The notes under the pieces are model-generated. The model saw only the letters and a program-made list of their open reading frames with translations, had not been told where the DNA came from and searched no databases. The translations under genes and the position numbers were made by a program. Positions 1 to 64,000 of a stretch of 64,000 nucleotides of DNA are shown one piece after another. How positions within the stretch are numbered: position 1 is the stretch's first letter; each line of letters starts with the position of its first letter. The DNA is from Fidelibacterota bacterium (GTDB lineage: Bacteria; Pseudomonadota; Alphaproteobacteria; Rhodospirillales; Rhodospirillaceae): assembly GCA_947472795.1 (NCBI GenBank), contig CANJBL010000011.1, positions 1-64,000 of the forward strand, given 5' to 3'.

Positions 1-145
1 ATTCCGTACTAAAGGGCATATTCCCACGTGTTACTCACCCGTGCGCCACTAGCATCGGGGGCCGAAGCCCCCAGCTCGTTCGACTTGCATGTGTTAAGCC
101 TGCCGCCAGCGTTCGTTCTGAGCCAGGATCAAACTCTCAAGTTGA
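1..145 (-). rRNA. rrs: 16S ribosomal RNA, 5' end (partial)
   Basis: The reverse strand of this stretch is the start of a bacterial 16S rRNA. The universal 27F primer site lies at 119-138 and is followed by the conserved helices that end in GTGAGTAACACGTG. The gene runs off the left edge, so only about the first 145 nt are present. The mature 5' end is placed near 145 by comparison with the E. coli end and may be wrong by a few bases. The sequence after the primer site (CAGAACGAACGCTGGCGGCA) is typical of Alphaproteobacteria. Confidence 0.97.
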
Positions 146-285
146 TTTGGAGCTTCCTTTGCACATTACGTACGACATCACGATTTCTCGTGAGGCGTTC
201 AACAATTACTTGTTCACGTATTGGATACTTAGGAAACGTCCATCATCGACAGAACGCCGCCTACGTATCCCTTTCGTCTCTTCAC

Positions 286-300
286 AATGTCAAATAGCGG
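286..300 (-). promoter_or_regulatory. boxA-like antitermination site in the rrn leader
   Basis: On the minus strand the leader reads GCTATTTGACATTGTGAAG. It matches the alphaproteobacterial form of the boxA element (E. coli TGCTCTTTAACA), which recruits the Nus antitermination complex to rRNA transcripts. It sits between the candidate promoter and the 16S 5' end, as expected. It was found by eye only. Confidence 0.6.
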
Positions 301-392
301 TCCGCTGGGCGCGCGAAACCGCGCAAATTGCGCGGAAAACTCGGCCCTTCCGAGAAGTTCTTGTCTCAAACCCCTCGGCTGCGGGAGACGGG

Positions 393-421
393 GTTCTAGT
401 GGTTCAGCCCTGCCCCGTCAA
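393..421 (-). promoter_or_regulatory. rRNA operon promoter
   Basis: On the minus strand there is a -35 TTGACG (416-421) and a -10-like TAGAAC (393-398) separated by exactly 17 bp. An A/T-rich block upstream at 425-455 is a good candidate UP element. Transcription would start near 385 and run through the boxA-like leader into 16S. The placement fits a strong rrn promoter; the -10 is not a perfect match. Confidence 0.6.
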
Positions 422-454
422 GCGCGATTTTAAATTTAAAAAAAAGTGAATAAA

Positions 455-870
455 ATCAGCAACATAAAGCCCTGTGGATGACTCTGCGGGCGACCGGGGC
501 ATACTTTTTCTGCATTTTTGTGACTTTCAAGAATTATTGCGTCTTTTCAATAAGATACATGCAGATTGAGGCCTCTTTCCCAGTGCAGCCCCGAGTCAAA
601 AGTTCCCATGGGTGCGACAAAAAACTGCCATATGCCCGATTGTGGCGAGAATCGCCGGGCAATCGCTTGATTCGCCTTTGGAATCGCGGGTTGACAGGGG
701 GAATCGCCTCCGTCAAAGTCTTCGCACCGCGACATAAAAGATCGCAAAACCATTGCGCACTGCGGCATACCTCACAGGCCTTCCGGGGGCTTTACGTCGA
801 GGTCCTTTGAGTTTTTGGGGTTCGAACCGGCGCAAGCCCTCCGGACGCCCGTGACCAGAAACGGGGTTCT
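455..870. other. Intergenic region between the rrn promoter and the M23 peptidase gene
   Basis: No gene is convincing here. The segment 648-716 has four near-identical GAATCGC/CAATCGC words and an imperfect inverted repeat, TTGACAGGGG...CCTCCGTCAA, at 691-716. Either could be a regulatory site for the divergent rrn operon or the peptidase gene. The rest shows nothing I can name. Confidence 0.4.
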
Positions 871-2202
871 ATGGAGAAATCATTACAGCCCGGCTGGCTG
901 CTTTATGCCTTTGCCGGCTCCTTCATCGGAATTTTCGCGACACTCATGGTGCCCTCGGCCGGTATCGCGACATTTGCGCCCACGCCACTGACATCGCTGC
1001 GCGATATCGCTGTGCCCGAACCTGATCCCGCCACGTGGGCCGATAACATTCGCGATCTCTTGCGCGCTGCTGAAACTGTCACCGTGCAGCAAGGCGACAC
1101 ATTGACCGATGTGCTGGCGAAAAACGGCGTTGACCGCACCACGGCCTTCAACGTCGTCGAAGCGGTGCGCGAAGTTTATAATTTAAAGCGCCTGCAAGTC
1201 GGCCAGGAACTGCGCCTTGCGTACGATGCTCTCGCCGGTAACGGCACATCGACACCACTGACAGAAGTGAATTTCGACGTCGATGCCGCGCACAGCGTCA
1301 CTGTCAGCCGCCAGGGCGATGGCACCTTCACCGCCAAGGAAATTCTCGCCGAGACGCACAAGGAATTCGCGCGCAGCAGCGGCGTGATTGCCTCGACGCT
1401 GTTTGAGTCCGCGCAGGAACAGGGCCTGCCGCTTGATGTTCTGACGTCGATGGTCAAACTGTTCTCCTATGACGTCGACTTCCAGCGCGATATCCAAAAG
1501 GGCGACAGCTTTGAAGTGATGTACGAGCATACCGTCACCGATGACGGCAAGCCGGTGCGCAACCTCGATATCCGCTACGCGTCGATGACGCTCTCGGGCT
1601 CGCCGTTGAAGTTCTATGCCTTCAAGCAGGATGACGGCTCTTACGAATTCTACAACGACAAGGGCGAAGGCATCCGCAAGGCGCTGCTGCGCACGCCAGT
1701 GAACGGCGCGATCCTCACATCCGGCTTTGGCATGCGCCGCCATCCGATCCTCGGCTACTCACTGGTGCACAAGGGCGTGGACTTCGGCGTGCCCGCGGGA
1801 ACGCCCATCATGGCCGCCGGCGACGGTGTCATCGAGAAGCGCGAAGTGAACGGCGGCTATGGCAACTACATCCGCGTCCGCCATGCTTCGGGGTATTCCA
1901 CGGCCTATGCACATATGAGCCGCTTTGCGCCCGACGCCGCGGTCGGCAAGCGCGTGCGCCAGGGCGAAGTGATTGGTTACGTGGGCAGCACGGGCCGCGC
2001 CACGGGCCCTCACCTGCACTTCGAAGTGCTGGTGAACATGAAACAGGTCAGCCCCATGAGCGTGAAGTTCCCGTCGGCTCAGAAACTGGAAGGCGCCAGC
2101 CTCAACCGCTTCCGCCAGGCGAAGAACGACACGGATAACATGTTTACCTCGCTCGGCAACGCCAAGAGCCTCTCCAACGCCTCCGACACCTCGCCGCGCT
2201 AA
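871..2202 (+). CDS. M23 family metallopeptidase (LytM/OapA-like)
   Basis: A 443-residue cell-wall peptidase expected to cut peptidoglycan cross-bridges or to activate amidases in the periplasm. Residues about 9-31 form one hydrophobic segment, a membrane anchor or uncleaved signal. Residues about 72-122 look like a LysM/OapA-type domain (QQGDTLTDVL then LQVGQEL). The C-terminal M23 domain has the zinc-binding HKGVDFG near residue 300 and GPHLHFE near 381, so the catalytic ligands are present. It stands alone, divergent from the rrn operon. The ATG at 871 is the only start that keeps the anchor. Whether it is an active hydrolase or a regulator cannot be told from sequence. Confidence 0.9.
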   Translation: MEKSLQPGWLLYAFAGSFIGIFATLMVPSAGIATFAPTPLTSLRDIAVPEPDPATWADNIRDLLRAAETVTVQQGDTLTDVLAKNGVDRTTAFNVVEAVREVYNLKRLQVGQELRLAYDALAGNGTSTPLTEVNFDVDAAHSVTVSRQGDGTFTAKEILAETHKEFARSSGVIASTLFESAQEQGLPLDVLTSMVKLFSYDVDFQRDIQKGDSFEVMYEHTVTDDGKPVRNLDIRYASMTLSGSPLKFYAFKQDDGSYEFYNDKGEGIRKALLRTPVNGAILTSGFGMRRHPILGYSLVHKGVDFGVPAGTPIMAAGDGVIEKREVNGGYGNYIRVRHASGYSTAYAHMSRFAPDAAVGKRVRQGEVIGYVGSTGRATGPHLHFEVLVNMKQVSPMSVKFPSAQKLEGASLNRFRQAKNDTDNMFTSLGNAKSLSNASDTSPR

Positions 2203-2252
2203 GCGCAGAGAACATCTCGGCGCGCAAACCGTTTGCCTCCTCAGGAGAGGAT

Positions 2253-2801
2253 GTGTCCATGACATGGCACCACGCCGTCAATGACTTCTGGTTTGCCGAA
2301 TTAACGCCGCAAGATTGGTTCGGCGGCGGCTCTGCGCTGGATGCAAAGATCAAAGCGGCGTTCGAACCGCTCTATGACAAAGTTCGCCAGAATCCGCCCG
2401 AACCCGCCGACATGGATGCGCACGAGCACTTGGCCGCTGTGATCCTTTTCGATCAATTCCCGCGCAATATGTTTCGCGGCACAGCGCAAGCCTTCGCCAC
2501 CGACACGCTCGCACAAGCTTTTGCGGGCGATGCGGTCGATCATGGTCTCGATAGGGCGCTGGATGGCGCGCAGAGGCAATTCCTGTACATGCCTTTCATG
2601 CATGCCGAGGACCGCGACATGCAGGTGCGTTCACGCGCGCTGTTCACCGCGCTTGGGCAGAAAGAGCCGCTTGATTTCGCCTATCAGCACAAGGGTGTCA
2701 TTGACCGTTTCGGGCGATTCCCGCAGCGCAATGCGGCGTTGGGCCGCACGTCAACGCCCGAGGAACAGAAATTCCTGGCGACGACCACGTACAAGTGGTG
2801 A
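2253..2801 (+). CDS. DUF924 family protein
   Basis: A 182-residue protein of the DUF924 family, with the characteristic start around DFWF...WFGG and the central run DQFPRNMFRGTAQAFATD. The length is close to the usual 180-200 residues. The family is predicted all-helical (TPR-like); its biochemical role is unknown. It follows the M23 peptidase by 50 bp on the same strand and may share its transcript. It converges with the propeller protein, whose stop lies 5 bp downstream. Confidence 0.88.
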   Translation: MSMTWHHAVNDFWFAELTPQDWFGGGSALDAKIKAAFEPLYDKVRQNPPEPADMDAHEHLAAVILFDQFPRNMFRGTAQAFATDTLAQAFAGDAVDHGLDRALDGAQRQFLYMPFMHAEDRDMQVRSRALFTALGQKEPLDFAYQHKGVIDRFGRFPQRNAALGRTSTPEEQKFLATTTYKW

Positions 2802-2805
2802 AGCC

Positions 2806-5800
2806 TCACATCGTGGGCAGGGCGCAGCTCGTGCTCATGTCGATGCTGAAGCCGGCTTGCAGATTGTTAACGAACGACTGCAGTAAACCAAGCAACGCGC
2901 CCTCCGACTTGATGGTGTAGTGGAGTTCGCCGGCGGTAATGCCCGCCCCCGCCTCAATCGCCGAGACCGGTAGGAAAAGCTCGCCGTGCGGCTGCACGAC
3001 ACCGGCATTATAGGTGCCGAGCTTGCGGCCACTGCTGCCGCTGTAGATGCCGAGCACCACCGGCATGGCCGAAGGTCCTGTGTTGGAAACCGCAACGAAG
3101 GCCGGGTAGTTGTTCTGGAACAGCGACGAGTGCACGGCAAACACTTGCGACCGATCAAGCGTTGCCCCGGCATCGCATGTGGTCAGATTGGCGAACGTTC
3201 CGTCACCGGGCCGCCACAGGATATGCTGGAAAGACCCGGTAAACCCCGCCCGGATCGTGAGCGTGTACCGATCCGGCGCACTCCCCGGCAGAATCCCCGC
3301 CCCGGCTTCCACGGTGGAAAGGCCGAACTGCACTTCCGTGCCGGCGGATATGCTGGGGCTGCCCCATGTTCCGAGCACGCTGCCCGTATTGGCATCCGCC
3401 AAAACCACCGTGACGATCCCCGATGTGCTGCTGGAGTTGTAAAACCTCAGGAACGACTGCGAGGCCGTCTGCTTCGACGACAAAACGCCGGCGATGTGCA
3501 ACCCCGTCGCACTAGGAGTAAACTGGATGACTGAATTCGTGCCCCTCGCCGTCATCCATAAATCACCCGACGGCGCGGAAGCGATGTCCTCAGGGTTTGT
3601 GTTATCCGGCAGTTTGAACTCGGTGATGTTTCCCACAGCATCGATCGTTCCAATTTGATTCGCCTCGGATTCAGTGAACCACATGGCACTGTCGATGCCT
3701 CGTGTGATGCCTTTTGCCTGGGGATTCTGCGTGAGAAGATTGTAGCGCGACACGATCCCTTCTGGGGTCACCGCCAGGATGGCGTTGAAGGCGGTCGCCC
3801 AGATCTTCCCGTTTGGGCCTATGGCAACATCATTTGTGGTCATACCGACCGGATATTCCACAATGCTGCCGAACTCATCGACCCTGCCAATGTTGTTCTT
3901 GTTCGCTTCGGCGAACCACAGATACCCGTTGGAGCCCGCAGCGATGCCTTGTGGTACGGATAGAGCGTTCGGCAACGAAAACTTGGAGACCTTGCCATCC
4001 TGAAGCACTCTGTAAATCGCGTTGGCCGAGGAACTAGAGGCCCATAGCGCGCCCTTGCTGTCGATTGCGGTAAACTTATTGAACGACGCGCTTTCGGAAA
4101 GCGTGGGAAATTCCATGGCGCCGGTAGTCGTTATTTTCCCGAACGCCGATGAGGTCACGAACCACATCTTCCCATCGGGGCCTTGCGCAATGTCCAGGCC
4201 ATACGCGCCTCCGCTTGACGCAGGAAGCTTGAATTCCGCGATGCTGCCGCCTGGTGTCAGCCGTCCCACAGCGCTGCCCGTGGATTCCGTGAACCAGATG
4301 TTCCCATCGAGCCCGGCCGCAATGCCGTACGGCCCTGATATCGGGGTCGGCGTTTTGTAGCTCACATAGTCCGTGCGCAAATTGCCCGCAGGAGACAGAT
4401 CGCACGCCACCGTCATATCGCCGACAAATCCTGTGGCTGCGTTGCTGATGAGGTGTTGCAGATACCCTGCAAATGATGTTTCCGCCTTCACGACGTAACG
4501 GATCATGCCGAGGTCTGAAGGCTTTCCGAGAACACTGTCAATATCGGCGCCAGAAATGCTCACGCTGGCGTTGGGCTGGATGATCGGCGTTGTATAGGTA
4601 CCGCGCTTTACGCCCGAGCGTGCATCATAGATGCCAAGCACAATGGACTTCGCCGCAAGCCCCGTATTGTGAACGACAACGCTGCTGCTTTGAGGACCGA
4701 AGAAGACCGACGAGTGGACGCCCGCCAGTTCTTTCTTCGGCGTCGTCACACCTGTCGTGCAGGCCGTGAGATTGGTGATCGACTGATCGTTCTGGCGCGA
4801 GAAGACATGACGGAAGTAACCCGCCATGGTGGATGTGATCGTTAACTCATAATAGCCGGGCTTCGCTGCGTTAAACGTGCTGCTGTTCTCGATAGTGGTG
4901 ACATCGAATTCAAGTTCGGCGTTTGGCGCAATCGCCGGACTCGTCCACGTGGCGAGCCCTGCGCCCGACACGGGGCTCGATAGCTTCACCGTCACATTGC
5001 CCGAGAGCGTGCTTCTGTTATGGAACCGCAGGAGTGAGCGTCCCGCCGGCTGGGTCGAGGAGAACACCGGGCCCGCGCGAATGCCGGCCTCAGTGAGCTG
5101 GATTTTGCCAATCCGGTTGCCGGAAGCACCCTCGGTGAACCAAATATTGCCATCGGGGCCCGCCGTGATCCCTTGAGGGCCAGCGCCTTCCGTCGGCACG
5201 ACGAACTCCGAAATCGCACCATTGGAATCAATGCGCCCAATTTTGTTTCCGGTGAATTCAGTGAACCACATATTACCATCGGGCCCCGCGGTGATTTCTT
5301 CCGGCGAAATTTGCTGAGTGAAGCTGCCCAAAGAAAATTCCGAGAACGTGCCACCGGGCGATCTGCGGCCAATTTTGGTTGGGGCAACCGTGAACCAGAT
5401 GTTGCCAGCGCTGTCGACGGCAATGCCGTTCGGACCATTTCCTTCGATCGGAATGGTGTAGATACCGATAACCCCTTGCGGGGTAATACTGCCCAGATAG
5501 TTGCCGCTTCCGTTTGCCACCGTGAACCAGAGGTTCCCGTCCATGCCTGCGGTGATACCGTTGGGCCGACCGAGGGCGGGGTCGAAACTGAACTCCGTAA
5601 TGACGCCCTGCGGCGTGATGCGCCCGATCTTGTTACTGCCGCTTTCGGCAAACCAGATATTGCCGTCAGGCCCGAGGGTGATACCCATAGGCCTCGCATT
5701 TGCAGACAACGCGAATTGCGTCATCGCACCTTGTGGTGTGACGCGCACGATATTGTCGGCGACGTTGGTACCCGTGAACCACATATTTCCGTCGGCGCCG

Positions 5801-6063
5801 GTGACGATGTGCTGACCAAAGCCGGTGGTTGGAACGTTCTCCGGACCCTGAACAGGAAACTTGAACTCCGTAATGACACCGTCAGGCGTCACACGGCCCA
5901 CTTCACGGTTGCCGACGAACCAGATGTTTCCATCGGGGCCCGCCGTAATGCCGTGCGGTTGTTCGATGGGATTGGGAATACGGTATTCGGTGACGGTCTG
6001 TGCGTGCGCCGACGAGATCAAACCGAGGACTATAAAAAACGCAGCAACAAACCACGCGCGCAT
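2806..6063 (-). CDS. Secreted Vgb-like (streptogramin lyase-like) beta-propeller protein, internally duplicated
   Basis: A 1085-residue protein with a Sec signal peptide (residues 1-21, ending in AHA). Two beta-propellers, about 22-330 and 570-840, are built from the repeat motif GITAGPDGNIWFTE seen in virginiamycin B lyase and related NHL-type propellers. Each is followed by a beta-sandwich-like domain of about 230 residues (about 334-560 and 857-1085) that carries matched SLLRFHN/SFLRFYN segments. The protein is therefore a tandem duplication of a propeller-plus-sandwich unit. Annotated members are usually called lyases, but an extracellular binding or structural role is at least as likely. 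A GGGGAGG ribosome site precedes the ATG by about 10 nt. It is monocistronic, with clpB downstream of its promoter region. Confidence 0.85.
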   Translation of the reverse strand: MRAWFVAAFFIVLGLISSAHAQTVTEYRIPNPIEQPHGITAGPDGNIWFVGNREVGRVTPDGVITEFKFPVQGPENVPTTGFGQHIVTGADGNMWFTGTNVADNIVRVTPQGAMTQFALSANARPMGITLGPDGNIWFAESGSNKIGRITPQGVITEFSFDPALGRPNGITAGMDGNLWFTVANGSGNYLGSITPQGVIGIYTIPIEGNGPNGIAVDSAGNIWFTVAPTKIGRRSPGGTFSEFSLGSFTQQISPEEITAGPDGNMWFTEFTGNKIGRIDSNGAISEFVVPTEGAGPQGITAGPDGNIWFTEGASGNRIGKIQLTEAGIRAGPVFSSTQPAGRSLLRFHNRSTLSGNVTVKLSSPVSGAGLATWTSPAIAPNAELEFDVTTIENSSTFNAAKPGYYELTITSTMAGYFRHVFSRQNDQSITNLTACTTGVTTPKKELAGVHSSVFFGPQSSSVVVHNTGLAAKSIVLGIYDARSGVKRGTYTTPIIQPNASVSISGADIDSVLGKPSDLGMIRYVVKAETSFAGYLQHLISNAATGFVGDMTVACDLSPAGNLRTDYVSYKTPTPISGPYGIAAGLDGNIWFTESTGSAVGRLTPGGSIAEFKLPASSGGAYGLDIAQGPDGKMWFVTSSAFGKITTTGAMEFPTLSESASFNKFTAIDSKGALWASSSSANAIYRVLQDGKVSKFSLPNALSVPQGIAAGSNGYLWFAEANKNNIGRVDEFGSIVEYPVGMTTNDVAIGPNGKIWATAFNAILAVTPEGIVSRYNLLTQNPQAKGITRGIDSAMWFTESEANQIGTIDAVGNITEFKLPDNTNPEDIASAPSGDLWMTARGTNSVIQFTPSATGLHIAGVLSSKQTASQSFLRFYNSSSTSGIVTVVLADANTGSVLGTWGSPSISAGTEVQFGLSTVEAGAGILPGSAPDRYTLTIRAGFTGSFQHILWRPGDGTFANLTTCDAGATLDRSQVFAVHSSLFQNNYPAFVAVSNTGPSAMPVVLGIYSGSSGRKLGTYNAGVVQPHGELFLPVSAIEAGAGITAGELHYTIKSEGALLGLLQSFVNNLQAGFSIDMSTSCALPTM

Positions 6064-6169
6064 CGGACCGTACCTCCCCTACCGAAACGGCGGGAATTAT
6101 ACGGGCATCAGGTGGCCTGTAAATTTTTAAGTTGTGTTACTATTTTTCTTCTACTTTTAGTGTGCCTAC

Positions 6170-8821
<2,652 letters not shown>

Positions 8822-8901
8822 ACGGCGTCAGCCTTTCTTCGCGGTCGGTTCCTGGGCTCGCCCGCCTGCAAGGATATTGGGGCATTCCCGCCCTGCTGCA
8901 A

Positions 8902-8930
8902 GGGTAGAAGGCGTCAAAAACCGCTTCAAG
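8902..8930 (-). promoter_or_regulatory. Possible heat-shock (RpoH-type) promoter of clpB
   Basis: On the minus strand a CTTGAAG (8924-8930) is followed after about 18 nt by a CTACCC-like -10 (8902-8909), roughly the alphaproteobacterial sigma-32 layout. It lies between the terminator of the upstream gene and the clpB start, where a promoter is needed. The -10 match is weak. Confidence 0.3.
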
Positions 8931-8935
8931 TGAGC

Positions 8936-8970
8936 CAAAAACAAACGGCCCGCCAATGGGCGGGCCGCTG
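8936..8970 (-). terminator. Rho-independent terminator downstream of the DUF4167 gene
   Basis: A GC-rich hairpin (GGCCCGCC / GGCGGGCC, three-base loop, 8947-8966) is followed on the minus strand by GTTTGTTTTT. An A-run on the other side makes it partly bidirectional. It ends the minus-strand transcript of the DUF4167 gene and isolates clpB. Confidence 0.85.
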
Positions 8971-8991
8971 AAAAAGTGATGCGCGAAGGCT

Positions 8992-9732
8992 TTATTCGAC
9001 CGCGTCGGCCGGGCTGCGCTCGCGCGGTGGCCCACGCCGGCGCCGGCCTTGCTGGCGACCCCGGTTTTGGTCGCCGCCTTGCTCGGCGGGAGCTTCTTCG
9101 TTCTGCCCTGATCCCTCGGCCATGCCCAGGATGCCGGGCGGCAAGCCGATGTCTTCCGCCGGGGCAGGCGCCTGCGGCTGAACATAGGCCTGCTGCTGCT
9201 GAGGTTGCGGGGCTGGCTGGTTGTAGCGCGGCTGATTGTGCTGCTGATTGTGCTGCTGCTGGGGCTGGGCCGTCTGATGATTCTGGTGGCCATCGTTGTG
9301 GTGGCCATCATTGTTGTTGCCATCGTTGTGCTGGCCTTGGTCCTGGCTGTAGCCCTGCTGATTATTGTAGTTCTGTTGATTGCCGCGGTTGTCGTCGCCC
9401 TGGAAGCCCTGGTTATTTTGCTGCTGTCCGGAATTTTGATTCTGTTGGCCACCCTGTTGCTCAAACCGCGCGTTCAGCACACGGTAGTAATGATCGGCGT
9501 GCTGGAAATAATTCTCGGCCAGAACACGGTCACCGGCGGAACTGGCATCGCGGGCCATGGCCAGATATTTTTCCATGAGCTGCTGCGCGTTGCCGCGCAG
9601 ACGGCCGTTGTTGTTGCCGTCGAAGTTCCGATTTTGCCCGCCGCCTGGACGTGGTTTGCCGCCGCCGTTACGGCCGCGCTGACGGTTTTTCATATTGTTG
9701 TGCTGGTTGTGCTGCTTGTTGTTATTCATCAA
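8992..9732 (-). CDS. DUF4167 domain-containing protein, N/Q-rich
   Basis: A 246-residue protein. The DUF4167 domain lies at about residues 35-100 (RLRGNAQQLMEKYLAMARDA ... AENYFQHADHYYRVLN). The N-terminus is rich in N, R and G, and residues about 110-205 are extremely rich in Gln, Asn and His. Such proteins occur beside prmC and prfA across Alphaproteobacteria; the function is unknown, and the basic disordered ends suggest RNA binding. The low-complexity segment could support phase separation, which is inference only. It is followed by a strong terminator. Confidence 0.9.
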   Translation of the reverse strand: MMNNNKQHNQHNNMKNRQRGRNGGGKPRPGGGQNRNFDGNNNGRLRGNAQQLMEKYLAMARDASSAGDRVLAENYFQHADHYYRVLNARFEQQGGQQNQNSGQQQNNQGFQGDDNRGNQQNYNNQQGYSQDQGQHNDGNNNDGHHNDGHQNHQTAQPQQQHNQQHNQPRYNQPAPQPQQQQAYVQPQAPAPAEDIGLPPGILGMAEGSGQNEEAPAEQGGDQNRGRQQGRRRRGPPRERSPADAVE

Positions 9733-10092
9733 AACGCAAAAACCTTATGTACGTAAGAAGTCCCCGATCTCTCCCCTTGGACGAGCCGGCCGCCCTTAAC
9801 GGATGGCGTGGCGTCAAAACAGTGCCACGACAGCACGATCTATTTTCGGGGGTGCTCGTAGCGGTCCTAGACCGCTTTCGCGAAGTCCGGCGCCTCCAGC
9901 CTTTCGGCCATGTCCCTTCATCAGGACAGCGCAAGCGGACAATCGCTTTACAGGTCTGATCGTATTCAGCTTGCGGGGGTTTTCCAACTGCTTTTTTGAG
10001 GTCGACTCGGAACTTCGAGCATTTTCCGGCGAAGTGGGTGCCGGTTCGACGTAGAAAATGCGACCAATTTAAAGCTAAGGCGCCGTAGCGCC
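9733..10092. other. Intergenic region between prmC and the DUF4167 gene
   Basis: A 360-bp gap without a credible gene. Its prmC-proximal end holds a palindromic repeat (10019-10061) and the prmC hairpin (10075-10096), listed separately. The remaining 280 bp must contain the DUF4167 promoter, but I see no convincing -35/-10 pair. Confidence 0.5.
10019..10061. repeat. REP-like palindromic intergenic repeat
   Basis: Perfect 8-bp arms GCATTTTC / GAAAATGC enclose the core GGCGAAGTGGGTGCCGGTTC. The core resembles the alphaproteobacterial intergenic repeat family with a GAAGTGG-N-ACCGGTT core. A related element is at 14524-14550 in this window (read on the other strand). Confidence 0.6.
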
Positions 10093-10096
10093 TTAG
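10075..10096 (-). terminator. Hairpin at the 3' end of prmC
   Basis: A perfect 9-bp stem CTAAGGCGC / GCGCCTTAG with a 4-base loop overlaps the prmC stop codon and is followed on the minus strand by CTTTAAATT. It is probably the terminator or the 3'-end stabiliser of the ispG-hisS-prfA-prmC transcript. The T-run is poor. Confidence 0.55.
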
Positions 10097-10938
10097 ACCC
10101 TTTCTGCCTCTAAACAGCGCAAGATTCCGGCCAAATCCTTATGTTCGCCGACCAAGTGGAAACCCGCGCCTTCCAACAATCTCGCAACCGCCGGTCCCTG
10201 CCCCTGCCCGATCTCCAGGAAAAGCCGGCCGCCAGGGTGCAGGCGTACCCAGGCTTGGGGGATCAAAAGCCGGTAGGCCCCCAATCCATCGGCGCCACCC
10301 ACAAGCGCCCTTTCCGGATCGAACAGAGCTACCTCGGGCGCGAGGCCGGCCATCTCCGCTTCTGTGATGTAGGGCGGATTGCTGACCACGATGTCGAAGG
10401 TCTCGCTGACGGCATCGCACCAATTGCTTTGACGAAACGCGGCGCGCGAAGCGAGGCCGAGGCTGCCCGCATTTTCCGCTGCCGTTGCCAAGGCGCCCGC
10501 GCTGACGTCGATGCCCAAACCCGTGGCCTCCGGCCAGTCCTTCAAAATGGCGAGCAGGATACAGCCCGTACCAGTGCCGAGATCGAGCACGCGCGGCGCT
10601 TTCAAAGCGGGCTTCAACATCAGAGCCGCCGCGACAACCGCCTCTGTATCGGGACGCGGATCGAGGGTGTCCGGGCCAAGCTTGAAATCCATGCCCCAGA
10701 ATTCCCGGTGCCCGACGATGCGCGACACCGGTGTATGATCCAGACGCTGGCGCACCAACCCCTCCAGGCGTGCGGCGGCAGCCTCATCGACAAGCTCATC
10801 GCTGCGCGCGAACAGCCGGCTGGCATCCATGCCGAGCGCATGGCCGGTAAGCACGCGTGCATCCAGGCGCGCCGTATCAATGCCGGCTCGGGTGAAGCGT
10901 TCGGTGATGTCGGCGATAAGGTGGCCCAAAGTCTTCAT
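10093..10938 (-). CDS. prmC: Peptide chain release factor glutamine N5-methyltransferase
   Basis: A 281-residue SAM-dependent enzyme that methylates the glutamine of the GGQ motif in release factors. It has the helical N-terminal substrate domain, the SAM motif VLDLGTGTGCILLAI, and the signature NPPYI at about residues 183-188. It lies 12 bp after prfA, whose product is its substrate, in the same operon. I chose the ATG at 10938; a GTG two codons upstream (10944) is possible. Confidence 0.96.
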   Translation of the reverse strand: MKTLGHLIADITERFTRAGIDTARLDARVLTGHALGMDASRLFARSDELVDEAAAARLEGLVRQRLDHTPVSRIVGHREFWGMDFKLGPDTLDPRPDTEAVVAAALMLKPALKAPRVLDLGTGTGCILLAILKDWPEATGLGIDVSAGALATAAENAGSLGLASRAAFRQSNWCDAVSETFDIVVSNPPYITEAEMAGLAPEVALFDPERALVGGADGLGAYRLLIPQAWVRLHPGGRLFLEIGQGQGPAVARLLEGAGFHLVGEHKDLAGILRCLEAERV

Positions 10939-10950
10939 GGGCACATGCGC

Positions 10951-12006
10951 TTAGTTCAGTGTCGCCAGTTTGGCGGCCTGATCTTCGGCAGTCAGGGCAT
11001 CCACCAGTTCATCCACGCCGTTGCCATTCATGACCTCGGCGATCTTGTAGAGCGTGAGATTGATGCGGTGATCTGTGACGCGCCCTTGCGGGAAGTTATA
11101 GGTGCGGATGCGCTCAGAGCGGTCACCAGAGCCCACTTGGCTCTTGCGGTCGGCGGATCGTTCCGCATCCAGCTTGGTACGCTGGGCATCGTACATCTTG
11201 GCCATCAGCATCTTCATGGCCCGCGCGCGGTTCTTGTGCTGGGATTTTTCGTCCTGACACGCCGCGACGGTATTGGTCGGCAAGTGGGTGATACGCACGG
11301 CGCTATCGGTCTTGTTGACATGCTGGCCGCCCGAGCCCTGCGAGCGATAGGTGTCGACGCGCAGGTCGGCAGGGTTAATTTGGATATCCACTTCTTCCGC
11401 CTCGGGCAGCACGGCCACAGTCGCAGCGGATGTGTGAATGCGCCCGTTGGCTTCGGTCTCGGGCACGCGCTGCACGCGGTGAACGCCTGACTCAAACTTC
11501 AGCCGCGCGAACACATTGCGCCCGGTGATATTGGCGACACCTTCCTTCATGCCCCCGAGGCCAGTGTCGCTCAAATCCATGACCTCGAATTTCCAGCCCT
11601 TGAGCGCGGCATAGCGCTCGTACATACGGAAAAGGCTGGCGGCAAAGAGTGCGGCTTCCTCGCCGCCCGTGCCCGCACGCACTTCCAGGATAGCGTTCTT
11701 GGCATCGGCTTCATCTTTGGGAATCAGCGCGAGCTGAACCTTGGTTTCCTGCTCGCGCACCTCACCGGCGAGGCGATGAGCTTCCTCCTCGGCCAAACCC
11801 TTCATCTCAGGGTCCTTGGCGAGAATCTCCGCGTCTTCCAGTTCTTTCTGCAGGCGGCGCAAGGTCTGCACCTCCTCGACCACGGGGCCGAGATCAGAGA
11901 ATTCCTTGCTGAGCTGAGCGAACTTCGGCCCGCTGCCGGCGTTCATCAACGCCTGCAACTCGTCGTAACGCGCCAGCACTTTGCTGAGATTTTCTTCGAA
12001 GCTCAT
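10951..12006 (-). CDS. prfA: Peptide chain release factor 1
   Basis: A 351-residue class I release factor that reads UAA and UAG and triggers peptide release. [20 protein letters not shown] carries the catalytic GGQ at about 225-227. The tripeptide that reads the stop codon appears as P-E-T in [14 protein letters not shown], where E. coli RF1 has P-A-T. The length is normal. It sits between hisS (9 bp away) and prmC in one operon. Confidence 0.98.
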
Positions 12007-12015
12007 GATGGATTC

Positions 12016-13260
12016 TTACTTATGGCCTGCCAGGTGCCGCGCAAGGTCGGCCTGCGCGACTTTCACCTGCTCGCCGCTATCGAGGTTGCGCACCGTGGCG
12101 ACACCTTCGCGCACCTCGTCGCTGCCCAGGATCACGGCAGCGACGGCCTTGATCTTGTTGGCGCGCGTCATGCGTTTGCCCATGTTGCCGCCGTAGCCCA
12201 TATCGACCGTGAAACCTTCGTGGCGCAGCTTTGCGGTGATCTCTTGCGCGACTTTGGATTCCTCATCACCGATGGGGATCACCGCAATAGGCCGCTTCTC
12301 AGCCGCGATCTCCGGCAGAAGCATGGCGAGGCGCTCGATGCCGGCGGCAAAGCCGATTCCCGGCGTCTGCGGCCCGCCCATCTGCTTGATGAGCCCGTCA
12401 TAACGTCCGCCCGCGAGCACCGTGCCTTGCGCGCCAAGCGCTTCGGTCGTGAACTCGAAAGCCGTGTGGCCGTAGTAGTCCAGCCCGCGCACCAGCGCCG
12501 GCACAACCTTGAAACCGATACCGAGAGCAGAAAGTCCGTCCTGCACGGCTTTGAAAAAATCCTGTGAGGCAGTGTTGAGATGCGCGGTGAACTGCGGTGC
12601 ATTCGCGGCAATCGCTTTATCGCCCGGGTCCTTGGAATCCAGGATGCGCAGCGGATTGCGGATCAGGCGCTCGCGGCTATCGGGCGAAAGCTTATCTTCA
12701 TGACCCTTCAAGTAGCTCACCAACACGTCGCGGTAGGCCAAGCGGCTTTCCACATCGCCTAACGAGTTCAACTCCAGTGTCGTGGTCCCGGTGAGATTGA
12801 GGGTTTTCAGGATGTGATCGGCCAATGCGATCACTTCCACGTCGGCCTGCGGCGAAGCCACGCCCAGCAGCTCGGCGCCAAACTGGTGGAACTGGCGCTG
12901 GCGGCCCTTTTGCGGGCGCTCATAGCGGAACATGGGTCCACGATAAAAGAACTTCAGCGGTGTCTGTTGCGCCAAACCTTCCGAGATGAAAGCACGCGCC
13001 ACACCGGCTGTGCCTTCCGGGCGCAAGGTGATGTTGTCCCCACCCTTGGTCTCGAAGGTGAACATTTCCTTGGTGACGATATCCGAGGTGTCGCCCAGCG
13101 TGCGCTTGAACACATCGGTGAACTCGAAGACCGGTGTCGCGATCTCGCCGTAGCCGTAGCGCCGCGCGATTTCGAAGGCCGTCTCTTCCACATATCTGTG
13201 GCGGCGGACGTCCTCGAACATAAGATCGTGAGTGCCCTTGATGGGCTGTAGTTGGGACAC
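12016..13260 (-). CDS. hisS: Histidine--tRNA ligase
   Basis: A 414-residue class II aminoacyl-tRNA synthetase. Motif 2 (FYRGPMFRYERPQKGR), the histidine-specific loop (GGRYDGLIKQMGG) and the C-terminal anticodon-binding domain are all present, and the N-terminal PIKGTHDL is typical. The length matches HisRS. It lies between ispG and prfA in a minus-strand operon. The start is the first ATG after ispG. Confidence 0.98.
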   Translation of the reverse strand: MSQLQPIKGTHDLMFEDVRRHRYVEETAFEIARRYGYGEIATPVFEFTDVFKRTLGDTSDIVTKEMFTFETKGGDNITLRPEGTAGVARAFISEGLAQQTPLKFFYRGPMFRYERPQKGRQRQFHQFGAELLGVASPQADVEVIALADHILKTLNLTGTTTLELNSLGDVESRLAYRDVLVSYLKGHEDKLSPDSRERLIRNPLRILDSKDPGDKAIAANAPQFTAHLNTASQDFFKAVQDGLSALGIGFKVVPALVRGLDYYGHTAFEFTTEALGAQGTVLAGGRYDGLIKQMGGPQTPGIGFAAGIERLAMLLPEIAAEKRPIAVIPIGDEESKVAQEITAKLRHEGFTVDMGYGGNMGKRMTRANKIKAVAAVILGSDEVREGVATVRNLDSGEQVKVAQADLARHLAGHK

Positions 13261-13322
13261 AGGGGTCTATCCGGAGTTTGAGCGAAGCAGCGAAGCGGGT
13301 TGAGGCAGCGGGTGAAGGCCCG

Positions 13323-14474
13323 CTACTCGGCGGCGCTAGAATGTTGCCCAAGTTCCTTGGTGGCATCCACTTTGGCTTGCGCGGCGGCCATTTCGGCGGC
13401 CTTCTTCTCGACCAGCTTGACGATGTGATCGATCTTACTCGCGTCATCGATGTTGTGATCGGCAATACCGCCCACATACATCTTATGGCTGCCATTGCCG
13501 CCGCCGGTGAGGCCGATATCGGTCTCGCGCGCTTCGCCGGGGCCATTGACCACGCAGCCGATAATGGACAGCGACACAGGCTGGGCGATGTGCGCCAGGC
13601 GCTGTTCCAGGATTTCCACGGTCTTGATGACGTTGAAGCCCTGACGCGCGCAAGACGGGCACGACACGATGCGCACGCCGCGATGACGCAGATCAAGAGA
13701 CTTCAGAATATCGAAGCCGACTTTCACTTCTTCCACGGGCTCGGCGGAAAGCGAAACGCGGATGGTGTCGCCGATGCCGGCCCACAGCAGCGAGCCGATG
13801 CCGATGGCCGATTTCACGGTGCCGGCGCGTAAACCGCCCGCTTCGGTAATGCCGAGGTGCAACGGGTAATCGCACACATCCGCCAATTGTTGGTACGCCG
13901 CGACCGCAAGGAATACGTCGGACGCTTTCACGCTGATCTTGAATTCGCGGAAGTCGTTGTCCTCGAGAATCTTGGCATGCTCCTGCGCGCTTTCCACCAG
14001 CGCGTCGGGGCAAGGCTCGCCGTACTTCTCTAACAAATGTTTTTCCAGACTGCCGGCGTTCACGCCGATACGCATGGAGCAGCCGTGATCCTTGGCCGCC
14101 TTCACAACTTCTTTCACGCGCTGGGCGTTGCCGATGTTGCCGGGGTTGATGCGCAAACAGGCGGCCCCTGCCTCGGCGGCCTCAATGGCGCGCTTATAGT
14201 GGAAGTGGATGTCGGCCACGATGGGCACGTCCACCTGGCGCACGATATGCTTCAGCGCCGCGGTGGACTCTTCATCCGGACACGAGACGCGCACAATATC
14301 GACACCCGCCTCTTCGCAACCTTTGATCTGTTCCACTGTCCCGGCCACGTCGGTGGTCAGCGTGTTGGTCATGGTCTGAACAGCGATGGGCGCACCGCCA
14401 CCAATGGGCACGCGGCCCACAAAAATCTGGCGTGACGTACGGCGGTGGATGTCTCGGTAAGGGCGCAGGCTCAT
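13323..14474 (-). CDS. ispG: 4-hydroxy-3-methylbut-2-en-1-yl diphosphate synthase (flavodoxin)
   Basis: A 383-residue iron-sulfur enzyme (GcpE) of the MEP isoprenoid pathway that converts MEcPP to HMBPP. An N-terminal TIM barrel is followed by the [4Fe-4S] domain, with cysteines in [11 protein letters not shown] (about 270 and 273) and [10 protein letters not shown] (about 305). It is the first gene of the ispG-hisS-prfA-prmC run. A short alanine-rich C-terminal extension with alternating K/E residues is added. Confidence 0.97.
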
Positions 14475-14523
14475 CTTTATCTTTCCGGCGGGGGCTAGCT
14501 TATTATTTTGGTCGCGCCGTTAG

Positions 14524-14550
14524 GCCGAAAACCGGTTCCCGCTTTTCGGC
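14524..14550. repeat. REP-like palindromic intergenic repeat
   Basis: Perfect 8-bp arms GCCGAAAA / TTTTCGGC surround CCGGTTCCCGC. This is the AAAACCGGTTCCC element common between genes in Rhizobiales-like genomes and is related to the repeat at 10019-10061. It lies between ispG and the rodZ-like gene. Confidence 0.6.
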
Positions 14551-14666
14551 ACGACGCTCTCGCGGCTTATACCGCAATTTCGGCCCCATCCAAAGGGCGA
14601 TCGGCGCGTATCAGGTGCGCGTAAAGCAAAGAAGGCTAGTCCTGACAGGGACTTAAGGCCAAGCCC

Positions 14667-15638
14667 TTACGGGGCGGCTGGCTGGTTCTTGAGATGCTGG
14701 GGGTCCAGAAGCACGCCCTTGGCGAAGACTCCTGCATCCAGGGGCGGCATGACCTGCCCGTTCAGCAGAATTTCCAGGTCCGTGGGTTTGCCCGTGACCA
14801 GTGTCATCCCGCCACCGCCTTCCGGTGCCTTGAACACTTCGCCCTTATGCAGGAGCTGGGTGCGGTCCGGATCAGCGGCCGTGCGCAGCGTAATCCACAC
14901 ATCGGACTTGGCGCGCAGCTCAACCACATCTGTGGATGCCGGCGCTGGCGAAGCTGCTGTCTGCGGCAAAGCCGCCGTCTGGGTCGGCACCAACGCAGGC
15001 TGCGTCACGGACGCAGGCTGCGTCACGGACGCAGGAGCTGCCGCCGTGTCGGGCGTTTCGGGGAAACTTTCGGGCCTCTCGCTGTCTTCCACGGTAAGCC
15101 CGGCGGAATCGGTGACCGCGACCGTCGGTAGAGGCGGCGGTGGCTGATCCGCCGCCGCAAGACGTTCCGGCACCGGCTGGATCACTTCCACAGCCTTACG
15201 GTTGGCACCGGCCAGCGCATACCAGCCGCCATACACCATCATGCCGGCAATCACGGCCACGAGGATCAACGCGCCCGAAGGCACGCCGGAATCGGGGGTC
15301 GGCAACGGGAACTCGAACACCGGACGATTCTTGAGGCCCGAACTCTCTTCCTTATAGCGACGCACGACCTCGTCGCCGTCGAGGCCGAGATAGTCGGCAT
15401 AGGCGCGCACGAAACCGATGGCATAAGCCTGACCCGGCAGATCTTCGTAGCGTCCATCTTCCATGGCGACGAGGTAGGTGTAGCGGATGTGCAGAATCTC
15501 GGCGATGTGCTGCAAGTCCTTGCCGAGACGCATGCGCGTCGCACACAGCAGTGTGCCGACGCTTGATGCCGGTACGCCAGCAGGCGCCGGACGCATCGCG
15601 TCGAGACCTGTGCCGGTGTTGTGCGCGCCGTCTTGCAT
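14667..15638 (-). CDS. RodZ-like helix-turn-helix membrane protein (DUF4115)
   Basis: A 323-residue protein with an N-terminal XRE-type HTH (about residues 27-95, HIAEILHIRYTYLVAMEDGR), one membrane segment near 120-140, a proline/alanine/threonine-rich linker and a C-terminal DUF4115 domain. This is the layout of RodZ, which ties MreB to the membrane and supports cell shape. The ATG at 15638 has a strong GGAGGGG site; an upstream TTG is less likely. The linker carries a short imperfect repeat (PASVTQ twice). The family call is firm; the morphogenetic role is inferred. Confidence 0.85.
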   Translation of the reverse strand: MQDGAHNTGTGLDAMRPAPAGVPASSVGTLLCATRMRLGKDLQHIAEILHIRYTYLVAMEDGRYEDLPGQAYAIGFVRAYADYLGLDGDEVVRRYKEESSGLKNRPVFEFPLPTPDSGVPSGALILVAVIAGMMVYGGWYALAGANRKAVEVIQPVPERLAAADQPPPPLPTVAVTDSAGLTVEDSERPESFPETPDTAAAPASVTQPASVTQPALVPTQTAALPQTAASPAPASTDVVELRAKSDVWITLRTAADPDRTQLLHKGEVFKAPEGGGGMTLVTGKPTDLEILLNGQVMPPLDAGVFAKGVLLDPQHLKNQPAAP

Positions 15639-15718
15639 GAACCCCTCCAAAACCGCCCGAAATTTATAGGGATTGGCCCGTGATTGAAAGGGTCGATTAA
15701 TGACGTCGATTGAGGTGC

Positions 15719-18019
15719 TTAAAGCTGTGCCGCGATGCCGCGGTCACGCGCGAAGGCCCGTAGCCGTTCGCGCAGCGATGCATCATCCGACTCCATCAGA
15801 TCAAGCACAAAGGACCTGATGTCCGATACCGTGGCTGCGCGGATGATGTCGCGCACCGGACCAATGCCCGTTGCCGACATGGAGAGATTGCGGCAACCCA
15901 GTGCTACCAGCGCGAGCGCATCCAGCGGTTTGCCCGCCATCTCGCCGCACACCGAGACTTCCACATTCGCTTTTTCGCAGTGCTGGGTCACCGTGTGGAT
16001 CATCTTCAAGACCGGCGGCGACAACGTATCGTAACGGTTGGCAAGGCGCGTATTGCCGCGGTCGGCGGCGAACATAAACTGCATGAGATCGTTAGTGCCG
16101 ATGGAGATGAAATCCACGCGCTCCACAAGCGCATCCAGTTGCCACAAGAGAGACGGCACTTCCAGCATCGTACCGACCTTCACCGTTTTCGGCGCGAGCC
16201 CGCCGCCCTTCAGGTGGCGGTCCATTTCCAGCGCGAAAATCCGTTTAGCCGCATCGAACTCGGCAATATTCGCGATCATGGGAAACATGACGCGCAGGGC
16301 CGCGCCTTCCGCCGCTTTGATCATGGCGCGCAATTGCTGCCTCAAAAGGGCAGGCCGGTCGAGCGTGAGCCGGATCGAGCGCCACCCCATGGCCGGGTTA
16401 TCTTCCTCTTCCTGTCCCGACGATACGGCGATCTTGTCGCCGCCCACGTCCAGCGTGCGGAACGTCACCGGTTTGCCCTTGGCGCCGTCGATGACCTGCT
16501 TGTAAAGCGCATATTGTGCACGCACATCAGGCAGCGTCGGCATGGCGAGGAACGGCATCTCGGTCCGGTACAGGCCAATGCCATCAGCATTGGTTTCCGC
16601 TAAACCCTGCATGTCGAGCAGGAAACCGGCGTTGATGTTAAGCGAAATCTTCACGCCGTCCTGCGTCACCGCGGGCAAATCGCGCACGGCCGCGTAGTCG
16701 GCCCTGCGTTTCGTGCGCGCGTCGATGGCGGCAGTGTAAAGATCGATCACTTCTTCCGAAGGCCGCAGGATGATCTGCCCGGCATTGGCATCCAGTACAA
16801 TCACGTCCAGCGCATCGATACGCGCCAACGCCCCCTGCACTTGCGCCAACACGGGGATATCGAGGGCCTTGGCCACCACGGCGGCGTGCATGGTGGGCGA
16901 GCCCTCTTCCATCACCAAGCCCTTCAGCTTGCGCCGGTCGTAGTTGAGCAGTTCCGTCGGGCCAATGGAGCGGCAGATGAGGATGGCGTTGTCGGGCAGT
17001 TCGGGGCGCTTGTCACCGCCGGTAAGGATATTCAGCAGCCGGTTGGCCAAGTCGTCCAAGTCCTGCAAGCGTTCGCGCAGGATCGGATCGTTCACCTGCA
17101 ACATGCGCGTGCGCGTATCGTCGTGCACCTTTTGCACAGCGGCTTCGGCTGTCAAACCCGAGGAGATCATTTCCGAGATGCGGCTGATCCAGCCGCGATC
17201 GTCGGCAAACATGCGATAGACTTCGAGGATATCGCCGTACTCGCTTTCTTCACCGCGGCTGCCGTCGATCAGCGCATCGACTTCCTGGCGAAGTGAACCC
17301 AGCGCCGTGTGCAGGCGGTACTGCTCGGTGACCGGGTCATCGCTCACCAGCCGGCCAATACGAACATGCGGCTTGTGCATGACGGCGCAGCCGATGCCGA
17401 CGCCGGGATGCAGGATGGCGCCCACAAGGCGTACATGCAACGTGGCGTTGCCTTCGGAATGGAACAGCTCTTCGCGCTTCACCACCTGTGTCGCGGCCAT
17501 CAGTTCGGCGATGACCATGGCAACGGTTTCCAGCGTCTCCACTTCCCAATCGTTGAAGGGGCGCTCTTCGCGCGTCTGCACCACCAGCACGCCGATGACG
17601 CGGCCGGCCTGGATCATGGGCACGCCCATCAGCGAGCGGAAGAAATCTTCGCCGGTTTCCGGGCGGTACACGAATTGCGGATGCGACCAGGCGTCGGCGA
17701 GCGCCAACGGGCGCGCGTGGGCAGCGATCTCACCGACGAGACCTTCACCGACGCGCAAGCGCGTCTGGTGCACGGCTTTTTGAGCAAGACCGAATGTGGC
17801 GAACAGTTCCAGCACTTCGCCGGCGCGCATGACATAGCAGGAACACACATCGGCCCTGAGGTCCTGGGCGATGAGGGCCACCACCTTGTCCAGGCGGCCC
17901 TGCACGGCGCCAACGCCCGCCATGACGTCGCGCAGCCGCGCGAGCATGCGGCGTAGGTCACCGGCACTGAAAGTGCCGCTGATGGACTTTCCGCTCATGG
18001 ACTGCCGCTCATGGGACAT
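15719..18019 (-). CDS. ptsP: Phosphoenolpyruvate--protein phosphotransferase EI-Ntr (PtsP)
   Basis: A 766-residue first enzyme of the nitrogen-related PTS; it passes phosphate from PEP to NPr. An N-terminal GAF domain (about 30-170) senses small molecules. The PTS EI N-domain follows, with the phospho-histidine in SPTMHAAVVAKALDIPVL (about 377), then the PEP-binding TIM barrel with FRTLDVGGDK and the C-terminal signature FISIGTNDLMQF. The length and GAF domain separate it from the sugar EI (about 575 residues). It lies downstream of lysC as in many Alphaproteobacteria. An alternative ATG lies seven codons in. Confidence 0.96.
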   Translation of the reverse strand: MSHERQSMSGKSISGTFSAGDLRRMLARLRDVMAGVGAVQGRLDKVVALIAQDLRADVCSCYVMRAGEVLELFATFGLAQKAVHQTRLRVGEGLVGEIAAHARPLALADAWSHPQFVYRPETGEDFFRSLMGVPMIQAGRVIGVLVVQTREERPFNDWEVETLETVAMVIAELMAATQVVKREELFHSEGNATLHVRLVGAILHPGVGIGCAVMHKPHVRIGRLVSDDPVTEQYRLHTALGSLRQEVDALIDGSRGEESEYGDILEVYRMFADDRGWISRISEMISSGLTAEAAVQKVHDDTRTRMLQVNDPILRERLQDLDDLANRLLNILTGGDKRPELPDNAILICRSIGPTELLNYDRRKLKGLVMEEGSPTMHAAVVAKALDIPVLAQVQGALARIDALDVIVLDANAGQIILRPSEEVIDLYTAAIDARTKRRADYAAVRDLPAVTQDGVKISLNINAGFLLDMQGLAETNADGIGLYRTEMPFLAMPTLPDVRAQYALYKQVIDGAKGKPVTFRTLDVGGDKIAVSSGQEEEDNPAMGWRSIRLTLDRPALLRQQLRAMIKAAEGAALRVMFPMIANIAEFDAAKRIFALEMDRHLKGGGLAPKTVKVGTMLEVPSLLWQLDALVERVDFISIGTNDLMQFMFAADRGNTRLANRYDTLSPPVLKMIHTVTQHCEKANVEVSVCGEMAGKPLDALALVALGCRNLSMSATGIGPVRDIIRAATVSDIRSFVLDLMESDDASLRERLRAFARDRGIAAQL

Positions 18020-18034
18020 GTCCCACCTAGGTTA

Positions 18035-18112
18035 ATCGTGGAGCGGATTTGACATTCGCGCTCCACTTGCAGCAAAACCGAGAAGCGAATGTCAAATCCT
18101 AAGCTCCACGAT
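18035..18112. repeat. Large imperfect palindrome, element 1 of a pair
   Basis: Arms of about 25 bp (18035-18059 and 18085-18112) share ATCGTGGAGC...GACATTCGC and its complement GCGAATGTC...GCTCCACGAT, with a 25-nt loop. The ACATTCGC/GCGAATGT core also occurs in the neighbour at 18124-18199, so the two belong to one family. It lies just upstream of ptsP. It could be a REP/MITE-like element or a transcribed hairpin. Confidence 0.75.
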
Positions 18113-18123
18113 ATCATATATTT

Positions 18124-18199
18124 CTAGTGGCCCTCTGATTCTAACATTCGCCAACCAGCTCCCGGAACCGGGATGCGAATGTTAGAATTGGGCCACTAG
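18124..18199. repeat. Large imperfect palindrome, element 2 of a pair
   Basis: Arms 18124-18151 and 18175-18199 read CTAGTGGCCC...CTAACATTCGC and GCGAATGTTAG...GGGCCACTAG, with a nested CCCGG-AA-CCGGG hairpin in the loop. It overlaps the stop codon of the nitronate monooxygenase gene and may act as its 3' processing or termination structure. The core is shared with the element 12 bp away. Confidence 0.75.
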
Positions 18200-19272
18200 C
18201 CAGGAGCGCGTGCCGCCAGCGCTGCCTCGGCCTGCGAGATTAATTCAGCGATAATATCAGCCACCGGTTCTTCCCTGCTGACCATGCCAACGCTTTGCCC
18301 GGCCATCAAAGATCCGCGTTCTACGTCGCCATCGATCACCGCACGGCGCAAGGCTCCCGCCCAGAAATGCTCGATTTCCAGCTGCGCGGCGGGCAGTTCT
18401 AGTTCACCTCTTAGGTGCTTTTCGAGGACGCGACGTTGCGTTTCCATGAATTCTTCGGTGCCATGATTGGCCAAGGCCCGCACGGCGATGACCGGCAAAC
18501 GCTTGTCATATTGCACGCTGGCAACAGCATCCCGGGCCGAAGCGCGGATGAAAGCCTGCTTGAATTTGGGATGCGCGATGCTTTCCGTGGCGCAGACAAA
18601 GCGTGTTCCCATCTGCACGCCCGAGGCGCCCATCTCCAGGAACGACAGGATCGCGTCGCCACGGGCAATGCCGCCGGCGACAAATACCGGCACGTCGCGG
18701 ATGACGGGCAAAATCTCCTGGGCTAGAACGGCCGTCGAAACCGGACCGATATGACCGCCGGCTTCCGAGCCTTCGATCACGAGCGCATCGGCCCCACTTT
18801 TGACCATGCGCTTGGCGAAACTCGCGGCCGGCGCGAAGCAGATGACCTTGGCGAACGCTTTGGCCTTTTTGATGGCCTCGCCCGGCAACAGACCCGCTGC
18901 GAAAACTACATGCGAAACGTGATTGGACTGGCAAACTTCCACCAGCTCCAGAAGCTGGGGATGCATGGTGATGACGTTGACGCCGAAGGGCTTGTTGGTC
19001 AGCGCCTTGGTCGCCTTGATCTCGGCGTCGAGCAAGGCGGGGTTCATGGACCCGCAGGCGATCACACCGAAACCACCGGCGTTGGAGATGGCCGCGACAA
19101 GGTGGCGTTCGGAGACCCAGGACATCGCGCCGCCGAGAATGGCGACGGGACATCCCAGAAAGTCGGTCCCGCGCTTCCACAACTGGGCAAGGCGCGCAGG
19201 CACCTTTGGTTCCTTTGGCGGCGGCGGCGCCGCCGTCTTCACTAAAGTTTCGTTGGCGACCGCTTCAGACAT
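18196..19272 (-). CDS. Nitronate monooxygenase family FMN enzyme
   Basis: A 358-residue TIM-barrel flavoprotein of the 2-nitropropane dioxygenase/nitronate monooxygenase family, related to FabK. Visible features are AILGGAMSWVSERHLVAAIS at the barrel start, the histidine motif EGSEAGGHIGP, and the FMN-phosphate segment VFVAGGIARGDAILSFLEMGASG. These enzymes oxidise alkyl nitronates; the true substrate here is unknown. It is downstream of lysC by 14 bp and probably shares its transcript. Its stop codon lies in a hairpin repeat. Confidence 0.87.
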   Translation of the reverse strand: MSEAVANETLVKTAAPPPPKEPKVPARLAQLWKRGTDFLGCPVAILGGAMSWVSERHLVAAISNAGGFGVIACGSMNPALLDAEIKATKALTNKPFGVNVITMHPQLLELVEVCQSNHVSHVVFAAGLLPGEAIKKAKAFAKVICFAPAASFAKRMVKSGADALVIEGSEAGGHIGPVSTAVLAQEILPVIRDVPVFVAGGIARGDAILSFLEMGASGVQMGTRFVCATESIAHPKFKQAFIRASARDAVASVQYDKRLPVIAVRALANHGTEEFMETQRRVLEKHLRGELELPAAQLEIEHFWAGALRRAVIDGDVERGSLMAGQSVGMVSREEPVADIIAELISQAEAALAARAPG

Positions 19273-19286
19273 GACTGCTCCGAGAT

Positions 19287-20501
19287 TTAAGCTGCGTCGA
19301 GGCCGTAAGCCGTGTGCAAGGCTCGAAGCGCCAGCTCCGTATATTCCTCACTGATCAGCACACTCACCTTGATCTCCGAGGTGGAGATGATGTGGATGTT
19401 GATGTTCTTGTCGGCCAGCGCGCCGAACATAGTCTGGGCGACGCCTGCATGACTACGCATGCCAACCCCAATGACCGATACCTTCACCACCGCTTTGTCG
19501 GTGATGATGGACTTGCAGGGCACCTTCATATTGTCCTTCACGACCTTTAGCGCGCGCTCCAGGTCGGCGCGGCCCGTCGTAAAGGTTACATCCGTCGTGC
19601 CGTCGCGCGCGGTGTTTTGCACGATCATATCGACGTTGATATTGGCGGCGGCCAAGGGGCCGAAGATGCCGGCGGCAACGCCGGGCTGATCCTGCACGCC
19701 AACCAGCGTGACCTTCGCTTCGTCGCGGCTATAGGCAATGCCGCTCACCAGTGCTTTTTCCACGATTTCTTCCTCGTCACATACCAGCGTTCCCGGAACG
19801 TCAGAGAAGCTGGACAGCACTTGCACGCGTACATGGTGCTTCATGGCCATCTCGACCGAGCGGGTCTGCAATACTTTAGCCCCGAGGGATGCCATTTCCA
19901 GCATTTCCTCGTAGGTGATCTTATCCAATTTCTTGGCCGTCTTCACGATGCGCGGATCTGTCGTATAGACCCCGTCCACATCCGTATAGATGTCGCAGCG
20001 ATCGGCCTTCAATGCCGCCGCAAGAGCCACCGCCGTCGTGTCCGAGCCGCCACGGCCCAAGGTTGATACACGGTTCTCCGGGCCGATGCCCTGAAAACCG
20101 GCGACCACGGCCACGTGGCCCTTTTCCATGGCGGCGATAATCTCGCTGCCGTCGATCTTCTCGATGCGCGCTTTGCCGTGGGCGTCGTCCGTCACGATGG
20201 GGATTTGCCACCCCGCCCAAGAGCGCGCCTGGAGGCCCAATTCCTGCAGGCCAATGGCCAGAAGCCCCGAGGTCACCTGCTCGCCCGTCGCGACGACAGC
20301 GTCATATTCGCGGGCGTCGTGCAGGGGTGCCATCTGCGTGCAGTAATCGACCAACTGGTTGGTGACGCCGGACATGGCCGAAACGGCCACGGCCACCTGG
20401 TTGCCACGGTCCACTTCCGCTTTCACGCGGTTCGCCACATTCTTAATGCGCGCGATATCGCCAACCGACGTACCGCCGAATTTCATAACAATGCGCGCCA
20501 T
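19287..20501 (-). CDS. lysC: Aspartate kinase
   Basis: A 404-residue kinase that makes aspartyl phosphate, the first step to lysine, threonine, methionine and diaminopimelate. It begins MARIVMKFGGTSVGD with the kinase signature, carries GRGGSDTTAVALAA, and ends in two ACT domains for feedback control by amino acids. The reading frame is open for 47 codons upstream, but the ATG at 20501 matches the family start. It is divergent from ubiG and precedes the nitronate monooxygenase and ptsP genes. Confidence 0.97.
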   Translation of the reverse strand: MARIVMKFGGTSVGDIARIKNVANRVKAEVDRGNQVAVAVSAMSGVTNQLVDYCTQMAPLHDAREYDAVVATGEQVTSGLLAIGLQELGLQARSWAGWQIPIVTDDAHGKARIEKIDGSEIIAAMEKGHVAVVAGFQGIGPENRVSTLGRGGSDTTAVALAAALKADRCDIYTDVDGVYTTDPRIVKTAKKLDKITYEEMLEMASLGAKVLQTRSVEMAMKHHVRVQVLSSFSDVPGTLVCDEEEIVEKALVSGIAYSRDEAKVTLVGVQDQPGVAAGIFGPLAAANINVDMIVQNTARDGTTDVTFTTGRADLERALKVVKDNMKVPCKSIITDKAVVKVSVIGVGMRSHAGVAQTMFGALADKNINIHIISTSEIKVSVLISEEYTELALRALHTAYGLDAA

Positions 20502-20707
20502 GGATATCCCTGTAGGCCCCTCAAAAATCCCTGTGCCCGAAAGGCCTGTCCTTAAAAGAACCCACCCGCCGCAGCGGGCGTATAAATAGCCAAAGCACCC
20601 CCCTGTCACAAGCCCAGAACGGGTGCCTTCTGCACCCCGCACCCGGCCCTTTTCAGCGGAAAATCGCCAGTTTGGACGGGAATGTTCCGTTGGTGTAGGA
20701 CTGGCAT

Positions 20708-21445
20708 ATGACCAGTAAGTCCACCGCCTCCGCTGACGAAATCGCCAAGTTTACGGCAATGGCTGATTCGTGGTGGGACCCCAATGGCGCCTTCCAGCCC
20801 CTGCACAAGTTCAATCCCTCGCGCATTCGCTTCGTGCGCGACCGGCTGGCGGCACACTTCGGGCGCGAGCCTCTGGCGCCCGCCACGTTCAAAGGATTGA
20901 GCCTGCTCGACATTGGCTGCGGTGGTGGCCTCATCGCTGAACCCATGGCGCGTCTTGGTTTTACCGTCACCGGCATCGACGCCGCCGAGAAGAACATCGG
21001 CGTGGCCCAGGTGCACGCCGGACGGTCGGCGTTGGATATCGCCTATGAATGCACAACACCGGAAACCTTGCTGGAACGCGGCACGCGTTATGACGTGGTG
21101 CTGGCGCTGGAAGTGGTTGAACACGTCGATGACGTGGATGTTTTCCTCAACGCTGCCGCACAGCTGGTGAAGCCCGGCGGCGCGCTGATCGCGGCCACAC
21201 TGAACCGCACGCTGAAAGCGCTCGCGCTGGCGAAGATCGGCGCGGAATATATCCTGCGCTGGGTGCCGGCGGGCACGCACGACTGGCGCAAGTTTGTGCG
21301 CCCCAGTGAACTCACCGCCGGCTTACGCCACGGCGCCCTGGCCGTCACCGAACTCGCCGGCATGAGCTATGACTTGCTCAAGGACGATTGGCGGATCAGC
21401 AAAGACTTGGACGTGAATTATATGGTGATGGCGGTGAAGCGATAA
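20708..21445 (+). CDS. ubiG: Ubiquinone biosynthesis O-methyltransferase
   Basis: A 245-residue SAM enzyme that carries out both O-methylations of ubiquinone synthesis. The SAM motif [17 protein letters not shown] is at about 67-85; [20 protein letters not shown] and VVEHVDD are characteristic of UbiG. It is divergent from lysC, the usual pairing in Alphaproteobacteria. Its last 28 bp overlap the convergent gene on the minus strand. Confidence 0.96.
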
Positions 21446-22098
21446 GCGCTACGCATCCGACCGGCCAAACCTTGCCGAGCCAATAACAGCAGAGGGAAAG
21501 CTAAAAATAGAATCCAAAAGCTGGAAGGTTCGAGCACATTCGATGATGGAGCAGACGCCAGAACCCAATTGCCATATAGGCCAGCGCAGCTGCCGGGTTC
21601 GTCGGTTTGATCGCAAAGGCGATCCACGCTCACCCAATCCAGTCCCGCGCGATTGATCTGCCAATAGGCATCTCCGAGCTGACGCCCCATCGCGATTTGA
21701 CTGTTGGTGTCGTTATGGGAAAGCGAACCGATTAATTCGTTGCCTACTACTTGAAGCATGAAATCCCATGCGAAGTAGAATGGGTGATGCGCGCTTCCGT
21801 CGAACCCATTGACGTAATTCACCATGAACGGGTGGCCTAACAAGTCGGTGGCCGTGAGATCGCCTGAAATGAATAATTGTTCTAACGGCATATCTCCTGG
21901 CGTAGCTACATTTCCATAGTCAGATTGACTCCAGGCGAGACCTCCCGCGGCATACGCTGCGTCGGAGATGACCAGTTGGCCGACAAACGTTTGGTTTGCA
22001 CTCACACCCGGTATCCAATTGTACACAGCGGAAGCGTGAGCGGCATGAGGGGAAAGCAGGGCGAATATACAAATCGAAAAGAGCGCTACTGCTCGCAT
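21418..22098 (-). CDS. Secreted protein with PEP-CTERM-like C-terminus
   Basis: A 226-residue protein of unknown function. It has a Sec signal (residues 1-22, ending in AHAS) and an ordinary secreted body. The C-terminus reads [20 protein letters not shown], then a basic tail, which has the order of a PEP-CTERM sorting tag: an EPS-type motif, one membrane helix and positive residues. The canonical P before EP is replaced by L. If real, an exosortase should exist elsewhere in the genome; none is in this window. A GGAG site 8 nt before the ATG supports the start. Confidence 0.65.
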
Positions 22099-22244
22099 TG
22101 GTAATCTCCGCAGGAGTCAGAGAGTTCTGATCTTGCAAGAGCCATGCCTGAGTGTAATGCGCGAATGCCCAGGCTTTTTTGAGGACGTTGCGCTTTCGGT
22201 GTAAAGCAGTCCGACAGACCGCCTCATTCCTTTACACAACTACT

Positions 22245-22703
22245 TTACGCGTCTGACCGTCGGCCCTTGGGCAGGACGCCCACGTCGATGCCTTCCTCGA
22301 CGAGCGCGCAGGCTTCTTCAGCGGTCGCTTCGCCGTAGATGCCGCGCTTCTTGGTTTCGCCGTAATGGATACGGCGGGCTTCTTCCGGAAAGCGTTCGCC
22401 CACGTGGTCGAAGTTCTTCTCCACGACTTTGCGCAGTTCATCGAAAGCCTGCGCTGCTTTCTCCATGGCTGCTTCGACGTCGCTGGGTGTGCGCTTGGCG
22501 GGCAGATTGTCTTCGTCCGATGTGGATTTTCCAATGCTCCCCTTGCCAATCATGGGCGCCATGGGCGCCTTCTGCACTTTCGTGCTGCCGCACGTTGGGC
22601 ACGCCACCTGCCCCGCTTTGATGAGTTTCTCCACGGCGCCGCTGTTGCGAAACCAGGATTCAAAGCAGTGCTCGTCGGGACAAGTGAGATCGTACAGAAT
22701 CAT
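22245..22703 (-). CDS. DUF1178 family protein
   Basis: A 152-residue protein of family DUF1178. It begins MILYDLTCPDEHCFESWFR, with an N-terminal zinc-ribbon-like set of cysteines (CPDEHC and CPTCGS). Function unknown; it is widespread in Alphaproteobacteria close to the nitrilase-like and grxC genes, as here. It is 74 bp downstream of the nitrilase-like gene on the same strand. Confidence 0.92.
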   Translation of the reverse strand: MILYDLTCPDEHCFESWFRNSGAVEKLIKAGQVACPTCGSTKVQKAPMAPMIGKGSIGKSTSDEDNLPAKRTPSDVEAAMEKAAQAFDELRKVVEKNFDHVGERFPEEARRIHYGETKKRGIYGEATAEEACALVEEGIDVGVLPKGRRSDA

Positions 22704-22777
22704 GTGGCGCCATATGCAAAGACGATCACGGTCTTAGGGATATAATACCCGAATTACAACGAAGTTGTGGCAGCGCG

Positions 22778-23602
22778 TTAAGAAGCGGGAGAAAAAGCCG
22801 CATTGAGGCCTAGGGCGGGTATTTTGGCGCGCGCTTTGGCCACTTCGGCGGGATCGATACTAGCCAGGATATAACCGGGGGTCGTGCCGGCATCAGCCAG
22901 CACTTCGCCCCAGGGCGCTACGATCAAGGCGTGGCCGAAAGTCTTGCGCTCACCCGCATGCGTGCCGGTTTGCGCCGGCGCAAAAACGAAGCAACCCGTT
23001 TCAATGGCGCGCGCGCGCAAAAGGATATGCCAGTGCGCTTCGCCCGTGACCTGTGTGAAGGCCGACGGCACGGTTAGGAAATCAGCGCCCGCTTGCGCGA
23101 GATGACGAAAGAGATGCGGGAAGCGCAGATCGTAGCAAATCGCCAGGCCCAGCTTGCCCCACGGCAGATCGACAGTGACGGCGGCATCGCCAGAGGCGAA
23201 GGTCGCGCTCTCGCGGTAGCTTTCGCCATTGCCGAGGTCCACGTCGAACATATGGATCTTATCGTACTTGGCCACGATCTCTCCCGCAGGGCTGATCACA
23301 TAGGTGCGGTTGGCGATCTTGTCGCCCGGAAGACGCATGGAGAGGCTGCCGCAATGCAGCCAAATGTTCAGCTCTTTTGCCAGCGCGCGAAACGCCGCGA
23401 GCGCCGCATGACTTTCTTCGGACTGAGATTTGGCGATGATATTGGCGCGGCCCCATTCCATCATGCTGACGTTTTCGGGCATCAGCACAAAGTTGGCACC
23501 TTCGGCGACGGCCCGGCGCGTGAAATCGGACGCCACGGCAATATTGGCGGCCATGTCGTTGGAGGCGTTGACTTGTAGGCACGCGACTTTGAACACCCCC
23601 AT
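22778..23602 (-). CDS. Carbon-nitrogen hydrolase (nitrilase superfamily, Nit-like)
   Basis: A 274-residue amidohydrolase of the Nit1/Nit2 branch. The catalytic Glu, Lys and Cys are visible in FVLMPENVSM, YDKIHMFDVD and LAICYDLRFP. Members hydrolyse deaminated glutathione or omega-amides, a metabolite-repair role; the neighbouring glutaredoxin gene fits thiol metabolism. It follows grxC by 8 bp in a comF / grxC / nit / DUF1178 layout. It is unrelated to the nitrile hydratase cluster 4 kb away. Confidence 0.93.
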   Translation of the reverse strand: MGVFKVACLQVNASNDMAANIAVASDFTRRAVAEGANFVLMPENVSMMEWGRANIIAKSQSEESHAALAAFRALAKELNIWLHCGSLSMRLPGDKIANRTYVISPAGEIVAKYDKIHMFDVDLGNGESYRESATFASGDAAVTVDLPWGKLGLAICYDLRFPHLFRHLAQAGADFLTVPSAFTQVTGEAHWHILLRARAIETGCFVFAPAQTGTHAGERKTFGHALIVAPWGEVLADAGTTPGYILASIDPAEVAKARAKIPALGLNAAFSPAS

Positions 23603-23610
23603 GGTCAGCC

Positions 23611-23883
23611 TCAGGCTTGCGCCAACATGGGATCGAGCTTGCCGGCGCTGTTGAGCGCATAAAGATCATCGCAACCACCCACGTGCTGGCTGTTGATGAA
23701 GATCTGCGGCACAGAGCGCCCACCATGCGCCCGCGTCATCATTTCGGTGCGCTTGGCATCGTCCATGCTGACATCGATTTCCGCGAAAGCAACGCCTTTG
23801 CTTTTCAAAAGCTGCTTGGCCCGCGCGCAGTAACCGCAATACGGCGACGTATAAATTTCAATTTTAGCCACAGATAAACCCAT
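23611..23883 (-). CDS. grxC: Glutaredoxin 3
   Basis: A 90-residue dithiol glutaredoxin. The active site is CGYC in TSPYCGYCARAKQLL, with the GSH-binding SVPQIFIN and GGCDDL motifs. It reduces disulfides and mixed glutathione disulfides in the cytoplasm. The ATG at 23883 gives MGLSVAKIEIY; a GTG four codons later is possible. Confidence 0.95.
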   Translation of the reverse strand: MGLSVAKIEIYTSPYCGYCARAKQLLKSKGVAFAEIDVSMDDAKRTEMMTRAHGGRSVPQIFINSQHVGGCDDLYALNSAGKLDPMLAQA

Positions 23884-23962
23884 GCTGGAGCACCGACTTT
23901 GCTCTAGTGTGGCGCTCATATCTATATTTAACCAGAGCCCATATGGGGCCAACCCGCATCTC

Positions 23963-24607
23963 ATGCAAGGCGCAATTGAACCCGGCGACGTCACCCGCAT
24001 TATCCTGCTGACGGGACAAGCAGAAGCCCCTCATCTGTCGGCCATCCTGCGCCTACACAATGCAAATCTGGACATCGCACCCGTCACAACCGCCGCCGAT
24101 TTACACGCGGCTTGCAGCGGCATAACGGACGGCACGCGGCTACTCTCATTCTGTTCGCCGGTCATTGTGCCGGCAGCGCTGCTCCAGGCTATGCCCGGAC
24201 CTTCTTACAACTTCCATCCCGGCCCGCCGGAGCGCCCCGGGCGTTATCCGTCGGTCTTTGCGTTATACGAAGAGGCCGAGCATTTCGGCGTGACCGTGCA
24301 CGAGATGGCCGCCCGCGTGGACTCAGGCCCCATCGTGGCCGCCGAGTGGTTCAGGATTCCGCAAGACGCCGACCTCGCGGAACTTGAGGAACTGACATTC
24401 CTGCAACTCATCGCCATATTCCAGCGCCTCTCCTTTCATCTCGCCACGACACGGGTTCCGCTCCGGCGCCAGATGATGGCCTGGAAAGGACGCAAGACCA
24501 CGAAAGCGGAGTGTGAAGCGCTTTGTGCTGTGACGCTTGATATGGACCCGGCGGAAGCAGACAAGCGGCGGCGCGCCTGCGGCATTCATATATTGAAGCG
24601 GGTTTAG
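23963..24607 (+). CDS. Formyltransferase family protein
   Basis: A 214-residue protein with the methionyl-tRNA formyltransferase catalytic core: the Asn-x-His of YNFHPGPPERPGRYPS and the Asp of VDSGPIV, which bind and act on 10-formyl-tetrahydrofolate. It lacks the C-terminal tRNA-binding domain of Fmt, so the acceptor is probably a small molecule such as a sugar amine; this is inference. An in-frame ATG at 23882 would overlap the grxC start, so the ATG at 23963, just before the first beta strand, is preferred. Its end overlaps comF by 4 bp. Confidence 0.75.
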   Translation: MQGAIEPGDVTRIILLTGQAEAPHLSAILRLHNANLDIAPVTTAADLHAACSGITDGTRLLSFCSPVIVPAALLQAMPGPSYNFHPGPPERPGRYPSVFALYEEAEHFGVTVHEMAARVDSGPIVAAEWFRIPQDADLAELEELTFLQLIAIFQRLSFHLATTRVPLRRQMMAWKGRKTTKAECEALCAVTLDMDPAEADKRRRACGIHILKRV

Positions 24608-25347
24608 TCGCGCATTGCCGGTACGCGCGCGAGAACGGCAACGTCCACATCCACTGCGCCAGCAGCCAGCAGAACCTTCGCGCAAGCATCAGCAGTGGCG
24701 CCGGTTGTAAGCACGTCATCCACGAGCAGCACGCGCTTGCCGCGCACATCAGTATTCACGGCAAACGCACGCGCCACATTGCGGCGGCGACTCGCACGAT
24801 CGAGACCGCCCTGACTTGGCGTCGCCAAGACACGCAACAGCCCATTCGCTGCGACGGGTTTGCCTGACAGTTTTCCAACGACCTTGGCCAGCAATGCCGC
24901 CTGATTATAGGTGCGCATGAAAAAACGCCAGCGATGCAGAGGTACGGGAATGATGACATCACAACGCGGCAACAAATCACCCGCAGCGCGCGCCAGCCAG
25001 CGCGAAAGATGGGCGGCTATATCTGTGCGGTCGCCGTGTTTCAGCTTCAGCACAAGCCCTTTGCTGTGTTCGTTATAAATGAAGGCCGCGCGGGTATGAC
25101 TGAAGGCGGGGCGGTGTGAAAGACAAGAGCCACAGATCAGATCCTCGACGATGGCACCCTCGAAAGGAACACCGCAGCAGTCGCAGACCGGCGGCGTGAT
25201 GAAGGTGACCTGTTGAAAACAGTCCGCGCAGAGGCTGCCGGGCGCATCGACAATGATCCCGCAGCCGAGGCACTGTGGCGGCAGCAGCGAGTCCACGAAC
25301 AGACGCGCGGCCCCACGGGCTAACTGCACGGCAGTATTGAAAGCCAT
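24604..25347 (-). CDS. ComF family protein (phosphoribosyltransferase domain)
   Basis: A 247-residue ComF homologue. An N-terminal zinc finger has cysteine pairs at LPPQCLGCG, LCADCF, VCDCCG and CGSCL. The C-terminal phosphoribosyltransferase-type domain has the PRPP loop RVLLVDDVLTTGAT. ComF helps single-stranded DNA import in competent bacteria; in Alphaproteobacteria it is nearly universal and the role is uncertain. The frame is open far upstream, but the ATG at 25347 (MAFNTAVQL) fits the family. Confidence 0.92.
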   Translation of the reverse strand: MAFNTAVQLARGAARLFVDSLLPPQCLGCGIIVDAPGSLCADCFQQVTFITPPVCDCCGVPFEGAIVEDLICGSCLSHRPAFSHTRAAFIYNEHSKGLVLKLKHGDRTDIAAHLSRWLARAAGDLLPRCDVIIPVPLHRWRFFMRTYNQAALLAKVVGKLSGKPVAANGLLRVLATPSQGGLDRASRRRNVARAFAVNTDVRGKRVLLVDDVLTTGATADACAKVLLAAGAVDVDVAVLARVPAMRD

Positions 25348-25398
25348 AGCGAATCCGCCCCGCTTCAAGGAACCACATGAAAATGCCATAAGAGGGTT

Positions 25399-26331
25399 AT
25401 GGCTGACAGTATGCAGATCTTCGACCGGAACCTTGTACGGGCCCATCGCGACCGGGCCGCCGGCACTTTGGCGAATGCTGATTTCCTGCTGCGCGAGGCT
25501 GGGACTCGGCTGACCGACCGCTTGCTCGACGTGGTGCGGGAATTCCCCATGGCCTTGGACCTCGGGTGCCACACGGGCGCAGTGGCCAACGCACTGAAAA
25601 GCCACGCCAAGATTGGCACACTTTTACAAGCAGACTTGTCGCCCGGCATGGCGCGCATGGCCCGCGCCGCCACGGGGTTGCCGACGTTTGTGGCCGACGA
25701 GGAATTCCTGCCTGTGGCGGAGAGCAGCCTCGATCTGGTCATGAGCAATCTCTCGCTGCACTGGGTCAATGACCTGCCGGGTGCGCTCATGCAGATCCGC
25801 CAGTGCCTGAAGCCAAACGGCCTGTTCCTCGCCACACTCTTCGGCGGTGAAACGCTGCGCGAGTTGCGCACCGCGCTGATGGAGGCCGAGGCGGAAACCA
25901 CCGGCGGCGTGGCGCCCCGCATCTCGCCCTTCACCGACGTACGCGATGCCGGCAACCTCTTGACCCGCGCCGGCTTCGCTTTGCCCGTTGTGGACGCCGA
26001 TGTGATCACCGTGACTTATGGGGATATGTTCAAGCTCCTGGCCGACCTGCGTGCCATGGGCGAAACCAACGCCGTGCTCGAACGCCGCAAGGTGCCGACG
26101 CGCCGCCAGACCTTCCTGCGGGCGGCGGAAATCTATAGCCGGCTATTCACCAACGCGCGCGGGCGCCTCAATGCCACCTTCCAGGTACTGACGTTGACTG
26201 CTTGGGCACCGCACGCCTCCCAGCAGAAACCCTTGCGTCCCGGCAGTGCCACGGCACGCCTTGCCGATGCCTTGAAAAGCACCGAAGTCAGCCTCGGCGA
26301 ACAAACACCTTTCACAAAAACAGAATCATGA
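25399..26331 (+). CDS. Class I SAM-dependent methyltransferase (BioC/NDUFAF5-like)
   Basis: A 310-residue protein that opens with IFDRNLVRAHRDRAA, the signature of the bacterial NDUFAF5-like family. The SAM site is ALDLGCHTGAVANAL, followed by NLSLHWVNDLPGAL. The human relative NDUFAF5 hydroxylates a complex I subunit; bacterial members are often annotated as BioC. The role here is open. It overlaps sfsA by 4 bp (ATGA) and is divergent from comF. Confidence 0.85.
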   Translation: MADSMQIFDRNLVRAHRDRAAGTLANADFLLREAGTRLTDRLLDVVREFPMALDLGCHTGAVANALKSHAKIGTLLQADLSPGMARMARAATGLPTFVADEEFLPVAESSLDLVMSNLSLHWVNDLPGALMQIRQCLKPNGLFLATLFGGETLRELRTALMEAEAETTGGVAPRISPFTDVRDAGNLLTRAGFALPVVDADVITVTYGDMFKLLADLRAMGETNAVLERRKVPTRRQTFLRAAEIYSRLFTNARGRLNATFQVLTLTAWAPHASQQKPLRPGSATARLADALKSTEVSLGEQTPFTKTES

Positions 26332-27041
26332 AATTCGAACAGCCGCTGATCGAAGGCACTCTCGTGAACCGCTACAAGCGGTTCTTCGCCGACGTGCGGC
26401 TGCCGAGCGGCGAGGTTGTCACCGCTCACTGCGCCAACTCCGGCTCCATGCTGTCGGTGAAGGAGCCGGGCGCCCGCGTCTGGCTATCGCCAGCCACCAA
26501 CCCCGAGCGCAAGCTGCGCTACACCTGGGAGATCATCGAAATCCATGGCGGCCTGGTGGGCATCAACACCGGCCACCCCAACCGCCTCGTGGCCGACGCC
26601 ATTCTCGCCGGCAAAATTCCGGAGTTGGCGGGTTACGAGGTCCTGAAACGCGAGCAGAAGTACGGCAAGAATTCGCGTATCGATATTCTTCTGGAGAGCC
26701 CCGGAAAACCGCCCTGCTACGTGGAGGTGAAAAACGTCACCTTGAAACGAGCGGCGGGGGATCAGCTGGCCGAATTCCCGGACTCGGTGACCGAACGGGG
26801 TGCCAAGCATCTGGTGGAAATGACCGATATGGTCAAAGCCGGGGCCCGGGCGGTGATGGTTTATCTGGTCCAGAGGGGCGATTGCCGGCGCTTTACCGTG
26901 GCGGCCGACCTGGACCCCACCTACGCCAAGTCCTTGAAAAAGGCCATGGCGGAGGGGGTGGAGGCGCTCTGTTATGGTTGCGACGTGACGCCCGATGCTA
27001 TAACCGTGACCAAATCGTTGACGTTGGATTTACCGAAATAA
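26328..27041 (+). CDS. sfsA: Sugar fermentation stimulation protein homologue SfsA
   Basis: A 237-residue protein that starts MKFEQPLIEGTLVNRYKRF and has the conserved VTAHCANSGSM and CYVEVKNVTL segments. SfsA proteins carry a PD-(D/E)XK-like nuclease core plus an OB-like domain and are thought to bind DNA; the link with maltose metabolism is historical. Translation is coupled to the methyltransferase through the ATGA overlap. Confidence 0.94.
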   Translation: MKFEQPLIEGTLVNRYKRFFADVRLPSGEVVTAHCANSGSMLSVKEPGARVWLSPATNPERKLRYTWEIIEIHGGLVGINTGHPNRLVADAILAGKIPELAGYEVLKREQKYGKNSRIDILLESPGKPPCYVEVKNVTLKRAAGDQLAEFPDSVTERGAKHLVEMTDMVKAGARAVMVYLVQRGDCRRFTVAADLDPTYAKSLKKAMAEGVEALCYGCDVTPDAITVTKSLTLDLPK

Positions 27042-27087
27042 GACCATAGATATAAGGTATCTACCGGTCCCTGAGGAATGAGCTGAG

Positions 27088-27903
27088 ATGAGAGAAGCCG
27101 CCCTGAAGCGCCCCCGCGATGTCGAGATCCATGGCCCCGAAGCTTTCGAGGCCATGCGCAAGGCTGGGCGCCTGACGGCCGAGATGCTCGATTACATCAC
27201 GCCCTACGTGGTGCCCGGCGTTACCACCGGTGAGATCGACAAGATCTGCTACGACTTTCACAAAGCCCACGACGTCATTCCGGGACCGCTCAATTATCGT
27301 GGCTATCCCAAGTCCATCTGCACCTCCATCAACCATGTGGTCTGTCACGGCATCCCCGGCGACCGCGTGCTGAAGGACGGCGATATCGTCAACATCGACG
27401 TCTCGCCCATCGTCGATGGTTGGTTCGGCGATTCCAGCCGCATGTATTTTGTCGGCGACGTGAAGATCAAAGCCCGCAAGCTGGTGGAAGTGACCTACGA
27501 AGCGCTCATGCGCGGCATCGCCGCCGTGAAGCCAGGTGCGACGCTGGGCGATGTGGGCTACGCCATTCAGAGCTACGCCGAGAGCCAGCGCTTCTCGGTG
27601 GTGCGCGATTTCTGCGGCCACGGCATCGGCCGTGTATTCCACCAGGCTCCGAACGTCATGCACTTCGGCGACCCAGGCGAAGGCATGGTGCTGGAGGCGG
27701 GCATGATCTTCACCATCGAGCCCATGATCAACGCTGGTCGGTACGAGACCAAAATCCTGGAAGACGGCTGGACCGCAGTGACCCGCGACAAGTCCCTCTC
27801 CGCCCAGTTCGAGCACACCATCGGTGTGACGGAAACGGGCGCGGAAATCTTCACGCTGTCGCCCAAAGGCTACACCTGCCCGCCCTACACCGATTCCAAA
27901 TAG
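27088..27903 (+). CDS. map: Type I methionine aminopeptidase
   Basis: A 271-residue metalloenzyme that removes the initiator methionine from new proteins. The substrate histidine is in HVVCHGIPGD; metal ligands are in NIDVSPIVDGWFGDSS, GHGIGRVFHQAP, FTIEPM and FEHTIGVT. The length fits type I enzymes. It lies 46 bp after sfsA and overlaps the convergent nitrile hydratase beta gene by 19 bp. Confidence 0.97.
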   Translation: MREAALKRPRDVEIHGPEAFEAMRKAGRLTAEMLDYITPYVVPGVTTGEIDKICYDFHKAHDVIPGPLNYRGYPKSICTSINHVVCHGIPGDRVLKDGDIVNIDVSPIVDGWFGDSSRMYFVGDVKIKARKLVEVTYEALMRGIAAVKPGATLGDVGYAIQSYAESQRFSVVRDFCGHGIGRVFHQAPNVMHFGDPGEGMVLEAGMIFTIEPMINAGRYETKILEDGWTAVTRDKSLSAQFEHTIGVTETGAEIFTLSPKGYTCPPYTDSK

Positions 27904-28499
27904 CTCTGGAACACGGCGGCGTGGACGTCGGCAGGATCAGCCGCATTCGGCCACAGATCTTCAGCACGAAAACGCACGTCATAGGTCGGCTCATTTTCGG
28001 CCTTCACACCGTGCGCATGCGCATCGGGGAAAGGGTACGGCGGCGACTCACGCACCACCACGCCGGTTTTCCCGCGGATATAAGCCGGCATACGCACGTG
28101 GCCTGAGACATACTCCTCCTTCACACGGACGCGAGCGCCCGGTTGAAAACGCACACGGGCCGGCGCATTGGTCCTGCCTGGACCCAGCGGGAGCGTCAGA
28201 GGGAAAAAGCCGCCTGCTCTCGCCTCAAGTTCCTCGCGCGTGACAACGCCTTTTTCGACGCATAGCGCGGCGAAGCCCGTCAAGGAGCGCTCGTAATAGC
28301 CGGCGGCGAGATAGTGCCGGGGCTCCATGCGCTCGATGGCATGGCGGTATTCATCCATATTGAAAATACCGCGCCTGACCGCGAGCACATAGAGGGCGTT
28401 GGCCCGCAATTCCCAGTCATCGTGAAAGACTGGCGCACCTTGCGTGAAGCGCACGAGCCCGAACCCTTGTTTGCCGCCGAGATCATGCACGCTGTCCAT
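27885..28499 (-). CDS. Nitrile hydratase subunit beta
   Basis: A 204-residue beta subunit of nitrile hydratase. It opens MDSVHDLGGKQGFG, the family signature, and the C-terminal half carries the SH3-like barrel (RVRVKEEYVSGHVRMPAYIRGKTGVV). With the alpha subunit it hydrates nitriles to amides. It is 9 bp downstream of the alpha gene and completes an amidase / alpha / beta operon. No activator (metallochaperone) gene follows. Confidence 0.93.
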   Translation of the reverse strand: MDSVHDLGGKQGFGLVRFTQGAPVFHDDWELRANALYVLAVRRGIFNMDEYRHAIERMEPRHYLAAGYYERSLTGFAALCVEKGVVTREELEARAGGFFPLTLPLGPGRTNAPARVRFQPGARVRVKEEYVSGHVRMPAYIRGKTGVVVRESPPYPFPDAHAHGVKAENEPTYDVRFRAEDLWPNAADPADVHAAVFQSYLESV

Positions 28500-28508
28500 A
28501 AGTGCCCT

Positions 28509-29096
28509 TTATAACCGCGCGACGCCGATCATCGATTCTTTACTGACGAGCTTGGCAAGCTCCTGCTCAGACCATCCCACGGTATGCGGCGGTTGCACCG
28601 GCAAAACCATGTAGCGGGTGTCGGCGGTCGTATCCCAAACCTTGATGTCGATATGCGGCGCAAGATCGAGACCCATTTCGCGCAGCACCGTGCGAGATTG
28701 CCGCACAACGCGCGCCCGGTATTCGAAGTCCTTATACCAATCGGGCGGCAGGCCGATGATGGAGAAGGCCGTGCAGGAGCACTGCGTGCAAACGATGACG
28801 TTGTGGAGAGTCGGTGTGTTTTCCAGAACCACCAGATGGCGATGGTGCACCGGCATCGCGAGGTCAAGTTCCGCGACCGCCGCGCGCCCATTCTCCAGGA
28901 GTCGTTGTTTAAACGCCTGATCGGTCCAGGCACGGGCCACGACCCGTGCACCGTTCTCGGGAATCCATTTCTCTTCGGCGAGCGTGGTGAATTCCTTGAT
29001 GGACTCCGCGACGGGGAATCCGCGTTCCTCCAGGGCCTGTTCAATAGCCGCGACGCGGGCTTTTACAGGCGCTGGAGATTGATGGCGTTCCGACAA
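28509..29096 (-). CDS. Nitrile hydratase subunit alpha
   Basis: A 195-residue catalytic subunit. The metal-binding motif reads VCTQCSCT near residues 102-108: the three cysteines and the serine that bind cobalt or iron are kept, but the usual leucine between the first cysteines is Gln. The following GLPPDWYKDFEYRARVVR is standard. The Thr after the first Cys suggests a cobalt enzyme, while the last Thr is more Fe-like, so the metal cannot be assigned. A thiocyanate-hydrolase gamma relative is an alternative, though only two subunit genes are present. It lies 14 bp after the amidase. Confidence 0.92.
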   Translation of the reverse strand: MSERHQSPAPVKARVAAIEQALEERGFPVAESIKEFTTLAEEKWIPENGARVVARAWTDQAFKQRLLENGRAAVAELDLAMPVHHRHLVVLENTPTLHNVIVCTQCSCTAFSIIGLPPDWYKDFEYRARVVRQSRTVLREMGLDLAPHIDIKVWDTTADTRYMVLPVQPPHTVGWSEQELAKLVSKESMIGVARL

Positions 29097-29110
29097 GGAC
29101 GGCCGTAACG

Positions 29111-30697
29111 CTACGGCTTGGCCGGCGCGACCGCTTTCTTATAGGCCTCGGGCGGCATGCGCTTGTAGCCAGCCTGCTCATAGGCATAACCGAAGCCAAG
29201 CAGCGTCGGCTCGGACCATTGCGGGCCGACAAACGCCATATCGACGGGCATACCTTCGATGTTGCCCATAGGCACATTGAGGATCGGATAACCGCCGATC
29301 GCCGCATTACGCGTAAAAGATCCAGGGCCGTCGCCGCGTCCACCGGAGCGCGGTTTGCCGTCTTCTGGAATGACACCAGCGGGCCCGCCCGACGGCGTGA
29401 CGAACGCATCCAGTTTGTTATCGTTGAAGATGGCGTCGTAGCCTTCCGGCCCGGCCTTGCGCTGGATGTATTCCATCAGCTCAAGGTACTTCGGATCCTG
29501 CAAATCGCCGGACCACGCAGCAGCCTCTTCCCAATAGATATTGCTCATCTTGGCTTCGCGCGGATCGGATTTGTTGAAGGCGAGCAGGTCATCGAGTGTG
29601 CGAGCTTTCACCGCCGGCGGAGCCGAGGCGAGATAGGCTGCGATATCGTGTTTGAAATTATTACCTTCTGCCGCAAGCCCCTTCTCGTTGAGGTTCTCGA
29701 GGGTGATCGGTAAATCCACCAATTCGGCACCTTGCGCCTTCAAGACCTCGAGGGCCGCGTCGAACACAGGCTTCGTCTGGTCGGCATCACGCCCACCCCC
29801 ACGCAGAACACCGATGCGTTTGCCTTTCAACGCATCCTTATCCAGCACCTTGGTGTAGTCGACCTTACGCGTATCGGCGTCTTTCGTTCTTGCGTCCGCA
29901 GGATCGGAGCCGGCCATGGCACCCAGCATCATGGCAACGTCCGTCACGGAACGGGCCAAGGGACCGGTGGTATCCTGCAGTTCGGTGATCGGCACGACGC
30001 CACTGCGCGAAACCAGACCGCGGGTGGGACGAAGACCGACGATACCTTCGACGTTCGACGGACCGGTGATGGAGCCGGATGTGTCGGTGCCCAAAGCGCC
30101 GGCTGCAAAGCTGGTGGCTACGGCAATGCCCGAGCCGGAGCTGGAACCGGCAGCAGACTTGGTCAGATCATAAGGGTTGTGCGGCGTGCCGCCAACGCTG
30201 CTGCCCGCATAAGAGTCCGTGGTGCGGAAGCCCGCCCACTGTGAAAGGTTCGTCTTGCCGAGGATCACGACACCGGCTGCGCGCAGGCGGCGTGTCACTT
30301 CAGCATCCTTCACTGGGAAGTTTTCAGCCAACGCGAAAGAACCGGCCGTGTTCGCCATGCCGGTGGCGTCGATGTTGTCTTTCAGGAGAATAGGCACGCC
30401 GTCCATGGGGCCCAGGGACTTGCCTTCCTTGCGGCGCTGGTCTGAAGCCTTCGCCTGTTCAAGAGCATCCGGCGCAACAACAATCACGGCATTGAGCGGT
30501 GCGTTGTAGGTGTTGATTCGATCGATATAGGCCTTGGTAACGGAGACCGAAGAGGTCTTCTTGGCCGCGAGGTCAGCCGAGACCTGCGCGAGCGAAACTT
30601 CTTCGACAGCGTAGGGCTTGTCCGCGTCTTTTGAACAAGCAGCAAGCGCAAGGCACGAGACCAACGTTGCACGAAGAACGGAACGGTACGTCATCAT
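29111..30697 (-). CDS. Amidase-signature family amidase, predicted lipoprotein
   Basis: A 528-residue amidase. The Ser-cisSer-Lys triad is visible: Lys in ILLKDNIDATG, and the serines in GSSSGSGIAVAT and GTDTSGSITGPS. The N-terminus has a signal peptide with a lipobox (LALAACSKD), so it is probably membrane-anchored in the periplasm. It is the first gene of an amidase / nitrile hydratase alpha / beta unit that could turn nitriles to acid plus ammonia, although the hydratase subunits have no export signals. Two adjacent ATG codons could serve as the start. Confidence 0.92.
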   Translation of the reverse strand: MMTYRSVLRATLVSCLALAACSKDADKPYAVEEVSLAQVSADLAAKKTSSVSVTKAYIDRINTYNAPLNAVIVVAPDALEQAKASDQRRKEGKSLGPMDGVPILLKDNIDATGMANTAGSFALAENFPVKDAEVTRRLRAAGVVILGKTNLSQWAGFRTTDSYAGSSVGGTPHNPYDLTKSAAGSSSGSGIAVATSFAAGALGTDTSGSITGPSNVEGIVGLRPTRGLVSRSGVVPITELQDTTGPLARSVTDVAMMLGAMAGSDPADARTKDADTRKVDYTKVLDKDALKGKRIGVLRGGGRDADQTKPVFDAALEVLKAQGAELVDLPITLENLNEKGLAAEGNNFKHDIAAYLASAPPAVKARTLDDLLAFNKSDPREAKMSNIYWEEAAAWSGDLQDPKYLELMEYIQRKAGPEGYDAIFNDNKLDAFVTPSGGPAGVIPEDGKPRSGGRGDGPGSFTRNAAIGGYPILNVPMGNIEGMPVDMAFVGPQWSEPTLLGFGYAYEQAGYKRMPPEAYKKAVAPAKP

Positions 30698-30787
30698 GGC
30701 TATTTCCCCCTGGTAAGGACTGAAACTTTATTCATTCCCCTATTATTGTAACAGCTTTTTCGCCGAAGGATTTTAAATTAGCCACCT

Positions 30788-30870
30788 GCTTACCGCAGCC
30801 AAGGTCGAAACCCGGCCGGTCATTTCATCCCGGAATGACCTCATTGCCTATTGTACGGCTGAGATGGCCT
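30788..30870 (+). pseudogene. radC fragment (duplicated internal piece)
   Basis: These 83 bp match the inside of the radC gene downstream (about 32031-32114) at roughly 80% identity with one single-base indel. In the best frame it reads PVISSRNDLIAYCTAEMAS against PVISSWNDLIAYCTAQMAY. The match stops exactly where the glutathione S-transferase stop codon begins. It is a dead remnant of a second radC copy, a scar of recombination or insertion. Confidence 0.8.
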
Positions 30871-31566
30871 CTAGGCCGCCGTCACTTGCAGGCCGCGCTG
30901 CACCGCCGGACGGGCGAGGCCGCGGTCGAGCCACGCCTGCACATGAAGAAAGCGATCAAAGCCGACGAGGTCGCGCGCTTCGTAGAAGCTGATCAGGTTG
31001 CGTACCCAGCCGAGTAGCGAAATATCGGCGATGCTGTAGTCAGCACCCATCACCCAGTCGCGGTCCGCGAGGCGGTCGTCGAGCACACTGAGCAGCCGCG
31101 TTGATTCGGTCGCGTAGCGGTCGCGCGGACGCTTGTCTTCATAGGCCTTGCCGGCAAATTTATGGAAGAAACCCAGCTGGCCAAACATCGGCCCGACTGC
31201 GCCCATCTGCCACATCACCCACTGAATCGTTTCGTAGCGTGTGTTCGGATCGGCCGAGATAAATTGTCCCGTCTTGTCGGCAAGATAGAGAAGGATCGCG
31301 CCTGATTCGAACAGCGCGAGGGGCTTCCGACTGGGCCCGTCGGGATCGTAGATTGCCGGAATTTTGCCGTTGGGGTTAAGCGCGAGGAAGGCCGGGTCGT
31401 GGCTTTCGTTCGCCATGATATCGATTCGGTGCGGCTCGTAGGCGAGGCGCGTTTCCTCAAGCATGATACCGACCTTCACCCCATTGGGCGTCGCGGCGGA
31501 AAAGAGCTGTAACCGATCAGGGTGTTGCGCCGGCCAGCGCGTAAAAACGGGATGATTGAGTGTCAC
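30871..31566 (-). CDS. Glutathione S-transferase (YfcG/Ure2-like)
   Basis: A 231-residue GST. The N-terminal thioredoxin fold has TPNGVKVGIMLEE and NPNGKIPAIYDPDG, and the ESGAILLYLA glutathione-binding motif is intact. The C-terminal domain has GADYSIADI. The NGVKV/Asn type active site is that of the nu-class (YfcG) family, which shows disulfide-bond oxidoreductase activity. I chose the GTG at 31566, preceded by AGGGAG at a good distance, over an in-frame start 21 codons upstream. The gene lies between a radC fragment and the main radC, on the opposite strand. Confidence 0.9.
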   Translation of the reverse strand: MTLNHPVFTRWPAQHPDRLQLFSAATPNGVKVGIMLEETRLAYEPHRIDIMANESHDPAFLALNPNGKIPAIYDPDGPSRKPLALFESGAILLYLADKTGQFISADPNTRYETIQWVMWQMGAVGPMFGQLGFFHKFAGKAYEDKRPRDRYATESTRLLSVLDDRLADRDWVMGADYSIADISLLGWVRNLISFYEARDLVGFDRFLHVQAWLDRGLARPAVQRGLQVTAA

Positions 31567-31703
31567 TTTAAATCTCCCTGAGAGGCGAGAATGATCGACG
31601 AGTAGGAGATTTAATTGTACCTGGTGCAATTAACTGCCGGTACAATTAGCTCCCCTACAACTGTACAGCTTTTTGCCTCACACACTTCCGAGGGTTGAAG
31701 CGC

Positions 31704-32306
31704 ATGTCGGCCAAGAACTTGGAGGAAGCCGGGGGGCGCTTTGCGCCCGATCAATCTGGCGTAGACACCCCCCACTATCACGGGCACCGCGAACGTTTGC
31801 GCACGCGCTTCCTCGCAACGCCCGACAGTCTGCAGGACTACGAGTTGCTTGAATTGCTGTTGTTTTCAGCCATTCCCCGTCGCGACACAAAACCCATCGC
31901 CAAGGCCTTGATCGCGCGTTTTGGCAGCTTTGGTGAGGTCATCTCGGCATCGCCTGAAGCGCTGATGGACGTGGAAGGCATTAAGGACGTGGCCGCCGTC
32001 ACGTTGAAAGCCGTGCAACTGGCGGCCCAGCGCTTGCTGCAAACCAAGATTAAAGCCGGACCGGTCATTTCGTCTTGGAATGACCTCATTGCTTATTGCA
32101 CGGCGCAGATGGCCTATGAACCGGTCGAGCAGTTCCGCGTGCTGTACCTCGACCGCAAGAACAAGCTCATCGCCGATGAGGCCCAGCAGCAAGGCACTGT
32201 CGACCACACGCCCGTCTATCCCCGCGAAGTGGCCAAGCGCGCGTTAGAGCTGAATGCCAGCGCCGTGATCATGGTGCATGACAATCCGTATTTTGAGGCC
32301 GCGTAG
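31704..32306 (+). CDS. radC: RadC (JAB/MPN domain) protein, C-terminally truncated
   Basis: A 200-residue RadC homologue; the family is normally about 225-240 residues. The N-terminal HhH-like region (DYELLELLLFSAIPRRDTKP) and most of the MPN domain (LYLDRKNKLIADE, GTVDHTPVYPREV) are intact. The metal-binding motif, usually VHNHPSGDP, is changed to VHDNPYFEAA and then stop, so the JAMM site is destroyed and the protein is probably inactive. The altered end belongs to a 113-bp repeat found again 8.4 kb away. This marks radC as the insertion point of a mobile island. An in-frame TTG at 31695 is a less likely start. Confidence 0.88.
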   Translation: MSAKNLEEAGGRFAPDQSGVDTPHYHGHRERLRTRFLATPDSLQDYELLELLLFSAIPRRDTKPIAKALIARFGSFGEVISASPEALMDVEGIKDVAAVTLKAVQLAAQRLLQTKIKAGPVISSWNDLIAYCTAQMAYEPVEQFRVLYLDRKNKLIADEAQQQGTVDHTPVYPREVAKRALELNASAVIMVHDNPYFEAA

Positions 32307-32384
32307 ATTTCGATAGAGGGCCAATCACTTAGCTTTGAGAGGCGGGGTTAAATTGAGCGCGTGTTGGCCGTGGTGTTGGCTGTT
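32272..32384 (+). repeat. Direct repeat, left copy (attachment-site candidate at radC 3' end)
   Basis: These 113 bp begin with TGGTGCATGACAATCC inside radC and end with GTGTTGGCTGTT. They align without gaps to 40680-40792; by eye 23 positions differ, with the two ends best conserved. Both copies encode a substitute radC C-terminus (VHDNPYFEAA and VHDNPFLAAA, then TAG). They look like the two ends of an integrated island or the leftovers of two insertions at one site. Confidence 0.8.
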
Positions 32385-32481
32385 AAGCGCAACGATCTTA
32401 GAATCGCACCACCACCTACGACCGCTTACCCTACGGTGCCCACAGAAGCTCTGAGCAACACTGGACCCATCGGAAACAACT

Positions 32482-33096
32482 TTGACTAATCTTCAGGATC
32501 ATTGGGATCGGGCCTACGCCACGAAAGCCGAAACGGCGGTTAGTTGGTATCAACCGCTTCTCGCAAAGTCTCTAGAACTGATCCGAAGTGCTGCGCCGAA
32601 CATGCAGGCTTCAATTATCGACATTGGCGGCGGCGCATCCACCTTGCCCGATAGTCTGCTTCAAGCGGGCTACCGTGACATTACGGTAGCCGATATTTCG
32701 GAAGCGGCCCTTATGCGATCACAGGAAAGGCTAGGAGCACAATCCGGGCTGGTGAATTGGCTTGTTGCCGACATTACGAAGTGGTCGCCGTTGCGCACAT
32801 GGGATGTATGGCATGATCGCGCCGTTTTCCATTTTTTGACTGATGCAGCGACGCAGGACAGCTACGTCGCGGCCTTACAGGCTGGCACTCACACTGGTTC
32901 AACCGCGATCATATCAACCTTTGCACTGGATGGCCCGGAGCGGTGTAGCGGACTGCCGGTACAGAGATACAGTGTGCAAAGCCTGGCTGAACGAATCGGG
33001 CCGACGTTCAAATTGATTGACCACCAGGCCGAAAGCCATTTAACGCCCAGCGCCACCGTGCAGAGCTTTGTTTACGCCGTATTGAAGCGCGTCTAG
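32482..33096 (+). CDS. Class I SAM-dependent methyltransferase
   Basis: A 204-residue methyltransferase of the small-molecule type. It begins HWDRAYATKAETAVSWYQ and has the SAM motif IIDIGGGASTLPD plus DVWHDRAVFHFLTD. Similar proteins (thiopurine/tellurite-type methyltransferases) modify toxic thiols or metalloids, which would fit a sulfur-stress island; this is inference. The start codon appears to be TTG at 32482. It is the first gene inside the repeat-flanked island. Confidence 0.8.
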   Translation: MTNLQDHWDRAYATKAETAVSWYQPLLAKSLELIRSAAPNMQASIIDIGGGASTLPDSLLQAGYRDITVADISEAALMRSQERLGAQSGLVNWLVADITKWSPLRTWDVWHDRAVFHFLTDAATQDSYVAALQAGTHTGSTAIISTFALDGPERCSGLPVQRYSVQSLAERIGPTFKLIDHQAESHLTPSATVQSFVYAVLKRV

Positions 33097-33305
33097 CCAC
33101 ATCCCCTGCCCATCATCATTACCGGGGTTCTAAGGCTTGAGCGCGTTGACCTAGCTCAATGTAGCGGGCCAACAGATGGCTGATTATGGGCTTTCGCTAT
33201 GGCCGCCTTCGCAGGGTCAACTGCTCGGTTAGGACCTGACGGGCAGGAAACTGACCCAAAGATGCAGAGCCGGACCAATTTAGGGCCTTGCCAACCGGCC
33301 ATTAT

Positions 33306-33321
33306 CTTCATATCTATGAAG
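33306..33321. promoter_or_regulatory. Palindromic operator of the BigR-like repressor
   Basis: A perfect inverted repeat CTTCATA-TC-TATGAAG ends 2 nt before the repressor start codon. A repressor of the ArsR/BigR type would bind here and block its own gene and the sulfur genes downstream. No other palindrome of this quality is nearby. Confidence 0.65.
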
Positions 33322-33323
33322 GT

Positions 33324-33617
33324 ATGAATGTTGTGAAGATGACAAAAAAGGCGGAGGAAGTCAGCGGGCTGCTGAAGATTCTCTCCCATTCCAAGCGCCT
33401 CCTGATTCTGTGCCAACTTGTGGATCAGGAGCGGTCTGTTGGCGAACTCGCGGCGCAACTAGGGATGCGGGAAGCGGCAGTTTCCCAACAACTTGCTTTG
33501 CTACGCAAAGACAGGTTGGTGAAAACACGACGTGACGGGCAAACGATATTTTATAGCCTCGCACGCGCAGACCTTAAGTCGCTGATCGGCTTTTTATACG
33601 GGACTTACTGCAAGTAG
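33324..33617 (+). CDS. ArsR-family regulator, BigR/SqrR-like persulfide sensor
   Basis: A 97-residue winged-helix repressor. The HTH is SVGELAAQLGMREAAVSQQLALLR. One cysteine lies in the first helices (LILCQLVD) and one at the very end (GTYCK), matching the two-cysteine persulfide/sulfide sensor of BigR, SqrR and YgaV rather than a metal site. Downstream lie YeeE/YedE transporters, a persulfide dioxygenase and a TauE exporter, the expected regulon. I start it at the ATG at 33324; another ATG follows at 33339. Confidence 0.85.
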   Translation: MNVVKMTKKAEEVSGLLKILSHSKRLLILCQLVDQERSVGELAAQLGMREAAVSQQLALLRKDRLVKTRRDGQTIFYSLARADLKSLIGFLYGTYCK

Positions 33618-33639
33618 GCATAAGTCAGAGGAGTAATTG

Positions 33640-34074
33640 ATGGATAACTTCACCCCCCTCGCCTCGCTGTTTGGTGGCGCTCTGATTGGCCTATCAGCCG
33701 TCGTTCTGATGCTTTTGAACGGACGCATTGCGGGCATCAGCGGCATCACCGCCGGGATGCTATCGCCCTCTGGCGCGACGCCTGATCGCGGATGGCGAAC
33801 TGCCTTCGTGGCTGGAATAATTATTGCGCCACTAGCCCTCGTGCTTGTGACTGGTACCCGCCCGGATATTGGCTTTGTAGCGCCAGTGACGGTTATGATT
33901 TTGGCTGGCCTCCTTGTGGGATTCGGTACGGTTTTAGGCAACGGGTGCACAAGCGGCCACGGCGTGTGCGGTATCGCCCGACTCTCGACACGTTCGATCA
34001 TAGCGACAGCGGTGTTTATGGCCGCGGGCGTGGCGACCACGTTCATCGTTCGTCACGTAATGGTCGGAGGTTAA
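33640..34074 (+). CDS. YeeE/YedE family sulfur transporter, first half
   Basis: A 144-residue membrane protein with about four helices. It holds the family signature GTVLGNGCTSGHGVCGIARLS, whose cysteine relays sulfur in YeeE thiosulfate channels. It equals half of a full YeeE and is paired with the next gene, as in the split two-protein transporters of BigR-type operons. A GAGGAG site precedes the ATG. It is co-directional with the next gene, 3 bp apart. Confidence 0.88.
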   Translation: MDNFTPLASLFGGALIGLSAVVLMLLNGRIAGISGITAGMLSPSGATPDRGWRTAFVAGIIIAPLALVLVTGTRPDIGFVAPVTVMILAGLLVGFGTVLGNGCTSGHGVCGIARLSTRSIIATAVFMAAGVATTFIVRHVMVGG

Positions 34075-34077
34075 GTC

Positions 34078-34527
34078 ATGGGACGCATTTTTGGTGGCCT
34101 CATCGCTGGCCTCTTATTCGGCGCTGGTCTCCTAATTTCGGGAATGATCAACCCAGCAAAGGTAATTGGCTTTCTCGATCTTGCCGGGAACTGGGATCCC
34201 AGCTTGGCTTTCGTAATGCTGGGAGGCGTAGCCGTCGCAGCTATCGGTTATCGAACCGTCTTGCGACGCGGCCAGCCAATGTTCGAGCCGAGATTCACCC
34301 TGCCGACACGGAACGATATTGATCCTTCTCTGCTGCTGGGCGCGGGTCTGTTCGGAATCGGCTGGGGACTAGGCGGCTATTGTCCTGGCCCAGCACTGGC
34401 GGGACTTGGGTTTGGTAGTCCGGAAACCCTTGTCTTCGTAGCAGCCATGCTGATTGGGATGGTTGGCGCTCGGCTTAGCGGCAAGTTCTTCAGCGGCCTT
34501 ACTTGGAAACCAAAAAGCGCGGCCTAA
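34078..34527 (+). CDS. YeeE/YedE family sulfur transporter, second half (DUF6691-like)
   Basis: A 149-residue membrane protein, partner of the preceding half. It begins GLIAGLLFGAGLLISGMINP and has the second conserved segment GLGGYCPGPALAGLG with the cysteine motif. Together the two halves likely form one pore for thiosulfate or another sulfur species. The next gene starts 34 bp after its stop. Confidence 0.87.
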   Translation: MGRIFGGLIAGLLFGAGLLISGMINPAKVIGFLDLAGNWDPSLAFVMLGGVAVAAIGYRTVLRRGQPMFEPRFTLPTRNDIDPSLLLGAGLFGIGWGLGGYCPGPALAGLGFGSPETLVFVAAMLIGMVGARLSGKFFSGLTWKPKSAA

Positions 34528-34561
34528 ACATATATCGCAATCGGAAGTGATAAAAACTACC

Positions 34562-35419
34562 ATGCATATCAAACCATTTTTCGACAAGGCTACGTTCACG
34601 GTCACCTACGTTGTGACCGACACAGCAACCAAAGCCTGCGCCATTGTCGATCCAGTCCTGGACTTTGATGCTGCGGCGGGACGCACATCCCATGCGTCAG
34701 CCGACAACGTCATCGCGTACATTCGTGATCAAGGACTGCGTCTCGAATGGATTCTCGAAACGCACGCCCATGCGGATCACTTGTCCGCAGGCTCCTATAT
34801 CAAGTCAGTCATTGGTGGAAAAATCGCAATCGGCGCTCACATCGTGGATGTGCAGAAGATATTCACCAAGGTTTTTAATCTTAAGGACGGCTTTGTGCCG
34901 GACGGCACTCAATTCGACGTGTTGTTCAAGGATGGCGATACTCTTGCTATTGGCGGACTCAAAGGCCGCGTACTGCACACACCAGGCCACACGCCAGCCT
35001 GCCTGACCTATGTGATAGAAGACGCAGCCTTTGTCGGCGACACGCTTTTCATGCCCGACTATGGAAGTGCGCGGGCCGATTTCCCAGGCGGCGACGCCCG
35101 AACGCTGTACCGCTCCATGCGCCGGATTCTGGAGTTGCCGGAGGGCACCCGAATCTTCACATGTCACGACTACAAAGCAGCAGGCCGATCAGAATTTGCC
35201 TGGGAGTCCACAGTAGAGGATCAGCGGCGATCCAATATTCATGTTCGCGACGGTATCAGCGAGGAGGAGTTCGTCGCGATGCGTACCGCACGGGACAAAA
35301 CACTTGGCATGCCTCAACTGATTCTTCCGTCAATCCAAGTCAATATCCGTGCGGGCGGACTACCACCGGCGGAAGACAATGGCGTGTCTTACTTAAAGCT
35401 GCCTCTCAACTCACTGTAG
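34562..35419 (+). CDS. Persulfide dioxygenase-like metallo-beta-lactamase fold protein (Blh/ETHE1-like)
   Basis: A 285-residue MBL-fold protein. It has THAHADHLSA, HTPGHTPACLTYV, FVGDTLF and CHDYK, the ligand set of ETHE1/Blh enzymes, which use one iron to oxidise glutathione persulfide to sulfite. The position between YeeE/YedE genes and a TauE sulfite exporter supports this. The frame is open upstream into the previous gene, but the ATG at 34562 gives the usual MHIKPFFD start. Confidence 0.9.
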   Translation: MHIKPFFDKATFTVTYVVTDTATKACAIVDPVLDFDAAAGRTSHASADNVIAYIRDQGLRLEWILETHAHADHLSAGSYIKSVIGGKIAIGAHIVDVQKIFTKVFNLKDGFVPDGTQFDVLFKDGDTLAIGGLKGRVLHTPGHTPACLTYVIEDAAFVGDTLFMPDYGSARADFPGGDARTLYRSMRRILELPEGTRIFTCHDYKAAGRSEFAWESTVEDQRRSNIHVRDGISEEEFVAMRTARDKTLGMPQLILPSIQVNIRAGGLPPAEDNGVSYLKLPLNSL

Positions 35420-35453
35420 TGCGCCCCTCGTGCAATCGACTGAGGTGATACTC

Positions 35454-36218
35454 ATGCTCCCTGACGTATTGGCAGTCGTATCCGGTGGATTGGTCGGCTT
35501 GGTTCTCGGCCTTCTCGGCGGCGGAGGCTCAATTCTTGCGGTGCCTCTTCTGCTATATCTCGTCGGCGTTGAAGACCCCCATTTAGCGATAGGTACAAGC
35601 GCGGTCGCGGTCTCGTTGAGCGCCCTGATCAATCTCCTTCTCCATGCGAAACAGGGAACTATCAAGTGGCCCTGCGCGATAGCGTTTGCCGTTAGCGGCA
35701 GCCTCGGTGCGCTCGTTGGAGCGGCATTTGGCAAGGCAGTGGATGGGCAGAAGCTACTTCTAGCTTTTGCCATCGCCATGTTCGGCGTTGGTGTCTCCAT
35801 GCTGCTTCGCAAGCCCGACGCGGGAGACATTGACGTTCGCATCACGCCAAGACTCGCTGCGCGACTGATACCAACGGGCTTCTTTACTGGCATGGCATCT
35901 GGATTTTTCGGGATTGGCGGCGGCTTTCTTATCGTTCCCGGTCTGATTGGCGCTACCAACATGGTTATGCTTAATGCAATCGGATCGTCATTGGTGGCGG
36001 TCACTGCTTTCGGAGCGGCGACAGCCGCAAGCTACGCCTTTTCTGGACTGGTCATCTGGAAGGTTGCTGGACTGTTCGTCCTGGGCGGACTTGCGGGCGG
36101 CCTGTTCGGCCAGCGCATGGGCACGATGTTGGCCGGACGCAAAGGCGCACTTACGCGAATATTCGCCGGATTTATCTTTGTTACTGCGACCTACATCGCT
36201 TGGAAGGCTTTAGCCTAG
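35454..36218 (+). CDS. TauE/SafE family exporter
   Basis: A 254-residue inner-membrane protein with seven to eight helices in two related halves, each with a glycine-rich motif (GLLGGGGSILAVPLL and GFFGIGGGFLIVPGL). The family exports sulfite or organosulfonates; after a persulfide dioxygenase, sulfite is the likely cargo. AGGTGAT precedes the ATG at 35454; a GTG at 35430 is the alternative. Confidence 0.9.
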   Translation: MLPDVLAVVSGGLVGLVLGLLGGGGSILAVPLLLYLVGVEDPHLAIGTSAVAVSLSALINLLLHAKQGTIKWPCAIAFAVSGSLGALVGAAFGKAVDGQKLLLAFAIAMFGVGVSMLLRKPDAGDIDVRITPRLAARLIPTGFFTGMASGFFGIGGGFLIVPGLIGATNMVMLNAIGSSLVAVTAFGAATAASYAFSGLVIWKVAGLFVLGGLAGGLFGQRMGTMLAGRKGALTRIFAGFIFVTATYIAWKALA

Positions 36219-36286
36219 CTACTTCGTCATCGGAGCTTCCGTGACATTGTGCGATGGCTTGCCAAGCCAAAACCGGAAGGAACTAT

Positions 36287-36673
36287 ATGACGTACTATAT
36301 CGCAAGAACGCTCCCCATTGGGTTCGATGACGCTGTAGACCGCACCATTGCTGCCCTCAAAATTGAGGGCTTTGGCGTCTTAACGGATATCGACGTAAAG
36401 GAGACGATGAAGAAGAAAATTAATGTCGATATTCCAAGCTACAGAATCTTGGGAGCCTGCAATCCGACGCTGGCGTATGAAGCTCTCAAGCTCGAAAGCC
36501 ACGTCGGCACCATGCTGCCGTGCAACGTCATCGTCCGGGATGCTGGCAATGGTCAGACCGAAGTGGCCGCCATTGATCCAGTCGCATCCATGATGGCCAT
36601 AGACAATCTAGCCCTCAAAGTGGCGGCCCAAGAAGTCCGCGCAAAGCTCGAACGTGTGATTGCGAATTTGTGA
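36287..36673 (+). CDS. DUF302 domain-containing protein
   Basis: A 128-residue DUF302 protein, nearly all domain: GFDDAVDRTIAALKIEGFGVLTDIDV, then YRILGACNP and LPCNVIVRD. The family has a TBP-like fold, occurs with sulfur and heavy-metal resistance genes, and has no proven activity. The ATG at 36287 has an AAGGAAC site. The two cysteines could take part in sulfur relay; this is a guess. Confidence 0.88.
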   Translation: MTYYIARTLPIGFDDAVDRTIAALKIEGFGVLTDIDVKETMKKKINVDIPSYRILGACNPTLAYEALKLESHVGTMLPCNVIVRDAGNGQTEVAAIDPVASMMAIDNLALKVAAQEVRAKLERVIANL

Positions 36674-36754
36674 TTGAACTTACTGTTATTCATCACCGCC
36701 GACGAGGATGAGTGCCCCGTGATCCTGCCTGGGTGATTTGATGAGGATCAACCC

Positions 36755-36784
36755 ATGCCATCGTCCGTATTGATATGATGGCAT
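36755..36784. repeat. Inverted repeat upstream of the cytochrome genes
   Basis: Perfect 8-bp arms ATGCCATC and GATGGCAT are separated by 14 bp, about 50 bp before the first cytochrome b start. It could be an operator or a weak hairpin. No T-run follows. Confidence 0.4.
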
Positions 36785-36836
36785 CGAGCACACCCATTTT
36801 TGAGCAGCGGGCACTACAAGAAGACAGGGTTTTTAA

Positions 36837-37397
36837 ATGCAGGTCATGCGGCGTTTACGCATATACCACGCGGCACTCGCCGTTCTCGTGGTGCTCGCCT
36901 ATATCACCGGCGACGACAATTCATTTCATGCGTGGCTTGGATATGGCGTCGCAGCGATCATCATAATTCGACTCATCTGGGCGCTGACCGGCGTCCCGCA
37001 ACTCGGCCTCATGCGCTTCTATCCGCATTTCGAGGGCTTGCGCCTTACCACAGCGATGACACACCCCGCGATCAGCCGGACACTCCTACTAGGTATCGCG
37101 ACGTGCCTAATCGGAGTCACTCTCACCGGCATTGCCATGGATCGCGGTCGCACCGTAGGTCTTGCGGATCAGACGGTCACGAGTCCGGCACTTGTGGACA
37201 GTGGCCAGAGGATAGGACGTGACACGCATGATGAGGATGAAGACGAGAGTCTTGTCGGCGAAGTGCATGAAGCCCTAGCTAACCTGCTCGTGCTGTTCAT
37301 TCTCACACACGTAGCTTATCTCGTACTCTTCAAAAGGCCACTCGCGCTATTCATGCTATTTTCTCATACGCCTGCAAAAGGGGATGGGTCTCCGTGA
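36837..37397 (+). CDS. Cytochrome b561-type membrane protein
   Basis: A 186-residue protein with about four membrane helices and histidines placed for two b hemes (RIYHAALAVLV, FHAWLGYG, EVHEALANL, ILTHVAYLV). It may carry electrons between the quinone pool and a periplasmic partner, perhaps in sulfur oxidation here. It overlaps the next cytochrome gene by 4 bp (GTGA). Confidence 0.82.
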   Translation: MQVMRRLRIYHAALAVLVVLAYITGDDNSFHAWLGYGVAAIIIIRLIWALTGVPQLGLMRFYPHFEGLRLTTAMTHPAISRTLLLGIATCLIGVTLTGIAMDRGRTVGLADQTVTSPALVDSGQRIGRDTHDEDEDESLVGEVHEALANLLVLFILTHVAYLVLFKRPLALFMLFSHTPAKGDGSP

Positions 37398-38122
37398 AAT
37401 TACAAGAATACAAAGTGTGGGACGCCACCACGCGCGTTTTTCATTGGCTCAACGTTCTGTGTGTCCTCGGCCTAGTTGCTGTCGGAACTGTCATTCTCAA
37501 TGCTGATGCCCTGGGCGTGAGCAACGACGGCAAAATCATTCTGAAAACGACGCATGTGTGGATCGGTTATGTATTCGTGCTCAATCTGCTGTGGCGATTG
37601 GTATGGGGATTTATCGGCGGACCTTATGCCCGCTGGCGGGCCATTCTTTCATTCGGTCGCGGATACGGAGCGCAATTAGCCGGAGAGTTTGCCGCGATCC
37701 GTGAGGGACGCTCCCAGAACTACATCGGTCACACGCCCTTAGGGCGTATAGCCGTCACAGTGTTACTTGGAGCACTCCTACTCCAGGGAACCACTGGCCT
37801 TATTCTCGCGGGTACCGATCTCTATATGCCGCCATTCGGCAAGACCATCGCTACCGCCGTTGCTGCCAGCGGATTGGACCCTAGCCAGGTCCGGCCCAAC
37901 GCCCCGGAAACGGTCGATCCCGAGGCATACAAGGCGATGCGCGACATGCGGGCTCCGGTGGTTGAAACACATGAGATTATGTATTTCGTGCTACTCGGCC
38001 TTATCGCATTGCATATTCTTGCAGTCGTCCTGACCGAGTTGAAACACGGCGGCAATATCGTCTCGGCTATGATTAGTGGTCGGAAGACCTTTGCCAATCC
38101 ACCGGCTGACAGGCCGGAATAA
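37394..38122 (+). CDS. Cytochrome b/b6-type membrane protein
   Basis: A 242-residue di-heme cytochrome b: WDATTRVFHWLNVLCV, THVWIGYVFVLNLLWRLVWG, a central loop, and HEIMYFVLLGLIALHILAV. It resembles the cytochrome subunits of Ni-Fe hydrogenases and thiosulfate-reductase-type complexes. The GTG start overlaps the previous stop. It is the second of two adjacent b cytochromes; no catalytic molybdenum or nickel partner is in the window. Confidence 0.85.
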   Translation: MKLQEYKVWDATTRVFHWLNVLCVLGLVAVGTVILNADALGVSNDGKIILKTTHVWIGYVFVLNLLWRLVWGFIGGPYARWRAILSFGRGYGAQLAGEFAAIREGRSQNYIGHTPLGRIAVTVLLGALLLQGTTGLILAGTDLYMPPFGKTIATAVAASGLDPSQVRPNAPETVDPEAYKAMRDMRAPVVETHEIMYFVLLGLIALHILAVVLTELKHGGNIVSAMISGRKTFANPPADRPE

Positions 38123-38818
38123 GTGAGCCGCCTCCATACTGAAAGGCATCGGGTTTCGCGCATTGGCTGGTTGCGTGCCGCCGTACTCGGAGCAAATGAC
38201 GGTATCGTTTCTACCGCCAGCCTGATTGTTGGTGTGGCGGCTGCCTCCGGAACGGGATCAGCCGTTCTAGTCGCAGGTGTTGCGGGACTAGTTGCCGGTG
38301 CAATGTCTATGGCTGCTGGCGAATATGTTTCCGTGAGTTCACAGTCAGACACAGAGCAAGCAGACCTTGCTCGCGAGCGGGCCGAGCTTGCAAGCCAACC
38401 GGCTCTTGAGCGTGCGGAGTTGGCGGATATCTACGTAAAACGCGGCCTTGAGTCAGACCTCGCATATAAGGTCGCGGATCAACTCATGGCGAAAGACGCG
38501 ATTGGAGCGCACGCCCGGGACGAACTTGGGATTTCCGAGGTGACGACTGCGCGTCCTATTCAGGCAGCCCTCACTTCAGCCGCCACTTTTGCCGTCGGAG
38601 CCGCGATGCCTCTCCTGATGGTAGTGGTTTCCCCAACGTCACTTCTCGTGCCTGTCGTTTCAATTACCTCTCTGCTGTTCTTAGCTTTGCTTGGTGCCAT
38701 AGGTGCCCGCGCGGGTGGCGCACCTGTGATTCGGGCGACGGTGCGCGTCACGTTTTGGGGCGCTCTCGCCATGGCCCTAACGGCTGCTATCGGCTCTCTC
38801 GTAGGAACGGCGGTATAA
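38123..38818 (+). CDS. VIT1/CCC1 family transporter
   Basis: A 231-residue membrane protein of the VIT1/CCC1 family, with GWLRAAVLGANDGIVSTASLIVG, GAMSMAAGEYVSVSSQ and three C-terminal helices. Such proteins move iron(II) or manganese. It begins with GTG immediately after the cytochrome stop and is translationally coupled. Iron removal during sulfide stress is plausible. Confidence 0.9.
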   Translation: MSRLHTERHRVSRIGWLRAAVLGANDGIVSTASLIVGVAAASGTGSAVLVAGVAGLVAGAMSMAAGEYVSVSSQSDTEQADLARERAELASQPALERAELADIYVKRGLESDLAYKVADQLMAKDAIGAHARDELGISEVTTARPIQAALTSAATFAVGAAMPLLMVVVSPTSLLVPVVSITSLLFLALLGAIGARAGGAPVIRATVRVTFWGALAMALTAAIGSLVGTAV

Positions 38819-38875
38819 GATACATCCCCAACACTTTTCGATTAATCGTCGTGGGGACTAGGGATTCAAGGAGAC

Positions 38876-39292
38876 ATGATGCTGGAGTACAAAGTCTCGG
38901 CTAGGCGCATTGATTCCCACGGCAGTGTTGCCGTCGCTAAAGATGCCGAGATTCCGCTCGATACTGACATGGCAGGACGACGAGACGCCTTCAATCCCGC
39001 TGAGCTTTTGCTGGCCGCAGTCGCCGCCTGCATGATTAAAGGCATCGAGCGTGTCGCACCAATGATCCAGTTCGACCTACGTGGTGTCGAAGTAAATCTC
39101 CATGGCGTCAGGCAGGATAGCCCACCGAAAATAGTCTCTATCGAATATGAGATTATGGTGGATACCGATGAAACCGACCAACGCCTCGAACTACTGCATA
39201 AGAACGTCCGCAAGTATGGGACGATTTCCAACACAGTAGCTGATGCAACAAAACTTGAAGGCAGAATTATTCGCGCCACCGCCTCTCAGTAA
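38876..39292 (+). CDS. OsmC family protein lacking the second cysteine
   Basis: A 138-residue OsmC/Ohr-fold protein (FNPAELLLAAVAACMIKGIE). These enzymes reduce organic peroxides or persulfides using two cysteines. The first is present (AAC), but the second, usually YC or YCPVS, is Gly in RKYGTISNTV. It may work with one cysteine and an outside thiol, or may bind instead of catalyse. A GGAG site precedes two adjacent ATG codons. It is separate from the operon above by 57 bp. Confidence 0.85.
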   Translation: MMLEYKVSARRIDSHGSVAVAKDAEIPLDTDMAGRRDAFNPAELLLAAVAACMIKGIERVAPMIQFDLRGVEVNLHGVRQDSPPKIVSIEYEIMVDTDETDQRLELLHKNVRKYGTISNTVADATKLEGRIIRATASQ

Positions 39293-39338
39293 ATGCAGGC
39301 CCACAGATCAGAGCCTCACATGTGCGGAAGACAGCAAA

Positions 39339-40625
39339 ATGATTGAGGGTGCTTCATGTTCCCCGCCCACGGGCGAACCTCCTGCCAAACGCCTCAATCG
39401 CGACTGCTTCTGCTTGACTCTTGATCGGGATGCCTTGTCCGAAGCATTGCGCCGCGAGTCAGATGATGCCGAGTTCTTCAACAATCTTATCGCCTCGCGA
39501 CCACACCTTTTTTCCGCTACCCCTGTTTTTCTACCTCGCAAAGCCCTCGACCAAATGCTGAGTACGGTCAGAGCAATTGAAGCCGTGGCGGAGTTACCTG
39601 CCTATCGCGAGAAGGTCTTGTCTTGGGCTCCCGAGATTGCTCGGCATAGCTATGGGCCGCGGGGCGCTTTCATGGGTTACGATTTTCACTTCGGCGACGA
39701 CGGCCCAAAGCTGATTGAAGTAAACACCAATGCCGGGGGCGCGTTCCTAAACGCATTTCTTTCCAAGGCTCAACTCTCCTGCTGCTCCGAAATGAAAATC
39801 GGGTTGGAGAGTTCGGGCGTGACGAACTTCGAGACTGCGATTCTCAACATGTTTAAGGCGGAGTTTTCGCTACAAAGGAAAGCGGGCACTCTTTCTCGCG
39901 TGGCAATCGTGGATGATCGACCGGAAGAGCAATACCTTTACCCTGAGTTCCAACTCGCCCAGCGATTCTTCCAAAAAAATGGGGTAGATGCCCTCATCGT
40001 TGACGCGGCTGATCTGCGCTACGAGTGTGATTGGCTCCAAGCTAATGGCCGACCGATTGACCTCGTCTACAACCGCCTCACCGATTTTTCTTTGGAAATG
40101 CCCGAACATGCATCGTTGAGGGCTGCTTATCTCAGCCAAGCTGTCGTCGTTACACCGAACCCATCAGTTCATGCGCTCTTTGCAGATAAGCGTAATTTAG
40201 CTCTCTTGACGGACGCGACGACGGTGCGTTCGTGGGGCTTACAGGCGGATGTGGTGGCCGGGCTTAGGAATATCCCGCACACGGTGGTTGTCGATGCAGC
40301 CAATGCCGACCAGCTATGGGCCGAGAGAGGCAAGCTCTTTTTCAAACCTGCCGGAGGTCACGGGAGCAAAGCCGTCTATCGTGGCGACAAGGTGACAAAA
40401 CGGGTCTGGGGAGAGATAACGCGAGGCAGCTACGTCGCCCAGGACTTCGCGCCACCGAGTGAGCGGCTCATTGAAGTTGACGGCGTGCGGGTCCCCCGCA
40501 AGATTGACGTGCGGCTCTACGTGTACGATGGCGAAATCCTTCTCGCGGCTGCACGCCTTTACCAGGGTCAGACGACGAATTTCCGAACCCCGGGTGGCGG
40601 TTTTGCGCCAGTGTTGGCGGTTTGA
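39339..40625 (+). CDS. ATP-grasp ligase-like protein
   Basis: A 428-residue protein with an ATP-grasp C-terminus: LFFKPAGGHGSKAVYRG, SYVAQDFAPPSERLI, KIDVRLYVYDGEILLAAARL. The N-terminal region carries GYDFHFGDDGPKLIEVNTNA, recalling glutathione-synthetase-like ligases. The substrate is unknown; a thiol peptide would suit the sulfur setting. It is the last gene before the right copy of the 113-bp repeat. The frame is open upstream into osmC, but the ATG at 39339 has a GGAAG site. Confidence 0.75.
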   Translation: MIEGASCSPPTGEPPAKRLNRDCFCLTLDRDALSEALRRESDDAEFFNNLIASRPHLFSATPVFLPRKALDQMLSTVRAIEAVAELPAYREKVLSWAPEIARHSYGPRGAFMGYDFHFGDDGPKLIEVNTNAGGAFLNAFLSKAQLSCCSEMKIGLESSGVTNFETAILNMFKAEFSLQRKAGTLSRVAIVDDRPEEQYLYPEFQLAQRFFQKNGVDALIVDAADLRYECDWLQANGRPIDLVYNRLTDFSLEMPEHASLRAAYLSQAVVVTPNPSVHALFADKRNLALLTDATTVRSWGLQADVVAGLRNIPHTVVVDAANADQLWAERGKLFFKPAGGHGSKAVYRGDKVTKRVWGEITRGSYVAQDFAPPSERLIEVDGVRVPRKIDVRLYVYDGEILLAAARLYQGQTTNFRTPGGGFAPVLAV

Positions 40626-40631
40626 CGTGGG

Positions 40632-40677
40632 TACCGGGCGACCCGGTAGTAATGCGGGATGCTCCGTGAAGGAGCAT
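40632..40677. repeat. Two adjacent perfect hairpins next to the right repeat
   Basis: TACCGGG-CGA-CCCGGTA (40632-40648) and ATGCTCC-GTGAA-GGAGCAT (40659-40677) lie back to back between the ATP-grasp stop codon and the right radC-like repeat. Neither has a T-run. They could be recombination accessory sites of an attachment region or a transcript 3'-end structure. Confidence 0.55.
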
Positions 40678-40679
40678 AG

Positions 40680-40792
40680 TGGTGCATGACAATCCATTTC
40701 TCGCGGCAGCGTAGTTTCTGATTTAGAGCCAGCTACTTAGCTTTGAGACCCGAGGGTCAATTTGGCGCGTGTTGGCCGTTGTGTTGGCTGTT
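40680..40792 (+). repeat. Direct repeat, right copy (attachment-site candidate)
   Basis: Gap-free 113-bp partner of 32272-32384, about 80% identical. It would encode VVHDNPFLAAA then TAG, a second version of the changed radC C-terminus, but no radC body lies in front of it. With the left copy it frames the sulfur island (8.3 kb). Confidence 0.8.
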
Positions 40793-40827
40793 TCTCTGGA
40801 CCTCCAATGGGTTTACCCGAGGCTTCG

Positions 40828-41358
40828 ATGATTTGCGCTTCAGTATCCCGCCGCCTTTGGATTCCACTTCTCACCATCCTTTTGTCCGGTGGCCTTCCCG
40901 CCTGGGCGGAATCCGTAACCGGCCAAGTTCGCATCATCGACGGCGACACATTCCAATTTGAGACCGGATTAAAGGTCCGCATCTTCGGCATCGACACCCT
41001 TGAGAAGAATCAAAAGTGCGAAGCCAAAGGCATGTGCGTTCCTTGCGGTGAGGAGTCGAAGGCCGTTGCCATCAAACTGATTGGGAAGTCACAGATGAGT
41101 TGCGAACTAAAAGGGCAAAAGACATACGACCGCGAAGTCGCAATATGTACCGTCGATGGTAAGGATTACGGCGAGACAATGATCGCCAGCGGCTGGGCAT
41201 TAGCCTATCGGAGTTTCCTGCCCCGGAAGGGTAAGGGCCATTCCTACATCGAGGCCGAGGAACGGGCCAAAGCCGCGGGTGTTGGAATATGGGGGACGCG
41301 GTTCGTCCCGCCGTCCGATTGGCGTAATCATAAAATGCGTCTTGAGTGCGAACGCTAG
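40828..41358 (+). CDS. Secreted thermonuclease (SNase) family nuclease
   Basis: A 176-residue SNase-fold nuclease. The signal peptide (about 1-27) ends GLPAWA. The catalytic region RIIDGDTFQFETGLKVRIFG and the conserved YDREVAICTVDGKDYGETMI are visible. Four cysteines in CEAKGMCVPCGE and QMSCEL may form disulfides. It would cut DNA or RNA in the periplasm or outside. An ATG at 40807 is an alternative start. It directly follows the right repeat. Confidence 0.85.
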   Translation: MICASVSRRLWIPLLTILLSGGLPAWAESVTGQVRIIDGDTFQFETGLKVRIFGIDTLEKNQKCEAKGMCVPCGEESKAVAIKLIGKSQMSCELKGQKTYDREVAICTVDGKDYGETMIASGWALAYRSFLPRKGKGHSYIEAEERAKAAGVGIWGTRFVPPSDWRNHKMRLECER

Positions 41359-41370
41359 AGAGTTGCAAGA

Positions 41371-42159
41371 ATGTCGATGCCAACAAAACTCTATAAGTAC
41401 CGATCACTGGCCGATGATATGCAATGGCAATATGCGCGAAACATCATTGTGGACAACGAATTTTATTTTTGCCGACCGACTGAGTTCAATGATCCGTTTG
41501 AATGTCGTCCTATGTTCCGAGTTGAGGGAACGGTGGATGAAATTGCGTTATATTTCTACAAATTGCTGTCGAGAAATCGCCCCGAACTTGATGAACAATC
41601 GCGCCGCTCCATGGCCGCAACGAAGGCGTCTCAAATGGCGGCAGACCCACCAGGACAACTCCAAGCCTTCATTGAGCGATTTCACGAAACGCAGATAAAT
41701 AACTATGGCGTATTGTCGCTATCTGCCGATCCCGAAAATATATTGATGTGGGCACACTACGCCAACAATCATCGGGGTATATGTCTTGAGTTCTCGACTG
41801 ACAAGGCTCTCGACAATCTATGCTATGCCGAGCCCGTGACGTATCAGGACGAATTTCCGACAATCAATGTGCTAACAGCGGGTGATGATCCACCGCAGAT
41901 GATGAGGACAATGCTCATCACTAAATCAAAACTTTGGAAATACGAACAGGAGTGGCGGCTAGTTGATTTAGATGGACACGGACCAAAGCAGTTTAATCCA
42001 GGCACTTTGACCGGCATCATTGTAGGTGCGAAGTGCAGCGAGGAGTCGCTAGGGAGGCTGGTCACAATGGCAAATGGGCGATCTCCAAAGCCCGCGTTCT
42101 ATAGCGCGGCGCTGTCCAACAATGCGTTCAAAGTTGTGATTTCAAAAAATCCCGACTAA
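41371..42159 (+). CDS. DUF2971 domain-containing protein
   Basis: A 262-residue DUF2971 protein: LYKYRSL near the start, FNDPFECRP, and LMWAHYANNHRGICLEFS, all standard. Function unknown; DUF2971 genes are common in defence and mobile regions. It overlaps the small minus-strand gene at its 3' end by 4 bp. It begins 12 bp after the SNase gene. Confidence 0.88.
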   Translation: MSMPTKLYKYRSLADDMQWQYARNIIVDNEFYFCRPTEFNDPFECRPMFRVEGTVDEIALYFYKLLSRNRPELDEQSRRSMAATKASQMAADPPGQLQAFIERFHETQINNYGVLSLSADPENILMWAHYANNHRGICLEFSTDKALDNLCYAEPVTYQDEFPTINVLTAGDDPPQMMRTMLITKSKLWKYEQEWRLVDLDGHGPKQFNPGTLTGIIVGAKCSEESLGRLVTMANGRSPKPAFYSAALSNNAFKVVISKNPD

Positions 42160-42410
42160 GCAGCAGCCAAGCTCTCCTGCACCTTCTCCAGATAGTCGGC
42201 GACAGTGGCCCACAGATCACGCATCGCCAGTCCACCCCGGCGCTCAATGAGTTCGCCGTCGATGTATTCCAGGATCGCCTGAACGCGCTCACGCGCCCGA
42301 TCCCCCTGACCAACGTGCCGCTCTAAGCTCTTTAGGACGGCCTCCGTCGTGATCGGCTTATCTTGAGAACTGGCGACGGTCTGTCGAACCCATTCGGCTG
42401 CGCTTGCCAT
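42156..42410 (-). CDS. Small hypothetical protein
   Basis: An 84-residue predicted helical protein with no recognised domain (VRQTVASSQDKPITTEAVLK ... LEKVQESLAAA). A fair start codon and an even, protein-like composition suggest it is real. It is convergent with the DUF2971 gene. Confidence 0.5.
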   Translation of the reverse strand: MASAAEWVRQTVASSQDKPITTEAVLKSLERHVGQGDRARERVQAILEYIDGELIERRGGLAMRDLWATVADYLEKVQESLAAA

Positions 42411-42706
42411 GTGCCTCTCCTAGGTTTCCGTCCCAAAATCGAGGTTTTGGAGTCTATACGGAGAAAAAGAACAAAACACGAACTCTCTGCCGTCGCTTCG
42501 CCACGATAGCTGTGAGCCATCGGCTCATCCGCGGTTTTCCACGGCGAAAAGACCGGCCTAGGCTCTCCTGTTGGAATGTTGTCCAATAGTGTGAAATTCC
42601 CAGCGTCTTCCCGCTCGGGTTGAGGAATGGGGTGGCATCATACGTTTCAGGGGCTTTGGTTCCGTGTAGCTGACCAATGCTAACGCGCGACCCAATGTAA
42701 GAATTT
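42411..42706. other. Intergenic region before the Zorya operon
   Basis: About 300 bp with no gene; it must carry the Zorya promoter. I see no convincing sigma-70 pair and no strong palindrome. Confidence 0.4.
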
Positions 42707-44614
42707 ATGGCCGCGCTGATCGCTTACTTGGGAAGCCTCGTCGGCTATCTGGAACCAGTTTTCCGATTCCTAGTCCAACCTGGGATCGCAATTGGGGCGT
42801 CCGCGCTAATCATATTCGCCGCCCTGTTGCTTGGCATTTGGTTCAACCTCGTCACCGTATTCCCTGTACTCCGCCAAATTCGGCGTCTGCGGATTCACCT
42901 AAAACAATTCAAGGATAGCTCGGACTTCGCCGCAAATTTTAGCGCGTTCGACGCGGAAATTTCTCACGTACACATTCTGCGTCAGGAATGGCAGGAATTT
43001 CGATCGACCCTGTTGATGCCAGATGGCTCGGGCCCTGCTGTCATCAGAAATACCTGCCGACCAGCGGACTACCTAAATTTGTCGGGTTCTGCGGTAATCA
43101 GGTTGGGCCTGCCCCTCTATCAAGCAATCCCCAACTACTTTGTTGGCGTCGGTCTCCTATTCACGTTCATAGGCCTGATTGCAGGACTTTATTTTGCGAG
43201 TAGCGGCGTCACCAACCCGGACATTGTGATCGCTCAAAAGGCGTTTAGCGATCTGCTCAATGCCGCGACGATCAAGTTTATGACTTCGATCGCGGGTCTA
43301 GCTTCCTCCATTCTACTTTCAATAAATCTGAAATCCCAAACCGTGCGCCTTCAGCGCCGTATTGATGACCTTTGTACCGATCTTGGCTTTTTGTTGGAGT
43401 TCGAGTCCTCTGAGCGGATTTCACTCCGACAATTGCACATCCTTGAGAAGCAGCGTGAACAGCTAGAGCGATTCAATACGGATTTTGCCATTGAAGTGGC
43501 AAAGGCGCTTGAAACGCGCCTCACCGCATCATTGGGCACAGCAATTGGACAGGCCGTAAGTCCAATGGTGTCCTCAATCGACAAGATGGCGGAAACTCTG
43601 TCTCAACAAACACAACAGGGGGTCAGCGACCTGGTCCAAAAGTTCACCGAGAACCTTCATGGTTCCGCGGGGCGAGAAATGGAGTCAGTAGTCACAGCGT
43701 TATCAGGCCTTCAAAGTACGCTAGAGGGAACCATTGGTCGCCTCAGTCAGTCTGGTGGAGATTTCGGCTCAAAGATTGATGCGGTTGCGGACCGAATGGA
43801 TGCCCTTATGGCAGGTGCTGCTGAAAAACTCTCAGCCAGCACTAATAATTCGGCACAAAAGCTCGAAGATATTTTGGGCGATATTGCAATTCAGCTTCGT
43901 GAGCAGATGGGCAGCGTCGCTACGAGTCTGAAAGCAATGACGGAACAATCTGCGGAGGTGCTTACCAATAGCATTGGGGGTGCCGCCAATGCTCTCTCAG
44001 CATCCGTTGGTTCAGCGGGCACTCAACTCACTGAACACTTTGCTTCAATGTCCCACGACTTAAATGAAAAGCTGGCTCCCCTCGCGGCCTCGTTGGGTAG
44101 CGTAGAGGCGTCATTAAGGGCCCTCGATAATAGGCTTGGTTCGCAATTCACCGAAATAGATCGGTTGCTGGGCCGGACTAGAGAGTTACTCGGTACATTT
44201 GATGGAGCGGCAGAACGCCTACGTGATGCTGGCGTACCAATCACGGCTACAGCCGACAAGTTTACGCTCGCAGCAGGGCGGATAGATGCTACGTCCCAGC
44301 AAATGGGTCGTGCATTTGACCAAATAGAGAAGCTAGGCACGGCGCTTACGGAAACAGGCGATCGCTTCCGCGATAGCAGCAAACTCTACCAATTGGGAAC
44401 AGCAGAGCTTGATGAGAAGCTAGGTCGCATATTTGCCGCCATGCGTGACGCAACGGATCAGTATCACCGTAGCGTTACCGATTTTGTCACGAAGTTAGAT
44501 AGCCAGTTTGCAAGTGCTGCAAATTTATTGAGGGGTGGGATTGAGGAGTTAGGCGGGGTTGTTGGAGATTTGCGCGACGCTGCCGAAGCAATGCAACCTC
44601 CCCCGAAGGAATAA
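42707..44614 (+). CDS. zorA: Zorya antiphage protein ZorA (MotA-like)
   Basis: A 635-residue membrane protein and the motor-stator half of Zorya. Helices lie at about 23-50, 145-168 and 188-210; the last two belong to the MotA/TolQ/ExbB domain (PNYFVGVGLLFTFIGLIAGL and FMTSIAGLASSILLS). A long cytoplasmic tail (about 230-635) is rich in alpha-helix and coiled-coil patterns. ZorA and ZorB are thought to form a proton-driven motor that signals phage entry. The tail is somewhat shorter than in the E. coli protein. It is followed by zorB after 3 bp. Confidence 0.93.
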   Translation: MAALIAYLGSLVGYLEPVFRFLVQPGIAIGASALIIFAALLLGIWFNLVTVFPVLRQIRRLRIHLKQFKDSSDFAANFSAFDAEISHVHILRQEWQEFRSTLLMPDGSGPAVIRNTCRPADYLNLSGSAVIRLGLPLYQAIPNYFVGVGLLFTFIGLIAGLYFASSGVTNPDIVIAQKAFSDLLNAATIKFMTSIAGLASSILLSINLKSQTVRLQRRIDDLCTDLGFLLEFESSERISLRQLHILEKQREQLERFNTDFAIEVAKALETRLTASLGTAIGQAVSPMVSSIDKMAETLSQQTQQGVSDLVQKFTENLHGSAGREMESVVTALSGLQSTLEGTIGRLSQSGGDFGSKIDAVADRMDALMAGAAEKLSASTNNSAQKLEDILGDIAIQLREQMGSVATSLKAMTEQSAEVLTNSIGGAANALSASVGSAGTQLTEHFASMSHDLNEKLAPLAASLGSVEASLRALDNRLGSQFTEIDRLLGRTRELLGTFDGAAERLRDAGVPITATADKFTLAAGRIDATSQQMGRAFDQIEKLGTALTETGDRFRDSSKLYQLGTAELDEKLGRIFAAMRDATDQYHRSVTDFVTKLDSQFASAANLLRGGIEELGGVVGDLRDAAEAMQPPPKE

Positions 44615-44617
44615 TAA

Positions 44618-45415
44618 ATGTCGCCCAGAAATGAAGCGCATCTAGTTGAGGAGGAAAGTTACTTCGTTTCGATGACCGATCTGATGGTCGGCGTATTATT
44701 TCTGTTCATCATTATGTTGATGGCGGTCGCACTAAATTTGAAGCACCAGCAGCGCACGTACGAGGAGACTAACAGTAAACTCACGCAAGCAGATCAATCT
44801 CGGCGCGAAATGCTCAGGGACATTAAGAAGTCACTCGACGCAGAAGGTGTTGAGGTCAGCATTGATGAGGACACCGGCGTATTACGCCTCCCTGAATCCC
44901 TCCTTTTCGACCGTGGGAGGTTCGAGCTTCAGGCAGCGGGTCAGGTTGCCCTAGGTCATCTTTCCCGCGTCCTTGACAAAATCTTGCCATGCTATGCGCT
45001 GGTGCCTGGAGCAATCACGGATGACTGCAAGACCAAAGGAGGTCGCCTCGAAGCCGTATTCATCGAAGGTCATACCGACGACGTTCGCATGATGCGTAGC
45101 GTGGCTCTCGGTGTTTCCGATAACTGGGATCTGTCAACGGCAAGAGCCATCGAGACATTCCAGCAGCTAACAAAAAGTGCCCCGCGCTTGGCCGATATGC
45201 AAAATGACAGGAAGCTCAAGTTATTGGGTGTGAGTGGCTATGCTGATAACCGGCCAGCCACAAATGACCGACCGACATCACCCGATCAACTTGAGGAGTG
45301 GCGCACAAGGAATCGACGAATTGACTTGCGCTTTCTCATGGCGACTCCTGACGCTGAACAACTTCAGAAATTAAAGGATGCTGTTCAGCGAGGAGTCGAA
45401 AATGAATCTAAATGA
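44618..45415 (+). CDS. zorB: Zorya antiphage protein ZorB (MotB-like)
   Basis: A 265-residue protein with one N-terminal helix (SMTDLMVGVLFLFIIMLMAV) carrying Asp21, the expected proton-carrying residue, followed by a periplasmic OmpA/MotB peptidoglycan-binding domain (IEGHTDDVRM near 149 and SGYADNRPATN, then TRNRRIDLRF). With ZorA it builds the motor. Its end overlaps zorC by 14 bp, showing tight coupling. Confidence 0.94.
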   Translation: MSPRNEAHLVEEESYFVSMTDLMVGVLFLFIIMLMAVALNLKHQQRTYEETNSKLTQADQSRREMLRDIKKSLDAEGVEVSIDEDTGVLRLPESLLFDRGRFELQAAGQVALGHLSRVLDKILPCYALVPGAITDDCKTKGGRLEAVFIEGHTDDVRMMRSVALGVSDNWDLSTARAIETFQQLTKSAPRLADMQNDRKLKLLGVSGYADNRPATNDRPTSPDQLEEWRTRNRRIDLRFLMATPDAEQLQKLKDAVQRGVENESK

Positions 45416-46769
45416 CTTTTTGGCGGATAGCCCCCCACGTTTCCGACCACCTAAGGCTGCGTCACCGCCAAAAATGGAGGCTGCACTACGCGAGCTTGAG
45501 GTCACCTTAAGCAAGGTGAGTGAACAGCCTCCCCCAGAGGGAGCCGCCACCTTCTTAATGCGTTTGAGAACAGTCGCAGCCTCAGGCGAGTGGGCCTCTC
45601 TTGGCAATCGAGATTGGCGATACGGAGTCCAGCTACTGTGGGATCCAGCTGATCCAGTCGGCGAGGATTCAACTATTGTCGAGCGTATCCTCGGATGGGT
45701 CAAAGAACGGTCCAGTCGTTCGTCCTACAGGCTTCTGATTTCCGCATATTTGCAAGGCTTCAAATCTGATCGCGCGGGCATACGGAAAGCAGCCCAGGTA
45801 CTACGAAGTGGCCTGGAGAAATTACCTGTGCCTTGGGGCGATAGGCATAAGCAATTCCGCCTATTCGAGCCCGATGAAGCTCCCAAGTTCATTGCTGCTG
45901 CGGTTCTTTCTCGGACGGGGTCGGTCAGGGCTTCACTCGCTGATATGGGACTTTCCGGCGTTCGGATTTTTGGACTACCCGCAGAGAGCTACCTCGTCGC
46001 CCTTCAACTTCTGAAGGCCGGTTGTGTCGAAACCCATCCCAACCTGAAGCATTTAGATAGCATTTTGGATTGGAGTGAGGAAAACGGACAACTTACGTAC
46101 CCCTCCGCTAAGAACGCCCTATTAGAGGTGATCCTCTCGATCTGGTTAGATCGGCCTCCCCCGCCCGCCCAATATAAAGAAATAATTTCTGCGTTCGTGC
46201 TGCGAGTTTTCAAAGACCCGCGGATCGAAAAACGCCATTGGAACGGCACGCCCGATTCCGCGCAGAAGGTGATGAAGCGATGGCTCACTCAAGTTGCGTT
46301 GGAGCAATTCATCAAAATCCTTGATGAAACAGCAGTTGAAAAGCAATGGCAGTATCGCAGTGCATTTTGGATGTCCTACTTCAATCAAGGCTACATCCAG
46401 GAAGCGTGGGTGCTTTTTGGACCACAGGCTCTAGGTTTGGCACGGAGCGCATTTGGTAAAGATGTTTCGTACGGAATCCTTCGGGGGGGCCTTGGTGTGC
46501 AGCCCGATCACTCCGTGCTGCTCTTACGCATCCAGAATCTAATTATTGCCGATTGGAGTCACAATGGCACTTGCCGTGTGTGGATTGATGGCAATGAAAA
46601 GGTTCCGAATTTTTACTTACACGCAATGACGCGCCCCCAACTCGTGGATGGTGCGGACTTTAGCCAACCTCACCACTATAGCGTGGGAGGCACGTGGCAA
46701 AGAGGCGTCGAGTCATTCATCCGTAAAAAAACAGGCATTAGGATCGGCTCGGGCGAATATATGCCCTAA
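45402..46769 (+). CDS. zorC: Zorya antiphage protein ZorC (EH-signature domain)
   Basis: A 455-residue soluble protein that corresponds in position and size to ZorC of type I Zorya, whose only recognised feature is the EH_Signature domain. The order zorA-zorB-zorC-zorD and the overlapped start support this more than any single motif. ZorC is reported to be a DNA-binding effector partner. I chose the ATG at 45402 with GAGGAG in front; another ATG at 45378 lies inside zorB. Confidence 0.87.
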   Translation: MNLNDFLADSPPRFRPPKAASPPKMEAALRELEVTLSKVSEQPPPEGAATFLMRLRTVAASGEWASLGNRDWRYGVQLLWDPADPVGEDSTIVERILGWVKERSSRSSYRLLISAYLQGFKSDRAGIRKAAQVLRSGLEKLPVPWGDRHKQFRLFEPDEAPKFIAAAVLSRTGSVRASLADMGLSGVRIFGLPAESYLVALQLLKAGCVETHPNLKHLDSILDWSEENGQLTYPSAKNALLEVILSIWLDRPPPPAQYKEIISAFVLRVFKDPRIEKRHWNGTPDSAQKVMKRWLTQVALEQFIKILDETAVEKQWQYRSAFWMSYFNQGYIQEAWVLFGPQALGLARSAFGKDVSYGILRGGLGVQPDHSVLLLRIQNLIIADWSHNGTCRVWIDGNEKVPNFYLHAMTRPQLVDGADFSQPHHYSVGGTWQRGVESFIRKKTGIRIGSGEYMP

Positions 46770-46782
46770 CGAAAGAATATAA

Positions 46783-49700
46783 ATGTCTACGACGTTGACC
46801 TCTTCAGCCCGACAAGAAGGGATTCAGTTTCATCTTCGTGAAAAACCACGATTTGGAGCAGAAAAACAATTGCCCATTTCATCGTGGAGCGAACGCGCTT
46901 CGGAAGGCTGTCTTGCGGGGGTTGGCATCCTCAATGCCTGGACGGATGATGGTATCGGCAAGATCGACGGGGACTCTGTAATTGTTCCACACTCGCAGAT
47001 CGCTAGCCTTGCTCCCAATCTTGCAAAGGCACTTCGGCTTCCAGATTTGCTGCCACTGCTGCTCGATATTGAACACATCGGCACTTTTGACCAGCCGTCA
47101 TTTCAATTCAATCTCGCCTGGATACAACGCAATCAACAACCTGCTTTTAGCGCAGCTCGTACCGGCGCGTTTCTTAAGTACGGTTTAAAGGAATATAGAG
47201 TTTCAAATCCACTTTTTGCGTTGGTTGAGGCTCTTGAAGCGTTCAACAAATCCTCTTCTTTGACTACTGATGATCGCTTCATGGCGTGGGGCAAGGTCCG
47301 CGAATTTCTGCCAACAGAAACGGAGCAGTCTGTTCGAGTAACCGGCTATCTTAGAAATACTCGCGTGGCTCATGCCTCCCGATTTTCTTTGGATATACGC
47401 GGCGGCGCTAAGGGCTTCGACTTCGACCCTGTACTCTTCGGCCCCGAGGCAACCAAAACTGATGATGATGACCATGGCGTAGGACCGTTGAATGAAGTGC
47501 AGAGTGAAGATCGCTCTGTACTGCCCCCGGAAATGCACCAAAAATTCGTCAAGGGACGGTTTCGGGAGGCGAGCGAGTGCAAGCCGCAATACGCCCTCGG
47601 CGACGGATGGTATGTTGTTTTAGATGAACCAGTCAGGCACGCGCTCTCAATTGTGCGAAAAGCCCAGATGGCGGACGTTGCCACAAGAAGGGAATTCGCT
47701 CGCAGGCCCGGAGCGTTTCTTGCCGCTGCGATGGGTGACAAATACGATGGTGCCCTATTTGTTGAGACCCAGGAGTATTCCGCTCGTGTTCAAGATATTG
47801 GACTTTGGCAGCCAAAAGTCATTCCATGGATAAAAAGAAAAACGGAGCCCTGGCTTCCCGAGACCTTCGGATTAAAGATTGGTGCCTCTTACGTAACGCT
47901 TGCTCCTACAGAAGTTCCTCAGCTTGAGGAAATGGTGATTGCAGCTATAAAAGCTGGGCAAGCGATCGTTTCATTTAAGAACGAACCAGTTCCTGCGACG
48001 CAAGGAACATTGGACGCGCTACGCCAAATATCGGGCGTAATCAAACCCACAAACACTAAAGAGGGTGGCCCAGAGGTTCCTCCCGAAAAAGCTAGCGAGG
48101 ACGAGGCGATTCTTGATGGCTTCTACGTACTAAATAGTTTGAGCAATCTGGACGAAACCAGATTTCGTGTGGAATTGAACCCACGTACGCCTCTGTCAAA
48201 GGGAGTTCCCAGTAGCCTGAAGTCAACACTAAAGGCTCATCAATTAGACGGCCTAAAGTGGCTGCAAGACTCTTGGATCGCCGGTGAGTCAGGCGTTTTA
48301 CTCGCGGACGATATGGGTCTTGGCAAAACTGTTCAGGCGCTGGCTTTTCTTGCCTGGCTTCGATTGGCAATGGCGAAAGGCCAGATAAAAAGTCGGCCCA
48401 TACTAATTGTTGCCCCTACGGGCCTGCTTGATAACTGGCAACAGGAACACGCAAGACACCTCATAGCCCCCGGACTTGGTAAAGTCCTTCGTGCGTACGG
48501 AGCCGGTCTTAAAGAAATTAGACAGGAGGAGAAGGTCAGAGGTAACGACACTACTCTTGGCGAGCCGATTCTCGACAAGCAAGAAATGATGAACGCGACC
48601 TGGGTGCTGACCACCTACGAGACTCTCAGGGATTATCAACTGAGTTTCGGCGCTATTCCTTTTGCGATTGCCGTTTTAGATGAAATGCAAAAGGTAAAAA
48701 CGCCAGGAACTATGATGACCGACGCTGTGGCAAATCTAAACGCCGATTTCTTCGTCGGTCTTACAGGTACTCCAATTGAGAATCGTTTGGCTGACCTTTG
48801 GTGTCTGTTCGAGACATTACAACCCGGCTTACTCGGCAACGTCAAAGACTTCAGCGCCACCTATGAAAAAGACGAAGATCCCACAAAACTGCGAGAGCTA
48901 AAGCGGCAGCTTGAAAAAGGCAAGAGTGGCCGGGGCGTAATGCTTCGTCGTATGAAATCTGATCTGGCCGAAGGGCTTCCGGTTAGAAAGCCTGACTTCG
49001 TTTATCCCACGCAAATGTCGCCAGAACAGGCGAGTGCATATGACGCCGCAATAAGTGAGGCAAAGGGATCAACGGATCAGGGAACAATGTTGAGAGCACT
49101 CCATCGCCTCAGGAGTATCTCGCTGCATCCAATTCATCCCGAGACAGCAGCTGACAATGAATTTATTCGCATGTCGGCAAGGCTGAACAAGGCGATTGAA
49201 ATTCTGGATATGATTGCCAAGAAAGAGGAAAAGGCTCTCATATTTCTAGAGTCTCTCGATTTCCAGGCAACTCTGGCGGAGTTAATAAAGCGCCGATATA
49301 GATTGCCACGCTCGCCGTTTATTATTAGCGGCGAAATTTCCGGCCCTAAACGGCAAGCAGCAGTAAATGCCTTCCAGGATGAAACTGCCCGCCCCGGATT
49401 CGACGTGATGATTCTCTCGCCAAGAGCAGGTGGTGTGGGGCTAACGCTCACAGCTGCGAACCACGTTATTCATCTTTCAAGATGGTGGAACCCCGCGGTT
49501 GAAGATCAATGCACAGATAGAGTTTATCGTATTGGGCAGAAGAAGGACGTTCACGTCTACTACCCCCAAGCAATTCATCCCCACTACGGAGCGCAAAGTT
49601 TCGATGAAAGACTTCACAACCTTTTAATTCTGAAACGAAATCTTAGCCGCGAAATGCTGCTTCCGCCGATGCGCCCGGACGATACAAGAAAATTATTTGA

Positions 49701-50115
49701 GGAAACGATTGAGACAGGGGGCGGAAAACAAAAGCCCCCTTTTGATCTGGGCTCCATTGACGAAATGGAGCCTCTACAATTTGAAACCTGGGTGCTGCGC
49801 CGCCTTCGAGACCGAGGCTACCGCGTATCGCGCACGCCACGTTCGCATGACTCAGGGGCCGACGGTATTGCTACGCACGCCCGGACTGGCAAGCGAATCA
49901 TTATCCAGTGTAAGCACACGCAAGGCGACGCGCTTTGTACTGAGGCTGCGGTATTGGACTTACTGCGGGCACGCTCAGCGTATCAGGCTGAGAAGGACAT
50001 ACTTGTGGCGATCACAAATGCAAAGGCGTTCAAACGGAGCGCCTTGGATATGGCCGAGAAATCAGGCGTCATCCTCATTGACCGGAGAGGGCTGGAAACA
50101 TGGCCGACGCTGTAG
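46783..50115 (+). CDS. zorD: Zorya antiphage protein ZorD (SNF2 helicase with Mrr-like nuclease)
   Basis: A 1110-residue effector of type I Zorya. Residues 1-480 are a poorly conserved N-terminal region. The SNF2 core has LADDMGLGKTVQALAF (about 507), the Walker B VLDEMQK (about 631), SPRAGGVGLTLTAANHVIHL (about 876) and DRVYRIGQ. The C-terminus is an Mrr-type nuclease: HDSGADGI (about 1026) and IIIQCKH (about 1042) carry the D and QxK catalytic residues. It lies 13 bp after zorC. Presence of ZorC and ZorD, with no ZorE, makes this type I. Confidence 0.94.
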   Translation: MSTTLTSSARQEGIQFHLREKPRFGAEKQLPISSWSERASEGCLAGVGILNAWTDDGIGKIDGDSVIVPHSQIASLAPNLAKALRLPDLLPLLLDIEHIGTFDQPSFQFNLAWIQRNQQPAFSAARTGAFLKYGLKEYRVSNPLFALVEALEAFNKSSSLTTDDRFMAWGKVREFLPTETEQSVRVTGYLRNTRVAHASRFSLDIRGGAKGFDFDPVLFGPEATKTDDDDHGVGPLNEVQSEDRSVLPPEMHQKFVKGRFREASECKPQYALGDGWYVVLDEPVRHALSIVRKAQMADVATRREFARRPGAFLAAAMGDKYDGALFVETQEYSARVQDIGLWQPKVIPWIKRKTEPWLPETFGLKIGASYVTLAPTEVPQLEEMVIAAIKAGQAIVSFKNEPVPATQGTLDALRQISGVIKPTNTKEGGPEVPPEKASEDEAILDGFYVLNSLSNLDETRFRVELNPRTPLSKGVPSSLKSTLKAHQLDGLKWLQDSWIAGESGVLLADDMGLGKTVQALAFLAWLRLAMAKGQIKSRPILIVAPTGLLDNWQQEHARHLIAPGLGKVLRAYGAGLKEIRQEEKVRGNDTTLGEPILDKQEMMNATWVLTTYETLRDYQLSFGAIPFAIAVLDEMQKVKTPGTMMTDAVANLNADFFVGLTGTPIENRLADLWCLFETLQPGLLGNVKDFSATYEKDEDPTKLRELKRQLEKGKSGRGVMLRRMKSDLAEGLPVRKPDFVYPTQMSPEQASAYDAAISEAKGSTDQGTMLRALHRLRSISLHPIHPETAADNEFIRMSARLNKAIEILDMIAKKEEKALIFLESLDFQATLAELIKRRYRLPRSPFIISGEISGPKRQAAVNAFQDETARPGFDVMILSPRAGGVGLTLTAANHVIHLSRWWNPAVEDQCTDRVYRIGQKKDVHVYYPQAIHPHYGAQSFDERLHNLLILKRNLSREMLLPPMRPDDTRKLFEETIETGGGKQKPPFDLGSIDEMEPLQFETWVLRRLRDRGYRVSRTPRSHDSGADGIATHARTGKRIIIQCKHTQGDALCTEAAVLDLLRARSAYQAEKDILVAITNAKAFKRSALDMAEKSGVILIDRRGLETWPTL

Positions 50116-50152
50116 GTCTCGCCGCTTGCTCGGTGGGGGCGATTAGGGGCCG

Positions 50153-51652
50153 ATGACACCAGCAATCCCAATCACAGCTGCGATGCTTTACGACCTAGTG
50201 CAGTGCCCGCATCGCGTCACGATGGATGCCTTCGGTGATCCTGCGAAGCGCGACAAGATCAGCCCTTTTGTTCAGCTACTGTGGGATCGCGGCACGGCAT
50301 TTGAGAAGCAGGTTGTAGGTCAACTTCAGCAACCGTTCCTGGACCTATCGCAGTTTTCTGGGAACGAGAAAGAGCGCCTGACTAGGGAAGCAATGGCTCG
50401 GCATGAGCCGTTGATTTATGGAGGTCGCATAAGCTCGGGCGACCTCCTTGGTGATCCTGATTTGCTACGCCTCGAAGGGAGTGGCTACGTCGCGGGAGAT
50501 ATCAAGTCCGGTTCTGGAGAAGAAGGCGGTTCGGACGGTGACGACGATGGAAATCCAAAGGTCCACTACGCCGTCCAACTTGCGCTCTATACGAATATCC
50601 TATCCGAGTTGAGAATGTCCGCAGGCCAACGCGCCTTTGTCTGGGATATTCACGGGCGTGAGGTCATATACGATTTCGACCTAACTTACGGGGTCAAAAA
50701 CCCAACAACCCTTTGGCACGAGTATGGAGCGGCACTGGCCGAAGCCAGGGCCATTGTCAGTAAAACTGCGACGACCCTTCCCGCGTTTAGTAGCGTATGC
50801 AAAAACTGTGTCTGGTATTCGGCTTGCGTTGATGCGCTGGAAAAGGCGGACGATCTTACTCTCATTCCGTTTCTGGGCAGGTCCAAGCGGGATGCAATGT
50901 ATGACCACGTTTCGACGACAAGTGATTTCGCGGCCTCGAATCCCGATTCCTACATCGACAAAAAGAAGACGAAGTTTCCTGGAATCGGTCCAGAATCATT
51001 GCGGAAGTTTCATGCTCGGGCACAATTAGTTTCAACCAAGGGATCACAGCCGTACCTATCCGCGCCTGTGACATTGCCCACTTCCGACCACGAGCTATTT
51101 TTCGACATTGAAGTCGATCCGATGCGGGATATTTGTTACCTCCACGGCTTTGTGGAGAGACGGAATGGTGATGACGACTCCGAACGCTTTGTCTACTTCC
51201 TGGCTGAAACACCCGACGCTGCGGCAGAGGAACGAGCTTTTCGAGGGGCATGGGAGTACATGCACGCGGCTCCCGCGGCGGCTATCTACTACTACTCAAA
51301 ATATGAGCGCACGATCTATCGGAAGCTCCAGGCCAAGTACCCGGGCGTTTGCTCCGCCGACAAGGTTGAACAGTTGTTCCATCCCTGGCGGGCGGTAGAC
51401 CTCTACTTCGATGTTGTGCTTAAGGCCACTGAATGGCCGACGCGGGATTTCTCACTCAAGACGCTTGCCAAATTCTTGGGCTTTAAGTGGCGAGATACTC
51501 ACCCCTCCGGCGCAGCATCTATTGAATGGTTCCATCGCTGGGTCGAGACAGGGGATAGGGAAATCCGCCAACGAATCCTCGACTACAATGAGGACGATTG
51601 CCGCGCTACTCGCGTATTGCTGGATGGAATCCGGGGGCTGTCCGCCGCCTGA
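50153..51652 (+). CDS. TM0106-family RecB-like nuclease
   Basis: A 499-residue protein with a Cas4/RecB-like N-terminal nuclease. One cysteine lies in VQCPHRV and three in VCKNCVWYSAC (about 215-225), set up for an iron-sulfur cluster; the active site is DPDLLRLEG then VAGDIKSG. The C-terminal half is an RNase H-fold 3'-5' exonuclease-like domain (LFFDIEVDPMRD near 314, DYNEDDCRATR at the end). It starts 37 bp after zorD on the same strand and is probably co-transcribed with Zorya, although it is not a canonical Zorya member. It could process DNA released by ZorD. Confidence 0.85.
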   Translation: MTPAIPITAAMLYDLVQCPHRVTMDAFGDPAKRDKISPFVQLLWDRGTAFEKQVVGQLQQPFLDLSQFSGNEKERLTREAMARHEPLIYGGRISSGDLLGDPDLLRLEGSGYVAGDIKSGSGEEGGSDGDDDGNPKVHYAVQLALYTNILSELRMSAGQRAFVWDIHGREVIYDFDLTYGVKNPTTLWHEYGAALAEARAIVSKTATTLPAFSSVCKNCVWYSACVDALEKADDLTLIPFLGRSKRDAMYDHVSTTSDFAASNPDSYIDKKKTKFPGIGPESLRKFHARAQLVSTKGSQPYLSAPVTLPTSDHELFFDIEVDPMRDICYLHGFVERRNGDDDSERFVYFLAETPDAAAEERAFRGAWEYMHAAPAAAIYYYSKYERTIYRKLQAKYPGVCSADKVEQLFHPWRAVDLYFDVVLKATEWPTRDFSLKTLAKFLGFKWRDTHPSGAASIEWFHRWVETGDREIRQRILDYNEDDCRATRVLLDGIRGLSAA

Positions 51653-51674
51653 TGCAAATGCAGTCTTCCTATCC

Positions 51675-52700
51675 CTAGCTGGAAGTGGCGGTGAATTGTT
51701 TCTTCGCAGATTCGACAATTTTTAAAAACGTGGCGTGGTCGCTAACCTGCCGTAGTCGCGCTTCAATCATACTTTGTCTAATTACTTCACCAACGTTTCG
51801 GTGATTAGGTGCCCACGTTTTAAATAGGCGATAAACATCAGGTGACTTATCCGACATTTTGGCAAAGGCATCCTGTAGGTTCTTGTGATCTCCATCCAAG
51901 GCCTTGGCGACTTGCTCCGTGTAGAACTCCGCAAGTCCTTCGACCACCGCAAGGTCTGTTCCGGCGAAACGGTCTGTGCTCCATGTGTTTCCATCAATAT
52001 CGAGGCCAAGGTGCGTATAGGCGTGGGCTAGTTCGTGCGCCAAAACTATGACCGTCATATCTTCAACTGAAATATCCAAGGCTTTGGAGAAGAGACCGAT
52101 AACTAACCAATAGAGGTGAATTTCTCCCCGCCGAAAAAAATACGCACCGAGAATGTCTTGCTCAATGGCATAAATCTGTTTGAGCGAATCCGTTGGAAAC
52201 CGTTTCAATAGCGATTCGATTAGTAATCGTGCGTATCTGATTTTTTCATGGTGAATTTCAATGCTTGATGGACCCACATCAAGCTCAAGATTTGGATACC
52301 TAGAGAGTATGAAGTCGGTCCGCTTGTTGAGCAGATCAAGCCCTGACTTTGTCGCTTCCAGGATGCTCTTGTGTCCAAGTACCCAAAAGGCCAATTCTTC
52401 ATAGTGCTTATCTAAGGCAACCGCGAGGGGACTCGGCAGGCCATCTTGAACAATCACCCGTATCTGAGTGCGCGTCGTCTCGTCCACTAGTTTGAGCCCC
52501 GTGGCGCGTCGAAGCTGCTCTCGCACCCTCACATTCCACCGTTTGAACGCCGCACTGACCAGGCCCCGCGCCTCTTCTCCAACAATCTCCTGTAGTTTGG
52601 CTATTGTTTGCGAGTGAAACACTATCGACAAAGGTGCGTCCGGCCCGATTGTGGCCGCAGCGTAGAACTTGTCAGAACCTCCAAATATTTGGGCGGGCAT
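51675..52700 (-). CDS. Gluzincin-like zinc metallopeptidase, unknown family
   Basis: A 341-residue protein. VIVLAHELAHAYTHLG (about 218-224) is a zinc HExxH site, and VVEGLAEFYTEQVAKAL about 40 residues later supplies the downstream Glu of gluzincins. The first 200 residues show no known domain. There is no signal peptide, so it acts in the cytoplasm. It is convergent with the TM0106 nuclease, 22 bp apart. A proteolytic toxin or defence effector is possible. Confidence 0.7.
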   Translation of the reverse strand: MPAQIFGGSDKFYAAATIGPDAPLSIVFHSQTIAKLQEIVGEEARGLVSAAFKRWNVRVREQLRRATGLKLVDETTRTQIRVIVQDGLPSPLAVALDKHYEELAFWVLGHKSILEATKSGLDLLNKRTDFILSRYPNLELDVGPSSIEIHHEKIRYARLLIESLLKRFPTDSLKQIYAIEQDILGAYFFRRGEIHLYWLVIGLFSKALDISVEDMTVIVLAHELAHAYTHLGLDIDGNTWSTDRFAGTDLAVVEGLAEFYTEQVAKALDGDHKNLQDAFAKMSDKSPDVYRLFKTWAPNHRNVGEVIRQSMIEARLRQVSDHATFLKIVESAKKQFTATSS

Positions 52701-52780
52701 CTGATTATTTCACCTTATCTCTGAACCGCACTTCGGTAGCATCGTGATCCAACTAGGGGCTACGTTCGCTCTATCCGCAG

Positions 52781-53500
52781 TCAGAAAGTAATCTCTGCCA
52801 TCAAGGCCGCATGATCTGAAATCGCATCACTTCTACCGGCCAAAATGTGCCCATCCAAGTCAGTGACGTATCGAGCATTTTGGATGTGGCACAGACCGTT
52901 GCCGAGAATGTGATCTACTTCCGAGCGCCTTTCACCGGCACCGAAGTAGCTGGCGGTCCCAACCGGCGTTGCTCTGCGCCATCCCAACGACAGGATACGC
53001 CGAAAATGTTCTCCGCCCCTTGACCGCCTAGATTTCAAGCCGACGTTTAGGTCGCCGAGTATTACAGAAGGCTGATTCAGAAAGAAGGCCGCAATGCCTT
53101 CAAGCCAATCCCAAGCATTGAACACCAGCCCCGCTTCTTGCTTCACGTACCAAGGAATACGCACCCCAACGATGGATACTCCTGCTGCGGGGATACAAAC
53201 ACCGAGTACGTTCGAGGGAAATTGCAGGTCAAAGTCCGGTAGCCGAATATCCAACGGCTCTAGGGGGTGCCTTGACGCAATCAGGACTCGATTTGCCTTC
53301 GCGCCCGTGACCTTCGATATTGCTTGATGCGCCCACCCCGCCCGATGGAGAGCATCTGCAAAGGACGCTTCGTGTTCCTGAGGGTAAAACTCAGTAAGAA
53401 CCAATACGTCGGCACCAAGCGCAATGGCAGCATTTGCGGCATCAGGACGAAACCGCACCATTCCCACCCGGTTGTTAAGGTTCCAAGTAGCAATTAACAT
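52781..53500 (-). CDS. Endonuclease/exonuclease/phosphatase family protein
   Basis: A 239-residue EEP-fold enzyme: MLIATWNLNNR, EFYPQEHE, VILGDLNVGL and SDHAAL supply the Asn, Glu, Asp-x-Asn and Asp-His catalytic set. It could cut DNA, RNA or a phosphoester. It is back to back with the PD-(D/E)XK-like gene, the start codons separated by 53 bp, so the pair shares a promoter region. Confidence 0.86.
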   Translation of the reverse strand: MLIATWNLNNRVGMVRFRPDAANAAIALGADVLVLTEFYPQEHEASFADALHRAGWAHQAISKVTGAKANRVLIASRHPLEPLDIRLPDFDLQFPSNVLGVCIPAAGVSIVGVRIPWYVKQEAGLVFNAWDWLEGIAAFFLNQPSVILGDLNVGLKSRRSRGGEHFRRILSLGWRRATPVGTASYFGAGERRSEVDHILGNGLCHIQNARYVTDLDGHILAGRSDAISDHAALMAEITF

Positions 53501-53553
53501 TTGAAGTGCCCAAAACTCGAACTGCATCGTTCCGCCGCGAAGGTATCAAAGAA

Positions 53554-54450
53554 ATGGCGATTGCGCCGCTAAGACCCGACGAGATTGAGCAGATTGAGTG
53601 CAATATCTTTTGGAAGGCGCGGCCCATTGTCCGCGAGCGAATAGATTTCCCTTGGCATCGGGATGCGAAGAAATCCCCGACTGCTGGCCGCGTGGAATCC
53701 TCTCAAGCACTTGCAATAGAGTTTTTCGGCACGGTCTCCGCTCTTAGCTCCAAGAATACGATCCTGGAGACTTGGATCAGTGCCCTTCGATTGAACGTCA
53801 AGGGCCCATGGAAGATCGAGACTGAGGCGCTGGTGCCGCGAGACCTCTTAGGGGAGCCTCGTCCGACGCAGATCGACGCCCTAGCTCTCGGACAGGGAGG
53901 AGTCATTGTCTTTGAGTGCAAATTCACGGAACAAGATGGGGGAGGATGCAGCCAGCCATCGCCGATTGGTGATGGGGCGCATAAAGGTCAGGTGCAATGC
54001 ACCGGCAGCTATGAACACCAAACAAACCCGGTTAACGGTCGAGCTTCCCGCTGCGCTCTAACCGCAAAGGGAATCAGGTATTGGGAGCATGTGCCCACAG
54101 TCATGGATTTTGATCCGACCATCGAATATCGACCATGCCCGTTTAGGGGCGGCTGGTATCAATGGATGCGAAATCTTGTCACCGCTGCGGCAATGAGCAA
54201 ACGCGATCAAATTCCCGCAGCTTTTGTCGTCGTTTATGCTGATGGCCCATTTCCGATGGCACAAAAAGTCAGGAGCGCAGATTGGCAGCGATTAGATGCA
54301 TCGGTCGCCGGGAAAGCGGTGCCCCTTCGCACAGCGTCCTATCAGTACCTTCTCAAGATGGCCCTCGACGCCGCAACAGTTGAGGAACGCCCGATCCTCG
54401 CTGAATTGGAAACGTGGATGAACGACAAATACGCAGAGGTAAGCGGCTAA
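53554..54450 (+). CDS. PD-(D/E)XK-like protein, probable nuclease
   Basis: A 298-residue protein of the kind annotated as PGN_0703-like restriction endonuclease. The catalytic stretch is PTQIDALALGQGGVIVFECK, with D and E-x-K, and the sequence then gives TEQDGGGC. No methyltransferase lies beside it, so a stand-alone nuclease or restriction role is inferred. The ATG at 53554 has AAGG at 10 nt; a GTG at 53506 is possible. Confidence 0.75.
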   Translation: MAIAPLRPDEIEQIECNIFWKARPIVRERIDFPWHRDAKKSPTAGRVESSQALAIEFFGTVSALSSKNTILETWISALRLNVKGPWKIETEALVPRDLLGEPRPTQIDALALGQGGVIVFECKFTEQDGGGCSQPSPIGDGAHKGQVQCTGSYEHQTNPVNGRASRCALTAKGIRYWEHVPTVMDFDPTIEYRPCPFRGGWYQWMRNLVTAAAMSKRDQIPAAFVVVYADGPFPMAQKVRSADWQRLDASVAGKAVPLRTASYQYLLKMALDAATVEERPILAELETWMNDKYAEVSG

Positions 54451-54479
54451 TGGGGGCGGCTCTCTGCGTTCGCATCGGC

Positions 54480-55025
54480 TTATTCAGCCAGGTGGCCCTT
54501 GGCCCACAGGAGAGCATCTAACGCTGCGCGTTTTGCTTCATCCTGCGACCCATACTTTCTTTTTCCGAATTGGCTGCGGTCAGTTTCGCGGTGCGTGACT
54601 TTGAGCGCCCAGTGAGGAGCCTTTAGGTCGGTAGACTTGAATACGGTGATATTGAACCCTTCCGTATTTAAATAGGCATTGCCCTTGGCGGATATGGTCC
54701 AAGTTCGCTCCGTCCATGCCTTTCTACGCCTCGCCCTCCCCGCCATCTTTTTTTCACGAAGTCGGGGTCCAACGTAGTCTTGCGACATGTGTTCAGCGCA
54801 TATGCAGCCTACGCCGAGTGTGCCGCGATAGGTGGGATGCTCCATGAAATGCACGAACCTAATCTCCACGCTTTCGCACATTTCACATATTTGCGATGGC
54901 TCCCCCAAATCCTCATCGCCGACACAAGTCCAGCCCTTGTGTGGCACATCCTTTTGCGACCACTTGCCGCGTTGCGTATGACCTTCCGTCATAGAGGTGA
55001 AGTATTCTCCGAAGGTTGCCACCAA
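54480..55025 (-). CDS. Hypothetical zinc-ribbon-like protein
   Basis: A 181-residue protein with CEMCESVEIRFVH and GVGCICAEHM, a probable zinc-ribbon, and a basic middle (REKKMAGRARRRKAW). No family recognised. It follows the DUF2188 gene by 5 bp; the likely start is a TTG at 55025 or a GTG one codon later, with translational coupling. ATG at 54992 is the fallback. Confidence 0.6.
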   Translation of the reverse strand: MVATFGEYFTSMTEGHTQRGKWSQKDVPHKGWTCVGDEDLGEPSQICEMCESVEIRFVHFMEHPTYRGTLGVGCICAEHMSQDYVGPRLREKKMAGRARRRKAWTERTWTISAKGNAYLNTEGFNITVFKSTDLKAPHWALKVTHRETDRSQFGKRKYGSQDEAKRAALDALLWAKGHLAE

Positions 55026-55030
55026 TGAAA

Positions 55031-55276
55031 TCAGTGTTCCTTGTCACGAGGCGGGAACGGATCGTTTCCTGGTGCAATCGTATCTTTGCTACGGATTAGG
55101 TGGTTGCGGCCCATCGTAGTGAGTTCACCGCCTCCCTGATTATGGAGCATTTCCGTCGCCGACTTAATCGCGTCGCCTTGCTTGTCGTGGAGGCTGGAAG
55201 CGCGTTCTGCATTGTTCAATTTGTTGGCCCATTGGCCGTCTGGACGTTGATAAACGGTACGATCATTCTTGCTCAT
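55031..55276 (-). CDS. DUF2188 domain-containing small protein
   Basis: An 81-residue protein of DUF2188 type (VYQRPDGQWANKLNNAER ... ATEMLHNQGGGEL). These small proteins bear similarity to phage and restriction-island genes; their function is unknown. GGAG precedes the ATG. It is in a minus-strand run of four small genes. Confidence 0.8.
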   Translation of the reverse strand: MSKNDRTVYQRPDGQWANKLNNAERASSLHDKQGDAIKSATEMLHNQGGGELTTMGRNHLIRSKDTIAPGNDPFPPRDKEH

Positions 55277-55304
55277 ATTCGTGGCTCCTCTTCTGACTAG
55301 CGGT

Positions 55305-55757
55305 TCAACAGATTACCGGCAGACACTTCGGTGTGAGCACGTCTAGGCCGATGTGAGATAAATAACCGGCAGGAAGTCCGGCGAGAAATCCCGCAAAAAG
55401 TCTGAACATCATTTCCAGGAAGCCGTGCCACATCCGTTCTAAATCCGTCTGACTTTGGTTCCGGTATCGAGCGTGGTCTTCGGCCATCACCCGACACTCA
55501 GTTTGCCAGGATTGAAGGTTGTCCAGGTACCACTTCGCCACCACCGACACTGGGATAGCACCATGGCCGATGCCACGGTGATTGGGGCTCGTAGGGGGAT
55601 CAACCCAATCGGGGGCCTTCGCCCCGACTACTCCGCCAAAGCATCCGCCGATGATTTCAAGGACAACCTGCGGCGGGGGCTGTTGAACTGCCGTGATGTA
55701 TGCGAATCCGCCACCGACTGTTCCGCCTACAGCGGCGTGCAATTTTCCATTCGCCAT
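55305..55757 (-). CDS. DUF457/YdjM-like membrane-associated protein
   Basis: A 150-residue protein with histidines spaced as in the YdjM/DUF457 family (metal-dependent hydrolase-like): KLHAAVGG, PNHRGIGHGAIP and YLSHIGLDVLTP. Two or three membrane segments are apparent. AAGGAG precedes the ATG. Family call fair, function unknown. Confidence 0.65.
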   Translation of the reverse strand: MANGKLHAAVGGTVGGGFAYITAVQQPPPQVVLEIIGGCFGGVVGAKAPDWVDPPTSPNHRGIGHGAIPVSVVAKWYLDNLQSWQTECRVMAEDHARYRNQSQTDLERMWHGFLEMMFRLFAGFLAGLPAGYLSHIGLDVLTPKCLPVIC

Positions 55758-55791
55758 GAAAGCTCCTTAGTCCCGATAGGATTGCTCGGTT

Positions 55792-56067
55792 TCAACGACA
55801 TTCCGGCAGTGCGAGTAGATTGTCATTCCAGACTCCGTCGGCGTGTGTGCGGACATAGTCGCCATGTGGTCCGTGAACCACGCCAACATCCGCCCGTCTG
55901 CCGTTAACCGACGTATAGAAAGTGTTCGTCTTGCCGTTGATCGAGTTGATGACCTCCTGCCGGGTCCAGCGCCATCCGCCGCCGCCGGGGCCTCCAAGGT
56001 GGGTGATCCCTTCGTGCGTGTCAGAGCGGGGCTGCTTGTTGATGCAGGAGACTTGAACGTCGGACAT
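55792..56067 (-). CDS. DUF3892 domain-containing protein
   Basis: A 91-residue protein with the DUF3892 pattern: VSCINKQPRSDTHEGITHLG, then WTRQEVINSINGKTNTFYTS. Function unknown. It is the first gene of the minus-strand group that shares a control region with the XRE/ImmA pair. Confidence 0.78.
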   Translation of the reverse strand: MSDVQVSCINKQPRSDTHEGITHLGGPGGGGWRWTRQEVINSINGKTNTFYTSVNGRRADVGVVHGPHGDYVRTHADGVWNDNLLALPECR

Positions 56068-56091
56068 TCTTTGGACCTTTTGCCAGAATCG

Positions 56092-56163
56092 AACGTTTCG
56101 TAAGATAAATCAGACGTTGCGCGTGCGTCAAGTCGAATGATACGTTTCGTTCAGTTTATCTTA
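56092..56163. promoter_or_regulatory. Divergent control region with paired operator-like repeats
   Basis: ACGTTTCGT occurs twice as a direct repeat (56093-56101 and 56142-56150), each next to one arm of an inverted repeat, TAAGATAAA (56101-56109) and TTTATCTTA (56155-56163). The four elements lie between the DUF3892 gene and the XRE regulator. The XRE protein is the obvious ligand. Confidence 0.6.
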
Positions 56164-56175
56164 TGAGGGCTATTA

Positions 56176-56502
56176 ATGACGTTTTCTCAAAGACTTAAGG
56201 AGCTTCGCCTGAAGGCCAATCAATCGCTTCAGGAAGTGGCGGACGCGGTGTCAGCGTCAAAAGCTCACGTCTGGGAGTTAGAACGAGGCACCAGCAAAAA
56301 TCCGTCAATCGACCTTCTTCAGCGTCTAGCGACCCATTTCAAGGTCACCGTCAGTTACCTCATAGATGCCGAATCTCTCGGCGACGCCAAGGCGCAGAGC
56401 TTTTTCCGTAAGCATGAAGCTAATTTGACGAAGATGACCGATGAGGATCTCGCCTACCTGGGATCGCTAGTCGAGCGCCTGAGCAAGACCGATGGGGACT
56501 GA
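56176..56502 (+). CDS. XRE-family helix-turn-helix regulator
   Basis: A 108-residue repressor with a classic XRE HTH (RLKELRLKANQSLQEVADAV ... SKAHVWELERGTSKNPSIDL). It overlaps the ImmA-like peptidase gene by 11 bp; XRE/ImmA pairs regulate mobile elements, with ImmA cutting the repressor on DNA damage. It likely binds the repeats just upstream. Confidence 0.92.
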   Translation: MTFSQRLKELRLKANQSLQEVADAVSASKAHVWELERGTSKNPSIDLLQRLATHFKVTVSYLIDAESLGDAKAQSFFRKHEANLTKMTDEDLAYLGSLVERLSKTDGD

Positions 56503-57409
56503 GATCAAAATTGATCTCATGGCCCTCAGCGATATTGGAGGGCAGCCATTAAGACTCGCAGCTGAAGTCCATCGTCAACTACGTGCCACACACGGTGATG
56601 TTCCGATCCCTCTTCCCCTGGACCAACTCGCTAAAGCGGTTGGAATTAGGCAAATAGAAAAACGCCGCACGGATGCTTACGAAGGCGCGCTCATCACAGA
56701 TTCGGACAAGACAAAGGGCATCGTCATCGTGCGCGATGGTATGCCACTTGGGCGAACACGATTTACCATCGGGCACGAGCTTGGTCATTTTCTGAACCCG
56801 TTTCATCGCGCACACTCTGGAACATTTGAGTGCAAGTCGGCGGGGATGACAGCATGGCGCGATGACGGCACGAAATGGAACGAGCGCCCTATCGAGAATC
56901 GTGTCGAAATCGAGGCCAATGAATTTTCGCTTAGCCTACTTGTCCCAATGCCTGAATTTAAGAGGGCCAGAAAAACATTGGCCGGGTGTGACATAGAACA
57001 CATCGTCAAATTGGCGAATGAATACGAAGTATCCAAGGAGGTGATGGCTGGCCTCTACGTGAATAACGCACCTGAGAAAATCGGCATCATCACGTCGAAA
57101 GATGGCTGTGCGATGCGATTTATCCTCCCACGCGAATTTCCTTATCTGGGAATGAGAAAGGGGATGCCGCTACCAGCTTTATCCTTCGCCCGCGATTTTT
57201 TGACGAAAGCCACGCCTGGCGCTGCATCGGAGCTTACCGAAGTGCGGACTGATACGTGGTTAGATCGCCGGGGCAGCGTAACTACACTCTACGAGCAAAC
57301 GCTCGCACAACAGGACGGCTGGGCTCTCACTATGCTCGTGGTTGATGAAGCCGCTGAAGATTTGGGGGAAGACGATGATGATTCCGAGTGGAATCGTCGA
57401 GCGAAGTAA
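56492..57409 (+). CDS. ImmA/IrrE family metallo-endopeptidase
   Basis: A 305-residue protein with an HExxH zinc site FTIGHELGHFLNPFH (about 93) and the second part ENRVEIEANEFSLSLLVP that completes the ImmA/IrrE fold. The C-terminal half (about 170-305) is variable and acidic at the end. It is translated with the XRE repressor through an 11-bp overlap. A role as antirepressor or defence switch is likely. Confidence 0.92.
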   Translation: MGTEIKIDLMALSDIGGQPLRLAAEVHRQLRATHGDVPIPLPLDQLAKAVGIRQIEKRRTDAYEGALITDSDKTKGIVIVRDGMPLGRTRFTIGHELGHFLNPFHRAHSGTFECKSAGMTAWRDDGTKWNERPIENRVEIEANEFSLSLLVPMPEFKRARKTLAGCDIEHIVKLANEYEVSKEVMAGLYVNNAPEKIGIITSKDGCAMRFILPREFPYLGMRKGMPLPALSFARDFLTKATPGAASELTEVRTDTWLDRRGSVTTLYEQTLAQQDGWALTMLVVDEAAEDLGEDDDDSEWNRRAK

Positions 57410-57557
57410 AGTGAGCCCAGTCGAGTAAGCTAGTGCTTGGCTAGCCTGCGTTTCTGCCGACGACCGCGTCATCTCACCTGGTCATATAGTCTACAACTAC
57501 TTTGGGTTATTATATCCACGTTACTCTCTCTTTTGGGGAGCTTTGGTGGGGACGAAA

Positions 57558-58112
57558 ATGCCAGATATTTTTCTGGACCCGGCGGCTGACCAGTCGGTCG
57601 AGTCAGTTATTCTGGGCCCATACCGCCCGTGGACGCATCACAAAAATATGGGTGGTAATGGATTAGACTATCCAAGGCATAGCGGTCGGATATTGGACCT
57701 CAAGGAAAGTAAAGCTGGTGCCGTGAACTATTTCGTTCAGCAAATTGACCCGATAATTTGCCCCGGAATAGTTCTCTGTTCTGTACCTTCGCACGATCCT
57801 GAAAAATTAGATTCTGGAATCAAGCGCCTCGCAGAAGCACTTTCCGCACTACAGGGCCGCGTCCACGTTGCCGACGGACTCGTAAGGACGGTTAAAGTGC
57901 CAAAGCTCGCACATGGTGGCGACCGATCTATCGAGGTTCATCTAAATAGTATTCGCGTAAATACTCCCGATCTCGTGAGGAAACGAAACGTGCTTCTTTT
58001 AGATGATGTGACCACTACAGGTAATTCCTTGATGGCGTGCCGACAGTTGCTACTTAAGTCTGGTGCTGCGCGAGTGGGGATGCTTTCGCTCGGAAGGACA
58101 AACTACCAATGA
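57558..58112 (+). CDS. Phosphoribosyltransferase-fold protein
   Basis: A 184-residue protein with a type I PRTase PRPP loop (NVLLLDDVTTTGNSL, near residues 145-159) but no recognisable zinc finger or ComF region. Its substrate is unknown. A GGGGA site precedes the ATG at 57558. It overlaps the DprA-like gene by 4 bp (ATGA) and heads a three-gene unit of PRTase, DprA-like and HAD. Synthesis or recycling of a nucleotide is the likely reaction. Confidence 0.8.
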   Translation: MPDIFLDPAADQSVESVILGPYRPWTHHKNMGGNGLDYPRHSGRILDLKESKAGAVNYFVQQIDPIICPGIVLCSVPSHDPEKLDSGIKRLAEALSALQGRVHVADGLVRTVKVPKLAHGGDRSIEVHLNSIRVNTPDLVRKRNVLLLDDVTTTGNSLMACRQLLLKSGAARVGMLSLGRTNYQ

Positions 58113-59086
58113 AGCTCTCCGCACGAACATATTTGGCTCTGCTCAGTCTGCGCGGCGTTGGAAGAAAAACGGCTTCAAAAATCGCAGATACCTTTTCAAA
58201 CGATCCAACCACGCTCGAGGAATTTTATAACGCCCTACTCGCCGCTATATCCAGTGGATTGCGCGTTCCGACGATTGAGCTAGGGGATGTTAGAAACGCT
58301 CTTTCTCGGTCTGAAGAACAAATTGACGCCGCCCAGCAGAATAAGGTTTCTGTTTTTGGAAGGGACGATGGCGACTTTCCGTCGAGATTGAAGAATATCC
58401 CCGATCCACCGCTCGCCATTTTTGTGAAAGGCAATTACCACGCCTTAAATGAAAAGCTGTCGGTTGCAATAATCGGAACGAGGGAGCCATCGGAATATGG
58501 CGCGAAGTCAGCCCGCCGAATTGGGAAGCGATTGGCTGATGAAGGAGTAGTGGTAGTAAGTGGACTAGCTTTGGGATGCGATGCCGAAGGGCATTGGGGC
58601 TGCGTAGAGTCGCACGGTCGCGGTGTGGCTGTCCTGGCACATGGGCTTGATAAAATTTACCCCGCGTCCAACCAAGACCTTGCAGATGCCCTTCTTGCGG
58701 AAGGCGGTTGCCTAATAAGCGAGTACCCTATTGGTACGCGACCTCAAAAAAATAGCTTTGTAGATCGGGACCGTCTGCAAAGTGGACTGAGTGAAGCTGT
58801 AATTGTCATAGAGACCGGAGTGAAGGGGGGATCAATGCATACTGCCAGATTCGCGCAGGAACAGCATAGGTGGCTGTTTTGCATCACGCACCCACCCGAA
58901 CTACATACGTCGGAGAAGGCGGGCGGAAATATTGCGCTCCTCGCAGAGCGTAAAGCAGAGCCTTTGTCGTCTTCTGATGACGTACAAAATCTTCTTGTGA
59001 AACTTCGGACGCAAGTAAAGGCGGCTTATACACCCAAAGCAATCAAGACTGAGCCAGGTCCAGCGCAACACCAATTCGAGTTCTAA
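58109..59086 (+). CDS. DprA/Smf-like (SLOG superfamily) protein
   Basis: A 325-residue protein with an HhH N-terminus (LSLRGVGRKTASKIADTF) and the DprA Rossmann-like core: VAIIGTREPSEYGAKSARRI, VVVSGLALGCDAEGHWG, VAVLAHGLDKIYP and AVIVIETGVKGGSMHTAR. The DNA-binding RN-I signature of true DprA is altered (RDRLQSGLS). The normal C-terminal winged helix is missing. Translation is coupled on both sides, to a PRTase and a HAD enzyme, unlike competence dprA. Confidence 0.85.
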   Translation: MKLSARTYLALLSLRGVGRKTASKIADTFSNDPTTLEEFYNALLAAISSGLRVPTIELGDVRNALSRSEEQIDAAQQNKVSVFGRDDGDFPSRLKNIPDPPLAIFVKGNYHALNEKLSVAIIGTREPSEYGAKSARRIGKRLADEGVVVVSGLALGCDAEGHWGCVESHGRGVAVLAHGLDKIYPASNQDLADALLAEGGCLISEYPIGTRPQKNSFVDRDRLQSGLSEAVIVIETGVKGGSMHTARFAQEQHRWLFCITHPPELHTSEKAGGNIALLAERKAEPLSSSDDVQNLLVKLRTQVKAAYTPKAIKTEPGPAQHQFEF

Positions 59087-59592
59087 TGGTCATATTCGAC
59101 CTCGATCAAACACTCATTGATTCGCGCACCTGCCAGCCATTACGGAAAGCGCGTAAGTGGCCTGAGGTCTACAAGGTAATATCTGGCCTCGCACCCTATG
59201 GCGGCATAGATGACGTTATGCAGTGGTTGATGGAGCGCAACGTGCCCATTGGGGTAGTTACTTCTAGCCCCCGACCGTACTGCACACGTGTATTGGCTCA
59301 TATTGGTTGGAAGGTTCCTGTTGTTGTTGCCTACCACGACACCGCCAGACACAAGCCACACCCCGACCCAATTCTTCGCGCAATTGAGCTTGGAGCCGTT
59401 GCTCCAGCCGATGCGGTGCATGTGGGGGATTCAGCAGATGATACGATCTCGGCGCGGGCCGCCGGAGTGTTAGCCATCGGAGCGGCGTGGGGTTCGGAAG
59501 AATTGAAGGCGCTCAATGCCTCCAGGCCGGATGTGATTTGCCAAACTCCGCTTGAATTAAAAGCCTTCTTGAAGAGGCACTTCTCTCAATAG
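59086..59592 (+). CDS. HAD-superfamily phosphatase
   Basis: A 168-residue HAD hydrolase with motif I DLDQTLID, motif II VVTSS, motif III Lys in RHKPHPDP and motif IV HVGDSADD. The cap is small. Together with the PRTase and DprA-like proteins it could dephosphorylate a nucleotide or phosphosugar. It overlaps the previous gene by 1 bp (TAATG). Confidence 0.85.
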   Translation: MVIFDLDQTLIDSRTCQPLRKARKWPEVYKVISGLAPYGGIDDVMQWLMERNVPIGVVTSSPRPYCTRVLAHIGWKVPVVVAYHDTARHKPHPDPILRAIELGAVAPADAVHVGDSADDTISARAAGVLAIGAAWGSEELKALNASRPDVICQTPLELKAFLKRHFSQ

Positions 59593-59619
59593 CAATCGCA
59601 AGAGAAATGAGCAGAGTTG

Positions 59620-60357
59620 ATGAAATTTGATCTGCCACTCTTACAAGCCATCAGCGATTGGCAACAAGGTGGCAATGCTCGCGCAAAATATCAGCGAGGA
59701 CTCAGGCTAAAGACACTCTGCAGGAACGTTGATAGCCGGTTTCGCATATGCAAACTGTTAGCTTTTCGGCGGCTTTCGCTAAATAGATTTCCGTTGTGGA
59801 ATCTCCTCGCCGACGGCTCTCTAAAAGAAACGATCTCCGCTTGGACTTGCTCCATTGACATGGCTAAGAACTTTAAGGGCGGTGTTCCTCCACTCAATTG
59901 GCAGGGAATTATTCTGGAGAGGCTTCCCAGTGATGATAGCGTAATCATCAATCTATCCGTTCTATTCCACGACGAGTCTTTTCAGTCGGCAATCGAAAAA
60001 TACAAGACCCAGATCGCAGAATTTAATCTCGGAATGGGTAAATATATGAACTCCCAGAGCGAGGTTGTGCTTGAAATTTCTAAGGTAGGCCGAGAGGACA
60101 TTCATGGCCTTGGCGGCTATACAAGCGATCCCAATGAAATTGGAAAATGGATTTTCGGGCGGGAGCCATCCGACAAAGAGATAGCGCGGATGACGAGCCT
60201 TTTACAAAAGGGAGGGAGGAATTTTGGGCCATGGTGGCTTGATGGAGAAGCGAAAGACAGAGTGTTAAAGAAAGTGATTTCCCACGTCCCAAGACTTAAA
60301 GAAAAGAAGAAGCGCCAAGATGCAAACCGTAAAAGGGCCCCTGCTTCTCGACTTTAA
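59620..60357 (+). CDS. Hypothetical protein downstream of the PRTase/DprA/HAD unit
   Basis: A 245-residue protein with no family I recognise. The N-terminus is basic (ARAKYQRGLRLKTLCRNVDS), the middle has hydrophobic strand-like stretches (GIILERLPSDDSVIINLSV), and the C-terminus ends in lysine/arginine-rich KEKKKRQDANRKRAP. It begins 27 bp after the HAD gene and probably ends the same transcript. Its stop codon abuts that of the convergent recombinase. Nucleic-acid binding is possible. Confidence 0.6.
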   Translation: MKFDLPLLQAISDWQQGGNARAKYQRGLRLKTLCRNVDSRFRICKLLAFRRLSLNRFPLWNLLADGSLKETISAWTCSIDMAKNFKGGVPPLNWQGIILERLPSDDSVIINLSVLFHDESFQSAIEKYKTQIAEFNLGMGKYMNSQSEVVLEISKVGREDIHGLGGYTSDPNEIGKWIFGREPSDKEIARMTSLLQKGGRNFGPWWLDGEAKDRVLKKVISHVPRLKEKKKRQDANRKRAPASRL

Positions 60358-60972
60358 TCATGTTCTTCCGGTCATTCGGCCTACAGGTAGTTTGCCCGTA
60401 ACTCGCTGCACCGTCGAAACACCAACACCAAGTTCGCGGGCAATCCGTCGAATCCCCGTCCCCTTTCGTCGCGCAGCCCGGATCGCCGCCTCTACTTTCT
60501 CCGACACGCGGGGCCGACCAAACACCTTTCCCTCAGCACGGGCTCTTGCCAAACCAGCTTTGATCCGTTCCCGCATCATTGCACGCTCAAACTCCGCAAA
60601 AATTCCCATGAACTGGAACATCGCTCGACCGGCTGGCGTGGTCGTATCTAGACCTTGCTGGTGGAGATAGAGTCCAGTCGTGGTTGCCCGAAATTCCTCA
60701 AGCAACGATATTAGGTCTTGGAGCGAACGGCCTAACCTGTCTACAGACCAAACAGCAACTAAATCGACTTGGCCCTTGGTCATGCATTTTATCATCGCGT
60801 CTAAGCCCGGGCGCTGATCCCGACCTTTTGCGCCTGACACCCCAGCATCCTCAAAAACGTGAATTACATTCCATCCTTGCCGTTTGGCGACAGTCATTAA
60901 TTCTCGTCGTTGATTCTTCGTTGTTTGCTCCGAGGTCGAGACGCGCAGATACAACGCAACACGCTTGCTCAT
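60358..60972 (-). CDS. Serine recombinase / resolvase
   Basis: A 204-residue small serine recombinase. The catalytic Ser12 is in YLRVSTSEQ; arginines in VWSVDRLGRS and FAEFERAMMRERI are in place; an HTH ends the protein (IRRIARELGVGVSTVQRVTG). This is the Tn3/resolvase-type invertase family. The ATG at 60972 is the family start. It may resolve or invert a nearby element; no crossover site was found. Confidence 0.93.
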   Translation of the reverse strand: MSKRVALYLRVSTSEQTTKNQRRELMTVAKRQGWNVIHVFEDAGVSGAKGRDQRPGLDAMIKCMTKGQVDLVAVWSVDRLGRSLQDLISLLEEFRATTTGLYLHQQGLDTTTPAGRAMFQFMGIFAEFERAMMRERIKAGLARARAEGKVFGRPRVSEKVEAAIRAARRKGTGIRRIARELGVGVSTVQRVTGKLPVGRMTGRT

Positions 60973-61046
60973 AACTAGTCTCCATGGTTTTGGGTTGGTT
61001 GGCTTAGCCGCTAGCGTGATCGGCAGCGGTAATCGCGGCACTCATA

Positions 61047-61085
61047 GAAAAAGCGGGCCATTTACGGTGGCCCGCTTTGTTTTTG
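61047..61085. terminator. Bidirectional terminator between the restriction genes and the recombinase
   Basis: AAGCGGGCCA and TGGCCCGCTT form a 10-bp stem with a short loop (61051-61077), followed by TTTGTTTTT on the plus side and by TTTTTC on the minus side. It ends the minus-strand restriction operon and insulates the recombinase. Confidence 0.85.
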
Positions 61086-61283
61086 TGCCGAGTGTTCGAT
61101 CAGTACTGGTTATCGTACCGATTGCCCGACTACAAAAGATGCCGGAAAACCGTGTAAAACGCGGCTTGTTATCGCTCTTTTTTGGGTGGGGAACCGTACC
61201 CCTCGTCTTTTTGGCCGATTCCAAGCCAGTGACAATTTGCGTCACTAGAAATCAAAATGTGGCGACATGGTTCTTGTCGCCGG

Positions 61284-62315
61284 TTAGGCATCAGCCTTCT
61301 TTAGAAGCTCGCCGGTAGTTGTAGCGACCAGCAGCTTTTCTTTCTTTGCGTAGAAGGGTGCCTGTGGAGCGTGATCTCCCTCACCCAATTTCACATGCTT
61401 AATCTCGGTGGCAGGAGTCTCAAATATCAATTGGTACTTTCCTGTATCCTTGTACGGCTTGATTTCTTTGACTGTCGCAATATGTGTGATCGCAGAAATT
61501 GGAGCCGTTCGATATGCGGCGATATATTTTATCCGGTCCTTCATGGCGGCTCCAATCTTTATGGATCGCCACTGATTTTCTCCGATGAACACTTCCTGAA
61601 AGCCTTCCTCCCGCGCTGGCACCACAACGGTGTCTGCCTCCGCACGGCGACGTTGACGCTGGGCCCTTTCCTCCGGTGAGCGGTTTCTCGATACTTGAGA
61701 GGGCGTACTTTCGTCCACCTCTTCAAACTCGTCGTATAGCGTATCGAACTGAAAGATGCGCTCTCCGCTATCAGCGACGAAGGTTTTCACCTCCAGGACC
61801 GATATGTTGGCGTTGATTTTTTCAAGGACGCGATAAAGTTCTGGTCTCGCTTCGTCGATTACGACTAGGCCCTTGAAGGGCGCGTAAACAGCGCGATCAA
61901 GATAGCTGTCAATATTTGCGCTCGTCGATTGCTTACAAGCTACCTCAAGTCTTCGCAGCAGCTTGGGGTTCGCTTTAATTTTCTCCATCAGAAATGTGCG
62001 AATGGACCTCTGGCTTTCGTCAAAGCTCGTGACGAATTTCAGCATCTGTATGCCAATGTGCCTGAATGGATCGTGGGAAACGATCTCGTTCTCCAGTACG
62101 AATAATTTTGGCTCGTCTGGCTCGGCGGTGTCGATCAAGTAGCCATCGGGTATCGTTACAATGTCGTTTCCCACGTGCTTCTTAATATCGAGATATATCG
62201 ACGACGGACCAAATATCTGATCCGCAAGATTAACCACGTCTGCCTCAAACGTGGCCTCCCGCTCGTGAGAGAATGGTCGGAAGGTGCGGCCTTGCGGGTC
62301 TAAAATAATAGGCAT
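61284..62315 (-). CDS. Uncharacterised partner of the type ISP-like restriction enzyme
   Basis: A 343-residue protein. An N-terminal segment VTIPDGYLID ... KLFVLENEI recalls PD-(D/E)XK nuclease cores, with Asn-Glu where Lys is usual, so catalysis is doubtful. A charged linker (EERAQRQRRRAEADTVV) divides it from a C-terminal domain (KYIAAYRTAPISAITHIATV) reminiscent of fragments that sense DNA. It lies 35 bp after the methyltransferase gene on the same strand. It may be a regulator or a second nuclease of the system. Confidence 0.6.
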   Translation of the reverse strand: MPIILDPQGRTFRPFSHEREATFEADVVNLADQIFGPSSIYLDIKKHVGNDIVTIPDGYLIDTAEPDEPKLFVLENEIVSHDPFRHIGIQMLKFVTSFDESQRSIRTFLMEKIKANPKLLRRLEVACKQSTSANIDSYLDRAVYAPFKGLVVIDEARPELYRVLEKINANISVLEVKTFVADSGERIFQFDTLYDEFEEVDESTPSQVSRNRSPEERAQRQRRRAEADTVVVPAREEGFQEVFIGENQWRSIKIGAAMKDRIKYIAAYRTAPISAITHIATVKEIKPYKDTGKYQLIFETPATEIKHVKLGEGDHAPQAPFYAKKEKLLVATTTGELLKKADA

Positions 62316-62350
62316 TGTCCGAAGGCCTTTCTAATTCAACGCTCTCAGTC

Positions 62351-64000
62351 TCAGCATCCGAGTTCCGGCAGGTTGTTGACGATCCTAACGGTCTCCACAC
62401 TAACTCGAACAACTCGCTTAAGTAGATCGACGATATACCGCGGGTTATCTGACCACGCATTAGGGTCATTTCTTATCCCGCTCGGCTTATCAACATATAA
62501 CTGATACTGCTCCATGACCCATTCAATTGCGGACTTACCGTTGACGACATAGCTGTATGCGTCCAGCGGTACGTCACGAATCAGAAGGTGTTCATTATAA
62601 ACAATCACGCTCTTGTCAGTTTTCCCAGACGACTTCCCGAAGGTCATTTTGTTGACCTTGAAATCAGCGTCTTCCATGACGACGCGCTTGTTCTCTTCCT
62701 TAAGCGGCCACGGCTCTACAGTTTCGTAGTTCAGGTGTAGATTACCGAGAGCCCGACCAGATTTACTGAACGCCCAGAAGTCTGCAATGAAGGGAATACG
62801 AGGCAACATCTTCTTCAGGTCAGATGAAAAGCGCCGCTTATATTCGGGCGAATGAAGGATGCCGTAAACGTACCAGAACACGTCTTCCTTCTTTATACTT
62901 GTATCGCTGTATTGCGACTGGAACGCCTCTAAGGCCCAGTCCGTAATCGTATCGTGACGACGATAACCACTTACATCCACTCCCGTCGTATCTGCCCCAA
63001 AGAGTCCTGGCGCATCATCTTGCACATCGACCTTTTCGTACCAATACAATGGGAAGCACTGGCCAGTATCAGTTAGGTGCATGTTCGGAACATGATCCGT
63101 TACTAGGGCGGAGTAACCCTTTCTGTCTGCAACGCCCGTGCTTGAAATAACGATGTTCTTGTGCCGAGGCGTAGGAAAGAGATCGAATATCTTGTTGACC
63201 ATTTCGTTCAAGCGGCGATTGAAATACATCACCTGCTTATTGAAAGGACGATAGGCCGCCTCCACTAGATACGATGAATCATACTCAAGCAGCCTGCCCC
63301 GCCTCGCGCCGTCTTTTAGGGACCGCGTCCAACTAATCCGTCGTGGGTCTGTCTCGATTACGGACTCCAAATCCGGCCTCTGATTCTTATCCTTTCCGTC
63401 GCACAGTTTTGCGTACCGCTTTGCATCAGAATTATAGGCATCAATCAGTCGGCTGACGTTGGCAGTGACGCTCTCACGCGAGAAACCATAGACCCATGGG
63501 TCTCGGTTGGTTACAACGCCAAAGGAATAGACAGAAAAGAGTACGTTTTGTTCGCTGCTGTCTTTTGACCCAATCGCTAAAAACTTCTCAAATACTGGAT
63601 CGCGCTGATTTATCCAGTCACCATCGGCGTTCGGCGTTATCGCCTCCCAAGGAACGGTGTGGATCGACCCAAAGGCCTCTACAATTGACAGCTTCTCTTC
63701 GCGGGAAAGATGGTCACCAATATCGTGATATGCAATTTCGCATGGTCCTTGATGAGCAGCATCGCGGACCATAATGGTAATAGCGACTGGCGATCTCGAC
63801 CCGGACCCGAAAACCTTTCCACCTTCTTGCCGAGACACCTCACCGCTGGTTCTCTGATCTCCACGCAGATCGAAAATATAAAGATGACTAAATTCGTCGG
63901 CGAGACACCTCCGAATACCATCCATATTGTTCGCCTTTATGAATGACCCGTTCGTAACGAAAGCGACTATGCCCTTCTCCTTAATGCGGTCAGTCGCCCA
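62351..64000 (-). CDS. Type ISP-like restriction-modification enzyme, C-terminal part (runs off the right edge)
   Basis: At least 549 residues; the frame is open to the window edge. The visible N-terminal end KGIVAFVTNGSFIKANNMDG is the conserved stretch after the NPPY motif of N6-adenine methyltransferases. The following YIFDLRGDQRTSGE and FWYVYGILHSPEYKRRF are standard in type ISP and Eco57I-class enzymes. The downstream region carries target recognition. The nuclease and SAM motifs are outside the window. An internal ATG at 63925 is not the real start. Confidence 0.88.
   Translation of the reverse strand, partial: WATDRIKEKGIVAFVTNGSFIKANNMDGIRRCLADEFSHLYIFDLRGDQRTSGEVSRQEGGKVFGSGSRSPVAITIMVRDAAHQGPCEIAYHDIGDHLSREEKLSIVEAFGSIHTVPWEAITPNADGDWINQRDPVFEKFLAIGSKDSSEQNVLFSVYSFGVVTNRDPWVYGFSRESVTANVSRLIDAYNSDAKRYAKLCDGKDKNQRPDLESVIETDPRRISWTRSLKDGARRGRLLEYDSSYLVEAAYRPFNKQVMYFNRRLNEMVNKIFDLFPTPRHKNIVISSTGVADRKGYSALVTDHVPNMHLTDTGQCFPLYWYEKVDVQDDAPGLFGADTTGVDVSGYRRHDTITDWALEAFQSQYSDTSIKKEDVFWYVYGILHSPEYKRRFSSDLKKMLPRIPFIADFWAFSKSGRALGNLHLNYETVEPWPLKEENKRVVMEDADFKVNKMTFGKSSGKTDKSVIVYNEHLLIRDVPLDAYSYVVNGKSAIEWVMEQYQLYVDKPSGIRNDPNAWSDNPRYIVDLLKRVVRVSVETVRIVNNLPELGC

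Follow-up and report, generated by a model that had tools for sequence, protein, structure and literature searches.

The window, a stretch of DNA of 64,000 nucleotides, holds three coupled genes for a PRTase, a DprA-like protein and a HAD phosphatase. This trio is probably a split-gene version of ShosTA, a known toxin-antitoxin system for phage defence, here placed behind a CapH/CapP-type switch. Going by sequence, the separate PRTase and HAD genes are the two domains that are fused in the ShosT polypeptide of other members. What is unusual is the gene layout, with the toxin halves as separate genes around shosA; ShosTA itself is already known. An earlier note on this DNA had put the trio forward as a candidate for an undescribed or barely described system. 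That view has to be given up, since ShosTA has PADLOC models as well as solved structures (8zva, from E. coli APEC O1, and 9vzo for ShosA; 8zvb-d, 9w2p and 9w2q for ShosT).

All genes discussed lie on the forward strand. The PRTase half of the toxin (57558..58112, 184 aa) has a PRPP loop, DDVTTTG, and matches the PADLOC ShosT profile PDLC03962 (3.7e-20, profile positions 93-213 of 237). It is followed by ShosA, the DprA-like SLOG protein (58109..59086, 325 aa; PADLOC ShosA 1.8e-78), and by the HAD phosphatase half, with its cap region apparently missing (59086..59592, 168 aa; Pfam HAD_2 8.4e-24). The junctions, read directly, are an ATGA overlap at 58109-58112 and a TAATG at 59084-59088. Because the three genes overlap, they are probably co-translated. 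The start of a fourth gene, here called Orf4, lies 27 nt after the HAD stop. The sequence confirms these junctions and this spacing as the earlier note had described them, together with an XRE/ImmA pair upstream.

The NCBIfam comF match of the PRTase (6.1e-9) falls far below that model's cut-off. Its identity with 12 aligned relatives is 29-48%. With the PRTase of two rhizobial trios it is only 14-17%, so the substrates may differ.

The window ShosA was predicted with a pLDDT of 93.2, and by sequence search it matches the solved ShosA 9vzo (1.3e-27). In the fold search DprA and ShosA come out on top, with 8zva second by E-value. Pfam gives no winged-helix family at E up to 0.1. The absence of a winged helix, which the earlier note had claimed, is thus borne out by model and Pfam alike; the ‘altered DNA-binding signature’ that it also reported reflects, at least in part, a motif of the family itself, GTREP, in which G123, T124, R125 and P127 are invariant across 23 sequences. 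A housekeeping or competence DprA was rejected: besides lacking the winged helix, the protein is not the sole genomic dprA, as a second match is found on contig C2 (248 bits, 373-aa frame).

PsyrTA/RqlHI also combines a DprA-like antitoxin with a PRTase toxin, and the DprA-like protein matches PADLOC PsyrA at 3.8e-31. In that system, however, a RecQ-type helicase carries the PRTase. The window has a 184-aa PRTase only and no helicase, and this assignment was rejected.

The earlier note had suggested that a nucleotide signal is made or destroyed here. In such a defence the PRTase would make the signal, the SLOG protein would sense it and the HAD would destroy it. SLOG folds do bind nucleotides in Thoeris ThsA, and ThsA chains rank 41-44 in the fold list (E around 1e-4). 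The top of that list is nevertheless taken by DprA and ShosA, Pfam reveals no effector domain on the SLOG protein, and nothing was found that points to a diffusible signal. Moreover, a toxin-antitoxin reading of ShosTA is already published: in excerpts of PMC9122126 and of a review (PMC12593503), the latter describing a toxin, ShosT, which upsets purine/nucleotide pools, and a DNA-binding antitoxin, ShosA. Signalling is therefore improbable.

As ShosTA, the window has a ShosA without winged helix, an adjacent ShosT-type PRTase and an associated HAD as a separate downstream gene. PRTase and HAD are in separate polypeptides, which is why the locus is filed as a split variant and not as standard ShosTA. 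The PADLOC models do not require a single-chain toxin: the 193-aa SopEPhi PRTase, without HAD, also matches ShosT. Nor is a HAD domain present at every locus typed ShosTA.

The P2-prophage system (phage P2_4C9) likewise has a DprA-like ShosA, a PRTase toxin and a HAD-type domain paired with the PRTase. Its ShosT is one chain of 424 aa, whereas the window has two genes, with the HAD residues present. Fused HAD-PRTase forms in Pseudomonas Pf phage PfAC02a (ShosT annotated HAD + PRTase), Rhizobiales and some enterobacteria contain the same three domains, HAD aspartates included, but their toxin is fused and their ShosA mostly belongs to another clade.

Residues D5, D7, T9, K90, D115 and D119 are invariant in six aligned HADs. 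A wider survey, whose rows include the window, both pieces of the L103 HAD and two fused pairs whose members are the same or almost the same, finds D5, D7 and D115 kept in 50 of 51 separate HADs, D119 in 49 of 51, and all four in 22 of 22 fused ones. The P2_4C9 proteins are near-matches of solved ones (ShosT against 8zvb, 7.1e-294; ShosA against a solved chain, 4.9e-221). The N-terminal half of this ShosT has only a sub-threshold HAD match (PF00702, 2.9e-4) and reads FSIADV where active HADs have FDxDxT; on these residues, the HAD part reads as degenerate. PADLOC leaves the window HAD unlabelled at E up to 0.01, and gives the HAD of a S. meliloti trio only a weak generic ‘Hydrolase’ (1.2e-4). 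With such blank or generic output, the third component is easily missed.

The trio does recur as a unit, beyond what chance would give. The same split order, PRT-ShosA-HAD, is found in bacteria and archaea, at 36 of the 80 nearest loci, against 0 of 26 control dprA loci. A chance neighbourhood of the HAD was rejected on these controls, which are search hits taken as housekeeping dprA with about 1.5 kb or less on each side (L011 is cut). A fused HAD-PRT adjoins ShosA at 12 loci, and 7 have a HAD with a non-adjacent PRT. The HAD is not universal: at another 12 loci PRT-ShosA stands without it; 4 of these are truncated by the end of the contig. Since the 80 were selected out of 285 as the most similar to an alignment of six ShosA sequences (five from trios, one from a fused locus), 36/80 is not a random-genome frequency. 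Domains were called with small custom HMMs with their own score cut-offs and an adjacency limit of 300 nt, and L059, whose PRT comes as two pieces, and L103 were counted as read.

In a ShosA tree, 17 of 22 fused rows form part of a separate clade of 21 rows (SH-aLRT 96), and all 42 split rows lie inside a group of 77 (SH-aLRT 91). The tree includes only five of the controls, and L038, L045, L144, L147 and L148, which are fragments or a copy of the window, are left out of it. A single-sequence ShosA genome scan confirmed no relatives among 73 stretches. The split layout turns ShosTA from a system of two genes into a wider family, spanning bacteria and archaea, with PRTase and HAD phosphatase as modular toxin halves.

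Upstream of the trio and on the same strand lie a CapH-like XRE repressor (56176..56502; PADLOC capH 6.5e-20) and a CapP-like ImmA/IrrE metallopeptidase with HELGH in its translation (56492..57409; PADLOC capP 7.9e-42, Pfam M78 8.6e-11). By PADLOC and Pfam, this is the gene content of CapH/CapP, and like CapH/CapP it stands before an immune operon. A 12-nt inverted repeat before the switch (arms 56098-56109 and 56155-56166) is a candidate operator. The stretch directly 5' of the PRTase gene showed neither an operator nor a convincing promoter; a promoter/terminator scan gave fewer hits than in shuffles. Excerpts of PMC13373217 describe CapH/CapP as an ssDNA-triggered regulator of immune operons, and name it jointly with CapW/BrxR for BREX, Pycsar, CBASS, DISARM and Bub operons. 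Here the operon is ShosTA, and neither ShosTA nor DprA is mentioned in that text. Other trios rarely have a CapP-like gene close by. When ORFs of 120-420 aa with HExxH were sought on the same strand, within 4.5 kb on the upstream side, they turned up at L073 and L074 (split trios) and at L077 (ShosA-HAD); a match at L043 is false, being inside its PRTase.

A Zorya type I system lies near the trio. Two housekeeping genes have a GC content of 0.61, the three genes of the trio one of 0.50-0.55. GC and neighbour fit a mobile defence island, and the defence-like setting of the earlier note is upheld. The low GC, an integrase-like gene read farther along the region, and relatives on one conjugative and one mobilizable plasmid would also suit a classical module for plasmid or island addiction, with no specific phage sensing. 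This is unlikely: regulator and Zorya neighbour suggest immunity, and an E. coli DprA-PRTase pair protects against T7 and lambda according to excerpts of Rousset et al. 2022 (PMC9122126). The latter work also bears out the DprA-PRTase defence candidates that the earlier note had mentioned.

In the proposed mechanism of split ShosTA, CapH would repress at rest, while ShosA, made between the toxin halves, would hold both on DNA in an inactive state. The ssDNA that arises when a phage infects or replication is damaged would activate CapP, so that CapH is cleaved, and would also disturb ShosA. The PRTase could then react PRPP with a base or nucleotide, and the HAD could remove phosphate from what is formed or from a DNA end. 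With its nucleotide pool or DNA spoiled, phage replication would halt and the host would be harmed, making this an abortive defence. The tail of ShosA may dock on the sliding clamp, which would place the switch at replication forks.

This tail follows a terminal helix (residues 289-306 of the model). It covers residues 307-325 (59027..59083), is predicted to be disordered (pLDDT below 50 at 308-318 and 322-324), and ends in QHQFEF (59066-59083), a divergent motif that fits a relaxed clamp-like pattern alone. In excerpts of PMC3716654, the consensus of clamp clients is a terminal QL[S/D]LF-like motif in bacteria and Qxx[ILM]xxF[FY] for PCNA. The patterns were written post hoc, after inspection of ShosA tails. 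The relaxed one occurs in 49 of 80 of them against a shuffled mean of 4.0, and in 7 of 321 other ORFs (called mechanically on both strands from 200 aa upward; not every one is a real gene). Exact QL[SD]LF is found in 2/80, and in 25/80 both the relaxed pattern and QxTL are absent. Most archaeal tails have a QxTL core without the aromatic pair, and the P2_4C9 ShosA has the clamp-like QLSLL at its C-terminus.

Control dprA tails match the relaxed pattern in 4 of 26 cases and the strict one in 1 of 26; in a later control set, 0/33 match. Among representatives with less than 50% mutual identity, 17/32 match (9/17 among split ones). In a later small set, five ShosA-like genes lie next to a PRT or HAD. 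Three of these match: L162 (weakly), L198 and L201, whose tail is closely like rhizobial tails already in the first set. The near-twins L197 and L200 do not. Without such a neighbour, 0/3 match (L191, L192, L194).

As a guess from these motifs, the ShosA-family tail often resembles a docking peptide for the sliding clamp. With somewhat less than even chances, ShosA is then a clamp client (of DnaN in bacteria, PCNA in archaea) that watches forks, and its displacement by phage replication or by damage frees a lethal toxin of PRTase and active HAD. This toxin would act on nucleotides or DNA ends, as one chain or two genes. The split trio would be the commonest form among the window's relatives, and the solved ShosT, with its seemingly dead HAD, would be an atypical member. 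Should this hold, ShosTA would have a concrete route to sense phage replication. SocAB and RipAB are toxin-antitoxin proteins linked to DnaN (excerpts of PMC9690074 and PMC12795458), as ShosTA putatively is. There, however, the toxin acts on the clamp, while in ShosTA the antitoxin/sensor carries the clamp-like motif.

The tail, the relation to DprA and the HAD's weak resemblance to PNK 3'-phosphatase (0.026 for the window, 3.1e-4 for a fused ShosT) could also belong to a DNA repair or recombination operon. ShosA would then load recombinases, the HAD clean 3' ends and the PRTase salvage bases. The distribution looks too sparse for this, with only the window's locus and one other looking ShosA-type among the 30 best of the matches in a 398-genome draw, and the PRTase domain of the related RqlH is genotoxic (excerpts of PMC4670107). 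A repair operon is likewise improbable.

Orf4 (59620..60357, 245 aa) had been listed with the trio in the earlier note as a fourth protein. A place for it in the system was rejected, as a homologue is present at 0 of 80 related ShosA loci; Orf4 is probably separate, unrelated cargo. Its predicted structure has a mean pLDDT of 49.5, and comparison with PDB chains, Pfam and PHROGs gave nothing significant. A reading of its motifs makes an ADP-ribosyltransferase possible. Relatives are found in three viral contigs; two further viral-contig scans gave no others, returning either these three or one of them. Genome searches gave partial matches of 17-18 bits and one further full-length relative, in G874.

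The three coupled genes encode a PRTase (57558-58112), a DprA-like protein (58109-59086) and a HAD protein (59086-59592), and are followed by a fourth, Orf4 (59620-60357). The ORFs and junctions read from the window sequence are exactly as the earlier note described them: the first two genes overlap via ATGA, the second and third via TAATG, and Orf4 starts 27 nt past the HAD gene. The kind of system is known; the trio is a three-gene form of it that has drawn little notice and recurs in many phyla. In PADLOC, the PRTase matches ShosT (3.7e-20) and the DprA-like protein matches ShosA (1.8e-78), the toxin and antitoxin of the phage-defence system ShosTA. The HAD and Orf4 have no PADLOC match up to E 0.01. 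By sequence, the window ShosA matches the solved ShosA 9vzo (1.3e-27), and, ranked by E-value, the top two PDB folds matched by its structure model (pLDDT 93.2) are DprA 3maj and ShosA 8zva, from E. coli APEC O1. It is a second copy and not the single genomic dprA, as the other dprA match is on another contig (C2). GC content is 0.47-0.55 in the region's genes, versus 0.61 in two reference genes read as clpB and hisS, the latter also backed by its annotated matches.

Scanning genomes with an alignment of ShosA sequences yielded 285 relatives; the analysis covered the best 80 of them. PRTase, ShosA and HAD lie side by side as three genes in 36 of these 80. A fused HAD-PRTase is found in 12 (8 downstream, 4 upstream), ShosA and HAD with a non-adjacent PRTase in 7, and PRTase and ShosA without HAD in another 12, 4 of them with a contig ending close downstream. 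The remaining 13 have none of these arrangements. Beside control dprA, HAD or PRTase occurs at 0 of 26 loci (L007-L032).

Hosts of the split form include Pseudomonadota, Bacteroidota, Bacillota, Cyanobacteriota, Chloroflexota, Planctomycetota, Acidobacteriota, Gemmatimonadota and archaea. The trio is plasmid-borne in Sinorhizobium meliloti, Rhizobium leguminosarum, Segatella copri and Hymenobacter. On the Segatella plasmid (L043 2045-3938), three tandem PRTase-like genes precede shosA and the HAD gene, possibly a diversification of effectors. A dGTP triphosphohydrolase gene (L044 2544-3902) lies a short way upstream of the R. leguminosarum trio, and on a Cyanobacterium aponinum plasmid a trio-like HAD gene (L048 3965-4486) comes immediately past cas1 and cas2. 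The ShosTA-type system looks sparsely distributed, since among the 30 loci listed for a 398-genome draw of the phylum, only the window's and one other (G240, with PRTase present and HAD absent) were recognised as ShosA-type.

How the trio might work we infer from published findings on ShosTA and the related RqlHI. According to a review (PMC12593503), ShosT is a PRTase plus pyrophosphatase that disturbs purine metabolism, and cells die with DNA duplications and filamentation; its opponent ShosA is a DNA-binding protein, and T7 Gp0.7 is the trigger. In RqlHI, genotoxicity is described as requiring the PRTase domain, which does not suffice for it alone (PMC4670107); this fits a toxin dependent on further parts.

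Two modules are visible in some ShosT proteins. That of a Pf phage is annotated as HAD/PRTase, and Pfam agrees (HAD_2 3.9e-23, PRTase 1.2e-8). The ShosT of phage P2_4C9, which matches the solved ShosT 8zvb at 7.1e-294, has a PRTase, and its N-terminal half matches HAD only weakly (PF00702 2.9e-4, HAD_2 0.0047; below cut-off). Aligned with the trio HADs by hhalign, it scores E 0.0021, yet a probability of only 13%. If this half is a HAD it looks dead, because FSIADV at its start replaces the FDxDxT of active HADs. Unlike in fused ShosT, both toxin halves in the window are separate genes flanking shosA. The window HAD retains D5, D7, T9, K90, D115 and D119. Across the HADs surveyed, D5, D7 and D115 are each conserved in 50 of 51 separate copies and 22 of 22 fused ones, the exception at D5 and D7 being one of two HAD pieces in a single locus (L103). 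The Pfam match of the window HAD begins with residue 31 placed at profile position 75, which suggests a cap-less enzyme. Cap-less HADs frequently work on large substrates. Two fused ShosT proteins (L041 1393-2829; L035 6041-7141) carry C-terminal topoisomerase-type zinc-ribbon matches, at 2.1e-12 and 7.3e-6 (below cut-off); Pfam lists none for the window PRTase.

In a quick ShosA tree, with SH-aLRT as its only support, all 42 split rows fall in one 77-row group (SH-aLRT 91), which also contains 3 fused, 7 ShosA-HAD and 12 PRTase-only rows and 13 with none of these arrangements. Of the 22 fused rows, 17 fall in a separate 21-row group (SH-aLRT 96). Counting only rows with a split or fused label, the tree needs 3 changes; split versus all other labels takes 18 (shuffled mean 34.2). 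The PRTase is the exchangeable part of the trio: its identity to the window copy falls from 48% in Hymenobacter to 17% in S. meliloti and 14% in R. leguminosarum, while ShosA (35-42%) and HAD (38-42%) remain similar.

The ShosA tail leads to a new and testable hypothesis, built on sequence motifs: ShosA may find replication through a tail that binds the sliding clamp. For binding to the bacterial clamp the published consensus is QL[S/D]LF, and for PCNA it is Qxx[ILM]xxF[FY]; the motif sits most typically at a protein end (PMC3716654). Motifs in ShosA C-termini include QLSLF (L090, L128), QLELF (L104, L105), QMSLF (L101) and QLTLF (L113), with QxSMxF in Alphaproteobacteria, QMSML in rhizobial fused systems, QLSLL in phage P2_4C9, and QxTL in many archaea, once QKTLDRWI.

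Counting was done over the last 20 residues, with patterns chosen after looking at the tails. In the best 80 of 285, the relaxed pattern occurs in 49 ShosA tails (shuffled mean 4.0, maximum 10) and the strict one in 20 (shuffled 0.1, maximum 2). The corresponding relaxed and strict counts are 7 and 2 of 321 for other ORFs, 1 and 0 of 51 for HAD, 2 and 0 of 61 for PRTase, 4 and 1 of 26 for control dprA, and 25 and 4 of 36 for split trios alone. QxTL is found in 10 of 16 archaeal or unassigned tails versus 2 of 64 bacterial ones (p 2.7e-7). Against the clamp reading stand this choice of patterns, the 25 of 80 tails that match nothing and the divergent tail of the window ShosA, QHQFEF. The motif share is also lower in a non-redundant set (17/32); in a later small set, 3 of 5 tails from loci with a PRTase or HAD neighbour and 0 of 3 from loci lacking one match. 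The structure model of the window ShosA is predicted disordered past residue 307. The 8zva chain ends at a position matching residue 335 of the 349-residue P2_4C9 ShosA, ahead of the motif, and that of 9vzo extends to position 349. No clamp link for ShosA was found in the literature searched, which does not include Pu et al. 2025, the main paper on ShosTA, and 'clamp' has 0 occurrences in the searched text of the RqlHI paper (PMC4670107).

Orf4 belongs to a small family, mostly in viral contigs. Relatives are found on three of these (L130, L131, L132); by reading, the first adjoins P2-type terminase/portal genes and the second an integrase. Further relatives are in two A. baumannii records and one other genome, and, broken into two pieces, on a Sinorhizobium plasmid. 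Phage records gave 0 matches, and Orf4 is present at 0 of the 80 ShosA loci (best 80 of 285). R50, S73-x-W75-T76 and Q146-x-E148 are invariant in the relatives compared, which we take to resemble an R-S-QxE ADP-ribosyltransferase. Neither profile nor structure supports this reading of Orf4, which is possibly an uncharacterised enzyme of that kind.

The pair upstream of the trio matches PADLOC capH/capP. CapH/CapP pairs are described as ssDNA-activated switches of immune operons (PMC13373217). There is a 12-nt inverted repeat ahead of capH; none was found ahead of the PRTase gene, and promoter-like sites occur no more often than in shuffled sequence. About 7 kb upstream is a complete Zorya type I system (42707-50112; best E-values for ZorA, B, C and D 2e-94, 2e-85, 1.9e-92 and 0), preceded by a PDC-S31 candidate (41371-42156). 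A large type IIG restriction-methyltransferase gene starts at 62351 and runs off the window end (2352-7139 in locus L160). An integrative island is suggested by an integrase-like gene, as read from the sequence (L160 15579-16874). On the minus strand, what reads as a serine-recombinase-like ORF (60358-61041) abuts the Orf4 stop.
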